Of a stretch of DNA of 64,000 nucleotides, positions 1 to 64,000 are shown in pieces. Position 1 is the stretch's first letter. Each line of letters begins with the position of its first letter. The DNA is from an uncultured Prevotellaceae bacterium. GTDB lineage: Bacteria; Bacteroidota; Bacteroidia; Bacteroidales; Bacteroidaceae. The stretch spans positions 62,001 through 126,000 of the forward strand of contig ONNV01000005.1 in the NCBI GenBank assembly GCA_900319225.1, read 5' to 3'. A program made the translations under genes and the position numbers. The notes under the pieces were generated by a model, which searched no databases, was not told the origin of the DNA, and was given only the letters and a program-made list of their open reading frames with translations.

Positions 1-1320
1 TATCTCAAGAATGTGGTTTATGATTTCTGTGCGAGCCTTTTCATTTGTGAATAACTGCCAAATGGGTTGCAGCAGACATCGTACCAAAGATACGCTCTGA
101 GGGTTATCGGGATCAATGCTCTTGAGCCAGTTACCCAGTTCCACCTCATCGATTTGTGAGTAGGGGTCTTTTGTGTTGGGGTGTTTTATCAGTGAACTGA
201 CGGCTTCATCGGTACCTCCGTATATGTCAAAATGAAGCCCGTCTTTAGTATTGCATATGGAGTGCGATGTCTCTTTGTTCTCCCAGGATTCCTGAGCATC
301 TCCGTTCTTGTACTTCATGTACCTGTTGATCTCTTCTTTACTGGTCTCTTCAGACTTGAAGTTGGCACTGTAGTCCAATCGTCCGCCAAGATCGGAATAG
401 ATAACCATATGCGTCCCGTACTTGCTGACCAGTTTCTTTACATTCTCCCGGGTGGGGTTGTCGTTTACCTGGTCGTAAAGGTCACGGAACGCGTTTGTGA
501 AGATGTCCTGACCTTCACGTATGATGCTTTGGACCTTGCCTTCGTCAAGGTAGCGTGTGGCAACTACTTTGGTCAGGGAGCTGTATCCGAAAGACTGCTG
601 ACTCAGGTCATACTCATGAGTGCTCTCGAATTTTGTCACACTCTTGTTGCAGAACAGGAACTTGACTTCAGTGGTGGTTTGTTTGCTCATCCACAGGGAC
701 ATCTCCTCAATGCTGTATGAACTGTGCAGATCCAGGCTTTGCATGGCACGCCCCTCCTGAGAGATGACTGTTCCCCATTTGAGCTCGGCCTGAAGGAGTT
801 TGTCATAATCCAGAATGGGCTCCGTGACACTCTTGGGGTCCATATAGTCCATAGTCATGTCATAACCGAATCCCACACGTGCCTTACGTCCTATGGAGTC
901 GTCCGGCAATGAGTTGCTGCTCTCATCGGACTGACTGCGCTGATGTACGGTAATCTGTGCGTTGACAGGTGCGGACGGTGACTGATTCCTGAGTTGAATG
1001 TCAATTGTTCCTTCGCGGCTGCGGGTGTTATCGTTGGGGCTTACGTAGAAAGTAAGCCTTCCGTTGCGACTTACCGTATCGGCCTCAAGTCCTATCCAGC
1101 TGCAGTCAGTGGTGGCCATAAGATTGTCATAATTCAGGTCCTCAGTGTTTAGCTGTACCGTTATGTTGTAGTAGCGCCCAAGATAGCTTATGTCGATGTC
1201 CTGTTCGCTTGTAATGATCGCGTTCTCCTGATCCGGACGTTCTGGCTTCTCAAAACAGGAAGACAGCAGGCAGACTGCAGTCAGAATCAATATTGAATAT
1301 GAACTGATTATTCTTTTCAT
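1..1320 (-). CDS. BACON-MACPF lipoprotein (3' end outside window)
   Basis: The reading frame is open from an ATG at 1318-1320 down to base 1 (440 codons) and leaves the window without a stop. The N-terminus is a lipoprotein signal (hydrophobic run, then LLSSCFEK, lipid Cys about residue 22). Residues about 38-128 have the BACON pattern: a conserved W, a FYVSPNDNTRSREG stretch and a final ITVHQ strand. The rest reads as a MACPF domain: VGFGYD, matching the family GxGYD element, and later YGTHMVIYSDLGG, matching Y-G-[TS]-H-x6-GG. MACPF proteins are pore-forming or membrane-attacking, and in Bacteroidales several are secreted antimicrobial toxins; the role here is inferred. It is the last visible gene of a tandem set of three (21 bp after its neighbour). 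Confidence 0.85.
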   Translation of the reverse strand, partial: MKRIISSYSILILTAVCLLSSCFEKPERPDQENAIITSEQDIDISYLGRYYNITVQLNTEDLNYDNLMATTDCSWIGLEADTVSRNGRLTFYVSPNDNTRSREGTIDIQLRNQSPSAPVNAQITVHQRSQSDESSNSLPDDSIGRKARVGFGYDMTMDYMDPKSVTEPILDYDKLLQAELKWGTVISQEGRAMQSLDLHSSYSIEEMSLWMSKQTTTEVKFLFCNKSVTKFESTHEYDLSQQSFGYSSLTKVVATRYLDEGKVQSIIREGQDIFTNAFRDLYDQVNDNPTRENVKKLVSKYGTHMVIYSDLGGRLDYSANFKSEETSKEEINRYMKYKNGDAQESWENKETSHSICNTKDGLHFDIYGGTDEAVSSLIKHPNTKDPYSQIDEVELGNWLKSIDPDNPQSVSLVRCLLQPIWQLFTNEKARTEIINHILEI

Positions 1321-1341
1321 ATTTGTAAGAATCAGGTCCGG

Positions 1342-3090
1342 TTAGAAGGAGACTTCCTGTGGGTTCCAGTAATAGAAGTATTTGCTCTCCTTGCTACGTA
1401 CCATGCGTCCGTTCATGAGGTTCCAGCCCGGCAGTCCCTCAATATCGCCTTCCTGCGGTGTTCCGTCAGTCTTTTTTAGAAGAAAATCCTTTCCTTCCTT
1501 ATAAACAAGGTAATACGGCTTTGAGGAATCCAATTGTCCGTCAAGGGTGATGGAGTACGGCCATTCGTAGCCTATTACGGTGTAGCTTGGCTGGTATGAT
1601 ACGTTCAACAGACTCAATGAACCCGGTATGCCGTTGTTCATGTAAATGATGCTGTCTGTCGGTGCAGGGTAGATGCTGTCCTTCTCAACAAAACAACGGC
1701 CGTTGAGCCAGCATACGTTATAGGCGGCATCACCGTAGAATGTGTAGCCGCAACTCAGGTTGACATGCTGGTTGTATATGGGATAGACCACATGTACCAG
1801 TTTGATTCCTATGTCGGGCAGTTCTACCTTTTCGCGGCATACCGTGGCAACATAACGTCCGGCCGATACTATATTGCATACATCGGGCTGGTCAAATGTG
1901 ACGGTATCCTTGCCCATATTGCATGTTACGCTGCCGGGAATCCTGAAACTAGTGTTGCAGTAGTTGAAATATCCGGCTTCTTTTATCAGTTCCTGAGCGG
2001 TGCCCTCGACACGAAGCCTTACCCGTCTGGCCACATCCTCGTCAGGAATGAATTTCCAAATGGGCGTAATATTCATGTCGGTCATCTCAAGATTATTGTG
2101 GATATAGTCATCGGTATCATAGTTCAGGCTGCTACTCCATGCTTTTACATAGGAGGAGAGGTTTGGCGTGTTGCCGAAAGAGAAATGGAGCAGTTCATTG
2201 GGAATGGTGTTAAGGTCACCTCCTTTGATCGTCAGGCGGCAGTCTGCGCTGTGAAGCAGGTTCAACTCGGTCTTATATTCCTCACTCTCATATTTGAACT
2301 TGAATATCTGTGCGGCTGCGGCCTCTCCCAACATCTTCTTTGAAAAGATATCTACGAGCGAATCACGTGTCATGTTCATCTGGACCTCAATGTAGCCTCC
2401 AATCTTTGAACCGGTAACTACATGTGAACCGTAGCACAAAAGGAAAGAGTCTACTACAGCCTCACCCGGGTGATTGCTGATCCATCTGACGGCTTCAAGG
2501 AAATTGGGGGTTAGCATCTGGTTGCCGTCTCCTTTCTTTATGATTGATGAGATTGAAGTTGACTGCAGTTCCATGCTCATGGATGGAGCTTTATATTTGA
2601 CCTTACAGAAGAAATCGTTGGTCTGGCCTTTTTCCCATATCTCGGAACATTCGCCGAACCCCCCGCCGAACACAAGCAGCCTTGCCCCTACATCAAAAGA
2701 GAATGATGTGTGCTGACAGAATACGCTGTGACTGAATTCCGATATGCTGCTGCAACTTATACTGTTGTCAATTGAAGAACTGAACAGCTGCTCGCTGATA
2801 TCGTCTCCTGTTGATTGAATTGCTTCAAGGTCCAGAACACGGCAATGGACATCCATAAGATTGCAACTTTCCCCCCAGATACCGTCATAACTGAATCCTA
2901 CTCCATAACTGCGGCGGAAATCCTTGACGGTCAGGGCGTCCTGCTGCGCTGCGCGGGTAAACGGCGAGGTCGGGGCCGCGGGTGGGCAGTTGTAATCCAA
3001 GGGTAAGTCATAATCATGCTGGCAGGCTGACAATAGATACAATGCCGGCACTGCCAGTATGATACATGCAATCTTGCTTGACGTTTTCAT
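1342..3090 (-). CDS. MACPF domain lipoprotein
   Basis: 582 residues from the ATG at 3088-3090; an in-frame TTG one codon upstream is less likely. The signal peptide ends YLLSACQHD (lipid Cys about 24) and is followed by acidic residues, compatible with surface export of Bacteroidota lipoproteins. There is no BACON domain: the protein goes almost directly into MACPF sequence, with YGVGFSYD near residue 64 and CYGSHVVTGSKIGG near residue 220, the family signature with Ser for Thr. Residues about 370-580 form a separate Cys-containing beta-rich C-terminal region that I do not recognise; such regions often determine target binding in MACPF toxins. Only 5 bp separate it from the upstream MACPF gene, so co-expression is likely. 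Confidence 0.88.
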   Translation of the reverse strand: MKTSSKIACIILAVPALYLLSACQHDYDLPLDYNCPPAAPTSPFTRAAQQDALTVKDFRRSYGVGFSYDGIWGESCNLMDVHCRVLDLEAIQSTGDDISEQLFSSSIDNSISCSSISEFSHSVFCQHTSFSFDVGARLLVFGGGFGECSEIWEKGQTNDFFCKVKYKAPSMSMELQSTSISSIIKKGDGNQMLTPNFLEAVRWISNHPGEAVVDSFLLCYGSHVVTGSKIGGYIEVQMNMTRDSLVDIFSKKMLGEAAAAQIFKFKYESEEYKTELNLLHSADCRLTIKGGDLNTIPNELLHFSFGNTPNLSSYVKAWSSSLNYDTDDYIHNNLEMTDMNITPIWKFIPDEDVARRVRLRVEGTAQELIKEAGYFNYCNTSFRIPGSVTCNMGKDTVTFDQPDVCNIVSAGRYVATVCREKVELPDIGIKLVHVVYPIYNQHVNLSCGYTFYGDAAYNVCWLNGRCFVEKDSIYPAPTDSIIYMNNGIPGSLSLLNVSYQPSYTVIGYEWPYSITLDGQLDSSKPYYLVYKEGKDFLLKKTDGTPQEGDIEGLPGWNLMNGRMVRSKESKYFYYWNPQEVSF

Positions 3091-3095
3091 CAATA

Positions 3096-4556
3096 TTATT
3101 TCTTGCCGACAGGCATTTCACCCATACTTTTTATATCCACGAACAGTGTCTGGTTCTGGTAGTGATCTTCAATGATCTTCTTGACTTTACGGGCAACCTT
3201 GCTCGGGAAAATGTTCCAAATTCCGGTGTAGCGGTATTTAATGATGGCTGCATTGATATCTTGTTCATCGGTGCATGTGATGGACCTCATCCAATCCTGG
3301 GCTGCTTCGGTGAGCTTATCACGGTCAGGAGTGTTGACCTCCATCTGTTCCAGTAAGGCCTCGTATGCTTTCTGGTCTCCACCTGATACCTCGCAGTAGT
3401 AATTTGAGCTCTGCCATATGTCCAGTCCTGTCTTCTGGTAGCCGGCGTAGACATCACCTGTAATATCAATGGCTGCCTGCATATAACTGGCGGTAACTTT
3501 TCCATCTATGTGGAAATTATCACTGACGGCAAGGGAATCATACTGTATTGATGTGAATATACTGCCTCCTAGTGTTGCGCCCGATATTATGAACGCACCG
3601 AAGTTGTCAAGTAAAACATCAACAACGATTCCTTCAAACTCTTCGTCATCGTCTTGAGCCTGCATGATATCTCTATAACAGTCTAAGAAACCTGAAGATA
3701 TCAGCTTATGGGACATCAAATCCTTGCCGGCTTTCCAATCATTGGTAGCCTCATCCCAGTCTTCACTCAGGTAATGCCTAAGGTCGGAAACGGAAAGTGT
3801 AGAGGTGAGAAATGCCAGATCCTGTGAGCCGTTATAGGTGCTGGCATGCTCAACAATGGCTCCGTAGTTTTTGTACGTTCCTTTTATTCCCAACTTGAAC
3901 TTGGCAAACTTGACGTTGATGGTCATATCTACACGAAGTGAGTCCATGTTGTCCTCAAGAGTATCACTCCATACTGCACCTACCGTCATTCCAGGTTCTT
4001 TTGTCTGGGAGAACAAAGTGGCATAGTCTGTCTGTTTGGAGTATTCAATTACATTCTTGATGTTTACGACAAATTCAGTTGACGGATCTCCGGTGGTGGC
4101 CTCAAGTCCTTTACCTACGCCTTTTCCATGCCAGAGATCAGGATAGTTGTTGTCTGATTCGTCATTGCTTACGGTCTCTCCGTCTGTCAGACCGATGTAC
4201 TGGCGCAAAACGACGGTTTTTGAATCCTTGCCGCTCCCCACTACTATGCTGACGGTGCGGTCCTGTTTCTGATACTTGAGACTGAAATAGTCCACGTTGA
4301 CGATGATCTTGTCTGATGCGGTGCCGTGTGTCTTCTCCAGATTGCACCAACTGCGGCTGTCTTTGCCCTTGACAATGGAGGCCTCCCATTCACCCGGAGT
4401 AGTTACGGGAATTTCAACGGAACCTCCCAAACGGTTGATAGTAACCTCCGGTTCACCGTTGTTGATTATAAACTCGTCCTTTTCTTGGTCACTTGTGCAG
4501 GAATTAAAAATCACTGCAACGATGGCTGCTGCCACCAATGAGAAACACTTTTTCAT
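3096..4556 (-). CDS. BACON plus divergent MACPF-like lipoprotein
   Basis: 486 residues; signal peptide ending VIFNSCTSDQEKDE (lipid Cys about 20 followed by an acidic stretch as in surface lipoproteins). Residues about 35-122 are a BACON domain ending in VVLRQY. The remainder resembles MACPF but its signatures are altered: GVGKGLE replaces GxGYD and FGAFIISGATLGG replaces YGTHx6GG, keeping the GG and strand pattern but losing Tyr, Thr and His. It is the first gene of the three-gene run and lies behind a 178-bp promoter region. A MACPF assignment rests on the GG signature, similar length and position beside two clear MACPF genes. It may be a non-lytic partner, adaptor or immunity-like paralogue; that is inference. 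Confidence 0.7.
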   Translation of the reverse strand: MKKCFSLVAAAIVAVIFNSCTSDQEKDEFIINNGEPEVTINRLGGSVEIPVTTPGEWEASIVKGKDSRSWCNLEKTHGTASDKIIVNVDYFSLKYQKQDRTVSIVVGSGKDSKTVVLRQYIGLTDGETVSNDESDNNYPDLWHGKGVGKGLEATTGDPSTEFVVNIKNVIEYSKQTDYATLFSQTKEPGMTVGAVWSDTLEDNMDSLRVDMTINVKFAKFKLGIKGTYKNYGAIVEHASTYNGSQDLAFLTSTLSVSDLRHYLSEDWDEATNDWKAGKDLMSHKLISSGFLDCYRDIMQAQDDDEEFEGIVVDVLLDNFGAFIISGATLGGSIFTSIQYDSLAVSDNFHIDGKVTASYMQAAIDITGDVYAGYQKTGLDIWQSSNYYCEVSGGDQKAYEALLEQMEVNTPDRDKLTEAAQDWMRSITCTDEQDINAAIIKYRYTGIWNIFPSKVARKVKKIIEDHYQNQTLFVDIKSMGEMPVGKK

Positions 4557-4653
4557 TTATTGGAATTTTTGGTTGTTTTTCTGGCTGCAATATTACAGCG
4601 TGTCCCAGATACGTGTATGCGCAGGCCTGTTGCAATTCCGAAAAAACGGGTTG

Positions 4654-4707
4654 CAAAAATGAAAAGTCCCATGTTCAAATATGAAATGGGACGTCTCAAA
4701 TATGAAA
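4654..4707 (-). promoter_or_regulatory. Triple direct repeat upstream of the MACPF operon
   Basis: Three copies of an 11-bp repeat, read on the plus strand as CAAAAATGAAA (4654-4664), CAAATATGAAA (4676-4686) and CAAATATGAAA (4697-4707), are spaced 22 and 21 bp, i.e. two helical turns. GTCCCAT/ATGGGAC inverted arms (4666-4672, 4686-4692) lie between and over them. A -7-like TAATATTG on the minus strand is at 4588-4595. The layout suits an activator binding one DNA face, perhaps the AraC-type protein encoded next door. Confidence 0.5.
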
Positions 4708-4734
4708 AGAACTGACTGTCAGCTCTTTATTGTC

Positions 4735-5799
4735 TTATAGTGAAGATACGAAATCTGAAGGTGAGCAGCCAATGAATTTGACAAAATTACGGTAGGCAGT
4801 CTGGCGGCTGCGGAATCCGGCATCGTAGAATAGGGACTTCTGGTCCTGATTGGGATCCTGTCGAAGCTGATCGGCCATGAATGTGGCGCGTTTGCGGTTC
4901 ATGTAGTCGTTGAAAGTGAGTCCTGTGTGCTCGCGAATGCTGTCGGCCACATAGATTCGATTGGTGCCTATGTCCCTGCTCAAGGTCTCTACCGTGGTGT
5001 CGGGGTTGCGCCATATCTGGTTATGGTCCATTATGTAGTCTATGTTGGTCCACAGGTCCTGGGTGCGGTTTATGATATCGGCTATAGGGACTTCGTTGTT
5101 CTCCATTGTCTCTGACTTGGCCGACGGGAGTATTCTCACAGTTAATTCGAATCTGGCAAAGTAGATAGTCGTGAAAGAGGTCCATAACAAATGGAGGTCT
5201 ATGTAAATATCCTGTGTTGTGAACAACGCAAGAATATAAAGCACTGTTATTCCTTGAGACATAAGCGTAACCCTTATGATCCATTTGAAGTCGGCGCTTG
5301 AGTGACGCCAGTTATACGGGAGGATGATGAGAAGCGTGGAAATAACTATGGCAATCAGTATTCCCAGCAATCTGATTATCACGTCGGGTTGAGTCAGGTT
5401 CCGGGTGAAATCCGCCCAACTGTACAATTCAATGAACTCCATGCCGAACAGATGGGGTAGGGTCATTAGTATGGCTGGAACAAACAGTGTGATTATTGAT
5501 GTGGCTTTCAACCTGCCTGCACGCATTACCATTATCGGGTATAACATAAAGAGTGATATGGACCAGGTGCCGCCGGTAATAATGGATGGGGTGAGCAGTT
5601 GTTTTGTGTTGAATATGGTTTTGCCGAAGAATGAGAGAATAAGGGAAGTGGCCAACATGCCTGCGCCGACTAATTGAAATAATCCCAAATATGTGCGCGA
5701 ATGGTCATTCGTCTCCTTGCGCCTTTTGAATATTACGGAACCGCAAAACAGCATTACTACTATAGTGATGGTTAGTATGCTTATCGTGATGTCACTCAT
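4735..5799 (-). CDS. Membrane-anchored AraC-family regulator
   Basis: 354 residues. Residues 1 to about 215 hold six or seven hydrophobic segments, so the N-terminal half is an integral membrane domain. The C-terminal 100 residues are an AraC-type double helix-turn-helix: VETLSRDIGTNRIYVADSI is the first HTH, and KSLFYDAGFRSRQTAYRNF with the GCSPSDF ending is the second and family signature. It would sense a signal in or across the inner membrane and bind DNA while membrane-tethered; the signal is unknown. It is transcribed toward the MACPF genes and separated from them by 178 bp containing three direct repeats, making that operon the obvious candidate target. A TAATTTTG promoter box lies 26 bp upstream of its ATG. 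Confidence 0.85.
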   Translation of the reverse strand: MSDITISILTITIVVMLFCGSVIFKRRKETNDHSRTYLGLFQLVGAGMLATSLILSFFGKTIFNTKQLLTPSIITGGTWSISLFMLYPIMVMRAGRLKATSIITLFVPAILMTLPHLFGMEFIELYSWADFTRNLTQPDVIIRLLGILIAIVISTLLIILPYNWRHSSADFKWIIRVTLMSQGITVLYILALFTTQDIYIDLHLLWTSFTTIYFARFELTVRILPSAKSETMENNEVPIADIINRTQDLWTNIDYIMDHNQIWRNPDTTVETLSRDIGTNRIYVADSIREHTGLTFNDYMNRKRATFMADQLRQDPNQDQKSLFYDAGFRSRQTAYRNFVKFIGCSPSDFVSSL

Positions 5800-5825
5800 T
5801 GTTACTTATCCTGGAAAAGAAAAAA

Positions 5826-5833
5826 CAAAATTA
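5826..5833 (-). promoter_or_regulatory. -7 box (TAATTTTG) of the AraC-type gene
   Basis: Match to Bacteroidota TAnnTTTG on the minus strand, 26 bp upstream of the ATG at 5799, in an A/T-rich divergent intergenic region. Confidence 0.5.
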
Positions 5834-5914
5834 ACAATATTATTATAAAAAAATGTGGTTTTAATAACCTTTAAAAAATCCGCCCAAACCGGATACAAAC
5901 TTTAACATGATTAG

Positions 5915-5922
5915 TATCTTTG
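5915..5922 (+). promoter_or_regulatory. -7 box (TATCTTTG) of the solenoid lipoprotein gene
   Basis: Exact TAnnTTTG match followed by CGCC, 44 bp upstream of the ATG at 5967. Confidence 0.6.
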
Positions 5923-5966
5923 CGCCAAATTTCAGTTTTCAAGTCCTTGATTAAACCGGTCCGATA

Positions 5967-7805
5967 ATGAAAAAACTATCAGTATTTTGCGTATTGTTTT
6001 TGACGGCATTGCTTGCCCTTGGTTCATGTGATACGGAGAAACTTAACGGCGATACTCCAACACCGCAGCCGCAGCCTGAAGAGGAGGATACATTCTCGGT
6101 TTATTTAGATATCAAGCTCGTTCTGGGTGATGCGGTTATGACCAAATCGGCTCTTACCTGGAAACCCGTGGGAATAGACGCGGACTTCAAGTCAACGGAC
6201 AGATTGTATCTGTATAATGAGACCCGTGATGCATTTGCGTGCGACAGCGTAGGTGAGCGTCTCTGCCTCTTTCCGTGGTATGTGATACCGGATGGTGACA
6301 GTTGCACTTTGGCCGGCGGCCTTACATTCCGCCATAACGTGAACGGTGTCATGGAGAAGGTGGCCCCAGGTCCGGATGATACATACAGCATCTTTTACGG
6401 AATCAATACGGTTGATGTATATCGGACCGACGAGTGCTGTTTCAGTTATGTAGATCAGAAAGAGACACTGAAATCGGCCGAAAATTTCTACTGCGCCGAG
6501 AGCCGTGGCGTCAAGTTCCAACTCAAAGACCGCAAACTGACGCGTGAAGGACCTGTTGTGCTGCATCCGCTGCAGTCTGTCCTGTGTCAGCGTGTGACAT
6601 ACCTGAATGCGGCCGGCGATACGGTTGTTCCCGTTAAGTTCAAGGGTGGTATTATAAACAGTGCCAATCACACTCTTGCCAGCCGTTATTATCCGACCAG
6701 GGATAAAAACCGATATACCTACGGTCAGATATCATTCAATATGAATGACAAATCCAACCCGGATACGCTCCTGTTCGTGCTGCCGTTTGCTTACGATGAG
6801 AGCCATTCCGCGCAGGATGACAAGGTCAAGGTGGTGGTGACCGTAGAGCAGAAAGTTGACGGCAAGAACACAATTGTCAACTATGAGGGTGTGATGGATG
6901 CCCCCGAAGACGGTTTCTATAACGGGTGTCTCTATATGGGTGACATTACTCTGCAGGAGACTGCTTTGAACGTAGAGTGTCTGTACAATGATTACTATTG
7001 GAATGAAGATTACAATCCGGCCAAGCCGTATGATCTGGTTGCTAACGATTATTCCATAAAGCACAGCGGTAGTGCAGATCTGGTTCTCTATCCGGGATCA
7101 AGACTTTACATGGATGGTTTTGTCCATATAAAAGGAAGCATCACTCAGCCATCGGCCGAGACGTTCAGACGGAACTGGAACCACGAGGATCCGGAAATGA
7201 TGGTTAAGGAAAAGACCATAATAACAGGTGATACGCCGCTCCATAATGACTATAAGACAACCATGAACATTACCGGAGAACGGGGAACACAGTTGGAGGT
7301 TAACGGTGATGTGAATGGTTCTTACGGACTCATGGGAAATCTGGAGATGAAAATTAACGGTGATGATTATGGTAAATTGACCGTTTATGAGGAAGGTAAA
7401 CTTATTGTCAACGGAGAAGTTCACAATGATATTAAACTGGATGATTATGGCGTAGCAGTCATCAACGGCGATGTATATGCTTCTCTTAATCTGGATGGAA
7501 GATCGTATGCCGTGGTGAACGGAGTAATTAACGGCAAGACTCACTCTATTGATGACGGATGCTGCTTGGAGATACACAGTCAGGATATGCCTGCGGCACA
7601 TTTTATTTTGGATCGCGGCGCTGAACTTGAGATTTATACACACAGCAGTCACAACTCCGAGTTGGTGAAAATCACTTCTTATGACCAGGAGCTTGACAGG
7701 GTGATGGGTTTTGCCAGTCTTTACGCTAAAGACTGGCCCAAGGTAATGAAGGAGGCCCGCTGGCTTGACGAAGAGAACTACCACGTGCGTTACTGGCTGG
7801 AATAA
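5967..7805 (+). CDS. Lipoprotein with fimbrillin-like N-terminus and beta-solenoid-like C-terminus
   Basis: 612 residues; signal peptide ending LALGSCDTEK (lipid Cys about 21), then a Pro/Glu linker. The section with TKSALTW followed by DRLYLYN resembles the N-terminal domain of fimbrillin-like (Mfa/FimA-type) Bacteroidales proteins; this is a weak match by eye. From about residue 425 the sequence becomes a ladder of short strands with recurring NG(D/E)V or INGD units (LEVNGDVNG, MKINGDD, LIVNGEV, AVINGDV, AVVNGVING), as expected for a right-handed beta-solenoid and reminiscent of bactofilin repeats. Two Cys (GCC) follow the repeats. It is a single-gene unit with its own promoter, divergent from the AraC-type regulator. 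Function unknown; a surface structural or adhesion role is inferred. Confidence 0.7.
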   Translation: MKKLSVFCVLFLTALLALGSCDTEKLNGDTPTPQPQPEEEDTFSVYLDIKLVLGDAVMTKSALTWKPVGIDADFKSTDRLYLYNETRDAFACDSVGERLCLFPWYVIPDGDSCTLAGGLTFRHNVNGVMEKVAPGPDDTYSIFYGINTVDVYRTDECCFSYVDQKETLKSAENFYCAESRGVKFQLKDRKLTREGPVVLHPLQSVLCQRVTYLNAAGDTVVPVKFKGGIINSANHTLASRYYPTRDKNRYTYGQISFNMNDKSNPDTLLFVLPFAYDESHSAQDDKVKVVVTVEQKVDGKNTIVNYEGVMDAPEDGFYNGCLYMGDITLQETALNVECLYNDYYWNEDYNPAKPYDLVANDYSIKHSGSADLVLYPGSRLYMDGFVHIKGSITQPSAETFRRNWNHEDPEMMVKEKTIITGDTPLHNDYKTTMNITGERGTQLEVNGDVNGSYGLMGNLEMKINGDDYGKLTVYEEGKLIVNGEVHNDIKLDDYGVAVINGDVYASLNLDGRSYAVVNGVINGKTHSIDDGCCLEIHSQDMPAAHFILDRGAELEIYTHSSHNSELVKITSYDQELDRVMGFASLYAKDWPKVMKEARWLDEENYHVRYWLE

Positions 7806-7829
7806 TGCTGTGTCGTGCCGTAAATTCAC

Positions 7830-7837
7830 TACCTTTG
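7830..7837 (+). promoter_or_regulatory. -7 box (TACCTTTG) of ettA
   Basis: Exact TAnnTTTG match, 19 bp upstream of the ettA ATG. Confidence 0.65.
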
Positions 7838-7856
7838 CAGGGTAAACAGATTAGAA

Positions 7857-9551
7857 ATGGCACAGACAACAGCAGACGACAAGAAGATCATCTTCTCCAT
7901 GGTGGGGGTGAGCAAGCAGTTCCAGAACAATAAACAGGTTCTCAAGGACATATATCTTAGTTTCTTTTACGGCGCCAAGATCGGTATCATCGGCCTTAAC
8001 GGTAGCGGTAAATCAACCCTGCTCAAGATTATTGCAGGAATTGAGAAAAGTTATCAGGGTCAGGTGGTGTTCAGCCCCGGCTACAGTGTGGGCTACCTGC
8101 CGCAGGAGCCGCAGCTGGATCCCGAAAAGACCGTCAAGGAGGTGGTCATGGAGGGCGTTCAGCAGATATATGACACCCTTAAGGAGTATGATGAGGTAAA
8201 CCACAAGTTCGAGCTCCCTGAGTACTATGAGGATCAGGACAAGATGGATGCCCTTATGGCACGTCAGGCTGAACTGCAGGATATGATTGACGCTACCGAT
8301 GCATGGAACATAGATAACCGTCTGGAGCAGGCCATGGACGCCCTGCGCTGTCCGCCCGAAGACCAGAAGACAGGCGTCCTGTCCGGTGGTGAGCGCCGCC
8401 GCGTGGCTTTGTGCCGCCTGTTGTTGCAGCAGCCCGATATACTGCTGCTGGATGAGCCTACCAACCATCTTGATGCCGAGAGCATACAGTGGCTGGAGCA
8501 GCATCTGAACCAGTACGCAGGTACGGTAATTGCCGTAACTCACGACCGATACTTCCTGGACAATGTGGCCGGCTGGATTCTGGAACTTGACCGCGGCGAG
8601 GGTATTCCATGGAAGGGTAACTACTCAAGCTGGCTGGAACAGAAGTCGCAGCGTCTGGCCCTGGAGGAGAAGCAGGCCTCAAAGCGCCGCAAGACCCTGG
8701 AGCGTGAGTTGGAGTGGGTGCGTATGGCCCCCAAGGCACGTCAGGCCAAGGGTAAGGCCCGTCTGAACTCATATGACAAGCTGATGAATGAGGACGTAAA
8801 GGCCAAGGAGGAGAAACTTGAGATATTCATCCCCAACGGTCCGCGTCTGGGTAACAAGGTAATCGAGGCCAAGGGCGTCCAGAAGGCGTTCGGTGACAAG
8901 CTGTTGTTTGATGACCTGAACTTCTCGCTGCCGCCAAACGGCATTGTCGGTGTCATCGGCCCCAACGGTGCCGGTAAGACCACCCTGTTCCGTCTGATTA
9001 TGGGACTGGAAAAGGTTGACAAGGGCACATTTGAGATAGGTGAGACCGTAAAGATTGCATACGTAGACCAGCAGCATAAGGATATAGACCCAGAGAAGAG
9101 TGTCTATCAGGTGGTAAGCGGCGGCAACGAGATTATCCGCATGGGCGGCCGCGACATCAACGCACGTGCTTATCTGGGCAGGTTCAACTTTACCGGTGCT
9201 GATCAGGAGAAGAAATGCGGCGTGCTGTCCGGTGGTGAGCGTAACCGCCTGCAGCTGGCTATGGCACTCAAGGAGGAGGGCAATGTGCTGCTGCTTGATG
9301 AGCCTACCAACGATATCGATGTAAACACCCTGCGTGCTCTTGAGGAGGGTCTTGAGGATTTTGCAGGTTGCGCTGTCGTTGTCAGCCATGACCGCTGGTT
9401 CCTGGACCGTATCTGCACCCACATCCTGAGTTTTGAGGGTGACTCAAAAGTTGTATTCTATGAGGGCTCGTACTCTGAATACGAGGACTACAAGATTAAG
9501 CAGTTAGGCTACCAAGAGCCCAAGCGCATACACTATCGCAAGCTTCAGTAA
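7857..9551 (+). CDS. ettA: ABC-F translational throttle protein EttA
   Basis: 564 residues, close to the usual 555. Two ABC ATPase domains in one chain without membrane segments define ABC-F. Domain 1 has Walker A GLNGSGKST, signature LSGGERRR and Walker B ILLLDEPTNHLD; domain 2 has GPNGAGKTT, LSGGERNR and VLLLDEPTNDID. Between them lies the charged helical linker (about residues 240-320), and domain 1 carries the arm insertion typical of EttA. EttA binds the ribosomal E site and gates entry into elongation according to ATP/ADP ratio. It is monocistronic; a family 1 palindrome starts 8 bp after its stop and probably ends transcription. Confidence 0.95.
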   Translation: MAQTTADDKKIIFSMVGVSKQFQNNKQVLKDIYLSFFYGAKIGIIGLNGSGKSTLLKIIAGIEKSYQGQVVFSPGYSVGYLPQEPQLDPEKTVKEVVMEGVQQIYDTLKEYDEVNHKFELPEYYEDQDKMDALMARQAELQDMIDATDAWNIDNRLEQAMDALRCPPEDQKTGVLSGGERRRVALCRLLLQQPDILLLDEPTNHLDAESIQWLEQHLNQYAGTVIAVTHDRYFLDNVAGWILELDRGEGIPWKGNYSSWLEQKSQRLALEEKQASKRRKTLERELEWVRMAPKARQAKGKARLNSYDKLMNEDVKAKEEKLEIFIPNGPRLGNKVIEAKGVQKAFGDKLLFDDLNFSLPPNGIVGVIGPNGAGKTTLFRLIMGLEKVDKGTFEIGETVKIAYVDQQHKDIDPEKSVYQVVSGGNEIIRMGGRDINARAYLGRFNFTGADQEKKCGVLSGGERNRLQLAMALKEEGNVLLLDEPTNDIDVNTLRALEEGLEDFAGCAVVVSHDRWFLDRICTHILSFEGDSKVVFYEGSYSEYEDYKIKQLGYQEPKRIHYRKLQ

Positions 9552-9558
9552 GCGAAAA

Positions 9559-9638
9559 TGTGGAATTGGGGACAGTCCCCTTTTCCACATAATTGAAATT
9601 TTTATCACGTGGAAAAGGGGACTGTCCCCAATTTCACA
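9559..9638. repeat. Family 1 palindromic element, locus 1 (paired)
   Basis: Two 30-bp arms (9559-9588 and 9609-9638) are inverted copies with 29/30 identity, spaced by 20 bp. Each arm holds the GGGGACAGTCCCC core and is itself a hairpin through TGTGGAA/TTCCACA-type ends. It lies between the ettA stop and the promoter of the next gene; the layout is that of paired REP (BIME-like) elements. Confidence 0.85.
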
Positions 9639-9646
9639 TATCTTTG
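9639..9646 (+). promoter_or_regulatory. -7 box (TATCTTTG) of a propeller lipoprotein gene
   Basis: Directly abuts the right arm of the palindrome; 23 bp before the ATG at 9670. An in-frame GTG at 9646 falls in this box and so cannot be the start. Confidence 0.6.
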
Positions 9647-9669
9647 TGATAATCAAATCCTTGTTCGAT

Positions 9670-10905
9670 ATGAGAAAATTATCCTTTCCCTTGCTTGCAC
9701 TGTCCATGTTGGCAGTTGTAGGTTGCTCAGGTTCATCTTCACCGGTTCCGGTTGATACCTATGTCCTCTATGACGATGATGTTATCAAAGAAGGTGACCT
9801 GACGGAGATTGCGTGTGACTTCAAGGTCTATCCCCTTAAGAGTGATATCCCGCTGGACGGCGTAGGTGGTATCAAATGCTGGGGCAACAAGGCGTTCGCC
9901 CGTTCAAATGACAACAAGAGGCTGCTCTGTTTTGAGAATTACAAGCTCTATGCGGTTCTTGACAAACTGGGGCGTGGCCCCGGTGAGTACCTGTATCTTA
10001 GTGACTACACATATGATGAAAAGGAGAACCTGCTTTATATAGGCAATGACTCAATCATCTGCGTGTATGATGCCGGGACAACGGATTTTATACGTAAGCA
10101 GTACATCAATTATGATACCCAGAATCTGCTGAATGTGGGTGATAAGATGCTCTACTTAGGTATGGATATTGATGAGTCCAGAAAACGCCAGGATGACATC
10201 AATTACAATCCTATTCAGTCTGTGATCCTGGCTGAAAGGGGAGACTGGGAACTTAAGGGCCCTGTTAAGGTATTGACTAAGTACAATTATTTCCACCGTT
10301 TAATATTCGGGTACCCTGAGGTCTTTTATGTGAACCCGCAGAATCTGTCATTCTGTATTCCGGGTCCTGTAAACAGGATTGTCACATTTGATTTTGACAG
10401 TGATACGGTGACTGATGTGTTCAAGTTCAGGATTGAATCCAATGATAATATGATAGTGACGAAATATCAGGATGAGGAGAGTTTTGAAGGTGTTGCATAT
10501 AACGATCTGATGAATGACTATGTGTCAATGATCCTGGGAGAACGTTTCCTTGACAATGTCTATAACATTATTGTGGATGACGGAACCATCAGTTTCAGGG
10601 CGGATTATACCACTGCCGAGGATTCCTGGTCTGTAGATGAGAGTGATGTGGATAACGGATACCTCTATTGGGTTCACAATAAATCCGGAACCAAAGTCTA
10701 TAAGTCATTGCGCATTCCCGGACTGCTCAAGAACATCAATCCCACCGGTTGTCATGACAACCGTAATGTGGCAGTCATAGAGAATCTGGGTGAAGATGCT
10801 ATCGATGAGCTGTCTGAGATGTCACCCCTTGCCAAGCAGATAGTGGCCGAACTCAAGAAACAGAACGATGAAAACCCCGTCGTCCTGGAGTTCCGCTTTA
10901 AATGA
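9670..10905 (+). CDS. 6-bladed beta-propeller lipoprotein
   Basis: 411 residues from the ATG at 9670. The signal peptide MRKLSFPLLALSMLAVVGCS gives lipid Cys 19. The LGRGPGEY stretch near residue 105 is the hallmark of the Bacteroidales 6-bladed propeller lipoprotein family, and repeated strand-turn units with aromatic/Asp content continue through the protein. Family members are exported, usually of unknown ligand. Two relatives lie at 15.4-17.8 kb on opposite strands. Monocistronic; its stop is 10 bp before the tandem repeat array at 10916. Confidence 0.85.
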   Translation: MRKLSFPLLALSMLAVVGCSGSSSPVPVDTYVLYDDDVIKEGDLTEIACDFKVYPLKSDIPLDGVGGIKCWGNKAFARSNDNKRLLCFENYKLYAVLDKLGRGPGEYLYLSDYTYDEKENLLYIGNDSIICVYDAGTTDFIRKQYINYDTQNLLNVGDKMLYLGMDIDESRKRQDDINYNPIQSVILAERGDWELKGPVKVLTKYNYFHRLIFGYPEVFYVNPQNLSFCIPGPVNRIVTFDFDSDTVTDVFKFRIESNDNMIVTKYQDEESFEGVAYNDLMNDYVSMILGERFLDNVYNIIVDDGTISFRADYTTAEDSWSVDESDVDNGYLYWVHNKSGTKVYKSLRIPGLLKNINPTGCHDNRNVAVIENLGEDAIDELSEMSPLAKQIVAELKKQNDENPVVLEFRFK

Positions 10906-10915
10906 TTTCAGCAAA

Positions 10916-11012
10916 GGGGACGGTTCTGTTCGCGTTAGGGACGGTTCTGTTCGCGTTGGGGACGGTTCTGTTCGCGTTAGGGACGGTTCTGTTCGCAAAC
11001 AGAACCGTCCCC
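10916..11012. repeat. Family 1 variant: four tandem copies plus one inverted copy
   Basis: A 20-22-bp unit beginning GGGACGGTTCTGTTCGC recurs four times head to tail (starts 10916, 10938, 10958, 10980) and is followed by one inverted copy, GCAAACAGAACCGTCCCC (10995-11012, one mismatch). Any direct copy can pair with the inverted one. The array separates convergent genes and its right part encodes the last residues of the Nudix protein. Confidence 0.9.
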
Positions 11013-11510
11013 GATGAGTCGGAGAAATTCCGATTCAAGGTTTGGAGTAAGGATGTTCTTTCCCAGGGCATCCTTTATTTCCTGCATGGTCCAGAAACGG
11101 CCTCCGGCAAGCTCGTCCTGGCTGGGGTTGACGGGACCGTCGTAGACTGTGCGGAATACGTATACGAGCTCCTTCTCAACCTTGCTTTCAAATACGTAGT
11201 GACCCATTGGGGTGGGGTTGGGTACGCTTATGCCCAACTCCTCCATCACCTCACGCTTAAATGCCTCCTGCACGGTCTCGCCGTAGCTGATGTGGCCGCC
11301 TACTGCGGTGTCCCATTTGCCGGGCTGGATGGGTTTCCAGTCAGGACGGCGCTGCAGGTACAGCTCTCCTTTTGAGTTGAAGAGATGCAGATGAACTACC
11401 GGATGCAACACCTTGCGGCCGTCATGGGCCTCACCGCGCAGTATCTTTCCTAGTACGTTCCCATCCTCATCGACAATGGGAAACAGTTCGTTGTTATTAT
11501 CAGAGTTCAT
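10977..11510 (-). CDS. Nudix hydrolase (isopentenyl-diphosphate isomerase-like)
   Basis: 177 residues. A full Nudix box, starting GGHISYGE and continuing to REVMEELGI, fits GX5EX7REUXEEXGU. The N-terminal part (VDEDGNVLGKILRGEAHDG, then HLHLFNSKGELYLQRR) is typical of the Nudix subgroup near IPP isomerases and YfcD. It should hydrolyse a nucleoside-diphosphate-type substrate; the substrate is not predictable. It overlaps the upstream amidase gene by 11 bp, suggesting translational coupling. Oddity: the last residues (GDGSVCEQNRP) are encoded by the palindromic repeat array, which evidently provided a new stop codon. Confidence 0.9.
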   Translation of the reverse strand: MNSDNNNELFPIVDEDGNVLGKILRGEAHDGRKVLHPVVHLHLFNSKGELYLQRRPDWKPIQPGKWDTAVGGHISYGETVQEAFKREVMEELGISVPNPTPMGHYVFESKVEKELVYVFRTVYDGPVNPSQDELAGGRFWTMQEIKDALGKNILTPNLESEFLRLIGDGSVCEQNRP

Positions 11511-12255
11511 GTGGGTCAGCGTCTTGTAAAACGGGGAATTTGGCGCGGAAACGTGCCAGTTGCTCCAGATCCAGCTCTGCGCTTGTCATCTGGGGTTGCT
11601 CATCGGTCTGTACCAGTGTCTCTCCGTAGGGTGTTATGATGGCACTGTGTCCGGGATAGAAGCCCCATTCGTCATTGCCTGCGCGGTTTACGCCGATGGC
11701 ATAGCACTGGTTCTCTATGGCACGGGCACGCAGTAGGGTATCCCACGCAAGGATTCGTTTCTGGGGCCAGTTGGCGGGATATATCACGGCGTCATAGTCA
11801 TCACGGTTACGGCTGAATGTGGGGAACCTTAGGTCATAACATATGAGCAGCATTATCCTAAGACCACGGAACTGTATTACGACCCTCTCCTCACCGCGTG
11901 AGTAGTGCATGCTCTCGCCGGAGTATGTGAACAGATGGTGCTTATCATAATAATCCACGGTGCCGTCGGGCTTGGCAAAACAGAAACGGTTATAGACATG
12001 GCCGTCCTGAGTGACAGGCAGGGTGCCGCAGACTGCTGCGTCCAGTTTGGACGCCTTGTCAAGCATCCAGGCTACGATGGGGCCGTCCATGGTCTGGACG
12101 ACAGGGGTGGGGTCTATGTATTGTCCTGTGGCGAACATCTCGGGCAGGACGTAGATATCGGCTCCGCATCCGGTGCCTATGATACGGTCCAGGTCTGTAA
12201 GGTTGGATTTCCAGTCCTCCTTGACTGGGGCATTCTGTACTATCGATATTTTCAT
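11500..12255 (-). CDS. Nitrilase-family omega-amidase
   Basis: 251 residues, one carbon-nitrogen hydrolase domain with the Glu-Lys-Cys triad visible: Glu in YVLPEMF, Lys in YYDKHHLF, Cys in LLICYDLRFP. Length and the ICYDLRFP context match the YafV/Nit2 omega-amidase branch, which hydrolyses alpha-ketoglutaramate or alpha-ketosuccinamate made by glutamine transaminases. Other small amides cannot be excluded. Cytoplasmic, no signal peptide. It is followed by the Nudix gene with an 11-bp overlap and preceded by rnhB after 31 bp, so these probably form one transcription unit with the ABC ATPase gene. Confidence 0.88.
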   Translation of the reverse strand: MKISIVQNAPVKEDWKSNLTDLDRIIGTGCGADIYVLPEMFATGQYIDPTPVVQTMDGPIVAWMLDKASKLDAAVCGTLPVTQDGHVYNRFCFAKPDGTVDYYDKHHLFTYSGESMHYSRGEERVVIQFRGLRIMLLICYDLRFPTFSRNRDDYDAVIYPANWPQKRILAWDTLLRARAIENQCYAIGVNRAGNDEWGFYPGHSAIITPYGETLVQTDEQPQMTSAELDLEQLARFRAKFPVLQDADPHEL

Positions 12256-12286
12256 GGCGCAAAAATACTCATTTTTGTGTTAACTG

Positions 12287-12904
12287 TCAGAACAGGTCAA
12301 GTGACAGTTGCCCGTCACCCAGCAGATTGAATGACATGCGGTGATAAGGTGTGGTCCCGAACTGACGTATGGCTTCACGATGCTTTGCAGTGGGGTAACC
12401 TTTGTTGTCAAGCCAATCATACTGCGGATACTCCTGCGCAATACGGTTCATGAAATCATCACGGTAGGTCTTGGCCAGCACTGATGCGGCTGCAATGGAC
12501 ATCATCTTGCCGTCACCCTTGACTATTGTGGTGTGGGGTATGCCGGGATAGGGAATGAAACGGTTTCCGTCTATGAGCAGATGCTGCGGCTTCACGCTGA
12601 GCTGGTCTATGGCGCGGTGCATGGCGGTGAATGACGCCTTGAGTATGTTTATCCTGTCAATCTCCCTGTTGTCAACTACGCCTACCGCCCAGGCTATAGC
12701 CTCCTTCTCAATAACCGGGCGCAGGTCATAACGCTGTTTCTCAGTGAGCTGTTTGGAGTCATTGAGCAATGGATTGTTGAAATCGGCAGGCAGGATTACC
12801 GCAGCTGCATAGACGGGACCGGCCAGACATCCGCGTCCGGCCTCATCACAGCCGGCCTCGATCCGGCCCTCAACCAGATAGGGCAATAAGGGGTTGTGGC
12901 TCAT
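12287..12904 (-). CDS. rnhB: Ribonuclease HII
   Basis: 205 residues, normal length. The N-terminal [19 protein letters not shown] is the RNase HII signature with the first catalytic Asp-Glu pair; LLIDGNRF carries a further acidic ligand. The enzyme removes ribonucleotides from DNA and RNA of RNA-DNA hybrids in the cytoplasm. Its ATG overlaps the stop of the upstream ABC ATPase gene by 4 bp (12901-12904), indicating translational coupling. Confidence 0.95.
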
Positions 12905-13698
12905 CGGTCAGTCTCCTTTTCTATGCGGAACATGCAGTTGGCGGCATCGAAAGTGATGCCTTTACGGACAAAGAAACCGGCTAGGGTTCCGTTGGCGGCA
13001 AGCTCCTGAGGGGTGCCTATGGATACGCCCTTGTCGCGGTCCATGAGCCATATGGTATCGGCTATCTGGAGTGCCATATCCAGGTCATGGGTTGACAGGA
13101 ATATGGTCTTGCCGGTGGCGCGTGACAGGCGGTGCAGCAGCTGCATTATCTCAACCTTGCTGGGGAAATCCAGGAATGCGGTGGGCTCATCCAGGAATAT
13201 GATTGGAGTCTCCTGTGCCAGTGCCTTGGCAATCATCACTTTCTGGCGCTCACCGTCACTCAGGGTCTGTATCATGCGGTCTTTAAGCTGCGTGATACCG
13301 ACCATCTGTATGGCGTTGGCTACAATCTGGCGGTCCTGCTCATGCAGGGTGCCCCAGAATCCGGTGTAGGGGCTGCGTCCCAGTCCTACCAGGTCCTCTA
13401 CGCTCATGTTCCTGAGGTCATTCTTTTCAGTCAGTACCACACCGATCACTTTTGACAGTTCCTTATCCGAGTAGTCACACAGGTTGCGCCCCAGAATGAT
13501 TATGTCACCTCCCAGCGGGGGCTGGAATGCCGACAGGGTACGCAGCAGGGTTGACTTCCCGGCACCGTTCGGTCCCAGCAGGCAGGTGAGTTCACCTCCG
13601 CGTATGGTGGCGTTCATGTCACGTGCCACGACAACGCTGCTTTTACCGGTCCTGTATCCTGTACAGAGTGACTGTATCTGAATGGTAGGCTCTTTCAT
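12901..13698 (-). CDS. ABC transporter ATPase, iron-chelate/cobalamin type
   Basis: 265 residues with Walker [14 protein letters not shown], a Q-loop region, signature TLSDGERQ (D replaces the usual G), Walker [14 protein letters not shown] and the H-loop STHD. Closest in pattern to FecE/BtuD/HmuV ATPases for siderophores, haem or cobalamin. No FecCD/BtuC permease or binding protein is adjacent, so partners must lie elsewhere. It is first in a minus-strand run with rnhB, amidase and Nudix genes. A TATCTTCG box lies 8 bp from the ATG, leaving almost no leader. Confidence 0.9.
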
Positions 13699-13706
13699 TA
13701 CAGATG

Positions 13707-13714
13707 CGAAGATA
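13707..13714 (-). promoter_or_regulatory. -7-like box (TATCTTCG) of the ABC ATPase operon
   Basis: One base off TAnnTTTG; only 8 bp lie between the box and the ATG at 13698, implying a near-leaderless message if used. Confidence 0.4.
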
Positions 13715-13735
13715 ATGTAAATTCCTATTTTTGTT

Positions 13736-13743
13736 TATATTTG
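13736..13743 (+). promoter_or_regulatory. -7 box (TATATTTG) of the outer-membrane barrel gene
   Basis: Exact TAnnTTTG match, 19 bp upstream of the ATG at 13763. Confidence 0.6.
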
Positions 13744-13762
13744 CGGATAGATTGTAACCGAT

Positions 13763-14503
13763 ATGATGGCTAAAAAAACAGTTTACAGTAGGGCGTTGCT
13801 TCTTTTTGCGGCGTTGTTTTGCGGTTTAGGCGTGTGTGCCCGTGACAGGGGGCTGATATCGCCGGATCTGGTATTTATAGAAAAGGGAACAAAATCAGCA
13901 GGACTCACTTTCGGCTTTGACTCGTGGGAGGCATCGGGCGATAACGGATTCGGACTTCTGGGTATCATAAACGGATTGGACGGATATGTAAGGAATACCG
14001 ATGTGGCCGTCCAGGGAGCCTTCTTTGTAAAGGACAACCTGTCAGTAGGTCTTAGGGTGGGTTATGCCGATACCCGGTTCTCAATTGACAGCACATCATT
14101 GTCAACGCTGGTGTTTGCGGACCGTCATGTGACAAGGCAGTCTTTTGACTGTGCGCTTACAGGACGCGTTTACCTGCCTATGTTTGACGGCAAGGTCATT
14201 GCCATGTTCTGTGAGGGCCGTGTGAGTGGTTCTGTAGGTTACTACAAGAGTTATAAGTTGACCGATAACGGTAAGGAGGGTGACCTCAATGATATATGGA
14301 GCGCATCAGTGGGACTCTATCCCGGAATCAGTGTGTTTGCCACACATAATATATCCTTTGAGATGCTGCTCCCCTTTTTTGAGACAGGAGTGAGGTGGCA
14401 GAGGCAGACCGGCACCGACAGTGACGGAACCCTGTCACGTACATTCTTTAAGTTCAAGCCCAATCTGGTAGGACTCAGGATGGGCGTAATCTATCATTTC
14501 TGA
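13763..14503 (+). CDS. Outer-membrane beta-barrel protein
   Basis: 246 residues with a cleavable signal (start ATG ATG at 13763/13766; cleavage likely after GVCA). The mature part alternates hydrophobic and polar residues in about eight to ten strand-like blocks, with many Gly/aromatic positions, and ends in GLRMGVIYHF, a C-terminal aromatic typical of outer-membrane barrels. No enzyme motif is visible. Its TGA overlaps the next gene's ATG (TGATG at 14501-14505), so the barrel and the following PCMD lipoprotein are coupled and may form a surface pair. Confidence 0.7.
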   Translation: MMAKKTVYSRALLLFAALFCGLGVCARDRGLISPDLVFIEKGTKSAGLTFGFDSWEASGDNGFGLLGIINGLDGYVRNTDVAVQGAFFVKDNLSVGLRVGYADTRFSIDSTSLSTLVFADRHVTRQSFDCALTGRVYLPMFDGKVIAMFCEGRVSGSVGYYKSYKLTDNGKEGDLNDIWSASVGLYPGISVFATHNISFEMLLPFFETGVRWQRQTGTDSDGTLSRTFFKFKPNLVGLRMGVIYHF

Positions 14504-15348
14504 TGCATATGAGAATGAGTTTAGCTTTAATGATTACGGTCATGGGCCTGCTCTCTTGCAGTGAGTGGAATGATGACCTGTACCGCGAGCCCGTTCCGGA
14601 GCCTGATGAGGATCCGGGTATAGTAACGGCCGACGGTCAGCTGTACAATATGAATCTTGATATGTGGACCAAGGACGGGTCAAACGAGAACTGTTTCGGA
14701 CCCGGTGCCACATACTGGCAGAAACGTGTGTGGGCATCACCTAACGCAACCACTTCAATGATGGGTTACAACACGGTCGCCCCTGAAAGGGAGTTCGTGG
14801 CTGTAAGCGGACCCGGAAAGGCCGCCGTAAAACTGCAGACATGTCATATCAACAAACTGGGCGTCAAGAAACTGGCATCGGGCTGTCTGTTTACCGGACA
14901 GATGGGCGGTGTGGACATAATGAGTATGAATGCATCGCTCAATTGGGGTGTCAAGTTCTCGCTTAAGCCCAAATCAATGGAGGGATACGCATGTTACAAG
15001 CCTAAGACCATAAACGTGGTGAAGCCTCCATATGAGAGCTATGAGGGTCAGATGGATAAGGCTCACCTGTATGTGATACTGGCCGATTGGGATAGCCAGT
15101 TCGTGGTTGATCCCGCCAAATCACAGTTCTTTGATCCCGATAATGACCCGGCTGTGATAGGTTACGGAATAGTGACTTTTGACCACGAGATGGCCGGATA
15201 TGAGAAATTCACCATCAACATAGAGTACCGCAATGCACGCACCCCCGGGTATCTGGTAATAGTGGGAGCGTCAAGCCGCCTGGGCGACTATTTTACCGGC
15301 GGTGACGGCAGCACCCTCTATCTTGATGAGTTCAAGTTCAACTACTGA
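14503..15348 (+). CDS. PCMD-domain lipoprotein
   Basis: 281 residues; signal peptide ending VMGLLSCSEWND (lipid Cys about 19) with a Pro/Glu/Asp linker after it. The body matches the putative carbohydrate metabolism domain seen in Bacteroidales: a jelly-roll-like fold with internal HLYVILAD and final GSTLYLDEFKFNY. Such lipoproteins are often surface-exposed and associated with glycan-binding systems or fimbriae. The first ATG overlaps the preceding stop; ATGs at 14509 and 14515 are alternatives. Its partner is the outer-membrane barrel directly upstream. Confidence 0.75.
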   Translation: MHMRMSLALMITVMGLLSCSEWNDDLYREPVPEPDEDPGIVTADGQLYNMNLDMWTKDGSNENCFGPGATYWQKRVWASPNATTSMMGYNTVAPEREFVAVSGPGKAAVKLQTCHINKLGVKKLASGCLFTGQMGGVDIMSMNASLNWGVKFSLKPKSMEGYACYKPKTINVVKPPYESYEGQMDKAHLYVILADWDSQFVVDPAKSQFFDPDNDPAVIGYGIVTFDHEMAGYEKFTINIEYRNARTPGYLVIVGASSRLGDYFTGGDGSTLYLDEFKFNY

Positions 15349-15381
15349 TGAACGCTATAAGGTCACTTATAGAGTATCACT

Positions 15382-16518
15382 TTAGTTGAGAAAGCTTTTC
15401 AGGTCATAAGAGTAAATGATTCCGTCGTTACGGTCCAATCCATACATAATGCCATGGATCTGGTCATACTCTATTGCGTGTATGGTTTCCTTCATTCTGA
15501 ACCCTGTAATATAGTTACCACCCCAGTCAAATATCAGGACCTCGGGCAAGTGCTCATACGTGCCGGCCATGACGGATCCGTTCATTATAAGATGACTGCT
15601 CTCCGTATTCAGTGTATAATCACCATTCCGATAGAGGCTCATCATGTATCCTGATGAGGATGCGACATCCCCGAAATGGAATGAATGCAGCGGATCCTGA
15701 CTCTCGAACGTATCATCGAAAGAAATGGTTCCCTTACCGTGAACTGCAAAAAACCGGTCCGTCTCAAAATCCATGTAAATGAGATAGTCTAACCTCTCAT
15801 ACAACTGGACCACCAGGTTACGTGAAGGATGTTTGGTTATGTTGGAAAAATAAGGAAGGTATTTCTTCTTTGTATTAGTGTCCATCAACCTGTTAAAGAT
15901 GGATATTTCCTTCTTCCGGCCATTATTGTACAGGATATGCCTGAATATGGTATCCTCATTATCTTCATATTGCATCTGGTACTCAAATCTAGTGTCAAAA
16001 TCATCCCCCAGCAACAGGATATCATTGTTCGTATACATATCACACTCATTGGAACTGAGCACAACCGTACTGCCTTTCCGGAGTGATGCGGTCAGGTCAA
16101 CGGTTTTTAAGACAGAATGATAGTCAACAGAACCGGGATCGCTGTAACTGTCAAATATGACAGGAATTACATGATTATCTCTGATAATGACCTGATCTGT
16201 ATTTGCAGAAGCGGAATGGAACTCGTTTCTGGCACGTCCCTTAAGGCAGAATGATCCCAGATAGCCCAAGGAATTGGTACTGTATACCTGAAGAAATCCG
16301 CTGGGGTTTTCGGCCAACACCAGAAGAAACGTGTCTGACACTACGATGTTGTGGGCTCCGACAATATCCATAACGGGAATACCGGCAGGCATGTCAACGG
16401 ATCTGTTCCTGAAATCGACATCGATGGTCTTAATTCCAAGGACACCCTCTTTTTTACCGCAACCGCTTATCACTACCGATGCAAACAGGATTGCGCATAG
16501 GAATCTGGCTAATTTCAT
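15382..16518 (-). CDS. BF3164-like beta-propeller lipoprotein
   Basis: 378 residues; signal peptide ending SVVISGCGKKEG (lipid Cys about 20). The pattern NPSGFLQVYSTNSLGYLGSF followed by GRARNEFH corresponds to the first blades of the TolB-like 6-bladed propellers typified by BF3164. Blades continue to the C-terminus (ending IIYSYDLKSF). Exported, function unknown. Divergent from a second propeller lipoprotein with a thioredoxin-fold gene behind it, a grouping common in Bacteroidales. No precursor peptide or radical-SAM gene is visible nearby. Confidence 0.78.
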   Translation of the reverse strand: MKLARFLCAILFASVVISGCGKKEGVLGIKTIDVDFRNRSVDMPAGIPVMDIVGAHNIVVSDTFLLVLAENPSGFLQVYSTNSLGYLGSFCLKGRARNEFHSASANTDQVIIRDNHVIPVIFDSYSDPGSVDYHSVLKTVDLTASLRKGSTVVLSSNECDMYTNNDILLLGDDFDTRFEYQMQYEDNEDTIFRHILYNNGRKKEISIFNRLMDTNTKKKYLPYFSNITKHPSRNLVVQLYERLDYLIYMDFETDRFFAVHGKGTISFDDTFESQDPLHSFHFGDVASSSGYMMSLYRNGDYTLNTESSHLIMNGSVMAGTYEHLPEVLIFDWGGNYITGFRMKETIHAIEYDQIHGIMYGLDRNDGIIYSYDLKSFLN

Positions 16519-16606
16519 TTTTAATCAGTTGTGAACTATTGTTTTACAATGTTAGGCCTTTATCTCTAAATAAGCAAACAATAATGGTGGAGATAATTAA
16601 AAAGAT

Positions 16607-16614
16607 TATATTTG
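16607..16614 (+). promoter_or_regulatory. -7 box (TATATTTG) of propeller/thioredoxin pair
   Basis: Exact match. The transcript should begin near 16620, so the ATG at 16637 is favoured over the in-frame ATG at 16625. Confidence 0.6.
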
Positions 16615-16636
16615 CCGATAACTGATGATTGTCCTT

Positions 16637-17833
16637 ATGAGAAATAATTGTTTTCTGTTTGCTTTTGCCTTTGTATTCATGGGTCTTGCCGGTTGCAGGA
16701 ATAAGGGCGTAAATGTGGCCGATGACGGCGTAACGGTCATCTCAGTTGACCTTAATGAGTCCGAGAAGGTCTCCATGAGTGATATCATCTCCCGGATTGA
16801 GATTGTTGAGCTGGAAGGCGGACCGGACTCATATCTGACACGCACGTACCAGCTCAGGGTGGCTGACGGAAGGTTTTATATACGCAGCATCGAGACCGAT
16901 TATATCTATGCGTTTGATTCCGATGGCAGATTCCTTTTCAATACGGCAGGAAGGAAAGGCAGCGGACATAATGAGTATATGCGTTTATATGACTTCTTTG
17001 TTGACAATAAAGGAGGTATAAACATTTGCAGCGGTGTATCGGGACTACTCAGATATGACTCCTTACTGAATACCGTTTCTTCAGACAAATCCATCAATTA
17101 TCGGACTATGATACCTTTGTCTGATGATTACCTGGCATTCATAAACTCCGCATATGACTCTGAAGACAGCCTGAAGGTTGATTTTTACTCTACTGCAACA
17201 CATAAGATCGTAGGTTCATCAAGTCTGGCCAAGAAAAGATATCTTCAGGGTTTTTGTATCGGTCTTCCTAACTGTTATAGTATCAATGACAAGGAGATCC
17301 TGTACAGGACAACTGAGGTCTTTAATTATTCTGTTTTCAGATTGAATGCTGATAGCAAAACAATTACTGAAGCCTACAGATATGAAGCCGGGGATAACAT
17401 GATGAATGCATCCCAATTTCCTCCAGCATCAGATCTGTCGTTTGAAGCCAAATGTGACGGAGCATCAACCAGACAGACATCGCTTTGGGATTTTGATGCA
17501 AACAACAACTTCATGATAGCCATTCTGGGAAGCTTGAACCGACGGGACCTGGATTCAGGAAAGAATCTCCATTTATCACTGCGTTCTTATAAAGACGGAA
17601 AGCAAAGGCTGATAAATGCGGAAATGAATGGAGGAAAGGAGCTATACCGTATTGACTGGCTGGATGACGACGCCATTTACTCGTTTGTACCGGATTATAT
17701 CATAAAATATCTGGACAGAATGGTAGACATCGACCTTCTTGATGAGCACAGCAAGGAGATCCTTGACCGCAGGAACGATGATGCCAACGCCTATATCATC
17801 AAGTATTACCTCAGAGACGATATATTTTATTAA
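16637..17833 (+). CDS. 6-bladed beta-propeller lipoprotein
   Basis: 398 residues from the ATG at 16637, which gives a clean lipoprotein signal MRNNCFLFAFAFVFMGLAGC (lipid Cys 20). The YIYAFDSDGRFLFNTAGRKG stretch, followed by SGHNEY, corresponds to the G-x-G-P-x-E-Y turn of the propeller family in a degenerate form. Exported to the periplasm or surface; ligand unknown. A thioredoxin-fold gene follows after 28 bp and probably shares the transcript. Confidence 0.8.
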   Translation: MRNNCFLFAFAFVFMGLAGCRNKGVNVADDGVTVISVDLNESEKVSMSDIISRIEIVELEGGPDSYLTRTYQLRVADGRFYIRSIETDYIYAFDSDGRFLFNTAGRKGSGHNEYMRLYDFFVDNKGGINICSGVSGLLRYDSLLNTVSSDKSINYRTMIPLSDDYLAFINSAYDSEDSLKVDFYSTATHKIVGSSSLAKKRYLQGFCIGLPNCYSINDKEILYRTTEVFNYSVFRLNADSKTITEAYRYEAGDNMMNASQFPPASDLSFEAKCDGASTRQTSLWDFDANNNFMIAILGSLNRRDLDSGKNLHLSLRSYKDGKQRLINAEMNGGKELYRIDWLDDDAIYSFVPDYIIKYLDRMVDIDLLDEHSKEILDRRNDDANAYIIKYYLRDDIFY

Positions 17834-17861
17834 ATTCAAATTTGTTTATAAGCTCTTTATT

Positions 17862-19022
17862 ATGAGAAAATTATCTATTCTTGTTTTTCTGTTTGCCACC
17901 CTCCGTGTAAGTTCACAACCCGTTGTTACCATCAATGTGGAATCAACCGATATTTCAGCCGGCGATACGTTGGCATTGGACCACATGAGTCTGTTTTACT
18001 ATGACAAAATAGTCAGTACGACATATTTTGTGGCCAATGAAGACGGCAAGGCAACCATTTGCGACGCAGCGGACAGTTTCAGCCGCATGCGTCTGAACAT
18101 CGGGAAAAACAATCTGACTTTATATGCCGATGCAGGCCAGACCATAAACATAAAGGTGACCAATCCTGCAGACATGGAGTATGTCACTCCCACCGGCGGA
18201 TTCTATGATGACCCTAATTACTATGATTACATCAGCAAGCACAACACCTTTATCTGCAACAAGAACAAAGCCTTGGATAAATTTGATCATTTTGCGCGAA
18301 TAGGATTAAATGACTCTGCCCAGCACTATTTCTCCATATATAATTCCATTAGTAGCCGCGAAGACTCAAAACGTGAGCTGGAGTTTATGAAACGCACAGA
18401 TAATCAAGTCTCTGTGTATATGTATGCGCACGAATGGGGAATGGATGATGTTGAAAAAAAGAATTATGAGAAACAATGGAAAAAGATGGATGAGGAGATA
18501 AAAGCCTCAGGTGCCGGAGAGTATTTTAAACAGACAATGGAAACCCGTAAGGGACTCAGACCCAAAGCTAAGGCCAGTGACTTTACAGTCATAGATACAA
18601 GAGGCAACAAGGTAGACCTTAAGAGCCTGAAAGGCCGCTTTGTCATCCTGTACTACTGGGGCGTTTGCGGATATGTATTACAGTCATGTTCAGATTTGGT
18701 AGACCTGCATGAAAAATACGGCGATATCCTGACCACCATAGCTCTGACAGAGGAATCAACCTTTAATAGTGTAAGCAATTATAACGAACATAACACAGAA
18801 CCGGTTTTACTGCCGCTTAAAGGTCTGATCAGAAATGATTGGACAAACGTATTGACCAGCAGACAGGATAACGAACAGATAAAGGAAGACTATCTGATGA
18901 TGGCAACCCCTTGCGTGGTGCTCATCTCCCCCAAAGGACGCATAATTAAGCACGGTTATGCCAATGTCTTGCGAGTAGCAAAAAACAGACTCAAGCTGTA
19001 CACATTCCTTCACCGCAAATAA
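17862..19022 (+). CDS. Exported thioredoxin-fold (TlpA-like) protein lacking the CXXC motif
   Basis: 386 residues from the ATG at 17862, which gives a signal peptide ending FATLRVSSQ; longer in-frame starts lie inside the previous gene. Residues about 20-110 resemble the DUF4369-like N-terminal domain of Bacteroidales TlpA proteins, followed by a helical section and a C-terminal thioredoxin fold from about 235 (KASDFTVIDTRGNKVDLKSL, then FVILYYWGVC). The usual W-C-x-x-C is replaced by WGVCGYVLQSC: Cys269 is kept, the second Cys position is Val272, and another Cys is at 276. The cis-Pro loop (MATPCVVLI) is present and carries an extra Cys. It cannot act as an ordinary CXXC disulfide reductase; a monothiol or redox-independent role is inferred. 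Confidence 0.78.
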   Translation: MRKLSILVFLFATLRVSSQPVVTINVESTDISAGDTLALDHMSLFYYDKIVSTTYFVANEDGKATICDAADSFSRMRLNIGKNNLTLYADAGQTINIKVTNPADMEYVTPTGGFYDDPNYYDYISKHNTFICNKNKALDKFDHFARIGLNDSAQHYFSIYNSISSREDSKRELEFMKRTDNQVSVYMYAHEWGMDDVEKKNYEKQWKKMDEEIKASGAGEYFKQTMETRKGLRPKAKASDFTVIDTRGNKVDLKSLKGRFVILYYWGVCGYVLQSCSDLVDLHEKYGDILTTIALTEESTFNSVSNYNEHNTEPVLLPLKGLIRNDWTNVLTSRQDNEQIKEDYLMMATPCVVLISPKGRIIKHGYANVLRVAKNRLKLYTFLHRK

Positions 19023-19108
19023 CACAAACGGGAGTTTGGGGGGCAATCTCCAAAACGAAATCCCCTTTGCGAAAAAAGCACTACCTTTATGCCTGTTATT
19101 AAGAATTG

Positions 19109-19762
19109 ATGAAGGCTGATATTGCATACGTCCAGGAAAAGTTCGGGGAGTTTAACCGCATGATATTTGACGGAAAACTCCCTGAACCTCCTATATCCAT
19201 CACTAATGCCAAGACATATCTGGGCGTGTGTGCATTCCGCAAGCACCGCAAATGGCACGGCAAGCTGGAGTATTCTGATTTCAAGATACGCATAAGCCGT
19301 AGGTTTGACCTGCCCCAGGAGGAGATAGATGATACCATAATCCATGAGATGATCCACTACTGGATAGGTCTTTTCAGCCCGGCCGATATGCCCGGTCACA
19401 GCCCTCTGTTCCGCAAGATGATGACCGATATAAACGCCCGATACAATCGGCATATCCGCGTTTCACACCGCCTGAGCTCTGAGCAGCAGGAGCAGGCAAT
19501 CGATAAAAGGCCCAAGAAACATGTGGTTGCCAGCGTGGTATTGAAAGACGGCCGCACCGGCATCAAGGTAATCCCCTGCATGGAACGTCATATCCGCCGA
19601 TACCGTCGCGGAATGATGGCCAGCGGCAAGGTCAGATCCATACAGTTCTATCAGACTACGGATCCCTTCTTTAACCGATACCCAAGCTCATCGGCCTTCA
19701 CCGTCTACTTCCTGGATCCCGCTGTCATTTCAGCTCACCTTCCTGATAAATCAGAAGACTGA
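19109..19762 (+). CDS. SprT-like zinc metalloprotease domain protein
   Basis: 217 residues from the ATG at 19109 (the TTG just before is not needed). The zinc site HEMIH (HExxH) is followed by MPGHSPLFR, whose His is the likely third ligand. The upstream pattern FGEFNRMIFDGKLPEPPISI and the YLGVCAF strand match SprT/Spartan-type proteases, which in eukaryotes digest DNA-protein crosslinks; the bacterial role is poorly defined. The C-terminal part is basic (HIRRYRRGMM), compatible with nucleic-acid binding. No signal peptide, so cytoplasmic. Upstream box TACCTTTA (19082) is a weak promoter candidate. Confidence 0.82.
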   Translation: MKADIAYVQEKFGEFNRMIFDGKLPEPPISITNAKTYLGVCAFRKHRKWHGKLEYSDFKIRISRRFDLPQEEIDDTIIHEMIHYWIGLFSPADMPGHSPLFRKMMTDINARYNRHIRVSHRLSSEQQEQAIDKRPKKHVVASVVLKDGRTGIKVIPCMERHIRRYRRGMMASGKVRSIQFYQTTDPFFNRYPSSSAFTVYFLDPAVISAHLPDKSED

Positions 19763-19878
19763 AATCTTTTATTATTTCTTCCCATATTCTGATGGAGGTT
19801 GAACTGCTCAGTTACTGTACTTGGATATGGGTTGACAACTGGAGTCTCAAGAAATCACTGTAAGCCCCAAGCTTATTT

Positions 19879-20018
19879 GCCAAAGTGTCCCACACTCACC
19901 ATGTCGAGAATACGTTCTTTCGCGGGTTGGTGTGGGACACTGGCTCATTTAGCGGGGGTGTCCCACACCGATGCGGCCCAGAAGCGCTGAGAGAGGGGTA
20001 AGCGTGGGACACTTTGGC
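19879..20018. repeat. Family 2 palindromic element, copy 1
   Basis: The outer arms GCCAAAGTGTCCCAC (19879-19893) and GTGGGACACTTTGGC (20004-20018) are perfect 15-bp complements; inner arms GGTGTGGGACAC (19929-19940) and GTGTCCCACACC (19958-19969) are perfect 12-bp complements. All four arms share GTGTCCCAC or its complement, so this is two nested hairpins of one repeat family. Confidence 0.85.
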
Positions 20019-20030
20019 GAGATGGTGTGT

Positions 20031-20047
20031 TTGCAACCGGGTTGCAA
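20031..20047. promoter_or_regulatory. Possible operator upstream of the P1B ATPase gene
   Basis: TTGCAAC CGG GTTGCAA, 7-bp arms with a 3-bp centre, 12 bp upstream of the -7 box. Position suits a repressor or MerR-type metal sensor; no regulator gene is adjacent. Confidence 0.35.
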
Positions 20048-20058
20048 GGATGGGGGCG

Positions 20059-20066
20059 TACTTTTG
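20059..20066 (+). promoter_or_regulatory. -7 box (TACTTTTG) of the metal ATPase gene
   Basis: TAnnTTTG match, 27 bp upstream of the ATG at 20094. Confidence 0.55.
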
Positions 20067-20093
20067 TAGCGGAAATCAAAAAAAGTACGCTAT

Positions 20094-22076
20094 ATGATAC
20101 ACGAACATCACCATCATCACGAGAACGAGTGCTGCAGTCATGAGCATCATCACGAGAATGAATGCTGCGGGCATGAGCATCATCACGAGCACGGTCATGA
20201 GCACCACCATCATCATGAAGAGGAAGAGGAGGGCCGCGGCCGTATTATCAAAATCATTTCCGCTACGGTACTGCTGATTGTCGCCGCAATCATTGAACGC
20301 AAGACCGCCTGGGCCGATTGGCAGTATCTGCTGCTGTTCCTGGTTCCTTATCTTATTGTAGGCTGGGAGACCCTTAAGGAGGCTGCCGAGGGCCTGCTGG
20401 AGGGCGAAGCGCTGAGCGAGGACTTCCTTATGAGCATAGCCACCATCGGCGCGCTGGCAATTGGATTTATGCCCGGTGCCGAGACCCAGTTCCCCGAGGC
20501 CGTATTTGTAATGCTGTTCTTCCAGATAGGCGAGATGTTTGAGGAGGTGGCCGAGGGCCGCAGCCGCAAATCGATCTCTCACCTTATGGATATACGTCCC
20601 GATACCGCAAACGTGGAGCGTGACGGAGAGATATTCAAGGTTACGCCCGATATGGTAAAGGTGGGCGAGATAATCGTTATCCGCCCGGGTGAGAAGGTGC
20701 CCATGGACGGTGTGATTATTGAGGGAACATCAAGCCTTGACACTGTTGCTCTTACAGGTGAGAGTGTACCGCGCAGCGTGCAGAAAGGCGATGAGATTCT
20801 CTCCGGCTGCGTAAACCTGAACGGACTGCTTAAGGTACGCACCACGAAAGAGTTTGCTGAGTCCACAGTTTCAAAGATTCTGGATCTTGTGGAGAATGCC
20901 GCAGAGAGCAAGAGTCGCAGCGAGAGTTTCATTACAAAGTTTGCCCGTATCTACACTCCGATAGTAGTTGGTCTGGCTGTGCTGGTTGCCGTAATTCCCG
21001 GCCTTATAACCGGCGAGTGGGCAACATGGATATACCGCGGACTGCTGTTTCTGGTAGTGTCATGCCCGTGCGCACTGGTGATATCGGTCCCGCTCACATT
21101 CTTTGGCGGACTGGGCGGTGCATCACGCAAGGGTATACTTATCAAGGGTTCCAACCTTATTGACAAGCTGGCCGGCGTAAAGACTGTGGTATTTGACAAG
21201 ACCGGAACGCTGACCGAGGGCGTGTTCCAGGTAACTGCAGTACATCCGCAAGAGATTGACAACAATGAACTGCTGCACCTGGCCGCACATGTGGAGCGTC
21301 ACTCCACTCATCCCATAGCAATGGCACTTCGCAACGCCTATCCCGATGAGCAGGATGACTGCGTGATAACCGATGTACAGGAGACCGCCGGTCACGGAAT
21401 CATAGCCAATGTAAACGGAAAGAGTGTGGCAGTAGGTAACAGCAAGTTGATGGAGAAGGTTGGTGCAGAGTGGCGTCCCTGCCATCACCACGGAACTATC
21501 ATACAGGTTGCCATAGACGGCAAGTACGCAGGTCATATCGTGATATCGGACCGCATAAAGGAGGATTCGTCATACGGGATAGCACTGCTCAAGGATGCCG
21601 GCGTAAACAAGACCGTGATGCTTACCGGTGACCAGGAGCATGTGGCTGCCGCAGTGGCTGCAAAGGTTGGAGTGGATGAGTACCATGCCCAGTTGCTCCC
21701 GGCCGATAAGGTATCGGAGGTTGAAAAGCTTCTCAAGAACGGAACGCTTGCATTCGTAGGCGACGGCATAAATGACGCTCCGGTACTTACCCGCGCCGAT
21801 ATAGGCATAGCAATGGGTGCACTTGGATCTGATGCCGCAATTGAGGCTGCCGATGTAGTGCTCATGGATGACAAACCATCCAAGATTGCGCTTGCCGTAA
21901 AGATTGCCCGCCGCACAATCCGCATAGCAAAGGAGAACATCTGGCTTGCCATCGGAATCAAGGTCCTGGTTTTGCTGCTTGCAATTCCCGGCCTGGCCAC
22001 AATGTGGATGGCGGTATTCGCCGATGTAGGCGTAACCGTCCTGGCGGTGCTGAATGCCATGCGGGCCCTGAAATAA
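20094..22076 (+). CDS. Zn/Cd/Pb-type P1B ATPase with His-rich N-terminus
   Basis: 660 residues. P-type ATPase landmarks in order: TGES actuator motif, the metal-binding SCPCALVIS in a transmembrane helix, phosphorylation site DKTGTLTEG, the HP motif (STHPIA) and the GDGINDAPVL hinge. CPC with the C-terminal pattern assigns it to the Zn2+/Cd2+/Pb2+ exporters. In place of the usual Cys-x-x-Cys metal-binding domain the first 41 residues contain 21 His and four Cys in two near-copies of HENECC(S/G)HEHH, a likely zinc-sensing or delivery tail. It exports divalent soft metals from the cytoplasm. Single gene with its own promoter and a downstream hairpin terminator. Confidence 0.93.
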   Translation: MIHEHHHHHENECCSHEHHHENECCGHEHHHEHGHEHHHHHEEEEEGRGRIIKIISATVLLIVAAIIERKTAWADWQYLLLFLVPYLIVGWETLKEAAEGLLEGEALSEDFLMSIATIGALAIGFMPGAETQFPEAVFVMLFFQIGEMFEEVAEGRSRKSISHLMDIRPDTANVERDGEIFKVTPDMVKVGEIIVIRPGEKVPMDGVIIEGTSSLDTVALTGESVPRSVQKGDEILSGCVNLNGLLKVRTTKEFAESTVSKILDLVENAAESKSRSESFITKFARIYTPIVVGLAVLVAVIPGLITGEWATWIYRGLLFLVVSCPCALVISVPLTFFGGLGGASRKGILIKGSNLIDKLAGVKTVVFDKTGTLTEGVFQVTAVHPQEIDNNELLHLAAHVERHSTHPIAMALRNAYPDEQDDCVITDVQETAGHGIIANVNGKSVAVGNSKLMEKVGAEWRPCHHHGTIIQVAIDGKYAGHIVISDRIKEDSSYGIALLKDAGVNKTVMLTGDQEHVAAAVAAKVGVDEYHAQLLPADKVSEVEKLLKNGTLAFVGDGINDAPVLTRADIGIAMGALGSDAAIEAADVVLMDDKPSKIALAVKIARRTIRIAKENIWLAIGIKVLVLLLAIPGLATMWMAVFADVGVTVLAVLNAMRALK

Positions 22077-22096
22077 GGCATCAATAATTGATTGAT

Positions 22097-22136
22097 AACA
22101 CTCCCCATTGCGCGATACCGTGCAATGGGGAGTGTT
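22097..22136 (+). terminator. Hairpin downstream of the metal ATPase gene
   Basis: Perfect 15-bp stem (AACACTCCCCATTGC, 22097-22111, with 22122-22136), 10-base loop. It lacks a strong T-run. Confidence 0.65.
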
Positions 22137-22256
22137 GCTTATGATTCGTCAATTTGTTAAATTGTTTCGAATATTTGAGTAATTAACTCAAATTTTATAT
22201 TTTTGATTCTAATTTAATAATTAGGACTTAATAATAAAAAGGACATCATTCTAATA

Positions 22257-23378
22257 ATGAATAACAGATCATTTTCAAGTAGGCTCAGTTGGAGAATCAT
22301 TGGCATAGTGTCGTTGATATCGTTCATATCTTTCATAGCCATAGGTCTGGTGACCCGTCATGTCGTTGCCAACGAAAGCGTAAACGCATCCCCCTTGGTG
22401 CTGGCATTGAACCTTCTGGTAGTGGGGCTGATAGGATTGATTATCATCTATTTCGTGTGCCGGCGTGAAATCCGAAGAATGACCCGTCCTGTCACAGAGC
22501 TGTCTGTATCGGCGCTGAATATGGCCAAGGGTAATTTCAAGGCCAAACTGCCGGAGATAACCAGTAAGGACGAGATGTTGCGTCTGAGAGACAGTTTCAT
22601 GTATATGCAGAACTCCATATCGGATTACATTAGTCAGCTTAAGACCACCAAAAGCGTCAACGAGCGTATTGAGTCCGAACTGAACGTGGCACGAACCATC
22701 CAGATGGGAATGCTCAACACTGATTTCCCGCCTCAGTTGTATGCGCTGCTTAAGCCGGCCAAGGAGGTTGGTGGTGACCTGTATGATTTTATCCTAAAGG
22801 ACGGCGTGCTGCATTTTGCGGTAGGCGATGTGAGCGGCAAGGGTGTTCCGGCATCACTAGTCATGTCCATTACCCGCGCCATGCTCCATTTCGTAGCTAC
22901 TCTGGACTTGCCGCTTAATGAGTCTGTGAACCGTATCAACAACAGCGTGGCTGACTCAAACAGCAACGACATGTTTGTAACCCTTTTTATAGGCCGAATC
23001 AACCTTAAGACGCTTAGGATGGACTACTGTAACGCCGGTCATAATCCTCCGGTAATTGTTCCGCCCGATGGCAAGCCCTATTTCCTGCCGGTCAAAAGTA
23101 ATCTGGCGGCAGGTCTGCTGGAGCATTTCCAGTATGAGTCGGAGTGTATTGACCTGGTACCGGGAACTCGTATAGTGGCGTATACCGACGGTGTTACCGA
23201 GGCCGAGAATGACAGGCTTGAACTGTACGGAGAGGATAGGCTGATGGATAACATAGTCCGTTTGGAGTCCGATATTGACGATAAGGCTGTAGTGGAGAAT
23301 CTATACACCTCATTGAAGGCATATACCGCTGGGTACCCGCAAAGCGATGACATCACGATAATGAGTCTGAAGGTATGA
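22257..23378 (+). CDS. RsbU-like PP2C serine phosphatase with HAMP domain
   Basis: 373 residues: transmembrane segments at about 12-35 and 45-67, a HAMP-like region (about 65-120), a short coiled linker, then a SpoIIE/PP2C phosphatase domain from about 165. Visible metal-site motifs are EVGGDLYDF, GDVSGKGVPASL, NAGHNPP and YTDGVTEA, all intact. Such proteins dephosphorylate STAS anti-anti-sigma factors in partner-switching. A STAS protein and an RsbW-like kinase are encoded at 61.9-64 kb and are candidate partners. Its last codons overlap the lipid-kinase-like gene by 4 bp (ATGA at 23375). Confidence 0.9.
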   Translation: MNNRSFSSRLSWRIIGIVSLISFISFIAIGLVTRHVVANESVNASPLVLALNLLVVGLIGLIIIYFVCRREIRRMTRPVTELSVSALNMAKGNFKAKLPEITSKDEMLRLRDSFMYMQNSISDYISQLKTTKSVNERIESELNVARTIQMGMLNTDFPPQLYALLKPAKEVGGDLYDFILKDGVLHFAVGDVSGKGVPASLVMSITRAMLHFVATLDLPLNESVNRINNSVADSNSNDMFVTLFIGRINLKTLRMDYCNAGHNPPVIVPPDGKPYFLPVKSNLAAGLLEHFQYESECIDLVPGTRIVAYTDGVTEAENDRLELYGEDRLMDNIVRLESDIDDKAVVENLYTSLKAYTAGYPQSDDITIMSLKV

Positions 23379-24310
23379 AATACATCTATATAGTTAACGG
23401 AAGGGCCGACAAGGCATCCCAATATCGGGAGTTCTACGAGCAGTTGGGTGAGATACCTCATCAGCATGAGGTTTATACCACCATGGGTGAGGGTGATGCT
23501 ACCCGTTATGTCCGCCTGTACTGTGACCTGCATCCCGAGGAGGATGTATGTTTTGTGGCCTGCGGCGGCAACGGCATCATAAACGGTGTGGCCTCAGGTC
23601 TGGTGGGTTATGCCAATTCCAGTGAGCAGGCAGCCAGGGAGTGCTCCAACAAGACCGTTGCGATACTCTATTTTGGTGGGGCCACCGAGGATTTCATAAT
23701 AAACTTTCCGGGTAGGAATTTCCGCAGCGTAAGAGATATGCTGAACGGAACGGTTACCCCCACAGACGTAATCCAGGTAAATGACAGCTACTGTCTGAAC
23801 GTATGTAACATAGGTTTCAACTCAAAGGTGGCATCGCGTGCCAACGAGCTAGTGGCTGAGGGAAAGTCTGCCCATCAGGCCTATACTCGTGGTGTGATAA
23901 ACGCCTTTTTGACAAGCCGTTTTAACCGTATCAGAGTAACAGTAGATGGGGAACCTATAGCTCGTGGCCCCATGGTGCTGTGTACTGTGGCCAATGGCCG
24001 GCGCGTGGGCGGTGAATTCAATTGCGCCCCTGAGGCCAAGGTAGATGACGGTCTGATGGATGTCTGTTATTTCCGTGCCATGAGTCTTTTACGCTTACTG
24101 ACACTGTTCCCTCTTTACCGCAGCGGTCACCACATAGGCAGCCGCGCGGGCAGGAACAAGGTTCTGTACCGCCAGGCCCGCCAGGTGACAATAAGCAGCA
24201 AGGATCTTATTGATATCTACATAGACGGTGAGCAGCTACCCGGTTCGCAGTTTGACTTAAGGATCCTGCCGGGAGCTCTGCCTCTAAGGCTTCCAAAACT
24301 GTCAGAGTGA
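23375..24310 (+). CDS. Diacylglycerol/sphingosine kinase-like protein
   Basis: 311 residues with the fold of the DagK/LCB5/YegS family: an N-terminal nucleotide-binding half and a beta-sandwich C-terminal half ending near YIDGEQLPG. The nucleotide loop usually reads GGDGT; here it is GGNGIIN with Asn at residue 66, whereas later features (NIGFNSKVA, ANGRRVGGEFNCAPEAKVDDG) are preserved. It probably phosphorylates a lipid or long-chain base at the inner membrane, unless the Asp-to-Asn change abolishes activity. Its start overlaps the RsbU-like phosphatase stop by 4 bp, so the two are translated together. Confidence 0.82.
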   Translation: MKYIYIVNGRADKASQYREFYEQLGEIPHQHEVYTTMGEGDATRYVRLYCDLHPEEDVCFVACGGNGIINGVASGLVGYANSSEQAARECSNKTVAILYFGGATEDFIINFPGRNFRSVRDMLNGTVTPTDVIQVNDSYCLNVCNIGFNSKVASRANELVAEGKSAHQAYTRGVINAFLTSRFNRIRVTVDGEPIARGPMVLCTVANGRRVGGEFNCAPEAKVDDGLMDVCYFRAMSLLRLLTLFPLYRSGHHIGSRAGRNKVLYRQARQVTISSKDLIDIYIDGEQLPGSQFDLRILPGALPLRLPKLSE

Positions 24311-24408
24311 ATATTAATTAAAACGCTGTAGGGCAACGCAAAAGAGAGATAAACAATAAGATTCCTTACGCGATCATTTGCAATAAGTATTATTATAATC
24401 AGACTGAA

Positions 24409-24885
24409 ATGAAAAAGAGTGTAAGATGGATGCTTGCCGCCATCCTTGTAGTAATCTGCGGTACAGTGGGTGTAGTTACAGCATGTAATGATGCAAAAGC
24501 CCAGGATGGTGAGCCTGCTGCGGGTGTCAAGTCAACTGAACTGATCAGGACCGACAAGAGCTGGGATGGGGTGGAACTGCCCGATTATTTTGAGGGACGC
24601 CCAGAGCTGGTGGCTGTCAAATATGAGTTCCCGGCCGGACAGAAACTGGGTTGGCACCATCATCCCGTCATGAACTATGGTATTCTGGTACAGGGTGAGT
24701 TGACCATCATCGGCCAGGACGGTAAGGAAAAAACCGTACATGAGGGTGAGGCTGTAGTTGAGATGGTAAACACCATCCATCATGGTGAGAACCGCGGCGA
24801 CAAGCCTGTAATCCTGTACATGTTCTACCTGTCAAAGGAGGGTGAGCAGCTGGCTGTCCAGCACCCGGAGATTCCGCTGGATTAA
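24409..24885 (+). CDS. Exported cupin-domain protein
   Basis: 158 residues. A hydrophobic N-terminus ending VVTACNDAKAQ is a lipoprotein signal (Cys about 26) or a signal peptide. The rest is a single cupin barrel: GWHHHPVMNYGILVQGEL contains the metal-ligand His cluster and Gly-rich turn of cupin motif 1, and HEGEAVVEM followed by HHGENRG forms motif 2. Small cupins bind a metal and serve as isomerases, dioxygenases or ligand binders; nothing picks one out. It is followed by a strong terminator. Confidence 0.85.
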   Translation: MKKSVRWMLAAILVVICGTVGVVTACNDAKAQDGEPAAGVKSTELIRTDKSWDGVELPDYFEGRPELVAVKYEFPAGQKLGWHHHPVMNYGILVQGELTIIGQDGKEKTVHEGEAVVEMVNTIHHGENRGDKPVILYMFYLSKEGEQLAVQHPEIPLD

Positions 24886-24898
24886 TACTTGATCCTAT

Positions 24899-24941
24899 AA
24901 AAAACCACGCAATGGCGAACAACCCCATTGCGTGGTTTTTT
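24899..24941. terminator. Rho-independent terminator, cupin/PTS-like genes
   Basis: Perfect 17-bp arms (24899-24915 and 24925-24941) with flanking A and T runs. The next promoter box begins 2 bp after it. Confidence 0.9.
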
Positions 24942-24942
24942 G

Positions 24943-24950
24943 TACCTTTG
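24943..24950 (+). promoter_or_regulatory. -7 box (TACCTTTG) of the PTS IIC-like gene
   Basis: Exact match, only 8 bp from the ATG at 24959; this also rules out the longer reading frame starting at 24932. Confidence 0.6.
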
Positions 24951-24958
24951 CGGCCATT

Positions 24959-26017
24959 ATGGGAAAGTTCAAATCATTTCTTGAGAGAAAGAACATAGTC
25001 ATATCGGGCAAGCGCTACGGAGTTGACGCTCTGGGAGCAATGGCGCAGGGTCTTTTTGCGTCCCTCCTGATAGGTACAATCATCGCTACAATCGGCGAAC
25101 AGGCCGGAGTGCAGTGGCTGGTTGATATAGGCGGATTTGCCAAGAGCATGGCGGGTCCGGCTATGGCTGCATCTATAGCATATGCGTTGGGCACTCCCAA
25201 TCTGGTGCTGTTCTCAATGCTGGCAGTAGGTGCCGCGGCTAACAAGTTGGGCGGCGCAGGCGGTCCTTTGGCTGTTTATGTGGTAACGCTCTTTGCATCA
25301 GAATTTGGTAAGGCTGTATCAAAAGAGACCAAGATAGATATTCTTGTGACACCGCTGGTGACTATCGCAGTCGGCGTGGGCCTCTCATACTGGTGGGCCC
25401 CCGGCATAGGTGCCGCAGCCAGCAGCCTGGGTAACATAATCATGTGGTCTACCAATCAGCAGCCCTTCCTGATGGGAATCCTGGTATCTGTGATTGTCGG
25501 TATGGCTCTCACTTTGCCTATAAGCTCTGCTGCCATATGCGCTGCATTGAGCCTGACCGGATTGGCCGGTGGTGCCGCGCTTGCAGGCTGCTGTGCCCAG
25601 ATGGTAGGATTTGCGGTACTCAGTTTCCGCGAGAACCGTTGGAACGGTATCATATCACAGGGCCTTGGTACCAGCATGCTTCAGATGGGTAACATAGTCA
25701 AGAACCCCAGAATATGGATAGCACCCACACTGGTATCGGCCATTACAGGTCCTATAGCCACTTGCCTGTTTCATATTGAGATGAACGGCCCTGCCATTGC
25801 ATCGGGTATGGGAACATGCGGACTTGTGGGTCCGATAGGCGTCTATACCGGTTGGATGCAGGAGGTGACTGCCGGTACCCGCGCGGCCATAACCGGAGGG
25901 GATTGGATGGCTCTGTTGTCAATCTGCATTATTATACCTGCAATCCTGACCATCATCATAGGCGCGGTAATGCGTAAGGGCGGCTGGATCAAGGAGGGCG
26001 ACCTTAAACTTGATTGA
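24959..26017 (+). CDS. PTS IIC-like membrane protein
   Basis: 352 residues, with about nine or ten hydrophobic Gly/Ala-rich helices after a short basic N-terminus (MGKFKSFLERKN). The pattern YGVDALGAMAQGLFASLLIG, then AMAASIAYALG, NKLGGAGGPLA and NGPAIASGMGTCGLVGPIG, matches the EIIC_2 family, which resembles PTS sugar permeases but usually stands without IIA/IIB. No PTS partner lies in this window, so phosphotransfer-coupled uptake is doubtful; transport of some small solute is inferred. Monocistronic between two strong terminators. Confidence 0.82.
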   Translation: MGKFKSFLERKNIVISGKRYGVDALGAMAQGLFASLLIGTIIATIGEQAGVQWLVDIGGFAKSMAGPAMAASIAYALGTPNLVLFSMLAVGAAANKLGGAGGPLAVYVVTLFASEFGKAVSKETKIDILVTPLVTIAVGVGLSYWWAPGIGAAASSLGNIIMWSTNQQPFLMGILVSVIVGMALTLPISSAAICAALSLTGLAGGAALAGCCAQMVGFAVLSFRENRWNGIISQGLGTSMLQMGNIVKNPRIWIAPTLVSAITGPIATCLFHIEMNGPAIASGMGTCGLVGPIGVYTGWMQEVTAGTRAAITGGDWMALLSICIIIPAILTIIIGAVMRKGGWIKEGDLKLD

Positions 26018-26057
26018 AATATCGTCATTCAAATCCCTGATACTATCAGTGAGTGAT

Positions 26058-26090
26058 AAAAAAACTCCGGCCTTACGGTCGGAGTTTTTT
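26058..26090. terminator. Bidirectional terminator between PTS-like gene and rpsP
   Basis: AACTCCGGCC TTAC GGTCGGAGTT stem with A-run before and T-run after, placed between convergent genes. Confidence 0.88.
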
Positions 26091-26108
26091 CTGTTGGCTT
26101 AGAAACGA

Positions 26109-26687
26109 TTAAGCCTCGGCGGGAGCCTCCTCAGCTGCGGGAGCCTCCTCGGCGGGAGCCTCAGTAGCCTCGGCTGCTGCCTCCTGAGCTGCTGCCTCTG
26201 CGGCTGCTGCCTCAGCAGCTGCCTTAGCCTCAGCCTTCTTGGCTGCTACCTTCTCAGCGATAGCCTCGTTAACCTTCTTCTCGGCTTCCAGCTTAGCCTT
26301 GCTCAGCTCGCGCTTAGCCTGCTCATCCTTAACGGTGATAGCCTTGAGTGCGCTCTCCTTAGCCTGCTTCCAAGCATCGAATTTAGCCTGAGCTGCTGCC
26401 TCATCGAAAGCACCCTTCTTAACGCCACCCTGGAGGTGTTTCATAAGATACACACCCTCACGTGAGAGAATGTTACGTGCGGTATCAGTGGGCTGTGCGC
26501 CTACGTTTACCCAGTACAGGGCTCTTTCGAAATTCAAATCTACTGTAGCGGGATTGGTGTTAGGATTGTAAGTACCAATCTTCTCAATAAACTTTCCATC
26601 ACGTGGAGCTCTGGAGTCTGCAATTACGATTGAATAGAAAGCGTAAGCCTTGTGGCCACGTCTCTGCAATCTGATTTTTGCTGCCAT
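26109..26687 (-). CDS. rpsP: Ribosomal protein S16 with long Ala/Glu-rich tail
   Basis: 192 residues. The first 85 or so are canonical S16 ([20 protein letters not shown], then [13 protein letters not shown] and LSREGVYL). Common S16 proteins are 80-90 residues; this one continues with a Lys-rich helical section (about 90-145) and a tail of almost only Ala, Glu and Pro. Long extensions are usual in Bacteroidota S16. S16 is needed for 30S assembly; the tail function is unknown. A TACCTTTG box lies 62 bp upstream. Confidence 0.95.
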
Positions 26688-26749
26688 AAGTTTTTGTTTT
26701 TATTGAATTTAAAAATGATTTGAATAGCCACTATCTCGTAATGGCGGCG

Positions 26750-26757
26750 CAAAGGTA
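26750..26757 (-). promoter_or_regulatory. -7 box (TACCTTTG) of rpsP
   Basis: Minus-strand TAnnTTTG followed by CGCC; leaves a leader of about 55 bases before the rpsP ATG. Confidence 0.6.
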
Positions 26758-26858
26758 CAAAAATTTTGTATGATAATAATGTTTTACACCAATTAAATTG
26801 TTGAAAACGTTTTTACCAAAAAATGACTATTTGATGTATCTGAGATACGGAAAATTGT

Positions 26859-26866
26859 TACATTTG
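26859..26866 (+). promoter_or_regulatory. -7 box (TACATTTG) of the rseC-rnf operon
   Basis: TAnnTTTG match, 26 bp upstream of the rseC ATG; a TTTG lies at 26830-26833. No other promoter-like gap occurs until after rnfA. Confidence 0.6.
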
Positions 26867-26892
26867 TGAGTTAAATCGGTACTGAAAAGACA

Positions 26893-27309
26893 ATGGCAGA
26901 AGAGATCCGGCACCAAGGCGTAGTGGACATGATTGACGGTCAGACCGTTGTCGTGCGCATTATGCAGCAGTCGGCCTGCTCCGGATGCCATGCACGCGGA
27001 ATATGTCGTGCCGCCGAGTCCAAGGAGAAGCTGGTGGACGTGCATTGTACGGATGCATCGGCACTAAGTGTAGGACAGGAGGTGACGGTTTGTGGAGAGG
27101 AGAGTCTGGGTATGAAAGCAGTGGGGCTGGCGTTTGGTCTGCCTTTGCTGTTCTTAATGGTGGCTTTGATAGTGGGAATTGCCGTTTCAGGCAGTGAAAA
27201 GGTTGGCGCTATATGCGCTTTTGCCGTATTGGTTCCTTACTACACGCTGCTGTATGTACTGAGAGACAGAATCAAGGATACACTTCAATTCAGAATAATA
27301 CAATATTAA
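26893..27309 (+). CDS. rseC: RseC-family protein, first gene of the rnf operon
   Basis: 138 residues. The cytoplasmic N-terminal part has a Cys cluster (Cys29, Cys32, Cys38 in ACSGCHARGIC, and a later Cys near 52), followed by two transmembrane helices (about 73-98 and 103-122). This is the RseC/SoxR-reducing layout. RseC co-occurs with Rnf/Rsx and is thought to help assemble or deliver electrons through the complex. It lies 1 bp before rnfB, which confirms the pairing. Confidence 0.92.
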   Translation: MAEEIRHQGVVDMIDGQTVVVRIMQQSACSGCHARGICRAAESKEKLVDVHCTDASALSVGQEVTVCGEESLGMKAVGLAFGLPLLFLMVALIVGIAVSGSEKVGAICAFAVLVPYYTLLYVLRDRIKDTLQFRIIQY

Positions 27310-27310
27310 T

Positions 27311-28270
27311 ATGTCGTTTATATTGACTGCTGTTCTTGTTTTGGGCTTGACCGGTTTGGTGCTGGGACTGGTGCTGTATGTCGTGTCAAGACAATTCAAG
27401 GTTGAGGAGGACCCCCGTGTGGGTCAGATCCTGGAACTGCTGCCGGCCGCCAACTGCGGTGGTTGCGGATTCCCCGGATGCGCCGCGTTTGCAGAGGCCT
27501 GTGTAAAGCGGGACTCAATGGACGGGCTCAAGTGTTCGGCGTGTAAGAGAGAGGTGATGCACCAGATTGCGGCCATTACAGGGCATGACATCGAGCTGGG
27601 CGTGGAGAAAGTGGCAGTGGTACGGTGTTCAGGTTCCTGTGCAAACCGTCCCAGCGTGCGCAGTTATGACGGTGCCAAAAGCTGCGCCATAGCAAACATG
27701 ATGAACGGCGGCGAGACCGGCTGCTTCTATGGATGCCTGGGTTGCGGTGACTGCGTAAGCGTCTGCACGTTTGATGCCATCAAGATGGATCCCGATACCG
27801 GACTCCCGGTTGTGGACCAGGAGAAATGTACCGCATGCGGCAAGTGTGCAAAGGCTTGCCCGCGTAATATCATTGAGCTGCGTAACCGCAACAAGATGGA
27901 CCGACGCGTCTATGTAAGTTGCGTGAACAAGGATAAGGGCCCGGTTGCCAAGAAGGCTTGCGATGTAGCCTGCATAGGTTGCGGCAAGTGCATAAAGGCT
28001 TGCGCGTTTGACGCCATCACACTTGAGAACAACCTGGCATATATTGACTTTGAAAAGTGCCGTCTGTGCCGTAAGTGCGTGGACGAGTGCCCGCAGCATT
28101 CAATCCTGGCGGTCAATTTCCCGCCCAAAAGGGAGGAAGCTCCTGCCGATCCGGTTCAGGCCCCTGTCGTTGAGCAGGCTCCTGTGGTAGATGAGGCTCC
28201 TGTCACAGAACAGGCCCCTGTCGTTGAGCAGACTCCCGATAATTCAGTAGAACAACAATCAGCCGAGTAA
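27311..28270 (+). CDS. rnfB: Rnf complex subunit B
   Basis: 319 residues: an N-terminal membrane anchor (about 3-25), the 4Fe-4S domain (LLPAANCGGCGFPGC followed by CVKRD), then several ferredoxin-type Cys clusters (GCGDCVSVCTFDA, KCTACGKCAKACP, GCGKCIKACAFDA, KCRLCRKCVDECP). RnfB passes electrons from ferredoxin into the complex on the cytoplasmic side. After the last cluster it has a Pro/Val/Glu tail with four near-repeats of APV(V/T)EQ or DE, not needed for cluster binding. Operon with RseC upstream and rnfC 1 bp downstream. Confidence 0.96.
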   Translation: MSFILTAVLVLGLTGLVLGLVLYVVSRQFKVEEDPRVGQILELLPAANCGGCGFPGCAAFAEACVKRDSMDGLKCSACKREVMHQIAAITGHDIELGVEKVAVVRCSGSCANRPSVRSYDGAKSCAIANMMNGGETGCFYGCLGCGDCVSVCTFDAIKMDPDTGLPVVDQEKCTACGKCAKACPRNIIELRNRNKMDRRVYVSCVNKDKGPVAKKACDVACIGCGKCIKACAFDAITLENNLAYIDFEKCRLCRKCVDECPQHSILAVNFPPKREEAPADPVQAPVVEQAPVVDEAPVTEQAPVVEQTPDNSVEQQSAE

Positions 28271-28271
28271 T

Positions 28272-29609
28272 ATGAATACTTTCAAGATAGGTGGCGTACA
28301 CCCGGAGCCAAATAAACTGACTGCCGACAGAAAGATTGAGACTCTGGCTCTGCCCACTCAGGCTGTGTTCCCGCTCTCACAGCACATAGGTGCTCCCGCA
28401 GTTCCCTGTGTGCAGAAAGGTGATGTGGTGAAGGTAGGAACACGCATAGCCGAGCCGGGCGGATTCATGTCGGCCGCAATCCATTCATCGGTATCGGGTA
28501 AGGTAGCCAAGATAGATACGGTGGTCGATGCAAGCGGCCTGCGTAAGCCTGCTATTTTCATTGATGTGGAGGGCGACGAGTGGGAGCCGTCAATTGACCG
28601 TTCCGATAAACTGGTGCTCCAGACACATAAGACCCGCGAGGAGATAATAGAGTGCATAAAGGATGCCGGTATAGTAGGTATGGGTGGTGCATGTTTCCCC
28701 ACTCATGTTAAGCTTTGCCCGCCTAAGGAGTGTCAGATAGACACCCTGATAATCAATGCGGTTGAGTGCGAGCCGTTCCTTACGGCCGATCACCGTCTTA
28801 TGCTTGAGTGCCCCGACCAGATAATAATAGGTATAAAGGTTATACTCAAGGCGCTCGGAATAGACCGCGCCGTTATAGGTATTGAGGCCAATAAGCCCGA
28901 TGCCATAGAACTGATGCGTTCCAAGACCGCCATGGTAAGCGGTATCGAGGTCCTGCCTCTGATGATGAAATATCCGCAGGGAGGTGAGAAACAGCTTATA
29001 GAGGCCGTTACCGGACGTCAGGTTCCGCCTCCACCCGCATTGCCTGCCAACGTGGGTTGTGTGGTACAGAACGTAGGAACGGTGTTCGCTGTCTATGAGG
29101 CAGTGATGAAAAACAAGCCTCTCATAGAGCGTATTGTTACTGTTACCGGTAAGAGCGTAAAGAATCCGTGCAACCTCAGGGTACGTATGGGTACTCCGGT
29201 AGGTCAGTTGGTTGAATATGCCGGCGGCATGCCTGAGGATACAGGTAAACTGATATCAGGTGGTCCTATGATGGGACGTCCGCTGCTGGATGAGACTGCT
29301 CCTGTGGTTAAGGGAACATCGGGCGTTCTTATGATTCCTGAGAAAGAGGCTGCCCGCCAGGCAGAGCGTAACTGCATTCGTTGCGCCAAGTGCGTTCAGG
29401 CCTGTCCTATGGGCTTGGAGCCTTACCTGCTGGCATCGGCATCAAAGGCCGCTGACTGGGAGTGCGCCGAGGATCACTGGATCATGAGCTGCATTGAGTG
29501 CGGCTGCTGCCAGAGTACATGTCCGTCACGCAGACCTCTGCTTGACTGGGTTCGTCTGGCCAAGAACAGGGTGGGTGGCATTATCCGCGCCCGTAACGCT
29601 AAGAATTAA
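28272..29609 (+). CDS. rnfC: Rnf complex subunit C
   Basis: 445 residues. N-terminal RnfC barrel, then the NADH/FMN-binding section with GMGGACFPTHVKL and NAVECEPFLTADHRL, an SLBB-like part, and two 4Fe-4S motifs near the C-terminus (CIRCAKCVQACPMGLEP and CIECGCCQSTCPS). It is the soluble NAD(H)-oxidoreducing subunit facing the cytoplasm. Gap to rnfD is 5 bp. Confidence 0.97.
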   Translation: MNTFKIGGVHPEPNKLTADRKIETLALPTQAVFPLSQHIGAPAVPCVQKGDVVKVGTRIAEPGGFMSAAIHSSVSGKVAKIDTVVDASGLRKPAIFIDVEGDEWEPSIDRSDKLVLQTHKTREEIIECIKDAGIVGMGGACFPTHVKLCPPKECQIDTLIINAVECEPFLTADHRLMLECPDQIIIGIKVILKALGIDRAVIGIEANKPDAIELMRSKTAMVSGIEVLPLMMKYPQGGEKQLIEAVTGRQVPPPPALPANVGCVVQNVGTVFAVYEAVMKNKPLIERIVTVTGKSVKNPCNLRVRMGTPVGQLVEYAGGMPEDTGKLISGGPMMGRPLLDETAPVVKGTSGVLMIPEKEAARQAERNCIRCAKCVQACPMGLEPYLLASASKAADWECAEDHWIMSCIECGCCQSTCPSRRPLLDWVRLAKNRVGGIIRARNAKN

Positions 29610-29614
29610 GTATT

Positions 29615-30601
29615 ATGGCTCAGAAACTGTATATATCAACATCACCGCATATCCATTGCGGCGATACCATAGAGAGGAACATGCGCTGGGTGATTTGGGC
29701 ACTCATGCCCGCACTCCTTGCTTCATTCACCGTGTTTGGAGTGGGCGCGCTGATCGTGACAGTCACATCGGTCCTGTCATGTCTCTTCTTTGAGTGGTTC
29801 ATAACAAGGTTCATACTTAAGAGACCTTCAACGCTGGGTGACCTGTCGGCTACCATTACCGGTCTGCTGCTGGCATTCAACCTGCCGTCAAACATACCTC
29901 TTTATATGATTGTGGTAGGTGCGTTGGTTGCTATAGGAATCGGTAAACTGGCGTTTGGCGGACTGGGTAACAACCCGTTCAACCCCGCTCTGGTAGGCCG
30001 TGTGTTCCTGCTCATCTCATTCCCGGCCAAGATGACTTCATGGCCTGTTCCTGCAGGACTCGCAACTTCTTATATCGATGCCCAGACAGGTGCAACACCA
30101 CTTAACCTGATCGGTCAGATTGCCGGTGGCAACACCGCTGCCGCAGACCAGCTGCCCAGTCTGGGTAACCTGTTCATAGGTAACATAGGGGGGTGCATAG
30201 GTGAGGTGAGTGCCCTGATGCTGCTTGTAGGATTCATAATCCTGCTCTGCTCCAAGGTCATCACATGGCATATTCCGGTAAGCATACTCACGACGGTTGC
30301 CGTACTTACCGGTATCATGTGGCTTATCAATCCCGTGCTTTACGTGAATCCTCTCTATCACCTCTGCTCAGGCGGACTCATGCTGGGTGCCATCTTCATG
30401 GCCACTGATTATGTGACATCGCCCATGACATTCAAGGGTATGATATGGTACGGAATAGGCATCGGATTCCTGACTGTGGTGATAAGGTATTTCGGTTCAT
30501 ATCCCGAGGGTATGTCATTTGCCATCCTTATCATGAATGCGGTTACTCCGCTCATTAACAACTGGTGCAAACCTAAACGTTTCGGGGAGGCTGTAAAATG
30601 A
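29615..30601 (+). CDS. rnfD: Rnf complex subunit D
   Basis: 328 residues, eight to ten hydrophobic segments. The covalent-FMN site TGATPLN is present with Thr161 as the expected flavin-linked residue; GLGNNPFNPALVGR and MATDYVTSPMT are conserved family blocks. It forms part of the ion-conducting membrane core. Its stop overlaps the rnfG start by 4 bp (30598-30601). Confidence 0.97.
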   Translation: MAQKLYISTSPHIHCGDTIERNMRWVIWALMPALLASFTVFGVGALIVTVTSVLSCLFFEWFITRFILKRPSTLGDLSATITGLLLAFNLPSNIPLYMIVVGALVAIGIGKLAFGGLGNNPFNPALVGRVFLLISFPAKMTSWPVPAGLATSYIDAQTGATPLNLIGQIAGGNTAAADQLPSLGNLFIGNIGGCIGEVSALMLLVGFIILLCSKVITWHIPVSILTTVAVLTGIMWLINPVLYVNPLYHLCSGGLMLGAIFMATDYVTSPMTFKGMIWYGIGIGFLTVVIRYFGSYPEGMSFAILIMNAVTPLINNWCKPKRFGEAVK

Positions 30602-31269
30602 AAAAACTGAAATCAAACATAGCGAACATGGCCATTGTGCTCACCCTGATTGCCGTTCTGGCAGCGGGTGCCCTGGCTTGGGTCAACGATGAGACCAGCG
30701 GTCCCATTGAGGAGATCAACAATGCAGCCATTGAGAACGGAATCAAAAGCGTGATCCTGGGTGACCGTGATATCGAGTTTACGGTTGAGTCTCCCAGAGA
30801 GCAGGACGGATTTGTGTTCCACAATGTGAATGACAGGAACGGCAACCTGCTTGGTACTGCTGTCGAGTCTACCGATAAGAACGGATTCGGAGGTGCACTA
30901 AAGATAATGGTGGGCTTTGATCCTGACGGCGTGATACTGGGTTATACGGTACTGGAGCACAGTGAGACTCCCGGTCTTGGCGCCCAGGCTGACGGCTGGT
31001 TCCGCCAGAAGAGTGCCGATGTACAGGAGCAGCCCGTTGCTCTTGACATACTTCTGGGCAAACCCGCAGCACCCGGAAACCACAATATAATAGGTATGAA
31101 TCCCGGTGATGACATGATGACCGTGAGCAAGGACGGAGGTGATGTGGATGCCATTACGGCTTCTACCATTACGTCAAAGGCTTTCCTGCGTGCGGTCAAT
31201 GCCGCCTATAAGGCGTTGTTCGGTTATACGGCTGCCGATGCTGTGAGCGGAGCTTCATCACAGAACTAA
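30598..31269 (+). CDS. rnfG: Rnf complex subunit G
   Basis: 223 residues: one N-terminal membrane helix (about 9-28), then a periplasmic FMN-binding domain with GYTVLEHSETPGLGAQ and the flavinylation site DAITASTITS, where Thr190 is the predicted phosphoester-linked residue. This site deviates from the common SGAT but keeps the pattern. The FMN transferase (ApbE) that would load it is not in this window. Confidence 0.96.
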   Translation: MKKLKSNIANMAIVLTLIAVLAAGALAWVNDETSGPIEEINNAAIENGIKSVILGDRDIEFTVESPREQDGFVFHNVNDRNGNLLGTAVESTDKNGFGGALKIMVGFDPDGVILGYTVLEHSETPGLGAQADGWFRQKSADVQEQPVALDILLGKPAAPGNHNIIGMNPGDDMMTVSKDGGDVDAITASTITSKAFLRAVNAAYKALFGYTAADAVSGASSQN

Positions 31270-31284
31270 AACAGAGACGGTATT

Positions 31285-31875
31285 ATGAACTATTTCAAGA
31301 CGATAATAAACGGAATATTCAAGGAGAACCCCACATTCGTGCTCCTTTTGGGTATGTGTCCCACATTGGCTACCACCACATCGGCCATGAACGGTCTGGG
31401 TATGGGCGTGGCAACCATGTTCGTGCTGATCTGCTCAAACACATTCATATCACTGTTCAAGAACCTGATTCCCGACGGTGTGAGAATACCTTGTTATATA
31501 GTGGTCATTGCATCTTTTGTGACAGCACTGCAGATGCTTATGCAGGCTTATGTCCCTGACCTTTACAAGACACTGGGTATATTTATCCCTTTGATTGTGG
31601 TCAACTGCATAATCCTGGGTCGTGCCGAGGCATTCGCCGCCAAGAACAATATCCTGGCTGCAATCTGTGACGGTATAGGTATCGGCATCGGTTTCACAGT
31701 AGCTCTTACACTGCTGGGATTTGTCCGTGAACTGCTGGGCAGCGGTGCCGTGTTCGGTCATCAGGTTATGCCCACATCCATGAACATGCTGGTATTTGTG
31801 CTGGCTCCCGGTGCATTCATCACTCTGGGTCTGCTTATGGCCATAGTAAACTCTATCAAGAACCGTAAAGCCTGA
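31285..31875 (+). CDS. rnfE: Rnf complex subunit E
   Basis: 196 residues with six hydrophobic helices; the pairs LGMCPTLATTTSAMNGLGMG and PLIVVNCIILGRAEAFA are RnfE/NqrD signatures. It is an inverted-topology homologue of RnfA, and together they hold the membrane iron-sulfur centre. Fifteen bp after rnfG and 5 bp before rnfA. Confidence 0.97.
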   Translation: MNYFKTIINGIFKENPTFVLLLGMCPTLATTTSAMNGLGMGVATMFVLICSNTFISLFKNLIPDGVRIPCYIVVIASFVTALQMLMQAYVPDLYKTLGIFIPLIVVNCIILGRAEAFAAKNNILAAICDGIGIGIGFTVALTLLGFVRELLGSGAVFGHQVMPTSMNMLVFVLAPGAFITLGLLMAIVNSIKNRKA

Positions 31876-31880
31876 TCAAT

Positions 31881-32501
31881 ATGGAATATTTCCTGATTTT
31901 CATATCCGCGATATTCGTAAATAATATCGTTCTGTCCCAGTTCCTGGGTATCTGTCCGTTCCTGGGCGTGTCCAAGAAGATCAATACTGCAGCCGGAATG
32001 GGACTGGCCGTGACTTTTGTACTTACCGTTGCCGTGATAGTTACCTATTCACTGCAGAATTGGGTGCTTGAGCCGTATGACCTGGGTTATCTGCAGACAA
32101 TACTCTTTATCCTGGTAATTGCCGGATTGGTTCAGATGCTTGAGATGATTCTCAAGAAGGTGTCACCGTCACTCTATCAGGCTCTGGGTATTTTCCTGCC
32201 GCTCATTACCACAAACTGCTGCATCCTTGGTGTGTCAATCCTGGTGGCAAATGCAACATATAACGCACAGGGTCTTGAGCCTACACTTCTTACAGGAGTT
32301 GTCTATGCCATTGCAACCTCAATAGGTTTTGCCGTGGCTCTGATCATATTTGCCGGAATCCGTGAGCAGCTGGCTCGTGTTGACGTGCCCAAGAGCATGG
32401 AGGGTATGGCAATTGCTCTCATTACCGCAGGTCTGCTGGCGCTTGCATTCATGGGTTTCGGTGGCGTGGACCACGGAATCGCAGTCGCTGCTGGACTGTA
32501 G
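31881..32501 (+). CDS. rnfA: Rnf complex subunit A
   Basis: 206 residues, six membrane helices; NNIVLSQFLGICPFLGVSK and PLITTNCCILGVSI are family blocks, with Cys in both halves for the shared cluster. Last rnf gene; a family 1 palindrome starts 11 bp after its stop. Confidence 0.97.
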   Translation: MEYFLIFISAIFVNNIVLSQFLGICPFLGVSKKINTAAGMGLAVTFVLTVAVIVTYSLQNWVLEPYDLGYLQTILFILVIAGLVQMLEMILKKVSPSLYQALGIFLPLITTNCCILGVSILVANATYNAQGLEPTLLTGVVYAIATSIGFAVALIIFAGIREQLARVDVPKSMEGMAIALITAGLLALAFMGFGGVDHGIAVAAGL

Positions 32502-32512
32502 TCATTCTGACT

Positions 32513-32599
32513 AACGCACTGGGGACTGACCCCTTTGCGTTATTCTGAAAAATTTGAATTATTTGATTAATAACCAATAACGCAAAGGGGTCTGTCCCC
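32513..32599. repeat. Family 1 palindromic element, locus 3
   Basis: The arms 32521-32544 (GGGGACTGACCCCTTTGCGTTATT) and 32576-32599 are complements with one mismatch in 24. The left arm is also a local hairpin (AACGCA...TGCGTT). The right arm ends 9 bases before the ATG of the flavin reductase gene. Outer arms (TTTGCGTTATT) differ from those of other loci. Confidence 0.85.
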
Positions 32600-32608
32600 G
32601 AAAAAGAG

Positions 32609-35209
32609 ATGAGATTATCAAAAGTTTGTTTTCCAGTCTTTGGTTTGCTGGTGGCCGCATGTTCAGGTGGCGCACCGACAGATGGTACTCAACTGGCTAA
32701 CGGCAAGTATACTGCCGATGCACTTAACGTTGAGAGTACTATTACCGCTACGGTGACCGTAAAGGGTCACAAGATTGCCGCTGTATCCGTGAAGGATAAC
32801 GGTAATACCTACGCACAGTACACATCGCCTTACACTATCGTTCCCAAGAGGATAGTCGAGGCCCAGAGTACAGATGTCGATGGCGTTACAGGCGCCACTT
32901 ATTCATCGGACGCAGTCAAGAAGGCTGTTGATCTGGCTCTTGCACAGGCACGCGGTGAGAAACCGGTTCCTGCCAAGAACGCAGCACTCGGTTTCACTCC
33001 CGGCACATATACCGGACGTGGAAAGGGTTACGGTGGTCAGATGCAGGCTCGTGTCACATTCAGCGAGACCGGCATTACCGGAATCAGCGTAGGCCAGCAG
33101 CGTGAGACAGCTCACGTGGGCGATGTGGCTTTCCAGATACTTCCCGATAAGATAATCGCTGCCAACGGACTTGGCGTTGACGCCGTATCAGGTGCTACAA
33201 TGTCAAGTTTCGGCCTTAAGGAGGCTGTGCTGGATGCAGCTGACCAGGCTGGAGTTACAAACCGCAAGGCATTCATCGAGAATTCATTAGAGAGCACTCC
33301 CGGTGATCCCATTGATGATACATGGGATGTAGTTATCATAGGTGGTGGCGGTGCCGGTCTCTGTGCTGCAGCACAGGCTGCACAGGACGGAAACACAGTC
33401 CTGATTATTGAAAAGAACGCCGAGCTGGGCGGTAACACGCTTGTATCAGGTGGTGTATATCAGTCAGTTGACCACAGCCTGGTTTGGGACAAGGATTATC
33501 CTACCGCTACCAGTGCCAAGGGTTTTGACGGTAACAAGCATAACAAGGTTCGTGCAACGGTTGGTTGCGTAAATGACCTCAAGGTTATCTATGACTGGAG
33601 CGAGGAGCCGTTTGATGCTGATTATTACAAGGATCACGAGTTTGTGGCCGGTGATATCGTGGAGCTCTCCAAGCACGGAGTACACGCCGAGTATCTGCAG
33701 ACCCTTAAGGATCTTAAGAAAGAGATCAAGGCTTATCTGGCATATGCAGAGCCCAATCTCAAGCGTGGCGTTCCCGAGAATCAGCTCACTCTGTTCTCAA
33801 CTACAAACCTGCATATCTTCCAGACCTACTACGGTGGTCTGCGTCAGAACACTGCCAAGGATGAATGGATATACGGTGACTATGACCTTGTAAAGCAGTT
33901 CATCGTTGAGGGTGAGCAGCTCAAACCCTGGCTCATGAAGATGGGCGTTGGATTCAGTGACAGCCAGTCAACACTGGTAGGTGCGCTGTGGTATCGCGGT
34001 AACACCATGAACGGTTGCACTACCGATGCCGACGGTGACGGCAATCCCGAGCGTTATTCAGGAAACTGGGGCTCATACGTTATGGCTCCTCTTTCAGTGG
34101 TCAACAACGCCAACAAGCACAACCGCGTGATGAGGGAGACCAGCGCCAACGAGCTCATATTTGAGAACGGCCGCGTAACAGGCGTAAAGGCCAAGATGGC
34201 CGATGGCACTCAGGTTACCGCTCATGCCAAGAAGGGCGTGATTATCGCTACCGGCGGATATGCTGCCAATATTCAGAAGGTGCTCAAGACCAACAAGTAC
34301 TGGTCACGCCAGTATCTGTCACCCAACATAGGTACCACCAACCGTTCTTCACTGCGCGGTGACGGTATCGATATGGCTCAGAAAGTTGGTGCCGCAACTG
34401 TAGGCGAGGGTTACACTCAGCTCATGCCTCTGGCTTATATTGCCGATGGTGCCATCGCATTCGGCGGTGTTGAGAACGCAATATTCATCAGCACCAAGGA
34501 CGGTAAGCGTTATGTAGACGAGTGCTCTGAGCGTGATGTCCTGTCACTGAACGGATTCAAGCACGGCGTTGAGCTGGAAGGCAGACGTGGTGTATATCTC
34601 TATGTGATGGGAGGCTTCGGCGGATTCGGCGGCGGATTCGGCGGCGGATTCGGTGGATTCGGCGGTGGCGGATTCGGAGGCTTTGGTGCAGGTGCTCCCG
34701 GTGCGGGCAACCAGAACAATGCCAGCGCAAATGTCCGTCGTTTCAACGGCCGTGACTGGAGCGGTAAGGGATCAGAACTGCCGGAACTCTTTGAGGAACT
34801 TGGCATCACACTTGATGCAGAGGTAGTAAAGAATAGCATCCGTGAGTATGATATGGCTGTTATGGACGGCCGTGAGCCTTCTCCGATAGGAAAGCGTCAC
34901 GCAACCGGTATCATCGGCTCTGCACGTCGCGGTGCCGACGGTCAGTATGACAAGTCAACCTATAACATTGATGATGCCAACCTGTCAATCCGCGTGCTTG
35001 CTCCTTCAACCCACCATACTATGGGTGGCCTTAAGATTGACCTGGACCGCCGCGTCCTGGATGAGAACGGCAAGGCTATTCCGGGCCTCTATGCCGCAGG
35101 TGAGGTAACCGGCGGATTCTTTGGCGGTAACCGTCTGGGTGGTAACGCCCTTACCGAGTGCATGGCATCGGGACGTATCGCTGCTAAAGGCGTTGAAAAA
35201 GACAACTAA
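32609..35209 (+). CDS. Exported flavinylated fumarate-reductase-like flavoprotein with Gly/Phe-rich insertion
   Basis: 866 residues; lipoprotein-type signal ending LLVAACSGG (lipid Cys about 18). Two FMN-binding domains follow (about 30-115 and 130-215), with covalent-FMN sites VTGATYSS (Thr97) and VSGATMSS (Thr197), then a flavocytochrome-c/fumarate-reductase FAD domain starting at DVVIIGGGGAGLCAAAQA. Catalytic residues of that family are present: Arg642 in SERDVLS, His802/803 in HHTMGG, Arg842 in GNRLGG. It probably reduces an alkene-type acceptor (fumarate, urocanate, acrylate or similar) outside the cytoplasm. Residues 667-700 are an inserted run of GGF and GGGF units ending in GAGAPGAG, not found in usual family members. 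It lies 107 bp after rnfA. Confidence 0.88.
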   Translation: MRLSKVCFPVFGLLVAACSGGAPTDGTQLANGKYTADALNVESTITATVTVKGHKIAAVSVKDNGNTYAQYTSPYTIVPKRIVEAQSTDVDGVTGATYSSDAVKKAVDLALAQARGEKPVPAKNAALGFTPGTYTGRGKGYGGQMQARVTFSETGITGISVGQQRETAHVGDVAFQILPDKIIAANGLGVDAVSGATMSSFGLKEAVLDAADQAGVTNRKAFIENSLESTPGDPIDDTWDVVIIGGGGAGLCAAAQAAQDGNTVLIIEKNAELGGNTLVSGGVYQSVDHSLVWDKDYPTATSAKGFDGNKHNKVRATVGCVNDLKVIYDWSEEPFDADYYKDHEFVAGDIVELSKHGVHAEYLQTLKDLKKEIKAYLAYAEPNLKRGVPENQLTLFSTTNLHIFQTYYGGLRQNTAKDEWIYGDYDLVKQFIVEGEQLKPWLMKMGVGFSDSQSTLVGALWYRGNTMNGCTTDADGDGNPERYSGNWGSYVMAPLSVVNNANKHNRVMRETSANELIFENGRVTGVKAKMADGTQVTAHAKKGVIIATGGYAANIQKVLKTNKYWSRQYLSPNIGTTNRSSLRGDGIDMAQKVGAATVGEGYTQLMPLAYIADGAIAFGGVENAIFISTKDGKRYVDECSERDVLSLNGFKHGVELEGRRGVYLYVMGGFGGFGGGFGGGFGGFGGGGFGGFGAGAPGAGNQNNASANVRRFNGRDWSGKGSELPELFEELGITLDAEVVKNSIREYDMAVMDGREPSPIGKRHATGIIGSARRGADGQYDKSTYNIDDANLSIRVLAPSTHHTMGGLKIDLDRRVLDENGKAIPGLYAAGEVTGGFFGGNRLGGNALTECMASGRIAAKGVEKDN

Positions 35210-35215
35210 CCAGTT

Positions 35216-35301
35216 GGGGACTGTACCCCTGTGTTATTTTGAAAAAATGGCACAGGGGGACTGTCCCCGTTGAAAATGGCACAGGGGGACTGTCCCCGTT
35301 G
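35216..35301. repeat. Family 1 palindromic element, locus 4 (with tandem duplicate)
   Basis: A degenerate first copy (35216-35240, GGGGACTGTACCCC then TGTGTTATTTT) is followed by an inverted-arm copy at 35244-35272 and an exact 29-bp tandem duplicate at 35273-35301. Each carries AAAATGGCACAG then the GGGGACTGTCCCC core. The array ends 5 bases before the ispE ATG. Confidence 0.88.
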
Positions 35302-35306
35302 AAGAG

Positions 35307-36227
35307 ATGATAACATTCCCAAACGCGAAAATAAACATAGGACTTAATGTCGTGGCCAAACGCACAGACGGCTACCACGACATTGAGACCGTGTTCTATC
35401 CGGTGCTCCTGCAGGATGCCCTGGAGATAACGCTTATGCGTCCGCTTGATCCGGCCCAACTTATCAAACGTCTGGAGGCCGGTCTTCTGGTCCAGCCAGA
35501 TGACGCGTTCATGCCGTACCGTCTGCTGCGCAAAAGGGAGGATATCCCCTGCTGCTCACTCGATATGACGGGTAACGAGTTCCCGTTCAAGGCGGCCGAT
35601 AATCTGGTGGTCAAGGCTTACCTTTTGCTGCAGCAGGATTTTGACCTGCCGTCAATAGACATCAAGCTGCACAAGCATATACCTTCTGGAGCAGGATTGG
35701 GCGGTGGCTCATCGGACTGTGCGTTCATGATTTCACTGCTTAACCGCAGGTTCAACCTACGTATGCGTGAGAGCCTGATGGAGCGTTATGCCGCACGCTT
35801 GGGTTCGGACTGCGCGTTCTTTATAAGCAACATGCCGTCACTTGCCACGGGTAGGGGAGAGATCCTCAATCCTATCACCCTTTCGCTTAAGGGTTACACT
35901 ATCCTGCTGGTTAAGCCCGATGTATCGGTCAGCACGGCCGAGGCATACGCATCGCTTACTCCCAAACAGCCTGAGATTCCGCTTGCAGAGGCAATCAAAC
36001 GCCCTGTGACGGAGTGGAAGGATTGTGTGTTCAATGACTTTGAGACTACGGTTTTTGCCAAGTATCCGCTTCTGGCTGATATAAAGCAGAAACTCTACTC
36101 TATGGGTGCCGTCTATGCCGCCATGTCCGGCTCCGGCTCCACAATCTACGGCCTGTTCCGCACACCCGTGGATAATCCCTCTGACCTGTTCCCGGGTATG
36201 TTCACCTGCCAGCGTGAGATGGCTTAA
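35307..36227 (+). CDS. ispE: 4-diphosphocytidyl-2-C-methyl-D-erythritol kinase
   Basis: 306 residues. GHMP kinase motifs are visible: PNAKINIGLNVVAKRTDGYHD at the N-terminus, ATP loop SGAGLGGGSSDCA, and the C-terminal AMSGSGSTIYG. IspE phosphorylates CDP-methylerythritol in the non-mevalonate isoprenoid route. Cytoplasmic. Its leader is made up almost wholly of palindromic repeat, which may influence translation. A small exported-protein gene follows after 12 bp. Confidence 0.95.
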   Translation: MITFPNAKINIGLNVVAKRTDGYHDIETVFYPVLLQDALEITLMRPLDPAQLIKRLEAGLLVQPDDAFMPYRLLRKREDIPCCSLDMTGNEFPFKAADNLVVKAYLLLQQDFDLPSIDIKLHKHIPSGAGLGGGSSDCAFMISLLNRRFNLRMRESLMERYAARLGSDCAFFISNMPSLATGRGEILNPITLSLKGYTILLVKPDVSVSTAEAYASLTPKQPEIPLAEAIKRPVTEWKDCVFNDFETTVFAKYPLLADIKQKLYSMGAVYAAMSGSGSTIYGLFRTPVDNPSDLFPGMFTCQREMA

Positions 36228-36239
36228 TCCGTATCAGAA

Positions 36240-36953
36240 ATGAAACAAATGAATTCTGTAAAAAGTAACGGCATACGGTTTGTAGTGCTGCTGTTCCTGT
36301 CACTTTGTTTTGCGCCGATGGCGTTTGCACAGAATGCCAATGCCGTTCGTCTTAAGAACGGAAACAGGGTTGTGGGCTATATCACCGCTCTGGACTCCTT
36401 AGGTGATGTAAGGATACAGACTCTTAAAGGCGATATCGTTACATACCCCATGTCACAGGTGGATGATATCAACTGGTCATACCAAGTTAAGGAGCAGGGG
36501 CTGGGTACCATCTACAGGTACGGTGACAAGTTCCGTTGGCTTAGAAATGACATGGAGCTCTCTGCCCGTGATTTTGAGAGATTCTTTGATGATGAGCTCT
36601 ATCATGAGTATATCAAGGGAAGTAACCTGTTCAATATTGGCGGTGCCTGCTGGCTTTACAGCTTTACATGTGCGGTCCTGTGTGTGATGGAGGTGGACTT
36701 CAACTCCGGCAAGCAGGATGCATCATTCTATCTGACTGCGGCAGGTGCAGGCGTGCTGGCATGTCTGGGTTACACATTTACCAATGCGGGAAAGAAACGC
36801 TTGGATTGGGTGGAGCGTACGTTCAATGAGCAGAACGCCGCCGGCAATGACGCAACTTCAAGCCTTATCAACACGGTCAGGCTGAATCCTGCAATCATGC
36901 TGTCATCGGATCATGACCTGGCATTCGGCGCTACATTGAGCCTGTCATTCTAG
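36240..36953 (+). CDS. Small exported/membrane protein of unknown function
   Basis: 237 residues with a signal peptide (FLSLCFAPMAFAQNA). An N-terminal beta-rich section (VRLKNGNRVVGYITALDSLG, with GDIVTYPMSQVDDINW) is followed by two hydrophobic helices (about 128-148 and 160-180) and a C-terminal strand GATLSLSF. I recognise no family. It resembles the 42175 gene product in layout: exported, hydrophobic Gly-rich centre, C-terminal (L/V)LSF. Closely follows ispE, followed by a terminator. Confidence 0.65.
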   Translation: MKQMNSVKSNGIRFVVLLFLSLCFAPMAFAQNANAVRLKNGNRVVGYITALDSLGDVRIQTLKGDIVTYPMSQVDDINWSYQVKEQGLGTIYRYGDKFRWLRNDMELSARDFERFFDDELYHEYIKGSNLFNIGGACWLYSFTCAVLCVMEVDFNSGKQDASFYLTAAGAGVLACLGYTFTNAGKKRLDWVERTFNEQNAAGNDATSSLINTVRLNPAIMLSSDHDLAFGATLSLSF

Positions 36954-36979
36954 TAGAGGTAATCATTTTCATATTGTTG

Positions 36980-37016
36980 AAAACAGGGGGATAAGATGCC
37001 TCCTGTTTTTATTTTT
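36980..37016 (+). terminator. Terminator before dnaB
   Basis: AAAACAGGGGG and GCCTCCTGTTTT form an 11-12-bp stem with one wobble pair, followed by a T-rich run. Confidence 0.8.
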
Positions 37017-37033
37017 GGGGTATGTCAATCTTT

Positions 37034-37041
37034 TAACTTTG
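37034..37041 (+). promoter_or_regulatory. -7 box (TAACTTTG) of dnaB
   Basis: Exact TAnnTTTG match 19 bp upstream of the dnaB ATG. Confidence 0.6.
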
Positions 37042-37060
37042 TACCTGCAAAAATCAGATT

Positions 37061-38572
37061 ATGGCAGATTCCAGGACAAGACAGCGCAGCAGTCGCACAA
37101 ATACCGATGGCATAGTTCTCAATCACCTTCAGCCTCAGGCTCTTGAGCTTGAAGAGGCTGTGATCGGAGCATTGATGATAGAGCAGGATGCGTTCCCCAA
37201 GGTTAGTGACATAGTAAAGAAGGAGTCATTCTACGATCACCGTCATCAGGTTATCTATGAGGCTGTGGCAAACCTGTCGCTCAATCAGCGTCCTATCGAT
37301 ATCCTTACAGTTACCGAGCAGCTCAAGAGCAACGGTACTCTCGATGAGGCCGGCGGCGCACTTTACGTGACTCAGCTGGCCGGTAAGGTTACATCATCGG
37401 CCCATATTGAGTATCACGCACGTATCATCGCCCAGAAGGCCATGGCCCGTGAACTCATCACCTTTACCAGTGAGATCCAAACCCAGGCGTTTGATGATAC
37501 TACCGATATCTCCGAGCTGCTGGGTGAGGCTGAGAACAAGCTGTTTCAGATTGCCCATCGTAACGTAAAGAAGGATTTTGCCTGCATCGATACCGTCCTG
37601 CAGGAGTCTGTGAACCGTATTCGTACCGCTGCCCAGAGAGCCGAGGGTATGAGCGGCCTGGCCAGCGGATTCCGTGACCTGGATAACATCACATCGGGCT
37701 GGCAGAAATCTGACCTTATCATCCTGGCTGCACGTCCTGCCATGGGTAAGACGGCGTTCGCGCTCTCCATGGCCAAGAACATAGCCGTTAACAACCAGCA
37801 GCCCGTAGCGCTGTTTTCACTTGAAATGAGTAACGTGCAGCTTGTAAACCGTCTTATATCTAGCGTGTGCGAGATATCGGGCAGCAAACTGCGTGACGGA
37901 CGTCTGGCTCCCTATGAGTGGAGCATCCTGGACAGTAAGATCAATGCCCTGCAGAGTGCTCCCATCTATCTGGATGATACCCCGTCACTCTCCATCACGG
38001 AGTTCCGTACCAAGGCCATCCGTCTTAAGCAGGAGCACCAGGTTGAACTCATAATCATTGACTACCTGCAGCTTATGAACGCCAGCGGAATCAGGTTCGG
38101 TAACCGTCAGGAGGAGATAAGCACCATCTCCCGTAACCTTAAGGGTATTGCCAAGGAGCTGGATATTCCTATCATTGCCCTGTCACAGCTTAACCGTGGC
38201 GTTGAGGGCCGTGAGGGTTATGAGGGCAAGCGCCCGCAGCTTAGTGACCTGCGTGAGTCCGGTGCCATTGAGCAGGATGCCGATATCGTATGCTTCATTC
38301 ACCGTCCGGAGTACTACAAGATCTATGAGGACAACAACCACAATGACCTGCACGGCATAGCTGAGATCATCATCGCCAAGCACCGTAACGGTGGAGTGGG
38401 TGATGTCCGCCTCTCATTCCGCAGCGACCTGGCCCTGTTTGACAACATCGGTGGCGGTGAGCCCGCAGCCGGCGGCCGCAAAGCCAGCGTCAAGCGCTCC
38501 AAGATGAATGAGGAACCTATCCCCGACGATCCCCTTGATGCCGCTCCCAGTATGGGAGACGCTCCCTTCTGA
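37061..38572 (+). CDS. dnaB: Replicative DNA helicase DnaB
   Basis: 503 residues, as expected. N-terminal DnaB domain (LEEAVIGALMIEQDAF), linker, then RecA-like helicase core: Walker A ARPAMGKTAFAL, Walker B region VELIIIDYLQLM, SQLNRGVEGR and the DLRESGAIEQDADIVCFIHR block. Unwinds DNA at the replication fork. The C-terminus has a short acidic tail. No intein is seen. The family 3 structured element starts 8 bp after the stop. Confidence 0.97.
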   Translation: MADSRTRQRSSRTNTDGIVLNHLQPQALELEEAVIGALMIEQDAFPKVSDIVKKESFYDHRHQVIYEAVANLSLNQRPIDILTVTEQLKSNGTLDEAGGALYVTQLAGKVTSSAHIEYHARIIAQKAMARELITFTSEIQTQAFDDTTDISELLGEAENKLFQIAHRNVKKDFACIDTVLQESVNRIRTAAQRAEGMSGLASGFRDLDNITSGWQKSDLIILAARPAMGKTAFALSMAKNIAVNNQQPVALFSLEMSNVQLVNRLISSVCEISGSKLRDGRLAPYEWSILDSKINALQSAPIYLDDTPSLSITEFRTKAIRLKQEHQVELIIIDYLQLMNASGIRFGNRQEEISTISRNLKGIAKELDIPIIALSQLNRGVEGREGYEGKRPQLSDLRESGAIEQDADIVCFIHRPEYYKIYEDNNHNDLHGIAEIIIAKHRNGGVGDVRLSFRSDLALFDNIGGGEPAAGGRKASVKRSKMNEEPIPDDPLDAAPSMGDAPF

Positions 38573-38580
38573 TTTACAGG

Positions 38581-38751
38581 GGAACTTGGAGCATATAGGT
38601 CTCCAGGACAATGCCCTCCCACAACATCTTGTATCTATTCCGAAACTACGAACAAGTTCCTAGTTCCAGAATAGATACAACATGTCGCGGGCCCCTCCCA
38701 CTAGTCTCGCGTGGGTGCGAGAGTCCTGGAGACCTATATGCTCCAAGTTCC
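38581..38751 (+). repeat. Family 3 structured element, copy A (3' of dnaB)
   Basis: Outer arms 38581-38609 and 38723-38751 are perfectly complementary over 29 bp. Inside are a conserved GCCCTCCCACAAC (38613-38625), a hairpin with arms 38624-38640 and 38669-38685 (TTGTATCTATTC/GAATAGATACAA plus ACAT/ATGT, one C-C mismatch), and a conserved segment 38684-38722 containing CCCCTCCCACTAG and a TCTCGC-GTGGGT-GCGAGA hairpin. The core is almost identical to copy B at 50626 but the outer arms are unrelated. Either a structured RNA or a mobile hairpin element. Confidence 0.85.
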
Positions 38752-38794
38752 GCTCATTTAGCACTGTTTCTGCAATTTTTATAGATAAAATTAG

Positions 38795-38802
38795 TAATTT
38801 TG
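38795..38802 (+). promoter_or_regulatory. -7 box (TAATTTTG) of pheT
   Basis: TAnnTTTG match followed by C, 26 bp upstream of the pheT ATG. Confidence 0.55.
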
Positions 38803-38828
38803 CTGTTTGAAAACGAAATAGGTGTTTT

Positions 38829-41321
38829 ATGAACGTTTCATATAAGTGGCTCAAGGAGTATGTTGACTTTGATCTGACCCCTGATGAGGTGGCTGCTGCC
38901 CTTACATCGGTAGGTTTGGAAGTTGACGGAGTAGAGGAGGTTCAGTCCGTAAAGGGCGGACTCAAGGATATAGTTGTAGGTGAGGTTCTTACCTGCGTGG
39001 AGCATCCCAATTCTGACCATCTGCATGTAACTACTGTCAATCAGGGCAGCGGTGATCCCGTGAAGATTGTCTGCGGCGCACCCAACGTGGCTGCCGGCCA
39101 GAAGGTTGTGGTTGCTACCATCGGCGCCAAGATCTATGAGGGCGACGAGTGCTTTACCATCAAACCTTCAAAGCTGCGTGGCGTTGAGTCATTCGGTATG
39201 CTCTGCTCTGAGAAGGAGCTGGGTCTGGGTAATGACCACTCCGGTATCATGGTCCTCCCGGCCGATGCCGTTCCCGGCACTCCCGCAGCCGAGTATTTCC
39301 ACCTGGAGTCAGACTACGTGATTGAGGTGGATATCACTCCTAACCACAGTGATGCCTGCTCACACTGGGGTGTAGCCCGCGATTTCTACGCATGGCTGCT
39401 CCAGAACGGTTACAAGACCGCTCTGCACCGTCCTGACTGCGACGGCTTCAAGGTTGACAACCATGACCTGCAGATAGACATTGACGTTCAGAACACCGAG
39501 GCTTGCCCGCGTTATGCAGGTGTAAGCATCAAGGGCGTGACCGTAAAGGAGAGTCCTGACTGGCTCAAGAACAAGCTCTCTACCATCGGCCTTCACCCTA
39601 TCAACAATATAGTAGATATCACCAACTTCATACTTTTTGCATACGGACAGCCGCTGCACAGTTTTGATGCCGATAAGATCAAGGGTGGCAAGGTGGTTGT
39701 AAAGACCATGCCTGAGGGTACCCCGTTCGTAACTCTGGACGGTGTGGAGCGCAAGCTCTCCGAGCGTGACCTTATGATATGCAATGTAGAGGAGCCCATG
39801 TGTATGGGTGGCGTGTTCGGAGGTCTGGATTCAGGTATCTCTGACGGAACAAAGAACGTGTTCCTGGAGAGCGCCTATTTCCATCCCACATGGATCCGCA
39901 AGAGCGCCCGCCGTCATCAGCTCAGCACCGATGCATCTTTCCGCTTTGAGCGCGGCATAGATCCCAACGGTACGCTGTATGCACTCAAGCAGGCTGCAAT
40001 GCTGGTCAAGGAACTTGCCGGCGGTACCATCTCAATGGAGATTAAGGATGTCAATCCTGCACCCGCACAGGATTTCAAGGTTGACTTCAACTTTGAGTAT
40101 GCTGACAACCTGATTGGCAAGAAGCTGGACCGTGAGGTAATGAAGAGCATCGTTGAGAACCTGGGTATCAAGGTTGATGCTTTCAACGCTGACGGCATGA
40201 AGCTCTCTGTTCCTCCTTTCCGCGTAGATGTTCAGCGTCCGTGTGACGTAGTTGAGGAGATTCTCCGTATATACGGATATAATAATGTGGAATTCGGCAA
40301 GTCTGTCCAGTCAAGCCTGACCGTTCAGGGTGAGGTTGACCGCTCACACAAACTGCAGGATCTGGTATCCGAGCAGTTGGTAGGACAGGGATTCAACGAG
40401 ATACTTAACAACTCACTTACCCGTGCCGCCTACTATGACGGTATGGACTGCTGCCCCTCAGACAAGCTGGTTCGTCTTATGAACCCGCTCAGTGCCGATC
40501 TTAACGTACTGCGTGAGAGCCTGCTGTTTGGCGGTCTTGAGAGCCTCTCTCACAATATCCGCCGTCAGAGTGCCGACCTCAGGTTCTTTGAGTTCGGAAA
40601 GTGCTATTGGTTTGATGCCGATAAGCGCGAGCAGCTACGCCAGCCGGACCAGGAAGGTAAGGCTCAGAATCCTCTGCGTGCTTACAGCGAAGGATACCGT
40701 CTGGGAATCTGGCTTACCGGTAATCGCGTTTCTGGCTCATGGGCTCATGCTGATGAGGAGAACTCAGTATATGAGCTCAAGGCACACGTCCTGAATGTAT
40801 TTACCCGTGTGGGTCTGGCTCAGAGCGCCGTTCAGATTGAGGAGTTCCAGAACTCAATATTCGGCAGTGGTCTGCGTTACAAGCTGCGCTCTGGCAAGAC
40901 GGTTGCAGAACTGGGTCTTGTAAGCCGCGCAATGCTTAAGCTTACCGATGTCGAGCAGGCTGTATGTTTTGCCGAGATCAACTGGGATGAGCTGCTCAAG
41001 GCAACCCGCAAGGCCAAGACATCATTCGCCGAGCTGCCCAAGTATCCGGCCGTTCGCCGTGACCTGGCACTGCTTATTGACAAGAGCGTCAAGTTTGCTG
41101 ATATAGAGCGTCTGGCTTACCAGACTGAGAGCAAGCTGCTCAAGGAGGTAACCCTGTTTGATGTATATGAGGGTAAGAACCTGCCTGCAGGCAAGAAGAG
41201 CTACGCTGTTAGTTTCCTGCTGCAGGATGAGAGCCAGACTCTTAACGATGTCCAGATTGAGAAGGTAATGAACAAACTCATCCAGGCTGTTCAGACCAAG
41301 CTGGATGCACAACTCAGATAA
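38829..41321 (+). CDS. pheT: Phenylalanine-tRNA ligase beta subunit
   Basis: 830 residues, near the usual 800-820. Domains in order: N-terminal B1 with EMAP/OB-like tRNA-binding fold (VGEVLTCVEHPNSDHLHVTTV), B3/B4 editing domain (LHSFDADKIKGGKV), B5, the catalytic-like core (ALTRAAYY region and FFEFGKCYW) and the C-terminal FDX-ACB anticodon-binding domain (LPKYPAVRRDLALLID and SYAVSFLLQDESQTL). Forms the alpha2-beta2 enzyme with PheS, which is not adjacent. yebC follows after 26 bp. Confidence 0.97.
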   Translation: MNVSYKWLKEYVDFDLTPDEVAAALTSVGLEVDGVEEVQSVKGGLKDIVVGEVLTCVEHPNSDHLHVTTVNQGSGDPVKIVCGAPNVAAGQKVVVATIGAKIYEGDECFTIKPSKLRGVESFGMLCSEKELGLGNDHSGIMVLPADAVPGTPAAEYFHLESDYVIEVDITPNHSDACSHWGVARDFYAWLLQNGYKTALHRPDCDGFKVDNHDLQIDIDVQNTEACPRYAGVSIKGVTVKESPDWLKNKLSTIGLHPINNIVDITNFILFAYGQPLHSFDADKIKGGKVVVKTMPEGTPFVTLDGVERKLSERDLMICNVEEPMCMGGVFGGLDSGISDGTKNVFLESAYFHPTWIRKSARRHQLSTDASFRFERGIDPNGTLYALKQAAMLVKELAGGTISMEIKDVNPAPAQDFKVDFNFEYADNLIGKKLDREVMKSIVENLGIKVDAFNADGMKLSVPPFRVDVQRPCDVVEEILRIYGYNNVEFGKSVQSSLTVQGEVDRSHKLQDLVSEQLVGQGFNEILNNSLTRAAYYDGMDCCPSDKLVRLMNPLSADLNVLRESLLFGGLESLSHNIRRQSADLRFFEFGKCYWFDADKREQLRQPDQEGKAQNPLRAYSEGYRLGIWLTGNRVSGSWAHADEENSVYELKAHVLNVFTRVGLAQSAVQIEEFQNSIFGSGLRYKLRSGKTVAELGLVSRAMLKLTDVEQAVCFAEINWDELLKATRKAKTSFAELPKYPAVRRDLALLIDKSVKFADIERLAYQTESKLLKEVTLFDVYEGKNLPAGKKSYAVSFLLQDESQTLNDVQIEKVMNKLIQAVQTKLDAQLR

Positions 41322-41347
41322 ATAAAAACAAGAAAACATATAATACA

Positions 41348-42082
41348 ATGGGAAGAGCATTTGAATTCAGAAAGGCCCGCAAGCTGAAACGCTGGGGCAA
41401 CATGGCCAAGACATTTACCCGTATTGGCAAGCAGATTGCAATAGCTGTAAAGGCTGGCGGTCCGGATCCGGACAACAACTCAACATTGCGTGCTATCATC
41501 GCTACCGCTAAGCATGAGAACATGCCTAAGGACAACATCGAGCGTGCCATCAAGAACGCAATGGGTAAGGACCAGAAGGATTACAAGGAGATGAACTATG
41601 AGGGTTACGGTCCTCACGGAATCGCCATCTATGTTGAGACCCTTACTGACAACACCACCCGTACCGTTGCCAACGTACGTTCAGTATTCACCAAGTTCGG
41701 CGGCACACTGGGTACCAGCGGAAGCCTGGACTTCATGTTCAGCCACAAGTGCCAGTTCACCGTTGCACTTAAGGACGGAGTTGATATGGATGACCTGATC
41801 CTTGAGCTCATTGACCTGGGCATTGAGGAGGAGTATGATATCGACGAGGAGGAGAACGAGGTAACTCTCTATGGTGATCCCAAGTCATATGCCGCTATCC
41901 AGAAGTGGTTTGAGGAGAATGGCTTTGAGGTTAAGGCTGCCGAGTTCACCCGCATCCCCAATGACCTCAAGGATGTTACACCTGAGCAGCGTGAGACCAT
42001 TGACAAGATTGTTGAGCGTCTGGATGAGGATGATGACGTTCAGAACGTCTACACCAACATGAAACCTCTGGACGAGGAATAA
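41348..42082 (+). CDS. yebC: YebC/PmpR family protein
   Basis: 244 residues. N-terminal MGRAFEFRKARKLKRWGNMAK, then GGPDPDNNSTLRAIIATAK and YEGYGPHGIAIYVETLTDN, match the three-domain YebC fold. Members are described either as transcription regulators or as ribosome-associated factors easing translation of proline stretches. Cytoplasmic, acidic C-terminal end. Co-oriented with pheT, 26 bp apart. A family 1 hairpin with T-run follows the stop and likely terminates the unit. Confidence 0.93.
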   Translation: MGRAFEFRKARKLKRWGNMAKTFTRIGKQIAIAVKAGGPDPDNNSTLRAIIATAKHENMPKDNIERAIKNAMGKDQKDYKEMNYEGYGPHGIAIYVETLTDNTTRTVANVRSVFTKFGGTLGTSGSLDFMFSHKCQFTVALKDGVDMDDLILELIDLGIEEEYDIDEEENEVTLYGDPKSYAAIQKWFEENGFEVKAAEFTRIPNDLKDVTPEQRETIDKIVERLDEDDDVQNVYTNMKPLDEE

Positions 42083-42093
42083 TACTTTATGGT

Positions 42094-42142
42094 CAGTCCC
42101 CTTGTGTGCTCCTTTAGAGAAGGACACAAGGGGACTGTCTTT
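42094..42142 (+). repeat. Family 1 palindromic element, locus 5 (terminator-like)
   Basis: CAGTCCCCTTGTGT (42094-42107) and ACACAAGGGGACTG (42124-42137) are perfect 14-bp complements with a 16-base loop, followed by TCTTTTTC. The AGTCCCC core is conserved while the TTGTGT arm is specific to this copy. Acts plausibly as the yebC terminator. Confidence 0.82.
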
Positions 42143-42174
42143 TTCTCAATAGACCTAACCTTATTTATTTAATT

Positions 42175-42657
42175 ATGAAAAAGTTTGCTTTACTTGTTTT
42201 GACAGTAGTCTTTTGTTTTCAGTATGCATCGGCACAGTATGAAAGTTCCAACTGGAATGAACCTCTTAAGGGTAATATGACTTACAGTATCTGGACCGGA
42301 AAGATGAGGATTGGCGGGACAGAAATTGTCAAGGGAACTGAGAATCTGTATTTAAACGAGAGTGAGATGGATAAGTTCAGTGCTGCCAACACTTGGGGTA
42401 ATGTGGGCGGTACCATGATAGGTTTTGCTATAGGTTATCCCATAGGCTATTCTTTAGGAGGCGGAACTATGACTAAAGGGGCTAAGGTTGCCTGCGGTGT
42501 AGTGGGCGGTTTGGGATTGATCATTGCTGTGGCTGCTAATGCGAGCGTTCAGAAGGTGGTAAAGAGCTATAATCTCCGACAGACAGCAAGTTCAGGCTCG
42601 ATGGATCTGAGTTTTGTGGCTCATCCTACCGGAGTTGGCCTGGTATTGTCATTTTAA
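42175..42657 (+). CDS. Small exported Gly-rich protein of unknown function
   Basis: 160 residues; signal peptide cleaved after FQYASAQ. A short beta-rich part is followed by a Gly-rich hydrophobic stretch (about 75-122) with GGTMIGFAIGYPIGYSLGGG, a glycine-zipper-like pattern, and a C-terminus ending TGVGLVLSF. No family recognised. Similar in layout to the exported protein at 36240. Monocistronic. Confidence 0.6.
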   Translation: MKKFALLVLTVVFCFQYASAQYESSNWNEPLKGNMTYSIWTGKMRIGGTEIVKGTENLYLNESEMDKFSAANTWGNVGGTMIGFAIGYPIGYSLGGGTMTKGAKVACGVVGGLGLIIAVAANASVQKVVKSYNLRQTASSGSMDLSFVAHPTGVGLVLSF

Positions 42658-42703
42658 TTAAAATTTTGTTAAGAAACTAATGACAATTTGTAGCAAAAAG
42701 CAG

Positions 42704-42711
42704 TACCTTTG
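42704..42711 (+). promoter_or_regulatory. -7 box (TACCTTTG) of the wHTH gene
   Basis: Exact TAnnTTTG followed by CGCC, 26 bp upstream of the ATG at 42738. Confidence 0.6.
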
Positions 42712-42737
42712 CGCCGATATTTTAAAAAGATACAATC

Positions 42738-42935
42738 ATGAAAGAAATGGTAGGTGAATTTGCCGGTCTTATCTGGCGCGCACTGGAGGGTAAGAACGCC
42801 CTTTCACAGAAGGAAATTAAAAAGGCTACAAAACTGAAGGACAAAGAGTTTTATCTGGGACTCGGATGGCTACTCCGTGAAGACAAAATCAACGTTACTG
42901 AAGGTGAGGAGGAGAACTATTACGCTCTCAAGTAA
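42738..42935 (+). CDS. Winged-helix protein of the DUF2582 type
   Basis: 65 residues, a single small winged helix: LIWRALEGKNALSQKEIKKA followed by KEFYLGLGWLLREDKINV, and a wing ending ENYYALK. This matches the short DUF2582 proteins frequent in anaerobes; DNA binding is likely but targets are unknown. It has its own promoter and is followed by a bidirectional terminator, so it is a one-gene unit. Confidence 0.85.
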   Translation: MKEMVGEFAGLIWRALEGKNALSQKEIKKATKLKDKEFYLGLGWLLREDKINVTEGEEENYYALK

Positions 42936-42955
42936 ATATTTCTTATCTGTAAAAC

Positions 42956-42990
42956 AAAACAGCCGGATGCTTTAAGCACCCGGCTGTTTT
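42956..42990. terminator. Bidirectional terminator, wHTH gene/uxuB
   Basis: AAAACAGCCGG (42956-42966) pairs perfectly with CCGGCTGTTTT (42980-42990); GTGCTT-like inner bases extend the stem. Lies between convergent genes. Confidence 0.88.
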
Positions 42991-43005
42991 ATTGTGTACT
43001 GCCTG

Positions 43006-44592
43006 TTATCTGGCCAGTACGTACTTGTGCAGGGTCTTGCGGACTGCGCCGTTGCCGGCATAGAGTTCCTTGACCATGCCCTCAATGCGCTCGCCAAGAC
43101 CTGCCTCATACAGGTCAACGGCAAAGATATCCTTGCGGCTGTAGAGCTTCTTAAGGCATGAGTAGTCCTGATCAGGCTTACCAACCTCAAGCGGAGCAAC
43201 GATTGCCTGCATTTCGGCCAGCAGAGGATCGGGTGACGGATCAAACGGAGTACCGTCATCCTTGATACCCTTGAGGTAACGTGCCCAGCCTGCAAGTGCA
43301 AGCGGAATCAGTACAAGGTTGTCCTTGTCAAGACCGCGGGCTATGTACTTCTTTATGGTCTCACCAAAACGGATAGGAATTTTCTGGCTTGTGTCACATG
43401 CTATACGCTGGGGTGCATCGGGCATGAACGGGTTGGGCAGACGGCGTTTGATTACGGCGCCGATGAACTCGTACGGGTTCAGGATTCCCGGATCGGTTAC
43501 TACCGGCATTGCCTCCATGTAACCCATTTTCTGGATGAATGAGCGGATATCCTCATCGGCCATCTCGGCACTGATAAGGGTGTAACCCAGCATGCAGCCG
43601 TAGATGGCCATTGCAGTGTGCAGGGGGTTGAGGCAGGTGGTAACCTTCATGGTCTCAACCTTGTCTACGGTCTCACGTGTAGTATAGAGGGCACCGCCCA
43701 GGTCAAGCGGAGGACGGCCGTTGGTGTAGTTGTCCTCAATTACCAGGTACTGTACCTCCTCGGCATTCACGAACGGGGCTGTGAAGGTGTGCTTCTCAGT
43801 CTCGATGTAGTTGTTATCCTCAAATCCGTCCTTTGCCAGAAGTTCCTTAACCTTCTCGTGGGGGCGGGGAGTGATTTTGTCAATCATTGACCAGGGGAAT
43901 GTGATCTTGGTCTCATCCTTGAGGTATGCCAGGAAATCAGCCGGTACCAGCTTATCGGCAACCCAACGCTCGGCATATGCCATGACACCGGCCTTAACCT
44001 TGTCACCGTTATGTGAGCAGTTGTCCATGCTCTGGATGGTCAGGGGCAGCTTGCCTGCATTGTAGCGCTCCAGCAACAGGGCGCAAACCTTACCCATGGC
44101 GAACATTGGCTTGAGTCCGCGGGCCAGGTCAGCCTCATTGAATGTGTAACCCTTCTCAGTGATGGTGAATGATATCATCTGCAGTGACTTTGCCTTGAAG
44201 ATCTCAACCAGACGGTTCCAGTCAGAGAACTGGGGATCGGCCTTGAGGGCCTCGGTTACAGATGCAATAACCTTCTTCTCAATGGTTCCTGTTGACTGCA
44301 GGCTAACCAGCAGTGAGAGGTTGTCATATGGGGCGTAGGCCTTGTCAATGATCTCATAGTCAAAGGTCTCAGCCATGATTACGCCGCGGTCATACTTGCC
44401 GGTATTGAGCGCATCATTGATGATGGCTGCCGGGAAGGCGCGGAAAATGTTGCCGCCGCCAAAATGTACCCATGTGGGCTCATCATGTGTCTTGCGGCGA
44501 ACAGCCTCTATATCAAACTTGGGGAGCAGATAACCTTTCTTTTCCCACTCTGCGGCATTGAATTTGCCGCTTGTTATTTCTGTAAGTTTCAT
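43006..44592 (-). CDS. uxuB: Fructuronate reductase / mannitol dehydrogenase family
   Basis: 528 residues. N-terminal Rossmann part (PTWVHFGGGNIFRAF) and C-terminal mannitol-dehydrogenase domain (CLNPLHTAMAIYGCMLGY, IPIRFGETIKKYI) are typical of long-chain polyol dehydrogenases. Adjacent uxuA makes D-fructuronate to D-mannonate (NADH) the best assignment within the D-glucuronate route. Nine bp downstream of uxuA, same strand, so a uxuAB operon. The isomerase (uxaC) and 2-keto-3-deoxygluconate kinase are not in the window. Confidence 0.9.
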   Translation of the reverse strand: MKLTEITSGKFNAAEWEKKGYLLPKFDIEAVRRKTHDEPTWVHFGGGNIFRAFPAAIINDALNTGKYDRGVIMAETFDYEIIDKAYAPYDNLSLLVSLQSTGTIEKKVIASVTEALKADPQFSDWNRLVEIFKAKSLQMISFTITEKGYTFNEADLARGLKPMFAMGKVCALLLERYNAGKLPLTIQSMDNCSHNGDKVKAGVMAYAERWVADKLVPADFLAYLKDETKITFPWSMIDKITPRPHEKVKELLAKDGFEDNNYIETEKHTFTAPFVNAEEVQYLVIEDNYTNGRPPLDLGGALYTTRETVDKVETMKVTTCLNPLHTAMAIYGCMLGYTLISAEMADEDIRSFIQKMGYMEAMPVVTDPGILNPYEFIGAVIKRRLPNPFMPDAPQRIACDTSQKIPIRFGETIKKYIARGLDKDNLVLIPLALAGWARYLKGIKDDGTPFDPSPDPLLAEMQAIVAPLEVGKPDQDYSCLKKLYSRKDIFAVDLYEAGLGERIEGMVKELYAGNGAVRKTLHKYVLAR

Positions 44593-44600
44593 CTTAGTGA

Positions 44601-45854
44601 TTAATCAAAGAATCCGGGTTGTTTGTACTCAATTCCAAGCTCGCGGTCAACGGTAGCCAGTATTCCCTGTACCTGACCCATGGCGAACATACGGCCCAGC
44701 AGGGTGTAGCCTGCGTTGTGTCCGTGGCTTGACTCATCCATTATTCCGCCGGGGTTATCGGTAAATGTCATACCGTGGTCAACACGCATGGGCAGTGCCG
44801 GGTTTTCCTTCTCAAAGATGCGGCACAGCTCAACAAGGTCGGCACGGCCACCCAGGTGTGATGCCTCGGTAAAGTCACCGTTGGGGAATATGTGGCATGA
44901 ACGCAGGTGTACAAAATGTGTGCGTGACGCAAACTTCTTAGCCATCTCTACTACGTTGTTGTAAGCGCCTGCTGAGAGTGAACCTGCGCAGAAGGTAAGA
45001 CCGTTATGCTTGTTGGGCACTGCATCCAGGAACCACTGGATATCCTCCTCCGTACGTACTATGCGCGGCAGGCCAAGAACCTCAATCGGGGGATCATCAG
45101 GGTGTACGCACATGTTCATGTTGTACTCCTCACAGGTAGGCATGATTGCCTCCAGGAAGTATTTCATGTTGGCACGCAACTGTGCCTTGTCAATGCCTTT
45201 GTAAAGGTTCAGGAAATCACGGAACTTCTGTATGGGAGCCTCGTCGTTCTCGCTGAAGTTACCGCTAACGAATCCCTGGGTCTTGATGATGATGGTCTCA
45301 ACCAGCTTGTGCTCACCCTCCGGAGTCATGGTCTTGGCCAACGCATCGGCCTCAGCCAGAACGTTGCGGCCTTCACCTACACCTGCAGGGAAACGGAACT
45401 TAGCCCACTCCTCACGTGCGCCCTCGCGCTTAAGGATATAGATGTCAAAGTATGCAAACTCCGCATAGTTGAAATAGAGGTTGGTGGATCCGTTGGGGTT
45501 GATATGGAACAGGTCCGTGCGGGCCCAGTCAAGCACCGGCATGAAGTTGTAGCATATGCAGTGGATGCCCTCGGCCGACAGGTTGCGCAGTGACTCCTTG
45601 TAGACCTCAATCTGATGGTCCCGGTCCGGTCCGCCGTACTTGATGGTCTCAACCACCGGCAGACTCTCAACTACGCTCCAGCGCATGCCGTAGCTCTCAA
45701 TATACTCTCTGAGTTCGTGGATTTTCTCCCTGGTCCATACCTGACCCAGGGGTACGTCATGAAGGGCAGTTACAATGCCCTCAACGCCTATCTGCTTAAG
45801 CATGGCAAGCGTAATCTTATCCTTCTTGCCAAACCAGCGCCATGTTCTTTCCAT
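44601..45854 (-). CDS. uxuA: Mannonate dehydratase
   Basis: 417 residues. N-terminus MERTWRWFGKKDKITLAMLK and the blocks HDVPLGQVW, CIYNFMPVLDW-like (here CYNFMPVLDWARTDL), MNMCVHPDDPP, FCAGSLSAG, HLRSCHIFPNGDFTEA and RVDHGMTF are those of the UxuA family with its metal-binding His/Cys/Asp residues. It dehydrates D-mannonate to 2-keto-3-deoxygluconate in hexuronate breakdown. First gene of uxuAB; no clear TAnnTTTG box was found just upstream. Confidence 0.96.
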   Translation of the reverse strand: MERTWRWFGKKDKITLAMLKQIGVEGIVTALHDVPLGQVWTREKIHELREYIESYGMRWSVVESLPVVETIKYGGPDRDHQIEVYKESLRNLSAEGIHCICYNFMPVLDWARTDLFHINPNGSTNLYFNYAEFAYFDIYILKREGAREEWAKFRFPAGVGEGRNVLAEADALAKTMTPEGEHKLVETIIIKTQGFVSGNFSENDEAPIQKFRDFLNLYKGIDKAQLRANMKYFLEAIMPTCEEYNMNMCVHPDDPPIEVLGLPRIVRTEEDIQWFLDAVPNKHNGLTFCAGSLSAGAYNNVVEMAKKFASRTHFVHLRSCHIFPNGDFTEASHLGGRADLVELCRIFEKENPALPMRVDHGMTFTDNPGGIMDESSHGHNAGYTLLGRMFAMGQVQGILATVDRELGIEYKQPGFFD

Positions 45855-45914
45855 ACACTATATCTGTTGTTATGTTTTTGGACGTAAAGTTGCGAATAAT
45901 AAACGGTTTTTCAC

Positions 45915-45922
45915 TATTTTTG
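45915..45922 (+). promoter_or_regulatory. -7 box (TATTTTTG) of the two-repeat lipoprotein gene
   Basis: TAnnTTTG match, 23 bp before the ATG at 45946. Confidence 0.5.
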
Positions 45923-45945
45923 TGTTGCAAAAAATTCAAATTAAT

Positions 45946-47052
45946 ATGAATAAAATAGTTCGTTTCCATGCCGCACTGATTATGATGTGCGTTGTTGCCT
46001 TTAGCGTATCTCTAGGCTCTTGTGACAAGAATGAAGTTGACAGTCACGATGAGAACTCCCTCAGTCTGAAAGTAGACACCAACGGTGTGAACTTTACCCT
46101 TACGCCTCTCATAAACTGGAAGGCCAATCTGACTGATGTTGAAAAGTACATGGCCAAGTATTTCCCAGACTTTGATGTATGTTATAATGGAGAACTGAAA
46201 TATGATGAGTACTGTGGATATTGGTCATTGAAATATGAAAGCCATATCAACATGAGTGTTTCCTTTCTTCTCGTTAATGAACAGGGAGATGGTCTTGGTA
46301 TGACGGTTTTTAAATTCGCCAGTTCATGTAATGTGGATAAAATAAGGGAAGAATTATCCGGATTGGGCTTTAAATTTATGGGCCTGGTATACACTGATGG
46401 TTTTCCTGATGAATTGGAATATATGTATCTTTCCAATGATGAGAAACTTGAAGTTCAATTTATTGTTAACAACTGTGGGGATGAGGATTGCTGGTATTTA
46501 ACTTTCCAGCCCACAGACAGGAATGACTTGAATTATCTGATTGACACGACAAATCTTTGCATTAACGTTGATTTAGATGAGGGCAGCTATAGCCTGATCC
46601 CCTTTATGGATTGGAATGGCACATTGACCGATGTCAGGAACTACATGACTGAGAACTATCCGGATTGGGAAGCTGTTGATGGCGGAGCAATGATAATTGA
46701 TACCTTAGACTTTGATTCCATTCCACATTGGTATACCCTATACAAAAAGGATTCTCTATCTGTCTTCTACCATTTTGATGATATAGAGGGAATGATGTTT
46801 GGCAGTGTACAATATGCTTGCTACGGATCGACAGACTTGACACAGAATAGAAAAGAACTGACAAGAAACGGCCTTAAATATATAGGTCATTGCACATTGG
46901 ATTTTCAGGATCAAATATCCAATTACGTATATGTTCCTTTAAGTAAGGAATATTATGTGTCAGCTTCATCCTGGACTTTGTATGAAGGTGTCTGGACTAT
47001 AGATATAGTTCCATATAATGAGGAATTCATGGAACTGGTCAGTAAGGATTGA
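45946..47052 (+). CDS. Lipoprotein with two tandem homologous domains
   Basis: 368 residues from the ATG at 45946, just before the signal peptide; the longer frame runs back into uxuA territory. The signal ends VSLGSCDKNE (lipid Cys about 25). The mature part is a duplication: FTLTPLINWKANLTDVEKYM in the first half aligns with YSLIPFMDWNGTLTDVRNYM in the second, both followed by a PD(F/W) turn and a later hydrophobic block with (F/Y)IGH or FMGL. I recognise no named family. Exported, probably surface or periplasmic; function unknown. Confidence 0.72.
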   Translation: MNKIVRFHAALIMMCVVAFSVSLGSCDKNEVDSHDENSLSLKVDTNGVNFTLTPLINWKANLTDVEKYMAKYFPDFDVCYNGELKYDEYCGYWSLKYESHINMSVSFLLVNEQGDGLGMTVFKFASSCNVDKIREELSGLGFKFMGLVYTDGFPDELEYMYLSNDEKLEVQFIVNNCGDEDCWYLTFQPTDRNDLNYLIDTTNLCINVDLDEGSYSLIPFMDWNGTLTDVRNYMTENYPDWEAVDGGAMIIDTLDFDSIPHWYTLYKKDSLSVFYHFDDIEGMMFGSVQYACYGSTDLTQNRKELTRNGLKYIGHCTLDFQDQISNYVYVPLSKEYYVSASSWTLYEGVWTIDIVPYNEEFMELVSKD

Positions 47053-47074
47053 GGCCACGTATCCGTAATTTGTC

Positions 47075-47123
47075 AAAGTGTCCCCCATGAACCCCTCTCA
47101 CGGGTCGTGTGGGACACTTCTTT
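47075..47123 (+). repeat. Family 2 palindromic element, copy 2
   Basis: AAGTGTCCC (47076-47084) pairs with GGGACACTT (47111-47119); inner GAACCC/GGGTC adds to the stem; TTTTATT follows. The CAAAGTGTCCC start matches copy 1 at 19881. It lies after a stop codon and may serve as the terminator. Confidence 0.75.
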
Positions 47124-47200
47124 TATTCTTGTAACGTTTTTGCAGCGCATTTGCAGCAGTATTGCAATGCTGTTTCCTTGCCAAGCGCAGAGTGCCACCC

Positions 47201-47208
47201 TATCTTTG
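47201..47208 (+). promoter_or_regulatory. -7 box (TATCTTTG) of the DUF4419 gene
   Basis: Exact match, 31 bp before the ATG at 47240; the longer frame starting at 47162 would begin upstream of the promoter. Confidence 0.55.
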
Positions 47209-47239
47209 CTGGCAGAACAAACAAAAAACAGACAACGTT

Positions 47240-48766
47240 ATGAAAAAGCTGGTCATCATCATTATCTCACTGTTGTGTGTGAGTATGGCATATGCCAAAA
47301 AGAACAACGAGTCAGTAACAAGATTGGAGAATGGTGGAATTAAGTTCCATCTTGAAGACAAGGATGCGCCAACCAGACGTTTGGCTGAGATATCGGGGCA
47401 GGAGTGCTGGGAGAAGATACTGAGTGAATCAGGGATATCATTATCTCATGCAAATATCAAGACTCACAGCGCAGGTGACAGCAAGCTTGTATGCTTTGAC
47501 CGCAATGCCTGCTTTGAAGGATTCCTTACAGCCTTTGACAAACATTACTCTCTGGTGCTGTCGCCCGATATGATATGGTTGCTTATCAGTCAGGGGATAT
47601 CGACTCATATAAATCAGAATGCCGAGAATCTGCGTGACCGTCTGGTGGATTTTGATGGTCAGAGAACGCTTACTGTAACGACCGATAGCGATGTGTTTAA
47701 ACATGAGGAGGACTGGGACTGGATTATCCAGGCTTTCAGCGATTCGATTGACATGAACATGAAGGCGCAGTTCTCAGACCTGATGGTTTGCAATTTCAGT
47801 ACTACAGGTGCTTTGGAACGTATCACATCACAGATAACCATGATGGAGAGCGTCAAGAAATACTTTAAGTATGTACTTCATTACATGGGGTGTGGAATTC
47901 CTGATGTCACTCTGCTTGGAACTCCCGATGACTGGAAGGAGATTCGTTCTCGCATCAATAGACTTGATGACCTGGACCTAGACTGGTGGTGTGAGAGATT
48001 GAAACCTGTTCTTGACGAGTTTGTGAACGCATCTCAGGGTATTGTAAACCGTAAGTTCTGGCTTGATATGGTACAGGAGTATTCGCCTCAGAGAGCCGGC
48101 AGGGGAGGTTGCGGCGGTAGCAAAACAATTCCTGCAGAATACAACGGTTGGTTTACGGTATTCTTCCCGTTCTGTGAAGAAGAGGATGGATTTGAAGGCC
48201 CGCTTCATGTAGTCCGCACTCCAAGTATCGTTACTCATAATACCAAGGTTTGTTCGGAGTTAAAGAAGGTCGATGTCAAGTACATCATGACCTTCCCCGA
48301 TCATGAGGAAATCCATAATCTTGAGCTTTGGGCCGGATTCATCGGCATGGAGATGGACTGGAAAAACCATTCGCTGAAACCTGCCATGAGTTGGATGATG
48401 CGTGAAAAGATTGGCTCTGGCCTGGAATTGGATAAGTTGGAACGCGCTGAAGTTGAATTCTTGAATGAGTATGGTGACGGAAAGAAAAATATTTCCTTGT
48501 CCGAGATTTATTCAGTATTCGGTAGTTCTGAAAAATGGTATAACATTGGATTTCCTGATGTCCCGATGTTGGTAAAATACCCTGGTGAACATTTCTATAA
48601 GAATCATGTGTTCCTTTCTCTCGAACCTATTACGGTACCCCAGGACCTGGGTGAATGGTATCATAGGAACAAGATGGAGAGCCTGACAGTCAAGGCTCCC
48701 ATGACCGATGAACAGAAGGCCGATATCCTGCGTCAGGTTCCCACCGCCACAGTAGTCCAACTCTGA
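47240..48766 (+). CDS. DUF4419 domain exported protein
   Basis: 508 residues from the ATG at 47240, giving a signal peptide cleaved after SMAYA. The body contains LVLSPDMIWLLISQGISTHI, then WDWIIQAFSDSI, and MVCNFSTTG with YFKYVLHYMGCGIP, which is the DUF4419 pattern seen in bacteria and some fungi. A Gly/Cys-rich loop (AGRGGCGGSK) precedes AEYNGWFTVFFPF. No catalytic residues are established for this family. Secreted or periplasmic; function unknown. Confidence 0.85.
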   Translation: MKKLVIIIISLLCVSMAYAKKNNESVTRLENGGIKFHLEDKDAPTRRLAEISGQECWEKILSESGISLSHANIKTHSAGDSKLVCFDRNACFEGFLTAFDKHYSLVLSPDMIWLLISQGISTHINQNAENLRDRLVDFDGQRTLTVTTDSDVFKHEEDWDWIIQAFSDSIDMNMKAQFSDLMVCNFSTTGALERITSQITMMESVKKYFKYVLHYMGCGIPDVTLLGTPDDWKEIRSRINRLDDLDLDWWCERLKPVLDEFVNASQGIVNRKFWLDMVQEYSPQRAGRGGCGGSKTIPAEYNGWFTVFFPFCEEEDGFEGPLHVVRTPSIVTHNTKVCSELKKVDVKYIMTFPDHEEIHNLELWAGFIGMEMDWKNHSLKPAMSWMMREKIGSGLELDKLERAEVEFLNEYGDGKKNISLSEIYSVFGSSEKWYNIGFPDVPMLVKYPGEHFYKNHVFLSLEPITVPQDLGEWYHRNKMESLTVKAPMTDEQKADILRQVPTATVVQL

Positions 48767-48769
48767 TTG

Positions 48770-48809
48770 AAAATGGCACAGAGGGGACAGTCCCCCTGTG
48801 CCATTTTTT
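48770..48809 (+). repeat. Family 1 palindromic element, locus 6 (terminator-like)
   Basis: AAAATGGCACAG (48770-48781) pairs with CTGTGCCATTTT (48796-48807) around the GGGGACAGTCCCC core, then a T-run. Placed between the DUF4419 stop and the lepA promoter. Confidence 0.88.
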
Positions 48810-48812
48810 TGC

Positions 48813-48820
48813 TAACTTTG
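48813..48820 (+). promoter_or_regulatory. -7 box (TAACTTTG) of lepA
   Basis: TAnnTTTG followed by CGGCG, 19 bp upstream of the lepA ATG. Confidence 0.6.
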
Positions 48821-48839
48821 CGGCGTAAAAACACCCCAT

Positions 48840-50621
48840 ATGGAGAACATCCGCAACTTTTGTATTATTGCACATATCGATCATGGTAAGTCAACGCTGG
48901 CTGACCGCCTGCTGGAGTACACTCATACCATCAATATCACCGAGGGCCAGATGCTTGATGACATGGACCTGGAGAAGGAGCGTGGCATCACAATCAAGAG
49001 TCACGCCATCCAGATGGAGTATGAGTACAAGGGCCAGAAATACATTTTGAACCTTATTGACACTCCGGGACACGTGGATTTCTCATATGAGGTGAGCCGT
49101 TCAATTGCAGCCTGTGAGGGCGCAATCCTGGTGGTTGATGCCACACAGGGCGTGCAGGCTCAGACCATCAGCAACCTCTACATGGCCATTGAACATGACC
49201 TGGAGATCATCCCCGTCATAAACAAGTGCGACATGCAGAGCGCCATGCCCGATGAGGTTGAGGATGAGATCGTGGAGCTGATAGGTTGCAAACGCGAGGA
49301 TATCATACGTGCATCGGCCCGTACAGGAATGGGCGTTGAGGAGATTCTGAACGCAATCGTGGAGCGTATCCCGCATCCCGTGGGTGATCCCGATGCACCG
49401 CTGCAGGCCCTTATTTTTGACTCCGTATTCAACTCATTCCGCGGAATCATAGCTTATTTCAAGATTGAGAACGGCTGCATACGTAAGGGTGACAAGGTAA
49501 AGTTCTTCAATACAGGTAAGGAGTATGATGCCGATGAGGTAGGCGTGCTCCGTATGGATATGGTGCCGCGTGATGTGATGACCACAGGCGATGTGGGTTA
49601 TATCATCTCCGGAATCAAGACATCGACTGAGGTCAAGGTGGGTGATACCATCACTCATGTGGCCCGTCCCTGCGACAAGGCGATTGCCGGGTTTGAGGAA
49701 TCAAAGCCGATGGTATTCGCGGGCGTCTATCCCATTGAGGCCGATGAGTTCGAAGACCTGCGTGCATCACTTGAGAAACTGCAGCTGAACGACGCTTCGC
49801 TGAGCTTCTTCCCTGAGTCATCTGCTGCGCTGGGATTCGGATTCCGTTGCGGATTCCTGGGCCTGCTGCATATGGAGATAGTTCAGGAACGTCTGGACCG
49901 CGAGTTCGATATGAGCGTCATCACAACCGTGCCTAACGTATCATACATGGTGTATGACAAGCAGGGTAATGCTACCGAGGTACATAATCCCAGCGGCATG
50001 CCTGACCTTACCTTGATTGACCATATAGAGGAGCCCTATATTGACGCATCGATAATTACTACGACCGAGTATATCGGCCCTATCATGACCCTGTGCCTTG
50101 ACAAGCGCGGTGAGCTGGTAAAACAGCAGTTCATTGCGGGTAACCGCGTGGAAATTTACTTCAAGCTGCCTCTGGGTGAGATTGTGATTGATTTCTATGA
50201 CAAACTCAAGAGTATATCAAAAGGTTATGCGTCATTTGACTACCATCCCGCAGGATTCCGTCCGTCAAAGCTTATCAAGTTGGATATACTGCTTAATGGT
50301 GAGCCTGTTGATGCCCTGTCAACCCTTACTCACGTGGACAACGCCTATGACCTGGGCCGCCGCATGTGCGAGAAACTCAAGGAGCTCATCCCGCGTCAGC
50401 AGTTCGATATAGCGATCCAGGCTGCCATCGGCTCCAAGATCATCGCACGTGAAACTATCAAGCAGGTTCGTAAGGATGTAACCGCCAAGTGCTACGGCGG
50501 TGACGTGTCTCGTAAGCGCAAGCTTCTGGAAAAGCAGAAGAAGGGAAAGAAGCGCATGAAACAGATAGGTAACGTAGAAGTCCCCCAGAAAGCCTTCCTC
50601 GCTGTTTTGAAACTGGATTAG
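48840..50621 (+). CDS. lepA: Elongation factor 4 (LepA)
   Basis: 593 residues, standard. GTPase motifs [14 protein letters not shown] (G1), the RGITIK switch I, DTPGHVDF (G3) and NKCDMQ (G4); C-terminal LepA-specific domain with [20 protein letters not shown]. It acts on ribosomes in translation or 30S assembly. Monocistronic: own promoter in front, family 3 structured element 4 bp after the stop. Confidence 0.97.
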
Positions 50622-50625
50622 AAGG

Positions 50626-50783
50626 GAAATCAGACGATAAGGGCCTTTGAAACAACGCCCTCCCACAACGAAAAATATCTATTCCGAAACTGATCGTTCC
50701 AGAATAGATATTTTTAGTCGCGGGCCCCTCCCACTAGTCTCGCGTGGGTGCGAGAGTTCCAAAGGCCCTTATCGTCTGATTTC
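50626..50783 (+). repeat. Family 3 structured element, copy B (3' of lepA)
   Basis: Outer arms 50626-50653 and 50756-50783 are complementary in 27 of 28 positions. Inner hairpin AAAAATATCTATTC (50671-50684) / GAATAGATATTTTT (50702-50715). The segments GCCCTCCCACAAC (50657-50669), ATCTATTCCGAAAC, GTTCCAGAATAGAT and the 39-base block 50717-50755 are identical or nearly so to copy A; the outer arms and the ends of the inner stem differ but remain paired. Situated between convergent lepA and acyl-CoA ligase genes. Confidence 0.85.
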
Positions 50784-50799
50784 GCTCGCTTAGGAAACT

Positions 50800-52491
50800 T
50801 TACTCTTTCTGATAGAGGAAGCGTTTGATACTCTTTTTGGGGGTCTTCTCAAACTCCTCGTGGTAGATGCGTATCTGTGATATCTTCTCGTAGGCGGGCA
50901 GGATGTTGTTCAGTTCCTGACGGTTCTGTTCCATCACCTCGGCTATCTGCTCATCGGTCATTCCCGTCTTCATAGCCTCATCAAAATCAGGATAAACCAG
51001 AGCAACCAGCTTGTCGCTCTCAGAGATTACAACTGACTCGTTAACCAGATTCATGTTGTTCAGGTGGTCCTCAATCTCCTCGGGGTAGATGTTCTGGCCC
51101 GACGGACCCAGGATCATGCTCTTGCTGCGTCCCTTGATGAATATGTTACCCTCCTTGTCCATGATACCCAGGTCACCGGTGTACATCCAGCCATCCTTGT
51201 CAATGGTCTCCTCGGTCAGTTTCTCATTCTTGTAGTAACCCAGCATCACGTTGGGACCGCGGCAGATGATCTCGCCGGGTACGTGCTCGGGATCGGGACT
51301 AAGGATCTTGACCTCCATGTTGGGAACGGGTTTGCCGCAAGAGCCCTGTGCAAAGGTGGTCTTGTCATCATATGCTATGATAGGACCGCACTCTGTGGCG
51401 CCGTAACCCACGGTGTAGGGGAAATGTATTGATGATATGAATCTCTCAACCTCCTGATTGAACGGAGCACCGCCCAGGATAACCTCATAGAAGTTACCGC
51501 CGAATCCCTTTATCATCTCCTCGCAGACCTTCTTCTTGATCTGGTCATTCAGGATAGGCACTTTGAGTAGGAACTTCATCTGCGGAGTCTCCAGCTTGGG
51601 CAGTATGTTCTTCTTAATGATCTTCTCAATAACGAGCGGTACCGATACAATCACGCTGGGCTTGATCTCACCCAGAGCCTGGAATATGATCTTGGGGCTC
51701 GGCAGGCGTGTCAGGAAGTAAACATGGCATCCTATAAGGAACTCAAAGAAGAACTCGAATGAGAATCCGTACATATGAGCCATAGGAAGCATGGATATTA
51801 CCTTGCAACCGGGAGTGAGTACGTACAGTGCTCTCTTGGCGAACATGTAGTTGCTGATGAGTGAACGGTAAGGCAGCATCACACCCTTTGAGAATCCGGT
51901 TGAGCCCGATGTGTAGTTGATCATGGCCATGTCATCAAAGCCGGCCTCAAAGTATTTGATGTCCTTCTGCTTGAACTCCTTGGGGAATTTACGTCCGAAA
52001 AGCTCGTTCAGGTGCTCGCGGGCGTAGGTGAGTTTCTCATTACGTGAAACCACCAGCTGGTACTCATCAAGTGTGATGATACCCTCTAAGTTGGGCATTG
52101 AAGCCTCATTCAGGTTCTCCCATATCTGGTCACCGGCAAAGAAGAGTTTGGTCTCTGAGTGGTTGATGATATGGTGTATGTTATCGGCCTTGAACTCATG
52201 CAGGATGGGCACTACAACAGCACCGTATGTTATGGCAGCGATGCATGCTGTTCCCCAGTTGGAACTGTTTTTGCCACACAATGCAATGCGGTCGCCGGGC
52301 TTCAGGCCTGTCTCCTCAAATATGATATGCAGTTTGGCTATACGGCGTGCTACGTCGCGATAGAGCAGGGTAGCTCCCTTATAGTCTGTGAATGCCTCCA
52401 TATCCCAGTTGCTGATAATGGAACCGGCTATGTAAGCGTTCAGGTTCTTCTCTGTGAAGACATTGTCGGATCTGTCGTAATGATCAATCAT
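50800..52491 (-). CDS. Long-chain acyl-CoA ligase-like AMP-binding enzyme
   Basis: 563 residues from the ATG at 52491; an in-frame TTG at 52509 abutting yggS is an alternative start. ANL superfamily motifs: YTSGSTGFSKGVMLP (P-loop), GYGATECGPII, DGWMYTGDLG and the C-terminal PKKSIKRFL catalytic Lys motif. Resembles bacterial long-chain fatty-acid-CoA ligases, activating a carboxylate as acyl-adenylate and then thioester. Substrate length is not readable. Follows yggS immediately on the same strand, so probably one transcript. Confidence 0.9.
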   Translation of the reverse strand: MIDHYDRSDNVFTEKNLNAYIAGSIISNWDMEAFTDYKGATLLYRDVARRIAKLHIIFEETGLKPGDRIALCGKNSSNWGTACIAAITYGAVVVPILHEFKADNIHHIINHSETKLFFAGDQIWENLNEASMPNLEGIITLDEYQLVVSRNEKLTYAREHLNELFGRKFPKEFKQKDIKYFEAGFDDMAMINYTSGSTGFSKGVMLPYRSLISNYMFAKRALYVLTPGCKVISMLPMAHMYGFSFEFFFEFLIGCHVYFLTRLPSPKIIFQALGEIKPSVIVSVPLVIEKIIKKNILPKLETPQMKFLLKVPILNDQIKKKVCEEMIKGFGGNFYEVILGGAPFNQEVERFISSIHFPYTVGYGATECGPIIAYDDKTTFAQGSCGKPVPNMEVKILSPDPEHVPGEIICRGPNVMLGYYKNEKLTEETIDKDGWMYTGDLGIMDKEGNIFIKGRSKSMILGPSGQNIYPEEIEDHLNNMNLVNESVVISESDKLVALVYPDFDEAMKTGMTDEQIAEVMEQNRQELNNILPAYEKISQIRIYHEEFEKTPKKSIKRFLYQKE

Positions 52492-52509
52492 GTAATTATG
52501 CTGTTTCAA

Positions 52510-53190
52510 TTATTTGTTCAAGTTGTAGTTTCTCTCTCCGAATATGGCGCTACCTATGCGCACCATATTGCTGCCGGCCCGGATGGCAAGTTCATAATCG
52601 CCGCTCATTCCGGCCGATATGGTGTTGAATGTGTCAACACCGGCAAAATATTTCTGCTTGTATGTATCAAAGATCTCCTTAAGACGGCCAAACTCACGGC
52701 AAACCTGAGCCTCATCATCGGTGTTGGTTGCCATACCCATCACACCGCCTATGGTAATGTTCTTAAGGTTTTTCCAGTCACCCTGCTCAAGCATCGCGGT
52801 GCACTCGTCGGCGCTGAATCCGAACTTGGTCTCCTCACTGGCAATATGCAGTTGCAGCAGGCATGTGATGTGACGGTTAAAACGGGCAGCCTGACGGTCA
52901 ATCTCAACAAGTTTGTCATAATTGTCGACGCCTTGTATGACCGATACGTACGGTGCCATCATCTTGATCTTGTTGGTCTGTACGTGGCCGATGAAATGCC
53001 ACTCAATATCAGTGGGCAGAACCTGGCTTTTGGCTGTCATCTCCTGAACCTTGTTCTCTCCGAATATGCGCTGCCCGGCATCATATGCCTCCTGCAGCAT
53101 CTCTACGGGGTGTGTCTTGGAGACTGCCACCAGTCTCACACCTGACGGAAGTGAGGCTTTGATTCTGTTCAGATTCTCTTTAATATCCAT
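52510..53190 (-). CDS. yggS: YggS-type pyridoxal-phosphate homeostasis protein
   Basis: 226 residues from the ATG at 53190. The longer frame from 53214 would begin inside the promoter box at 53212-53219 and is rejected. PLP lysine in RLVAVSKTHP, and GENKVQE, WHFIGHVQTNK, and the C-terminal SAGMSGDYELAIRAGSNMVR with RIGSAIFG are conserved. It is the non-catalytic PLP-binding barrel controlling PLP and amino/keto acid balance. The acyl-CoA ligase gene follows directly. Confidence 0.95.
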   Translation of the reverse strand: MDIKENLNRIKASLPSGVRLVAVSKTHPVEMLQEAYDAGQRIFGENKVQEMTAKSQVLPTDIEWHFIGHVQTNKIKMMAPYVSVIQGVDNYDKLVEIDRQAARFNRHITCLLQLHIASEETKFGFSADECTAMLEQGDWKNLKNITIGGVMGMATNTDDEAQVCREFGRLKEIFDTYKQKYFAGVDTFNTISAGMSGDYELAIRAGSNMVRIGSAIFGERNYNLNK

Positions 53191-53211
53191 TTTGGATCCG
53201 TTAAATCGGCG

Positions 53212-53219
53212 CAAAGGTA
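53212..53219 (-). promoter_or_regulatory. -7 box (TACCTTTG) of yggS
   Basis: Minus-strand TAnnTTTG followed by CGCC, 21 bp upstream of the ATG at 53190. Confidence 0.6.
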
Positions 53220-53255
53220 GTTAACAGTTACCGTCCGCTATTTTGCACCATTCCA

Positions 53256-55775
53256 TTATTTATACTTATATGCACACTTTATTACAGTTTGTGCATGATT
53301 TAATCCCTCGGATTGTGCTTTCAACTCAATTTTTCCGCTTTTACCGTTGTTCTGGACCACTACAAGACACTTTCCGTAGAATGCCTTGCGCTTATTGTCC
53401 TTAAAGCGTTCCAGCGATATTGGGCTGCCGTTGTCAACACCCGCAATGAATCCTTTGCCGCTAACCTCAAACTGAACCAGGTTGTCGGCGTTGGGGCATA
53501 GGTTGCCGTCCTTGTCCAGAATCTCGACGGTCACAAAACTAAGGTCTGTCCCGTTGCTTTTTATTTTGCTGCGGTCGGGTGTCAGGCGTATCTGTGCGGG
53601 CTCACCTGCGGTATGTATCTCCCGGCTGGCGGTCTCTACGCCGTCCTTGCGGGCCACGACCTTAACCGTTCCCGGCTCAAATGTCACGTTCCATACCACG
53701 TGCAGATGCTCTGAGTCCTTGCTGCGAATACCCTGTGACTTGCCGTTTATGTAGAGCTCCACCTCATCGGCATTGTTATAGTAGCACCACATGTCAATCT
53801 GTTCTCCGGGCTCCCAGTTCCAGTGGGGGAACAGGTGCAGCACGGGGGTATCGGTCCACTCTGACTGGTACAGATAGTAGATGTCCTTGGGGAATCCGGC
53901 CAGGTCAACTATGCCAAAATATGAACTGCGGGCGGGCCAGCCGTATGGGGTGGGCTCACCAATATAGTCAAATCCGGTCCATATGTACTGTCCTGCAACG
54001 AATGGCTGGCTGTTAAGGAATATCAGGTTCTCCTCATGATGGCTGCCCCACGGGGTGCGTACGTTGTCATAGGCCGAGCATGAGAATGTCTCGTTAAAGT
54101 AGGGGCGGTCCCAGCGCACGGGGCGTGTCATGAGTTGGTCCGACGGCATCTCATAGAATCCGCGTGTCATCAGGGCCGATACGCTCTCGGTTATGATGAA
54201 CGGCTTGCCGGGGAACAGACGCGGCACGGCCGGTACGTTCTGGTTGTGGTAGTTGTAACCAATCACGTCAATGGCGCCGGAGCGGAAAAGGTGGTTGCCG
54301 GGACTGGGCTCATTGCAACCGGCAGTCACCGGACGGGTGGGGTCATATTGCTTGATGATCTCAACCAGATTTTTAGTTATGAATGTGTTGACGTTATCTA
54401 TGTTCTCCCTTTTGTAACCAATATAGTAACCATCTCTGAAAGAAAGGGTCTGCAGCAGTTTGTCCGATAATGTATCGGCGCGTGCATCGGACCATTGTTC
54501 CTGAACCTCATTTCCTATACTCCATATTATTATTGAGGGGTGGTTGCGGTCACGTTCTACCATATCGCTTAGGTCCAAGTTCGCCCATCTCTCAAAGAAC
54601 CGGGCGTAGTCACGGTCTGTCTTGCGGCGGTGCCACATGTCAAACGCCTCATCCATTACCAGGAATCCCATGCGGTCGCAGAGGTCAAGCAGTATGGGTG
54701 AGGGTGGGTTATGTGAGCAGCGGATTCCGTTGCAGCCCATAGCCTTGAGTATCTGCAGCTGGCGCTCTATGGCGCGCTCGTTGGTTGCGGCGCCCAGGCA
54801 GCCCAGGTCGTGGTGCAGGCAGACTCCGTTAATGCGTACGTGTTCTCCGTTTAGGTAGAATCCGCTGTCGGCCCGGAACTCGATTGTGCGGATTCCGAAT
54901 ACCGTGCTGTAAGTATCCAGCAAATTTATCCCGTTGTAGTCATAGACGTCGGTTTTTACGGTATAGAGGTAGGGCCTTTCCAAACTCCATAATATCGGGT
55001 TGTCTATCTGTAATGTGTCTGTTTTCTGTTGTATGAATTCACTATTCCAGATGAAATCCTGATATGGCTGTGTCTTTGCGACGATTCTGTTGTCTGCATC
55101 ATATATGGTTTGTTTTACTGTGATACCATTTCCGGGAGGAATATGGTTGACCATCTCATAATTGACCTTAACGGTAGCTGTTCCGTCGGGATTGACATCG
55201 GATGTGACGAAAGTTCCCCATTCCGGAATATGTATAGGATTGAGTTTTACCAACCTCACGTCACGGTAAATGCCGCAACCCGAGTACCAGCGGCTGTTGG
55301 GCTGGTCGGAGTTATCGACCTTTACGGCTATCACATTGTCTCCGCCCCAGTTGATATAAGGAGTAAGGTTATAGCTGAATGATATGTATCCGTAGGGGCG
55401 TGTGCCCAGCAGGTGTCCGTTAATATAGACTGAGCTGTTCATGTAGACGCCGTCAAACTCAATGCTTAAAACCTGCCCGCGCTCTTTCTCACTGACCTTG
55501 AAGCTCTTGCGGTACCAGCCAATGCCGCCCGGCAGAGCGCCGCCACCTGTACCCGATGGGTTATGCTCGTCAAAATCACCCTCAATGGCCCAGTCATGTG
55601 GCAGGTTAAGGGTGCGCCAGCCGCTGTCATCAAACCCGGGCGCGGATGCACTCTCATCGGCCCCTATATCAAGACTGAATTTCCAACCGTCATTAAAACT
55701 CTCCACTTTCCTGGCGCTGACAACAGTACAGAAAAGGACAAACAGTATAAGGATAATTTGTTTTAGGTGTCTCAT
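53256..55775 (-). CDS. Exported glycoside hydrolase family 2 (beta-galactosidase-like)
   Basis: 839 residues from the ATG at 55775, giving a signal peptide MRHLKQIILILFVLFCTVVSA; an upstream extension of 81 codons crosses into the divergent gene and is rejected. Order: GH2 N-terminal sugar-binding jelly roll (LNLPHDWAIEGDF, GGIGWYRKSF), Ig-like linker, TIM barrel with RCSHNPP, acid/base Glu in IIWSIGNEV and nucleophile Glu in FIITESVSA, then C-terminal Ig-like and Big-like domains. Hydrolyses beta-linked terminal sugars, probably galactose, in the periplasm. No SusCD pair is adjacent, so it is not part of a full PUL here. Confidence 0.93.
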   Translation of the reverse strand: MRHLKQIILILFVLFCTVVSARKVESFNDGWKFSLDIGADESASAPGFDDSGWRTLNLPHDWAIEGDFDEHNPSGTGGGALPGGIGWYRKSFKVSEKERGQVLSIEFDGVYMNSSVYINGHLLGTRPYGYISFSYNLTPYINWGGDNVIAVKVDNSDQPNSRWYSGCGIYRDVRLVKLNPIHIPEWGTFVTSDVNPDGTATVKVNYEMVNHIPPGNGITVKQTIYDADNRIVAKTQPYQDFIWNSEFIQQKTDTLQIDNPILWSLERPYLYTVKTDVYDYNGINLLDTYSTVFGIRTIEFRADSGFYLNGEHVRINGVCLHHDLGCLGAATNERAIERQLQILKAMGCNGIRCSHNPPSPILLDLCDRMGFLVMDEAFDMWHRRKTDRDYARFFERWANLDLSDMVERDRNHPSIIIWSIGNEVQEQWSDARADTLSDKLLQTLSFRDGYYIGYKRENIDNVNTFITKNLVEIIKQYDPTRPVTAGCNEPSPGNHLFRSGAIDVIGYNYHNQNVPAVPRLFPGKPFIITESVSALMTRGFYEMPSDQLMTRPVRWDRPYFNETFSCSAYDNVRTPWGSHHEENLIFLNSQPFVAGQYIWTGFDYIGEPTPYGWPARSSYFGIVDLAGFPKDIYYLYQSEWTDTPVLHLFPHWNWEPGEQIDMWCYYNNADEVELYINGKSQGIRSKDSEHLHVVWNVTFEPGTVKVVARKDGVETASREIHTAGEPAQIRLTPDRSKIKSNGTDLSFVTVEILDKDGNLCPNADNLVQFEVSGKGFIAGVDNGSPISLERFKDNKRKAFYGKCLVVVQNNGKSGKIELKAQSEGLNHAQTVIKCAYKYK

Positions 55776-55780
55776 AAAGG

Positions 55781-55809
55781 CAAAGATAAGTCTAAAATGC
55801 ATATCTTCG
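55781..55809. promoter_or_regulatory. Divergent -7 boxes for GH2 and LolC/E-type genes
   Basis: Minus strand TATCTTTG at 55781-55788, 5 bp before the GH2 ATG; plus strand TATCTTCG at 55802-55809, 9 bp before the permease ATG. The two starts are only 43 bp apart, so leaders would be minimal. Confidence 0.45.
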
Positions 55810-55818
55810 CGTTCAGTT

Positions 55819-57057
55819 ATGGAGAAGTTTCTGGCCAGACGACTGTATGGTAGGGATGAGGGCGTAAAAGGCGGCTCGCGTCCGGCTATCATCATAGCCA
55901 CTGCAGGTATTGCGGTGGGTCTGGCGGTCATGATCCTGACTCTGGCCGTGACCCGCGGATTCAAGAACCAGATACGTGACAAGGTCATGGGATTCTCGCA
56001 GCACATAACCGTAACCAACTATCACGTGGGTATGGGTGTGGTTGAGGACCCTGTCACTTGCACAGATTCCACATTCCGCGCCCTGCTTGACAAGGAGGTG
56101 ATAGTAAAGGTGCAGCCTTACGTGAATAAACCCTGCATAGTCCGTACCGATGAGGCATTCCATGGTTTCATGCTCAAGGGTATCAATGCAGATTATGACC
56201 GCACGTTCCTGAATCAGTATATGAAAGAGGGCGGATTCCCTCAGCCACAGGATTCACTTGGCAGCAACTGGATAGTCATGTCGCGTACCATAGCCGATAT
56301 GCTGGGGCTCAAGGTGGGCTCCAAGGCGGATGTCTATTTCATGCAGAACCAGGTGCGCATACGCCGTCTCACTGTTACAGGTATATATGAGACCGGATTC
56401 CTGGAGTATGACCGCATGTTCGGAATATCGGAACTGAGCCTTATGCAGCGTCTCAATGAGTGGAGTGCCGATGAGTACAGCGGCCTTGAAATACGCCTTA
56501 CGGATGTGAGTAGGGTGGATGACGGTTACGGTCAGGTCCGTGACGTGATGAATGAACTTGAGAAACAGACCGGTGAGGATTACTTTGTCCAGACGCTTTA
56601 TGATACCCACTCAGGCCTCTTTGCATGGCTTGACGTGCTGGACCTGAATGTCTGGATCATACTGGCGCTGATGCTTGGAATAGCCGGTTTCACTATGATA
56701 TCAGGACTGCTCATAATAATATTTGAGCGCACGGCCACGATAGGTACGCTCAAGTCCATGGGCGCGTCAAACAGTACGGTGCGCGGCATATTCATGCGCC
56801 TGGCATCATACATCATACTTAAGGGTATGGTGATAGGTAATGTGGCTGGTGTGGTTATCTGCCTCTTGCAGCAGTGGTTCCATGTGATCCCGCTGGATCC
56901 GGCCAACTACTATCTGGACAGCGTACCCATGCAGGTGGGACTGGGATGGCTCATAATCCTGAATGTGGTGATGTTCATCCTCTCCATGCTCATGATGCTC
57001 ATACCCAGTGCGGTGATATCCCGCATTGTTCCGTCCAAATCCATTCGCTTTGAATGA
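55819..57057 (+). CDS. LolC/E-type ABC transporter permease
   Basis: 412 residues from the ATG at 55819; the longer frame starts inside the GH2 gene. One N-terminal helix (SRPAIIIATAGIAVGLAVMI), a long periplasmic MacB-PCD-like domain (about 45-265) and three C-terminal helices of FtsX type with ERTATIGTLKSMGASNS. This is the LolC/LolE arrangement, which extracts lipoproteins from the inner membrane with LolD. No LolD ATPase is adjacent. Other MacB-like exporters are possible but less likely. Its stop TGA is the first 3 bp of a 68-bp palindrome. Confidence 0.9.
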   Translation: MEKFLARRLYGRDEGVKGGSRPAIIIATAGIAVGLAVMILTLAVTRGFKNQIRDKVMGFSQHITVTNYHVGMGVVEDPVTCTDSTFRALLDKEVIVKVQPYVNKPCIVRTDEAFHGFMLKGINADYDRTFLNQYMKEGGFPQPQDSLGSNWIVMSRTIADMLGLKVGSKADVYFMQNQVRIRRLTVTGIYETGFLEYDRMFGISELSLMQRLNEWSADEYSGLEIRLTDVSRVDDGYGQVRDVMNELEKQTGEDYFVQTLYDTHSGLFAWLDVLDLNVWIILALMLGIAGFTMISGLLIIIFERTATIGTLKSMGASNSTVRGIFMRLASYIILKGMVIGNVAGVVICLLQQWFHVIPLDPANYYLDSVPMQVGLGWLIILNVVMFILSMLMMLIPSAVISRIVPSKSIRFE

Positions 57058-57122
57058 CCCAAAAGGGACAGTCCCCCTGTGCCATTCAAAAATGGCACAG
57101 GGGGACTGTCCCTTTTGGGTCA
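57055..57122. repeat. Family 1 palindromic element, locus 7 (perfect 32-bp arms)
   Basis: Arms 57055-57086 and 57091-57122 are perfect complements with a CAAA loop. The core GGGACAGTCCCC is flanked by CTGTGCCATT as at loci 4 and 6. Both outer ends are TGA on their respective strands and serve as stop codons of the two convergent genes. Confidence 0.93.
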
Positions 57123-57869
57123 TTGGGTCACCGGGTGATTGAAATAGGTGTCTGCAAAAGGCTCGTCCTTGAGAGTGAAATGCCACCATTCGCTATCCAG
57201 CGGCTTGAATCCGTGGCTTAGCATTGCCTCACGCAGTATCATGCGGTTACGGAACTGCTGCTCTGTGATGGAACGGCCTTTGGGGCTCTTGCTGTTGTCG
57301 CCCGTATACTGCCCGGTCTCAGGATTGCCGCAGAAATCTGGATGGCTCTCGGGGCCAAACCAGTCAAACGTTCCGCCCATATCCACCTCTTTCTCAGTAC
57401 GCATGTCAAACAGCGTCAGGTCCACGGTCGATCCACGTGTATGTCCGCTCTTGGCCATGATATAATCCTGCTCAAACAGCACGCTCTTATCCAGGTCTGG
57501 GTAGAAATAGGCTTTCATTGCCGTGTCAGGTACATTGGCCGCCCACCGTACAAAGTGATCCACTCCACTTTGCGGGCGATATGCATCATATATCTTGAGC
57601 CTGTAACCCTTAGCCATGACATAGTCACTGACTTGCTTAAGTGCGGCGGCAGCCTCTTTGGTAAGCAGTGCCGTGGGCTGCAGGTAACCGTCTATGCGTG
57701 CACCCACAAAGTTGTATGTTCCGTAATACCGTATCTCTAGAATTGCATCAGGAACGGCATCGGTCAATGTTACGAATGAACTCTCAAACACATCGTCCTT
57801 TGTGGATTGTTTGGTACAACCGCCTGCGAACAGACAGGCAAAACAGATTAAAATAACAGTCCTTCTCAT
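57120..57869 (-). CDS. VanX-like D-Ala-D-Ala dipeptidase lipoprotein
   Basis: 249 residues from the ATG at 57869; signal ending CLFAGGCTKQ (lipid Cys about 18). Zinc site SGHTRGSTVDLTLFD corresponds to SxHxxGxAxD and EWWHF supplies the second His; both intact, with the Arg of YDAYRPQSGVDHF. VanX/DdpX enzymes split D-Ala-D-Ala dipeptides. As an exported lipoprotein it would act in the periplasm on peptidoglycan turnover products rather than confer vancomycin resistance. Last gene of the alarmone operon (24 bp after the kinase-like gene). Confidence 0.9.
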   Translation of the reverse strand: MRRTVILICFACLFAGGCTKQSTKDDVFESSFVTLTDAVPDAILEIRYYGTYNFVGARIDGYLQPTALLTKEAAAALKQVSDYVMAKGYRLKIYDAYRPQSGVDHFVRWAANVPDTAMKAYFYPDLDKSVLFEQDYIMAKSGHTRGSTVDLTLFDMRTEKEVDMGGTFDWFGPESHPDFCGNPETGQYTGDNSKSPKGRSITEQQFRNRMILREAMLSHGFKPLDSEWWHFTLKDEPFADTYFNHPVTQ

Positions 57870-57892
57870 AATTATAAATTGTATAGTTCTAA

Positions 57893-58723
57893 TTACAGCA
57901 AAGATTCCATTCCGGCACGCAACTCCGGCATGGGGCATTTGGTGTCACGCTCCACGATCAGGGTCTTGAGTCCTGCGTAGGGGCGTATCTCCTCCTCAAT
58001 ATCCTTGAGCGGGCGGTCCTTGCCAAAGTATGCCGGAGCAAAGTTCTTCCAGAATTCTATGGCAACAGGTTTGGTCATGTGGAATGCCTCCTCAATGAAT
58101 TCAGCCTTACTCAAGACACAGCATAGGTATACCATGCCCAGGTCAAACATTTTGTAACCGTAACAGAAATCACCCAGGTCAATGAAATAGCGGGCTGAGT
58201 CCGTGAATATGGCATTGCCGTACTGCAGGTCTCCGTGTATGGCGGTGTCGGTGTCGGGGGCATCGGCAATGAAACGGCCTATGCGGTCCTTCTGCGCGGG
58301 GGTAAAGAACGGGTTGTCATTGAGCAGGTGGTAATAACGGTCCTTTACGCACTCAAACTGGGTGGTATCCACATGCACCTGATGCAGTTTAAGGCACATG
58401 TCGGCAAACTGCTCCGCATACTGGCCTACAAGCTTGGGATTATCGCCGGTAGCACGTGCGAATGATTTCTTACCCAGTATACGGCGGAACCTTATGCCGT
58501 ATCGGCCGTCATCGGTAACCACGTAGTCTCCGGGCTCAGGACTGGGTATGCCCATATCATATACCTTGCGGGCAAGCAGCATCTCATCCAACGGCTGCTG
58601 TATCTTGCCGGGGAAATAGAGTTTGAGCATGATGCCCGGATCGGTCTTATGGTTGTAGCTCTCTCCGTTGGCTCCGCCTCCGGAAAGCTCGTAGTCGTTG
58701 AGCGAAATCTTTATTGGGTTCAT
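57893..58723 (-). CDS. APH/choline-kinase-like phosphotransferase
   Basis: 276 residues. Protein-kinase-like fold of aminoglycoside phosphotransferases: Lys in GIMLKLYFPG, catalytic loop AIHGDLQYGN and metal motif FIDLGDF. Some Bacteroidales paralogues are annotated as TIGR02172-type kinases of unknown substrate. There is no signal peptide. It overlaps the HD hydrolase gene by 4 bp (58720-58723), so its product level is tied to that of the hydrolase. Substrate unknown; antibiotic inactivation cannot be inferred. Confidence 0.82.
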   Translation of the reverse strand: MNPIKISLNDYELSGGGANGESYNHKTDPGIMLKLYFPGKIQQPLDEMLLARKVYDMGIPSPEPGDYVVTDDGRYGIRFRRILGKKSFARATGDNPKLVGQYAEQFADMCLKLHQVHVDTTQFECVKDRYYHLLNDNPFFTPAQKDRIGRFIADAPDTDTAIHGDLQYGNAIFTDSARYFIDLGDFCYGYKMFDLGMVYLCCVLSKAEFIEEAFHMTKPVAIEFWKNFAPAYFGKDRPLKDIEEEIRPYAGLKTLIVERDTKCPMPELRAGMESLL

Positions 58724-59304
58724 TTGTTATTGCGGAATACTCTGTTAATCAACCATTCAAACTCCTGGAACGCAAATGTGTCCTCCAGCTCGCGCAGTGA
58801 GTCCGCAAGACCGCGGTAATGCCACTCATGCTCCTTGGGGTCTTTGACACGGAATATATCCCAGATGGCGTCTCCTTTTACATACTGGTCACGGGCAATG
58901 GCACGCATGTTGGAGAGCTTGTCTCCCATGGCTACTATCTTGGCGTCACGTGAAACCTTGGCAAGACGGTCTATGGCAGCCTGCTTGCGGTCATGCCAGC
59001 TGTCCTCATCGGACCTGCCTTCAAATACCACGTCAGTCTCTGAACTGACAAGTGATGCAACTCTGTCACCGAACTCGGCGCGAATCTGCTCTATGGTTAT
59101 GTCTGTATCCTCAACCGTGTCATGGAGTGCCGCAGCGGCCAGTATCTCCTGGTCTGATGTTATGGTTGCTGCAATTGAGACAGCTTCCATGGGGTGTACT
59201 ATGTAAGGGAATCCCTTCCCACGGCGTTCTGTGCCCGCATGTGCCTTTACTGCGAACAGTATGGCGCGGTCCAGTAATGCGGTGTCTAATGGTTTGTTTG
59301 GCAT
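58720..59304 (-). CDS. Stand-alone HD-domain alarmone hydrolase-like protein
   Basis: 194 residues, only the HD part of a RelA/SpoT protein: RGKGFPYIVHPMEAV, AAALHDTVEDTDI (HD and ED motifs) and GDKLSNMRAI are intact, which is the small alarmone hydrolase pattern (Mn2+-dependent removal of the 3' pyrophosphate of (p)ppGpp). It sits 3 bp after a synthetase-only gene and overlaps the following kinase-like gene by 4 bp. It could therefore antagonise the synthetase. Other nucleotide pyrophosphohydrolase substrates such as NADPH, reported for MESH1-type proteins, are possible. Confidence 0.85.
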   Translation of the reverse strand: MPNKPLDTALLDRAILFAVKAHAGTERRGKGFPYIVHPMEAVSIAATITSDQEILAAAALHDTVEDTDITIEQIRAEFGDRVASLVSSETDVVFEGRSDEDSWHDRKQAAIDRLAKVSRDAKIVAMGDKLSNMRAIARDQYVKGDAIWDIFRVKDPKEHEWHYRGLADSLRELEDTFAFQEFEWLINRVFRNNK

Positions 59305-59307
59305 TTT

Positions 59308-60378
59308 TTATCCTTGTTTATTCATAAATGGAAGGTCTTTTGACTGCTCAAGCAGCATCTCGGCCATCATATCGTTGTTTCCTGATTCTCCGTTCAGCAG
59401 GTCAAACATATGCTTGATACCTGCCTTGCCGCCTCCGTTCTTAAGTATGTAGGCTATACAGAGGTCCTGCGGTCCTATTGATGATGATATGATATCCAGG
59501 TCCGTAAGTCCAATCTGGTAACATGCAATCTGATAGGCGCCCTCGGAGAAATCCTTTATCATCCTGTCAATATCACCCAATGTCTTTAGTCCGATGCTCT
59601 TGAATACGGACAGATATGGCATCAGTGAAACATCCTGAATCTCTGCCTGGTTCATGGATGCTATGCGCTTGTTGAGTTGGGCAAACGGATCCAGGTCCAT
59701 ATAACTGCGGAACGTATCGCCGTCAATTGGTACCTCATCCAGATTACCTGAACGTACCAATGCCTGAACGCGGCGGCGATAGTCTGTAAGTTCAATCCTT
59801 ATCTTGCTGAATTCATCATCCACCAGTTCCAGCATACCTGCCAGACGGCTCATGTTGCGCAAATAACGTTTGGGAATCTCCACACCTGACTTGTAACCGG
59901 TGTCATGGTCCATATTGGCCCATGCATGCTGCAGCAGTGTGCGCATCTGTATCTCAAAACGGTAGGGGAAATCGGGTATGGAGCAGATGTAATGGAGAGA
60001 AAGGTAACCAAAACTGTCTATCTCATGTATCTTGCGCTTGTCTACTGAGTTCTCCCAGTCTATGGTGAACAGACGTTCCACGGCCGATGCCACCTTGTCA
60101 ACATCATCTATATAGAATGTAATGACGCGGAGCCCCAGAATATCCGTAAGATTTGCCAGACTCTTGTATTTGTGTCCTTTCAGTTCCAGTTTTCCGGCCA
60201 GGGAGTCATATCCTTTGACGCGTGATTCTATGGCTGCGACAGCCAGACCTGCGTCCTGCAAAGTCCTTCTTAAAGTATCGCGCACCTGTGCTTCAACCTC
60301 CCTGAAACGAGGCAGGTTATCCTCATACTCCTGGAGTATTGCCCGACAGTGCGGATCTAAATGCCTGTTTGCTGACAT
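59308..60378 (-). CDS. RelA/SpoT-type (p)ppGpp synthetase, hydrolase-free
   Basis: 356 residues from the ATG at 60378; the longer frame from 60435 begins upstream of the promoter box. Synthetase motifs: ESRVKGYDSLAGKLELKGHK, TDILGLRVITFY, SFGYLSLHYI, and FEIQMRTLLQHAWANMDHDTGYKS. No HD domain. C-terminal 140 residues are helical and lack the TGS/ACT domains of long RelA. It would make ppGpp or pppGpp (or pyrophosphorylate another target, as toxSAS enzymes do). First gene of a four-gene operon, divergent from rmuC. Confidence 0.9.
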   Translation of the reverse strand: MSANRHLDPHCRAILQEYEDNLPRFREVEAQVRDTLRRTLQDAGLAVAAIESRVKGYDSLAGKLELKGHKYKSLANLTDILGLRVITFYIDDVDKVASAVERLFTIDWENSVDKRKIHEIDSFGYLSLHYICSIPDFPYRFEIQMRTLLQHAWANMDHDTGYKSGVEIPKRYLRNMSRLAGMLELVDDEFSKIRIELTDYRRRVQALVRSGNLDEVPIDGDTFRSYMDLDPFAQLNKRIASMNQAEIQDVSLMPYLSVFKSIGLKTLGDIDRMIKDFSEGAYQIACYQIGLTDLDIISSSIGPQDLCIAYILKNGGGKAGIKHMFDLLNGESGNNDMMAEMLLEQSKDLPFMNKQG

Positions 60379-60404
60379 TGGCGTTAGTATTATGGTTCTA
60401 TCTG

Positions 60405-60412
60405 CGAAGATA
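60405..60412 (-). promoter_or_regulatory. -7-like box (TATCTTCG) of the alarmone operon
   Basis: One base from TAnnTTTG, 26 bp upstream of the ATG at 60378; supports that start. Confidence 0.45.
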
Positions 60413-60447
60413 TTTTTTTTATTTGTCTCACACAAAGATTTATTACC

Positions 60448-60455
60448 TATATTTA
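60448..60455 (+). promoter_or_regulatory. -7-like box (TATATTTA) of rmuC
   Basis: One base from the consensus, 26 bp upstream of the rmuC ATG at 60482. Confidence 0.4.
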
Positions 60456-60481
60456 CAATTCAAAAAACGCTTTGAGGAAAT

Positions 60482-61822
60482 ATGGAAATAGCTATAGGGA
60501 TAATATGTGCAGTGATGGGTGTGGCCTTGGGATTCCTGCTTGGAAGAAACCGCAAGAGGGAGAGTGAACTGGAAGCTCAGGTCAAGGTCCTTGAGTCTGC
60601 CAACGCGACTCTGAGGGAACAGGCCATTCATGACAAGGAGGAATCGGAGTCCCGTATCCTGAAAGCCAAAGAGGAGTGGCAGGCTCACACCCGTGAGATG
60701 CTGGAATCCCAGCAGGCCAAGTTTGACGAGACCATTGCCAAGGTATCGGCCCAGATGAAATCAGCAACTGAGGAGATGCTCAAGCGCCGTCAGGAGGAGT
60801 TTGCCACATCCAGCAACACCAGTATAGGCCAGATAGTGAATCCTCTCAAGGAGACCATTGACAAGATGAAAGAGGCCATGCAGGAGAACACTCTCAAGCA
60901 GACCTCCATAAGCAGTGAGATAAAGACCCAGGCCGAGAACATGATGCGCCAGAGTGCCGCAGCCAAGCAGAGTGCCGATGAACTAACCCGTGTGTTCCGC
61001 CACGCCGGCCGCGTACAGGGCAACTGGGGTGAGATCATACTTGATGAACTGCTTGAGTCGCAGGGACTCACCAAGGGCGTGCATTATGAACTGCAGTCAT
61101 CCATCCGTGATGCGGCGGGTGATGTGGTACGTACCGATGATGACCGTAGCATGCGCCCCGATGTGATACTGCATCTGGACCAGAAACGCGATGTGATAAT
61201 TGACTCAAAGGTGTCGCTTACCGCATTCATGGATTACGTGAACACTGATGACGAGGCTGAGCGCCAGAGGTTCCTCAAGGCTCATGTGGAGAGTATCCAG
61301 AAACATGTAAAGGAGTTGGCCGGCAAGGATTACTCATCATACGTAAAGCCTCCCAAGGTCAAGATGGATTACGTGATAATGTTCGTGCCCAATACCGGAG
61401 CCCTGTGGACTGCGGTGAACGCGCAGCCGGACCTGTGGCGTAATGCCATGGAGAAAAACGTCTATATAGCCGATGAGCAGACACTGTTCGCAGCCTTGCG
61501 CATAATCAACATGACATGGACCCAGATAGCACAGGCCCAGAACCATGAGAAAGTCTATGAGCTGGCTAGTGAGATGATGGATCGTGTGGGGCAGTTCATG
61601 GACCGCTACAAAGCTATCGGAAAGGCCCTTGAGAATGCCGGCAAGGCATATGAGGCGGCCGACAAGAAACTCCAGCCCAGCGGTCAGAGCATAATCCAGA
61701 CCTGTGCCAAACTGCAGAAACTGGGTGCTAAGCAGAGTAGCAAGAATCCCATCCCGCAACTGCAGGATTATGATGCGGATTCAGATCCGGAACCTATGGA
61801 ACCTGCCATAGAGGAGAACTAA
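60482..61822 (+). CDS. rmuC: DNA recombination protein RmuC
   Basis: 446 residues: N-terminal membrane anchor (about 3-20), a coiled-coil section (about 25-150), then the RmuC nuclease-like domain with HAGRVQGNWGEIILDELLES, MRPDVILHLDQKRDVIIDSK and YVIMFVPNTGALWTAV. RmuC limits inversions at repeats and is thought to act as a nuclease on recombination intermediates or incoming DNA. Its presence is notable beside so many long palindromes, though that is only context. A terminator follows immediately. Confidence 0.95.
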   Translation: MEIAIGIICAVMGVALGFLLGRNRKRESELEAQVKVLESANATLREQAIHDKEESESRILKAKEEWQAHTREMLESQQAKFDETIAKVSAQMKSATEEMLKRRQEEFATSSNTSIGQIVNPLKETIDKMKEAMQENTLKQTSISSEIKTQAENMMRQSAAAKQSADELTRVFRHAGRVQGNWGEIILDELLESQGLTKGVHYELQSSIRDAAGDVVRTDDDRSMRPDVILHLDQKRDVIIDSKVSLTAFMDYVNTDDEAERQRFLKAHVESIQKHVKELAGKDYSSYVKPPKVKMDYVIMFVPNTGALWTAVNAQPDLWRNAMEKNVYIADEQTLFAALRIINMTWTQIAQAQNHEKVYELASEMMDRVGQFMDRYKAIGKALENAGKAYEAADKKLQPSGQSIIQTCAKLQKLGAKQSSKNPIPQLQDYDADSDPEPMEPAIEEN

Positions 61823-61823
61823 A

Positions 61824-61853
61824 AAAGACCTGGGCCGTATGGCTCAGGTCTTT
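61824..61853. terminator. Terminator between rmuC and STAS gene
   Basis: AAAGACCTGGGCC (61824-61836) pairs with GGCTCAGGTCTTT (61841-61853), one wobble, GTAT loop; A- and T-runs on both sides fit convergent genes. Confidence 0.85.
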
Positions 61854-61875
61854 CTGTCTTAATAGGAAGGTGGTC

Positions 61876-62190
61876 TTAGTCCTGGATCTCAAAAAGGTTC
61901 AGGAAACCGGTCATCATGAATACTGAACGGATATCCTTATTGATGGCCTTTACTATTACATTACCGCCTTTGGATGCAGCTGCCTTGCGCAGTGAAAGGA
62001 ACAGACGCAGTCCCGAACTTGAAATATACTCCAACTCTGTGCAGTCCAGAATAACTGTTCCTGCTGCATACTGCATCAGGTTGTCAAAATCCCCGCTTAT
62101 CTCCTGTGAGGCGGGAGTGTCCAGACGACCGATCAGCTGAGCGGTCGTTACTGAGTCTTTTGTGTTGATCTTTACTTCCATAATTCTCAT
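61876..62190 (-). CDS. STAS-domain anti-sigma factor antagonist
   Basis: 104 residues, a lone STAS domain: VTTAQLIGRLDTPASQEI, then TVILDCTELEYISSSGLRLF, where the Ser of SSSGLR is the usual phosphorylation site, and the C-terminal FMMTGFLNLFEI. Partner-switch antagonists bind RsbW-like kinases when unphosphorylated. An RsbW-like kinase gene is upstream in the same operon, and an RsbU-like phosphatase is at 22257. An internal ATG at 62181 is an alternative start. Confidence 0.9.
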   Translation of the reverse strand: MRIMEVKINTKDSVTTAQLIGRLDTPASQEISGDFDNLMQYAAGTVILDCTELEYISSSGLRLFLSLRKAAASKGGNVIVKAINKDIRSVFMMTGFLNLFEIQD

Positions 62191-62213
62191 ATTTATTAAT
62201 TTATACTTTTATA

Positions 62214-63716
62214 TCAGTCTTCCGTGTCTCCCATAATAATCACCAGCCTGTCACCCACCATAAGCTTAAGGCTGCCGTGAGGAACGATATACTTGGGTCC
62301 GCGACGCACCATTACCACACGGATGCCATGAGGCAGATGCAGGTCTCGCAGCGTCTCACCGCCTTCCAGGTCCTCCTGTGCTACGATATGGTCACGCAGC
62401 ATACCCATCTCCTCAGGGATCTCCATACCGAATGTCTCTACATCGGGGTCGTCATCAATACTCATGTTGAGCAGATGAGCCATTGGAGTCAGGGTCATTC
62501 CCTGCAGCAAAAGAGAGAGCAGTGTTATGCAGAACACTATGTTGAATATCTCACTTGATCCGTCCACACCCTCCAGTACGGTATAGAGCGCAAACAGTAT
62601 CGGACCGGCACCTTTGAGTCCCACCCATGATGCCAGCAGTTTGGCTCTGAACGTGAGCCCCTTGAACGGCAACAGGCTGAGTATGATTCCTGCTGGGCGT
62701 GCTATGAATATCAGGAACAGGCCAATTTGCAGTGCGGGCCAAACCAGACCGTGCATCTGTGACGGCTTGGCCAGCAATCCAAGCAGCAGGAACATGATGA
62801 GCTGTGAGAGCCATGTGATTCCGTCATAGAACTGCAGCACCTCTTTCTTGCATGGCAGCTTGGGAGTATTACCTATTACTATAGCCGATATGTAAAGGGC
62901 AAGCAGTCCGTTACCGCCTATGTATGATGTTGCACCGTTGGCAAACATGGCGATACTGAGTATCAGGATGGAGTAGAGTGAGGGGTTGGCCAGATGTATC
63001 TTGGTCAGGAGCCACCTTGCACTACGGCCGATTGCCAGACCCATACCAAATCCCAGTGCAATCTGCTTGACAAGGATCCACGCTCCGTTAAGCAGGATAA
63101 CCCATGTGCCGGTTACTCCTGCTGCGGAGTGTATTGTCTCCATGATCTGTACAAGCAGAATGGTAAGCACATATGCAGTGGGGTCATTACTTCCGGATTC
63201 AAGCTCCAGGAGCGGTCCCAGATTCTCGCGCAGTGACAGACGGCTGTTCCTGAGTATGGAGAACACTGATGCCGAGTCTGTGGATGACATTACGGCCGAT
63301 AACAGGAAACAACCCAGGATTGATGCACCGGCTCCTCCAATCTGGTCACCGAATACCAGATATATGAATGATCCAGTTATTACAATGGTCAGTGCCAGAC
63401 CAAGGGTGGTCATGGAGATACCCTTGCGTATGATAGGCTTGGTCTCGCTGAGTGACGTCTCAAGACCGCCGGACAGCAAAATGATAGTCATAGCCAGATG
63501 GCCCAGGAACTCAGCTACATGCAGGTTCTCAATCTTTATGCCCAGACCGTCCTCACCGGCCAGCATTCCGATGACAAGGAACAGCAGCATGGTGGGAACG
63601 CCGAACTTGGTGCCTATCTTGGCCACAAGTATGGATACGAACATGAGCAGGGATATGAACATTATCAGGTTCCCTGCTGAGAGGTCAATGTTGAAAATGG
63701 ACAGAGGTATCATCAT
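62214..63716 (-). CDS. K+/H+ or Na+/H+ antiporter (CPA1, NhaP2-like)
   Basis: 500 residues: 12-13 membrane helices of the cation/proton antiporter family (VPTMLLFLVIGMLAGEDGLG, SAVMSSTDSASVFSILR, LELESGSNDPTAYVLT with the conserved ND/SD pair), followed by a TrkA-C regulatory domain (about 415-500: HGIRVVMVRRGPKYIVPHG, LMVGDRLVIIM). This is the NhaP2/CvrA layout, exporting K+ or Na+ in exchange for protons. It lies between the HATPase kinase gene (4-bp overlap) and the STAS gene, so it may be under or report to that switch. Confidence 0.92.
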   Translation of the reverse strand: MMIPLSIFNIDLSAGNLIMFISLLMFVSILVAKIGTKFGVPTMLLFLVIGMLAGEDGLGIKIENLHVAEFLGHLAMTIILLSGGLETSLSETKPIIRKGISMTTLGLALTIVITGSFIYLVFGDQIGGAGASILGCFLLSAVMSSTDSASVFSILRNSRLSLRENLGPLLELESGSNDPTAYVLTILLVQIMETIHSAAGVTGTWVILLNGAWILVKQIALGFGMGLAIGRSARWLLTKIHLANPSLYSILILSIAMFANGATSYIGGNGLLALYISAIVIGNTPKLPCKKEVLQFYDGITWLSQLIMFLLLGLLAKPSQMHGLVWPALQIGLFLIFIARPAGIILSLLPFKGLTFRAKLLASWVGLKGAGPILFALYTVLEGVDGSSEIFNIVFCITLLSLLLQGMTLTPMAHLLNMSIDDDPDVETFGMEIPEEMGMLRDHIVAQEDLEGGETLRDLHLPHGIRVVMVRRGPKYIVPHGSLKLMVGDRLVIIMGDTED

Positions 63717-64000
63717 TTGCTCAGTTTCTTTATCAAGGTAAGGATGTTGTGACCGTCAATGCGCTCGTAATTGATGCGGTCCATGATCTGTCGTATCAGA
63801 TGTATGCCCAGACCTCCGATTGCGCGGTCCTCGGCACTCTTGGTGATGTCAACCTCAGGCTTAGCCGTGGGGTCAAACGGTTTTCCGGTATCGGAGATAA
63901 TGAATATCATCTCCGTTCCGTTTGATTTTGCTTCTATGGTAATGTCACCCTTGGTTCCTTCAGGGTATGCATAGTTCATTACGTTAACCACAGCCTCCTC
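63713..64000 (-). CDS. RsbW-like HATPase serine kinase (5' end outside window)
   Basis: The frame is open to base 64000 with no start, so the N-terminus is missing. The visible part begins EEAVVNVMNYAYPEG, the N-box of anti-sigma kinases, and continues with ISDTGKPFDP and GGLGIHLIRQIMD, the G1/G2 ATP-lid motifs. It would phosphorylate the STAS antagonist encoded two genes downstream and bind a sigma factor or other partner. Its TGA overlaps the antiporter ATG by 4 bp. Confidence 0.9.
   Translation of the reverse strand, partial: EEAVVNVMNYAYPEGTKGDITIEAKSNGTEMIFIISDTGKPFDPTAKPEVDITKSAEDRAIGGLGIHLIRQIMDRINYERIDGHNILTLIKKLSK

Follow-up and report, generated by a model that had tools for sequence, protein, structure and literature searches.

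The two intergenic elements found in the 64,000-nucleotide stretch of Prevotellaceae DNA analyzed here (the window) tentatively represent a dispersed non-coding family built of two separable parts, a non-autonomous, exchangeable tip and a gene-end palindrome owned by the site, a reading to which we give somewhat less than an even chance. On the minus strand, the predicted fold of the tip (the core of the element) combines an H-type pseudoknot with a G-rich junction and a hairpin. The tip caps a palindrome, usually one lying where convergent genes meet at their 3' ends, and the arms of that palindrome would be a property of the site. Acting as a non-autonomous unit, mobile or gene converting, tips may spread from one gene-end palindrome to another, either by a putative trans-acting enzyme or by homologous recombination, and the folded strand may be what a mobilizing or host factor recognizes. 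The carriers are some rumen Bacteroidales, in which copies are numerous. The elements appear to form an undescribed structured, RNA-like class with a minimal core of ~75 nt.

Two copies in the window and the fold of the core

The original prediction described two copies, one at positions 38581 to 38751 after dnaB (copy A) and one at positions 50626 to 50783 after lepA (copy B), with a common core and with 28- to 29-bp arms that are unlike each other yet paired within each copy. Its coordinates, the blocks common to both copies, the pairing of the arms (29/29 and 27/28), and the gap of 4 to 8 bp past the stop codons were all reproduced, and both upstream genes were borne out. The next gene past copy A is pheT, in the same direction as dnaB, and the next gene past copy B is acyl-CoA-ligase-like and convergent to lepA. 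The features of the two copies are as follows.

38581 to 38609, no strand assigned: copy A left arm, 29 bp, pairing 29/29 with 38723 to 38751
38618 to 38691, minus strand: copy A long hairpin P3, its base CCCGCGAC/GTTGTGGG on the minus strand, with conserved G.U pairs
38697 to 38701, minus strand: copy A pseudoknot partner GTGGG (minus-strand letters), pairing with loop 38711 to 38715
38705 to 38722, minus strand: copy A hairpin P2 with a 6-nt loop at 38711 to 38716 (TCTCGC ACCCAC GCGAGA on the minus strand)
38723 to 38751, no strand assigned: copy A right arm, 29 bp, pairing with the left arm
38593 to 38739, minus strand: copy A, match to covariance model R1, 165.5 bits (R2, E = 4.4e-18; R3, E = 4.6e-12)
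50626 to 50653, no strand assigned: copy B left arm, 28 bp, pairing 27/28 with 50756 to 50783
50662 to 50724, minus strand: copy B long hairpin P3, from folding
50730 to 50734, minus strand: copy B pseudoknot partner GTGGG (minus-strand letters), pairing with loop 50744 to 50748
50738 to 50755, minus strand: copy B hairpin P2 with a 6-nt loop at 50744 to 50749
50756 to 50783, no strand assigned: copy B right arm, 28 bp, pairing with the left arm
50637 to 50772, minus strand: copy B, match to covariance model R1, 147.7 bits (R2, E = 1.6e-12; R3, E = 6.5e-14)

Covariance model R1 includes family A, the family of full copies described below, and R2 and R3 were built without it (R2 from the related family B); these two models detected the two window copies, again on the minus strand, at E values from 4.4e-18 to 4.6e-12. 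None of the three models found further copies in the window on its own strand, and two weaker plus-strand matches to R1 are the mirror of the same hairpins.

The strand on which the original prediction had read the structure proved to be the less structured one, as the complement folded better in 56 of 56 family A copies, by a mean of 16 kcal/mol. Against dinucleotide shuffles, fold z-scores were -13.0 (dnaB copy) and -9.8 (lepA copy) on the strand first read and -16.8 and -12.1 on the complement, and in each of these four folds (two copies by two strands) 0 of 200 shuffles folded as well as the real copy. The complement folds better because near-invariant A.C mismatches turn into G.U pairs: four stem positions are G.U or U.G in 44, 39, 44, and 44 of 44 rows on the complement (the five other rows at the second position being four A-U and one U.G), and the same four positions are A.C mismatches on the other strand.

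On the minus strand, the last five letters of the 6-nt loop of a short hairpin pair with the strand just downstream, which forms an H-type pseudoknot. In the 106 copies that could be parsed (55 of 56 in family A and 51 of 60 in family B), the two crossing helices pair by several pair types, and the knot pairs are CCCAC/GUGGG (55 copies), CCCGU/ACGGG (32), CCCUC/GAGGG (17), CCCAU/AUGGG (1), and CCCGU/GCGGG with one G.U (1); the regular expression for family A fixed the loop and its partner and the one for family B fixed three C-G pairs, so that the remaining pairs alone were tested. A copy from another family carries UCCUC/GAGGA. Among 19 diverse cores, 98.1% of cells were paired, versus 86.0% (standard deviation, 1.2) after shuffling, and pairing dropped to 32 to 56% when the 3' side was slid. 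Cells changed on both sides numbered 34, versus 10.7 in shuffles, and further pair types numbered 11 versus 10.4, which is no excess; the shared fold thus carries compensatory changes beyond chance, as a structured RNA would. In family B, hairpin P4 likewise varies while staying paired. These comparisons indicate that the tip is a conserved structured motif, and the case for selected structure made in the original prediction now comes mainly from this pseudoknotted core, which had not been seen earlier.

Pseudoknots of the H type whose first loop is a single letter are typical of RNA, and such a loop fits the minus strand and not its complement. As further evidence on the strand, mismatches in the arms, counted by hand in the 44 copies in register, comprise 16 A.C versus 4 G.T, or ~12 versus 4 after shared ones are merged (one-sided P value = 0.038). 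We consider the folded strand more likely to be RNA than single-stranded DNA.

Family distribution and placement at gene ends

Searches by BLAST, by pattern, and, as the original prediction had proposed, by covariance model revealed a dispersed family in the own genome and the genus, with short relatives in four other families of the order. The own genome contains seven full copies and one interrupted by an insert (BLAST and pattern searches). Among 37 genomes of the genus, 17 were matched by BLAST and 23 by R1, and 16 genomes of the genus yielded 56 distinct copies of family A; R1 also exposed the related family B, with 60 extracts, some from the own genome. Both counts are of distinct sequence extracts, with identical sequences counted once, and as many as two of the family B extracts, at contig ends of G009, may have been counted twice. 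Set A1 contains 44 of the 56 copies of family A (12 were omitted as near-duplicates or disrupted), sets A2 and A3 contain 52 of the 60 family B extracts, and set A4 contains 13 of the 15 matches from other families and 6 from the genus.

A search of 301 genomes of the bacterial family with R1 gave matches in 13, every one of them from the own genus among the 30 genera covered. For the order, R2 had matches in 5 of 393 genomes, spread over 5 of 207 genera: the own genus and four that belong to other families, with 2 to 5 matches each. The matches in other families span 69 to 132 nt and often have a tiny P3 hairpin; their outer arms pair better than any of 200 shuffles in 12 of the 13 tested (of 15 in total). 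At the level of the phylum, R3 hit the own genome and, outside the order, two further genomes by one match apiece (E = 9.9e-5 and 4.7e-4); these two matches are single, weak, and by eye unlike the motif, and we regard them as chance. Searches over more than 40 genomes used stricter filters, so absences there are soft.

Inserts occur in several copies. The interrupted family A copy of the own genome (L008 1335 to 1519; contig C13, ~88813 to 89039) has an extra insert of ~70 bp in its 3' part that can itself form hairpins. Five family B copies (L320 and L323, on C9 and C12 of the own genome, and L176, L189, and L194 of G007) have a multi-hairpin insert between hairpin P2 and the pseudoknot partner, and in L320 and L323 the partner is still complementary despite the insert.

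Family A occupies 16 sites, 12 of them convergent, 4 tandem, and none divergent. The 47 gene pairs of the window, which alone served as the baseline, include 6 convergent and 5 divergent pairs, giving P values of 2e-8 for convergent and 0.17 for divergent placement, with gene context assigned by longest-ORF heuristics and sites grouped by protein similarity. At 3 of the 4 tandem sites, the structured strand runs antisense to its flanking genes. Among the 60 extracts of family B, whose gene context was assigned by the same heuristics, 33 are convergent and 13 tandem (11 with the structured strand antisense, 2 sense); another 6 seem to be divergent, and in 8 one flank could not be assigned. Of the suggestion that the element is a 3'-untranslated-region RNA, the location 3' of genes holds, but the structured strand is mostly antisense in tandem contexts.

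At the 3' end of lepA, where 29 of 30 loci were parsed, four genomes of the genus have the element, four have a common plain terminator hairpin with a T run, one has a family B copy, and the others have GGGGAC-type palindromes or other sequence. This gap (L099 to L128) is a palindrome hot spot, filled by plain terminators, GGGGAC palindromes, family A, or family B depending on the species. By eye, at the lepA site and at a UvrD-like site (29 of 30 loci parsed), no target-site duplication was evident, a close empty site was not found, and the boundaries of the element were not fixed. One UvrD-like locus (L151, in G014) holds a remnant in which the core has seemingly been deleted between two CCTCCCAC repeats and the arms are degenerate.

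Exchange of cores and complementarity of arms

In comparisons that omitted three copies (L042, L081, and L082), core and arms varied separately. Among 1,284 different-site pairs, 23 had cores at least 97% identical with left arms alike at just 10 to 18 of 28 letters, two of these core pairs being identical at 111 of 111 positions. Conversely, in 8 of 94 same-site pairs the arms were identical at 25 to 28 of 28 letters and the cores were below 90%. This decoupling shows that tips and arms combine independently; a constant core with swapped arms therefore reflects a tip exchanged between sites, the arms staying with the site.

The outer arms were originally said to share no sequence, and for the most part they do differ; over the 56 copies, though, they are not wholly unrelated, with similar letters near the core. 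Left-arm identity across sites (48 copies, 1,023 pairs) is 0.61 to 1.0 at positions 2 to 5 from the core and 0.82 and 0.67 at positions 8 and 9, and further out it is mostly 0.25 to 0.55, but 0.62 at position 25. A short outer motif, GGGGAA / TTCCGCTC, was seen, without being counted, in many but not all copies. Pairing between arms is 70 to 98% for positions 1 to 28 and 52% at position 29 (56 copies), and the paired length, with indels allowed, is 27 to 29 bp in 25 of the 56 copies, 39 to 46 bp in 19, and otherwise 8 to 36 bp (12 copies). The arms of L042 are unpaired, and this copy looks like a recombinant between two elements; those of L081 and L082 are poorly paired.

The paired arm enters the upstream coding end by at least 3 nt in 11 of 52 cases and the convergent coding end by at least 3 nt in 18 of 49. 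At the UvrD-like site, genomes G025 and G031 have the same arms, which are 41 bp long and extend into the gene. Where the two genomes differ by a silent codon difference at the gene end, the opposite arm mirrors it with the complementary letter; their cores, in addition, lie in opposite orientations. Swapped arms alone are therefore no proof of RNA selection and are weaker evidence than originally thought, and the mirrored difference points to arm-to-arm copying at the DNA level. Given this difference and the decoupling of core and arms, we doubt that RNA compensation is the sole cause of arm pairing. The perfect covariation of the stem may stem partly from DNA palindrome copying, which is a caution for covariation-based RNA discovery.

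Same-site comparisons gave mostly paired double changes at several sites, so that a number of arm differences within a site are paired differences; such comparisons say nothing where the arms have lost register, for example in copies with a CGGCCTTCGGCCG linker. At lepA, the arm differences are all single and uncompensated, so arm copying would not be constant. The arms may owe their complementarity in part to copying, by template switching on a hairpin or by conversion, and in part to selection that favors pairing.

Alternative explanations and comparison with known systems

The elements might instead serve the host as 3'-end RNAs selected site by site, whether as bidirectional terminators, transcription barriers, 3'-end stabilizers, or processed small RNAs, a possibility that we take seriously while judging it rather unlikely. 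It would account for the strong bias toward convergent gene ends and for the position at lepA, where the element takes the ordinary terminator place of the plain hairpin and T run in four relatives. The lepA core is also kept in place, identical at 99 of 99 positions in four genomes whose upstream genes are 91 to 93% identical; this is the strongest evidence against our preferred reading, as expected of a function kept in place and not of a neutral insertion, though core identity between copies can also come from exchange. A host RNA fits less well with a structured strand that is mostly antisense to flanking genes in tandem contexts, with an orientation that varies between genomes at one site, with cores exchanged between sites, and with cores less conserved than the neighboring gene at some sites (0.80 versus 0.84 for L062/L052, among same-site pairs with an upstream identity of at least 0.70). 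The exchangeable tip on a site-owned palindrome has its own difficulties, since no mobilizing enzyme was found and no clean empty site with a target duplication was seen. If tips do move between palindromes, they would spread in an unusual way, with the stem provided by the host site; that a small pseudoknotted RNA hops between the tips of gene-end palindromes, the local arms staying and the cap alone being mobile, strikes us as unlikely.

Other readings turn on a partner enzyme; a search for a constantly associated protein gene had been proposed, and no reverse-transcriptase or Y1-transposase partner was found. DNA hairpins tolerate G.T pairs better than A.C, so an element whose hairpin fold matters as single-stranded DNA and is the substrate of an HUH or similar enzyme might also explain the strand preference, and REP-like palindromes share the same intergenic hot spots. 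We consider such an element improbable, as the core motif (at most 1 mismatch) lay within ~1.5 kb of a Y1 transposase in 0 of 30 PF01797 loci of the genus, compared with GGGGAC-type words in 21 of 30, and as an H-type knot of this kind is typically RNA; a REP driven by a Y1 transposase is disfavored by the same 30 loci. A small self-cleaving ribozyme class with a variable outer stem would fit the ~75-nt minimal core, the invariant letters, the pseudoknot, and the many copies, yet we hold it to be very improbable, with no match to Rfam ribozymes and a hypothetical cleavage. Permuted ribozymes (PMC10085705) are a lead only.

The retron-like or guide-bearing RNA of the original prediction now seems scarcely credible. 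Retron RNAs have, in outline, paired outer arms around a long hairpin, which the element resembles, but the reverse-transcriptase domain RVT_1 was found in 7 of the 37 genomes of the genus, none of them among six that are rich in elements (G000, G003, G006, G009, G028, and G031; bins ~78 to 89% complete), and the core motif was present in 0 of 13 reverse-transcriptase loci, so that the adjacent enzyme of retrons was not found. Searches with the window arms gave no match elsewhere: in the own genome, 24 bases of the dnaB arm hit just their own two arms at up to 3 mismatches, and no viral contig contained an exact copy of a 20-mer taken from each window arm. Carriage by phages or plasmids was likewise rejected, with no match for the dnaB copy or a minimal core (L317) in either, for one family B copy in plasmids, or for exact patterns in viral contigs. 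A looser pattern gave 5 viral stretches, one with an E value of 8.3e-6 to R1; we treat that one as chance, as it has 72% G+C and was picked by the motif itself.

The remark that no named RNA or element is known with this pattern stood in the searches made. No Rfam 15 model reached its gathering score in the window or at the elements in six loci, where the sole hit was a cobalamin riboswitch in L202 away from the elements, and E-value mode gave subthreshold hits only. The element's description was not recognized in the literature searched, in which coverage of subscription journals was thin.

Set beside known systems, the element is akin to REPs and MITEs in its lifestyle and to orphan RNA motifs in the way it folds, but it lacks features that define REPs, MITEs, and retrons. 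Of the earlier suggestions, a hairpin transposon in the broad, non-autonomous sense is close to our preferred reading, in which movement is presumed. Like MITEs, the element is short, non-coding, dispersed, and without its own enzyme, but MITEs share conserved terminal inverted repeats, whereas here an inner core is shared and the long arms are site specific, with the low left-arm identity beyond position 10 given above. Group IIC introns and stem-loop-targeting insertion sequences are associated with terminator-like stem-loops at gene ends, as the element is, but the latter has no reverse transcriptase or transposase, is much shorter, and keeps its arms around the core. Orphan structured RNA motifs from comparative genomics, such as the pseudoknot motif STAXI, share with it conserved letters, compensatory changes, and a pseudoknot (PMC2864571); dispersal at gene 3' ends with site-specific arms and the lack of an Rfam 15 gathering-score match set the element apart.

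REP, BIME, and REPIN sequences, which go with REP-associated tyrosine (Y1) transposases, are dispersed extragenic palindromes in many copies whose folded single strand matters. The element is likewise dispersed, palindromic, extragenic, and present in many copies, and its folded single strand would matter as well, but at ~160 to 220 bp, with a pseudoknotted core absent from the 30 Y1 loci, it lacks the 20- to 40-bp palindrome common to REP copies, its arms differing between sites. The GGGGAC palindromes of the genus fit the REP description better. Palindromes of this type, GGGGACAGTCCC / GGGGACGGTTCT, lie at 35205 to 35330, 48772 to 48805, 57053 to 57124, and 10916 to 10996 of the window, and because GGGGAC-type words flank Y1-transposase genes in the majority of PF01797 loci noted above, they are probably REPs of Y1 (RAYT-like) transposases.
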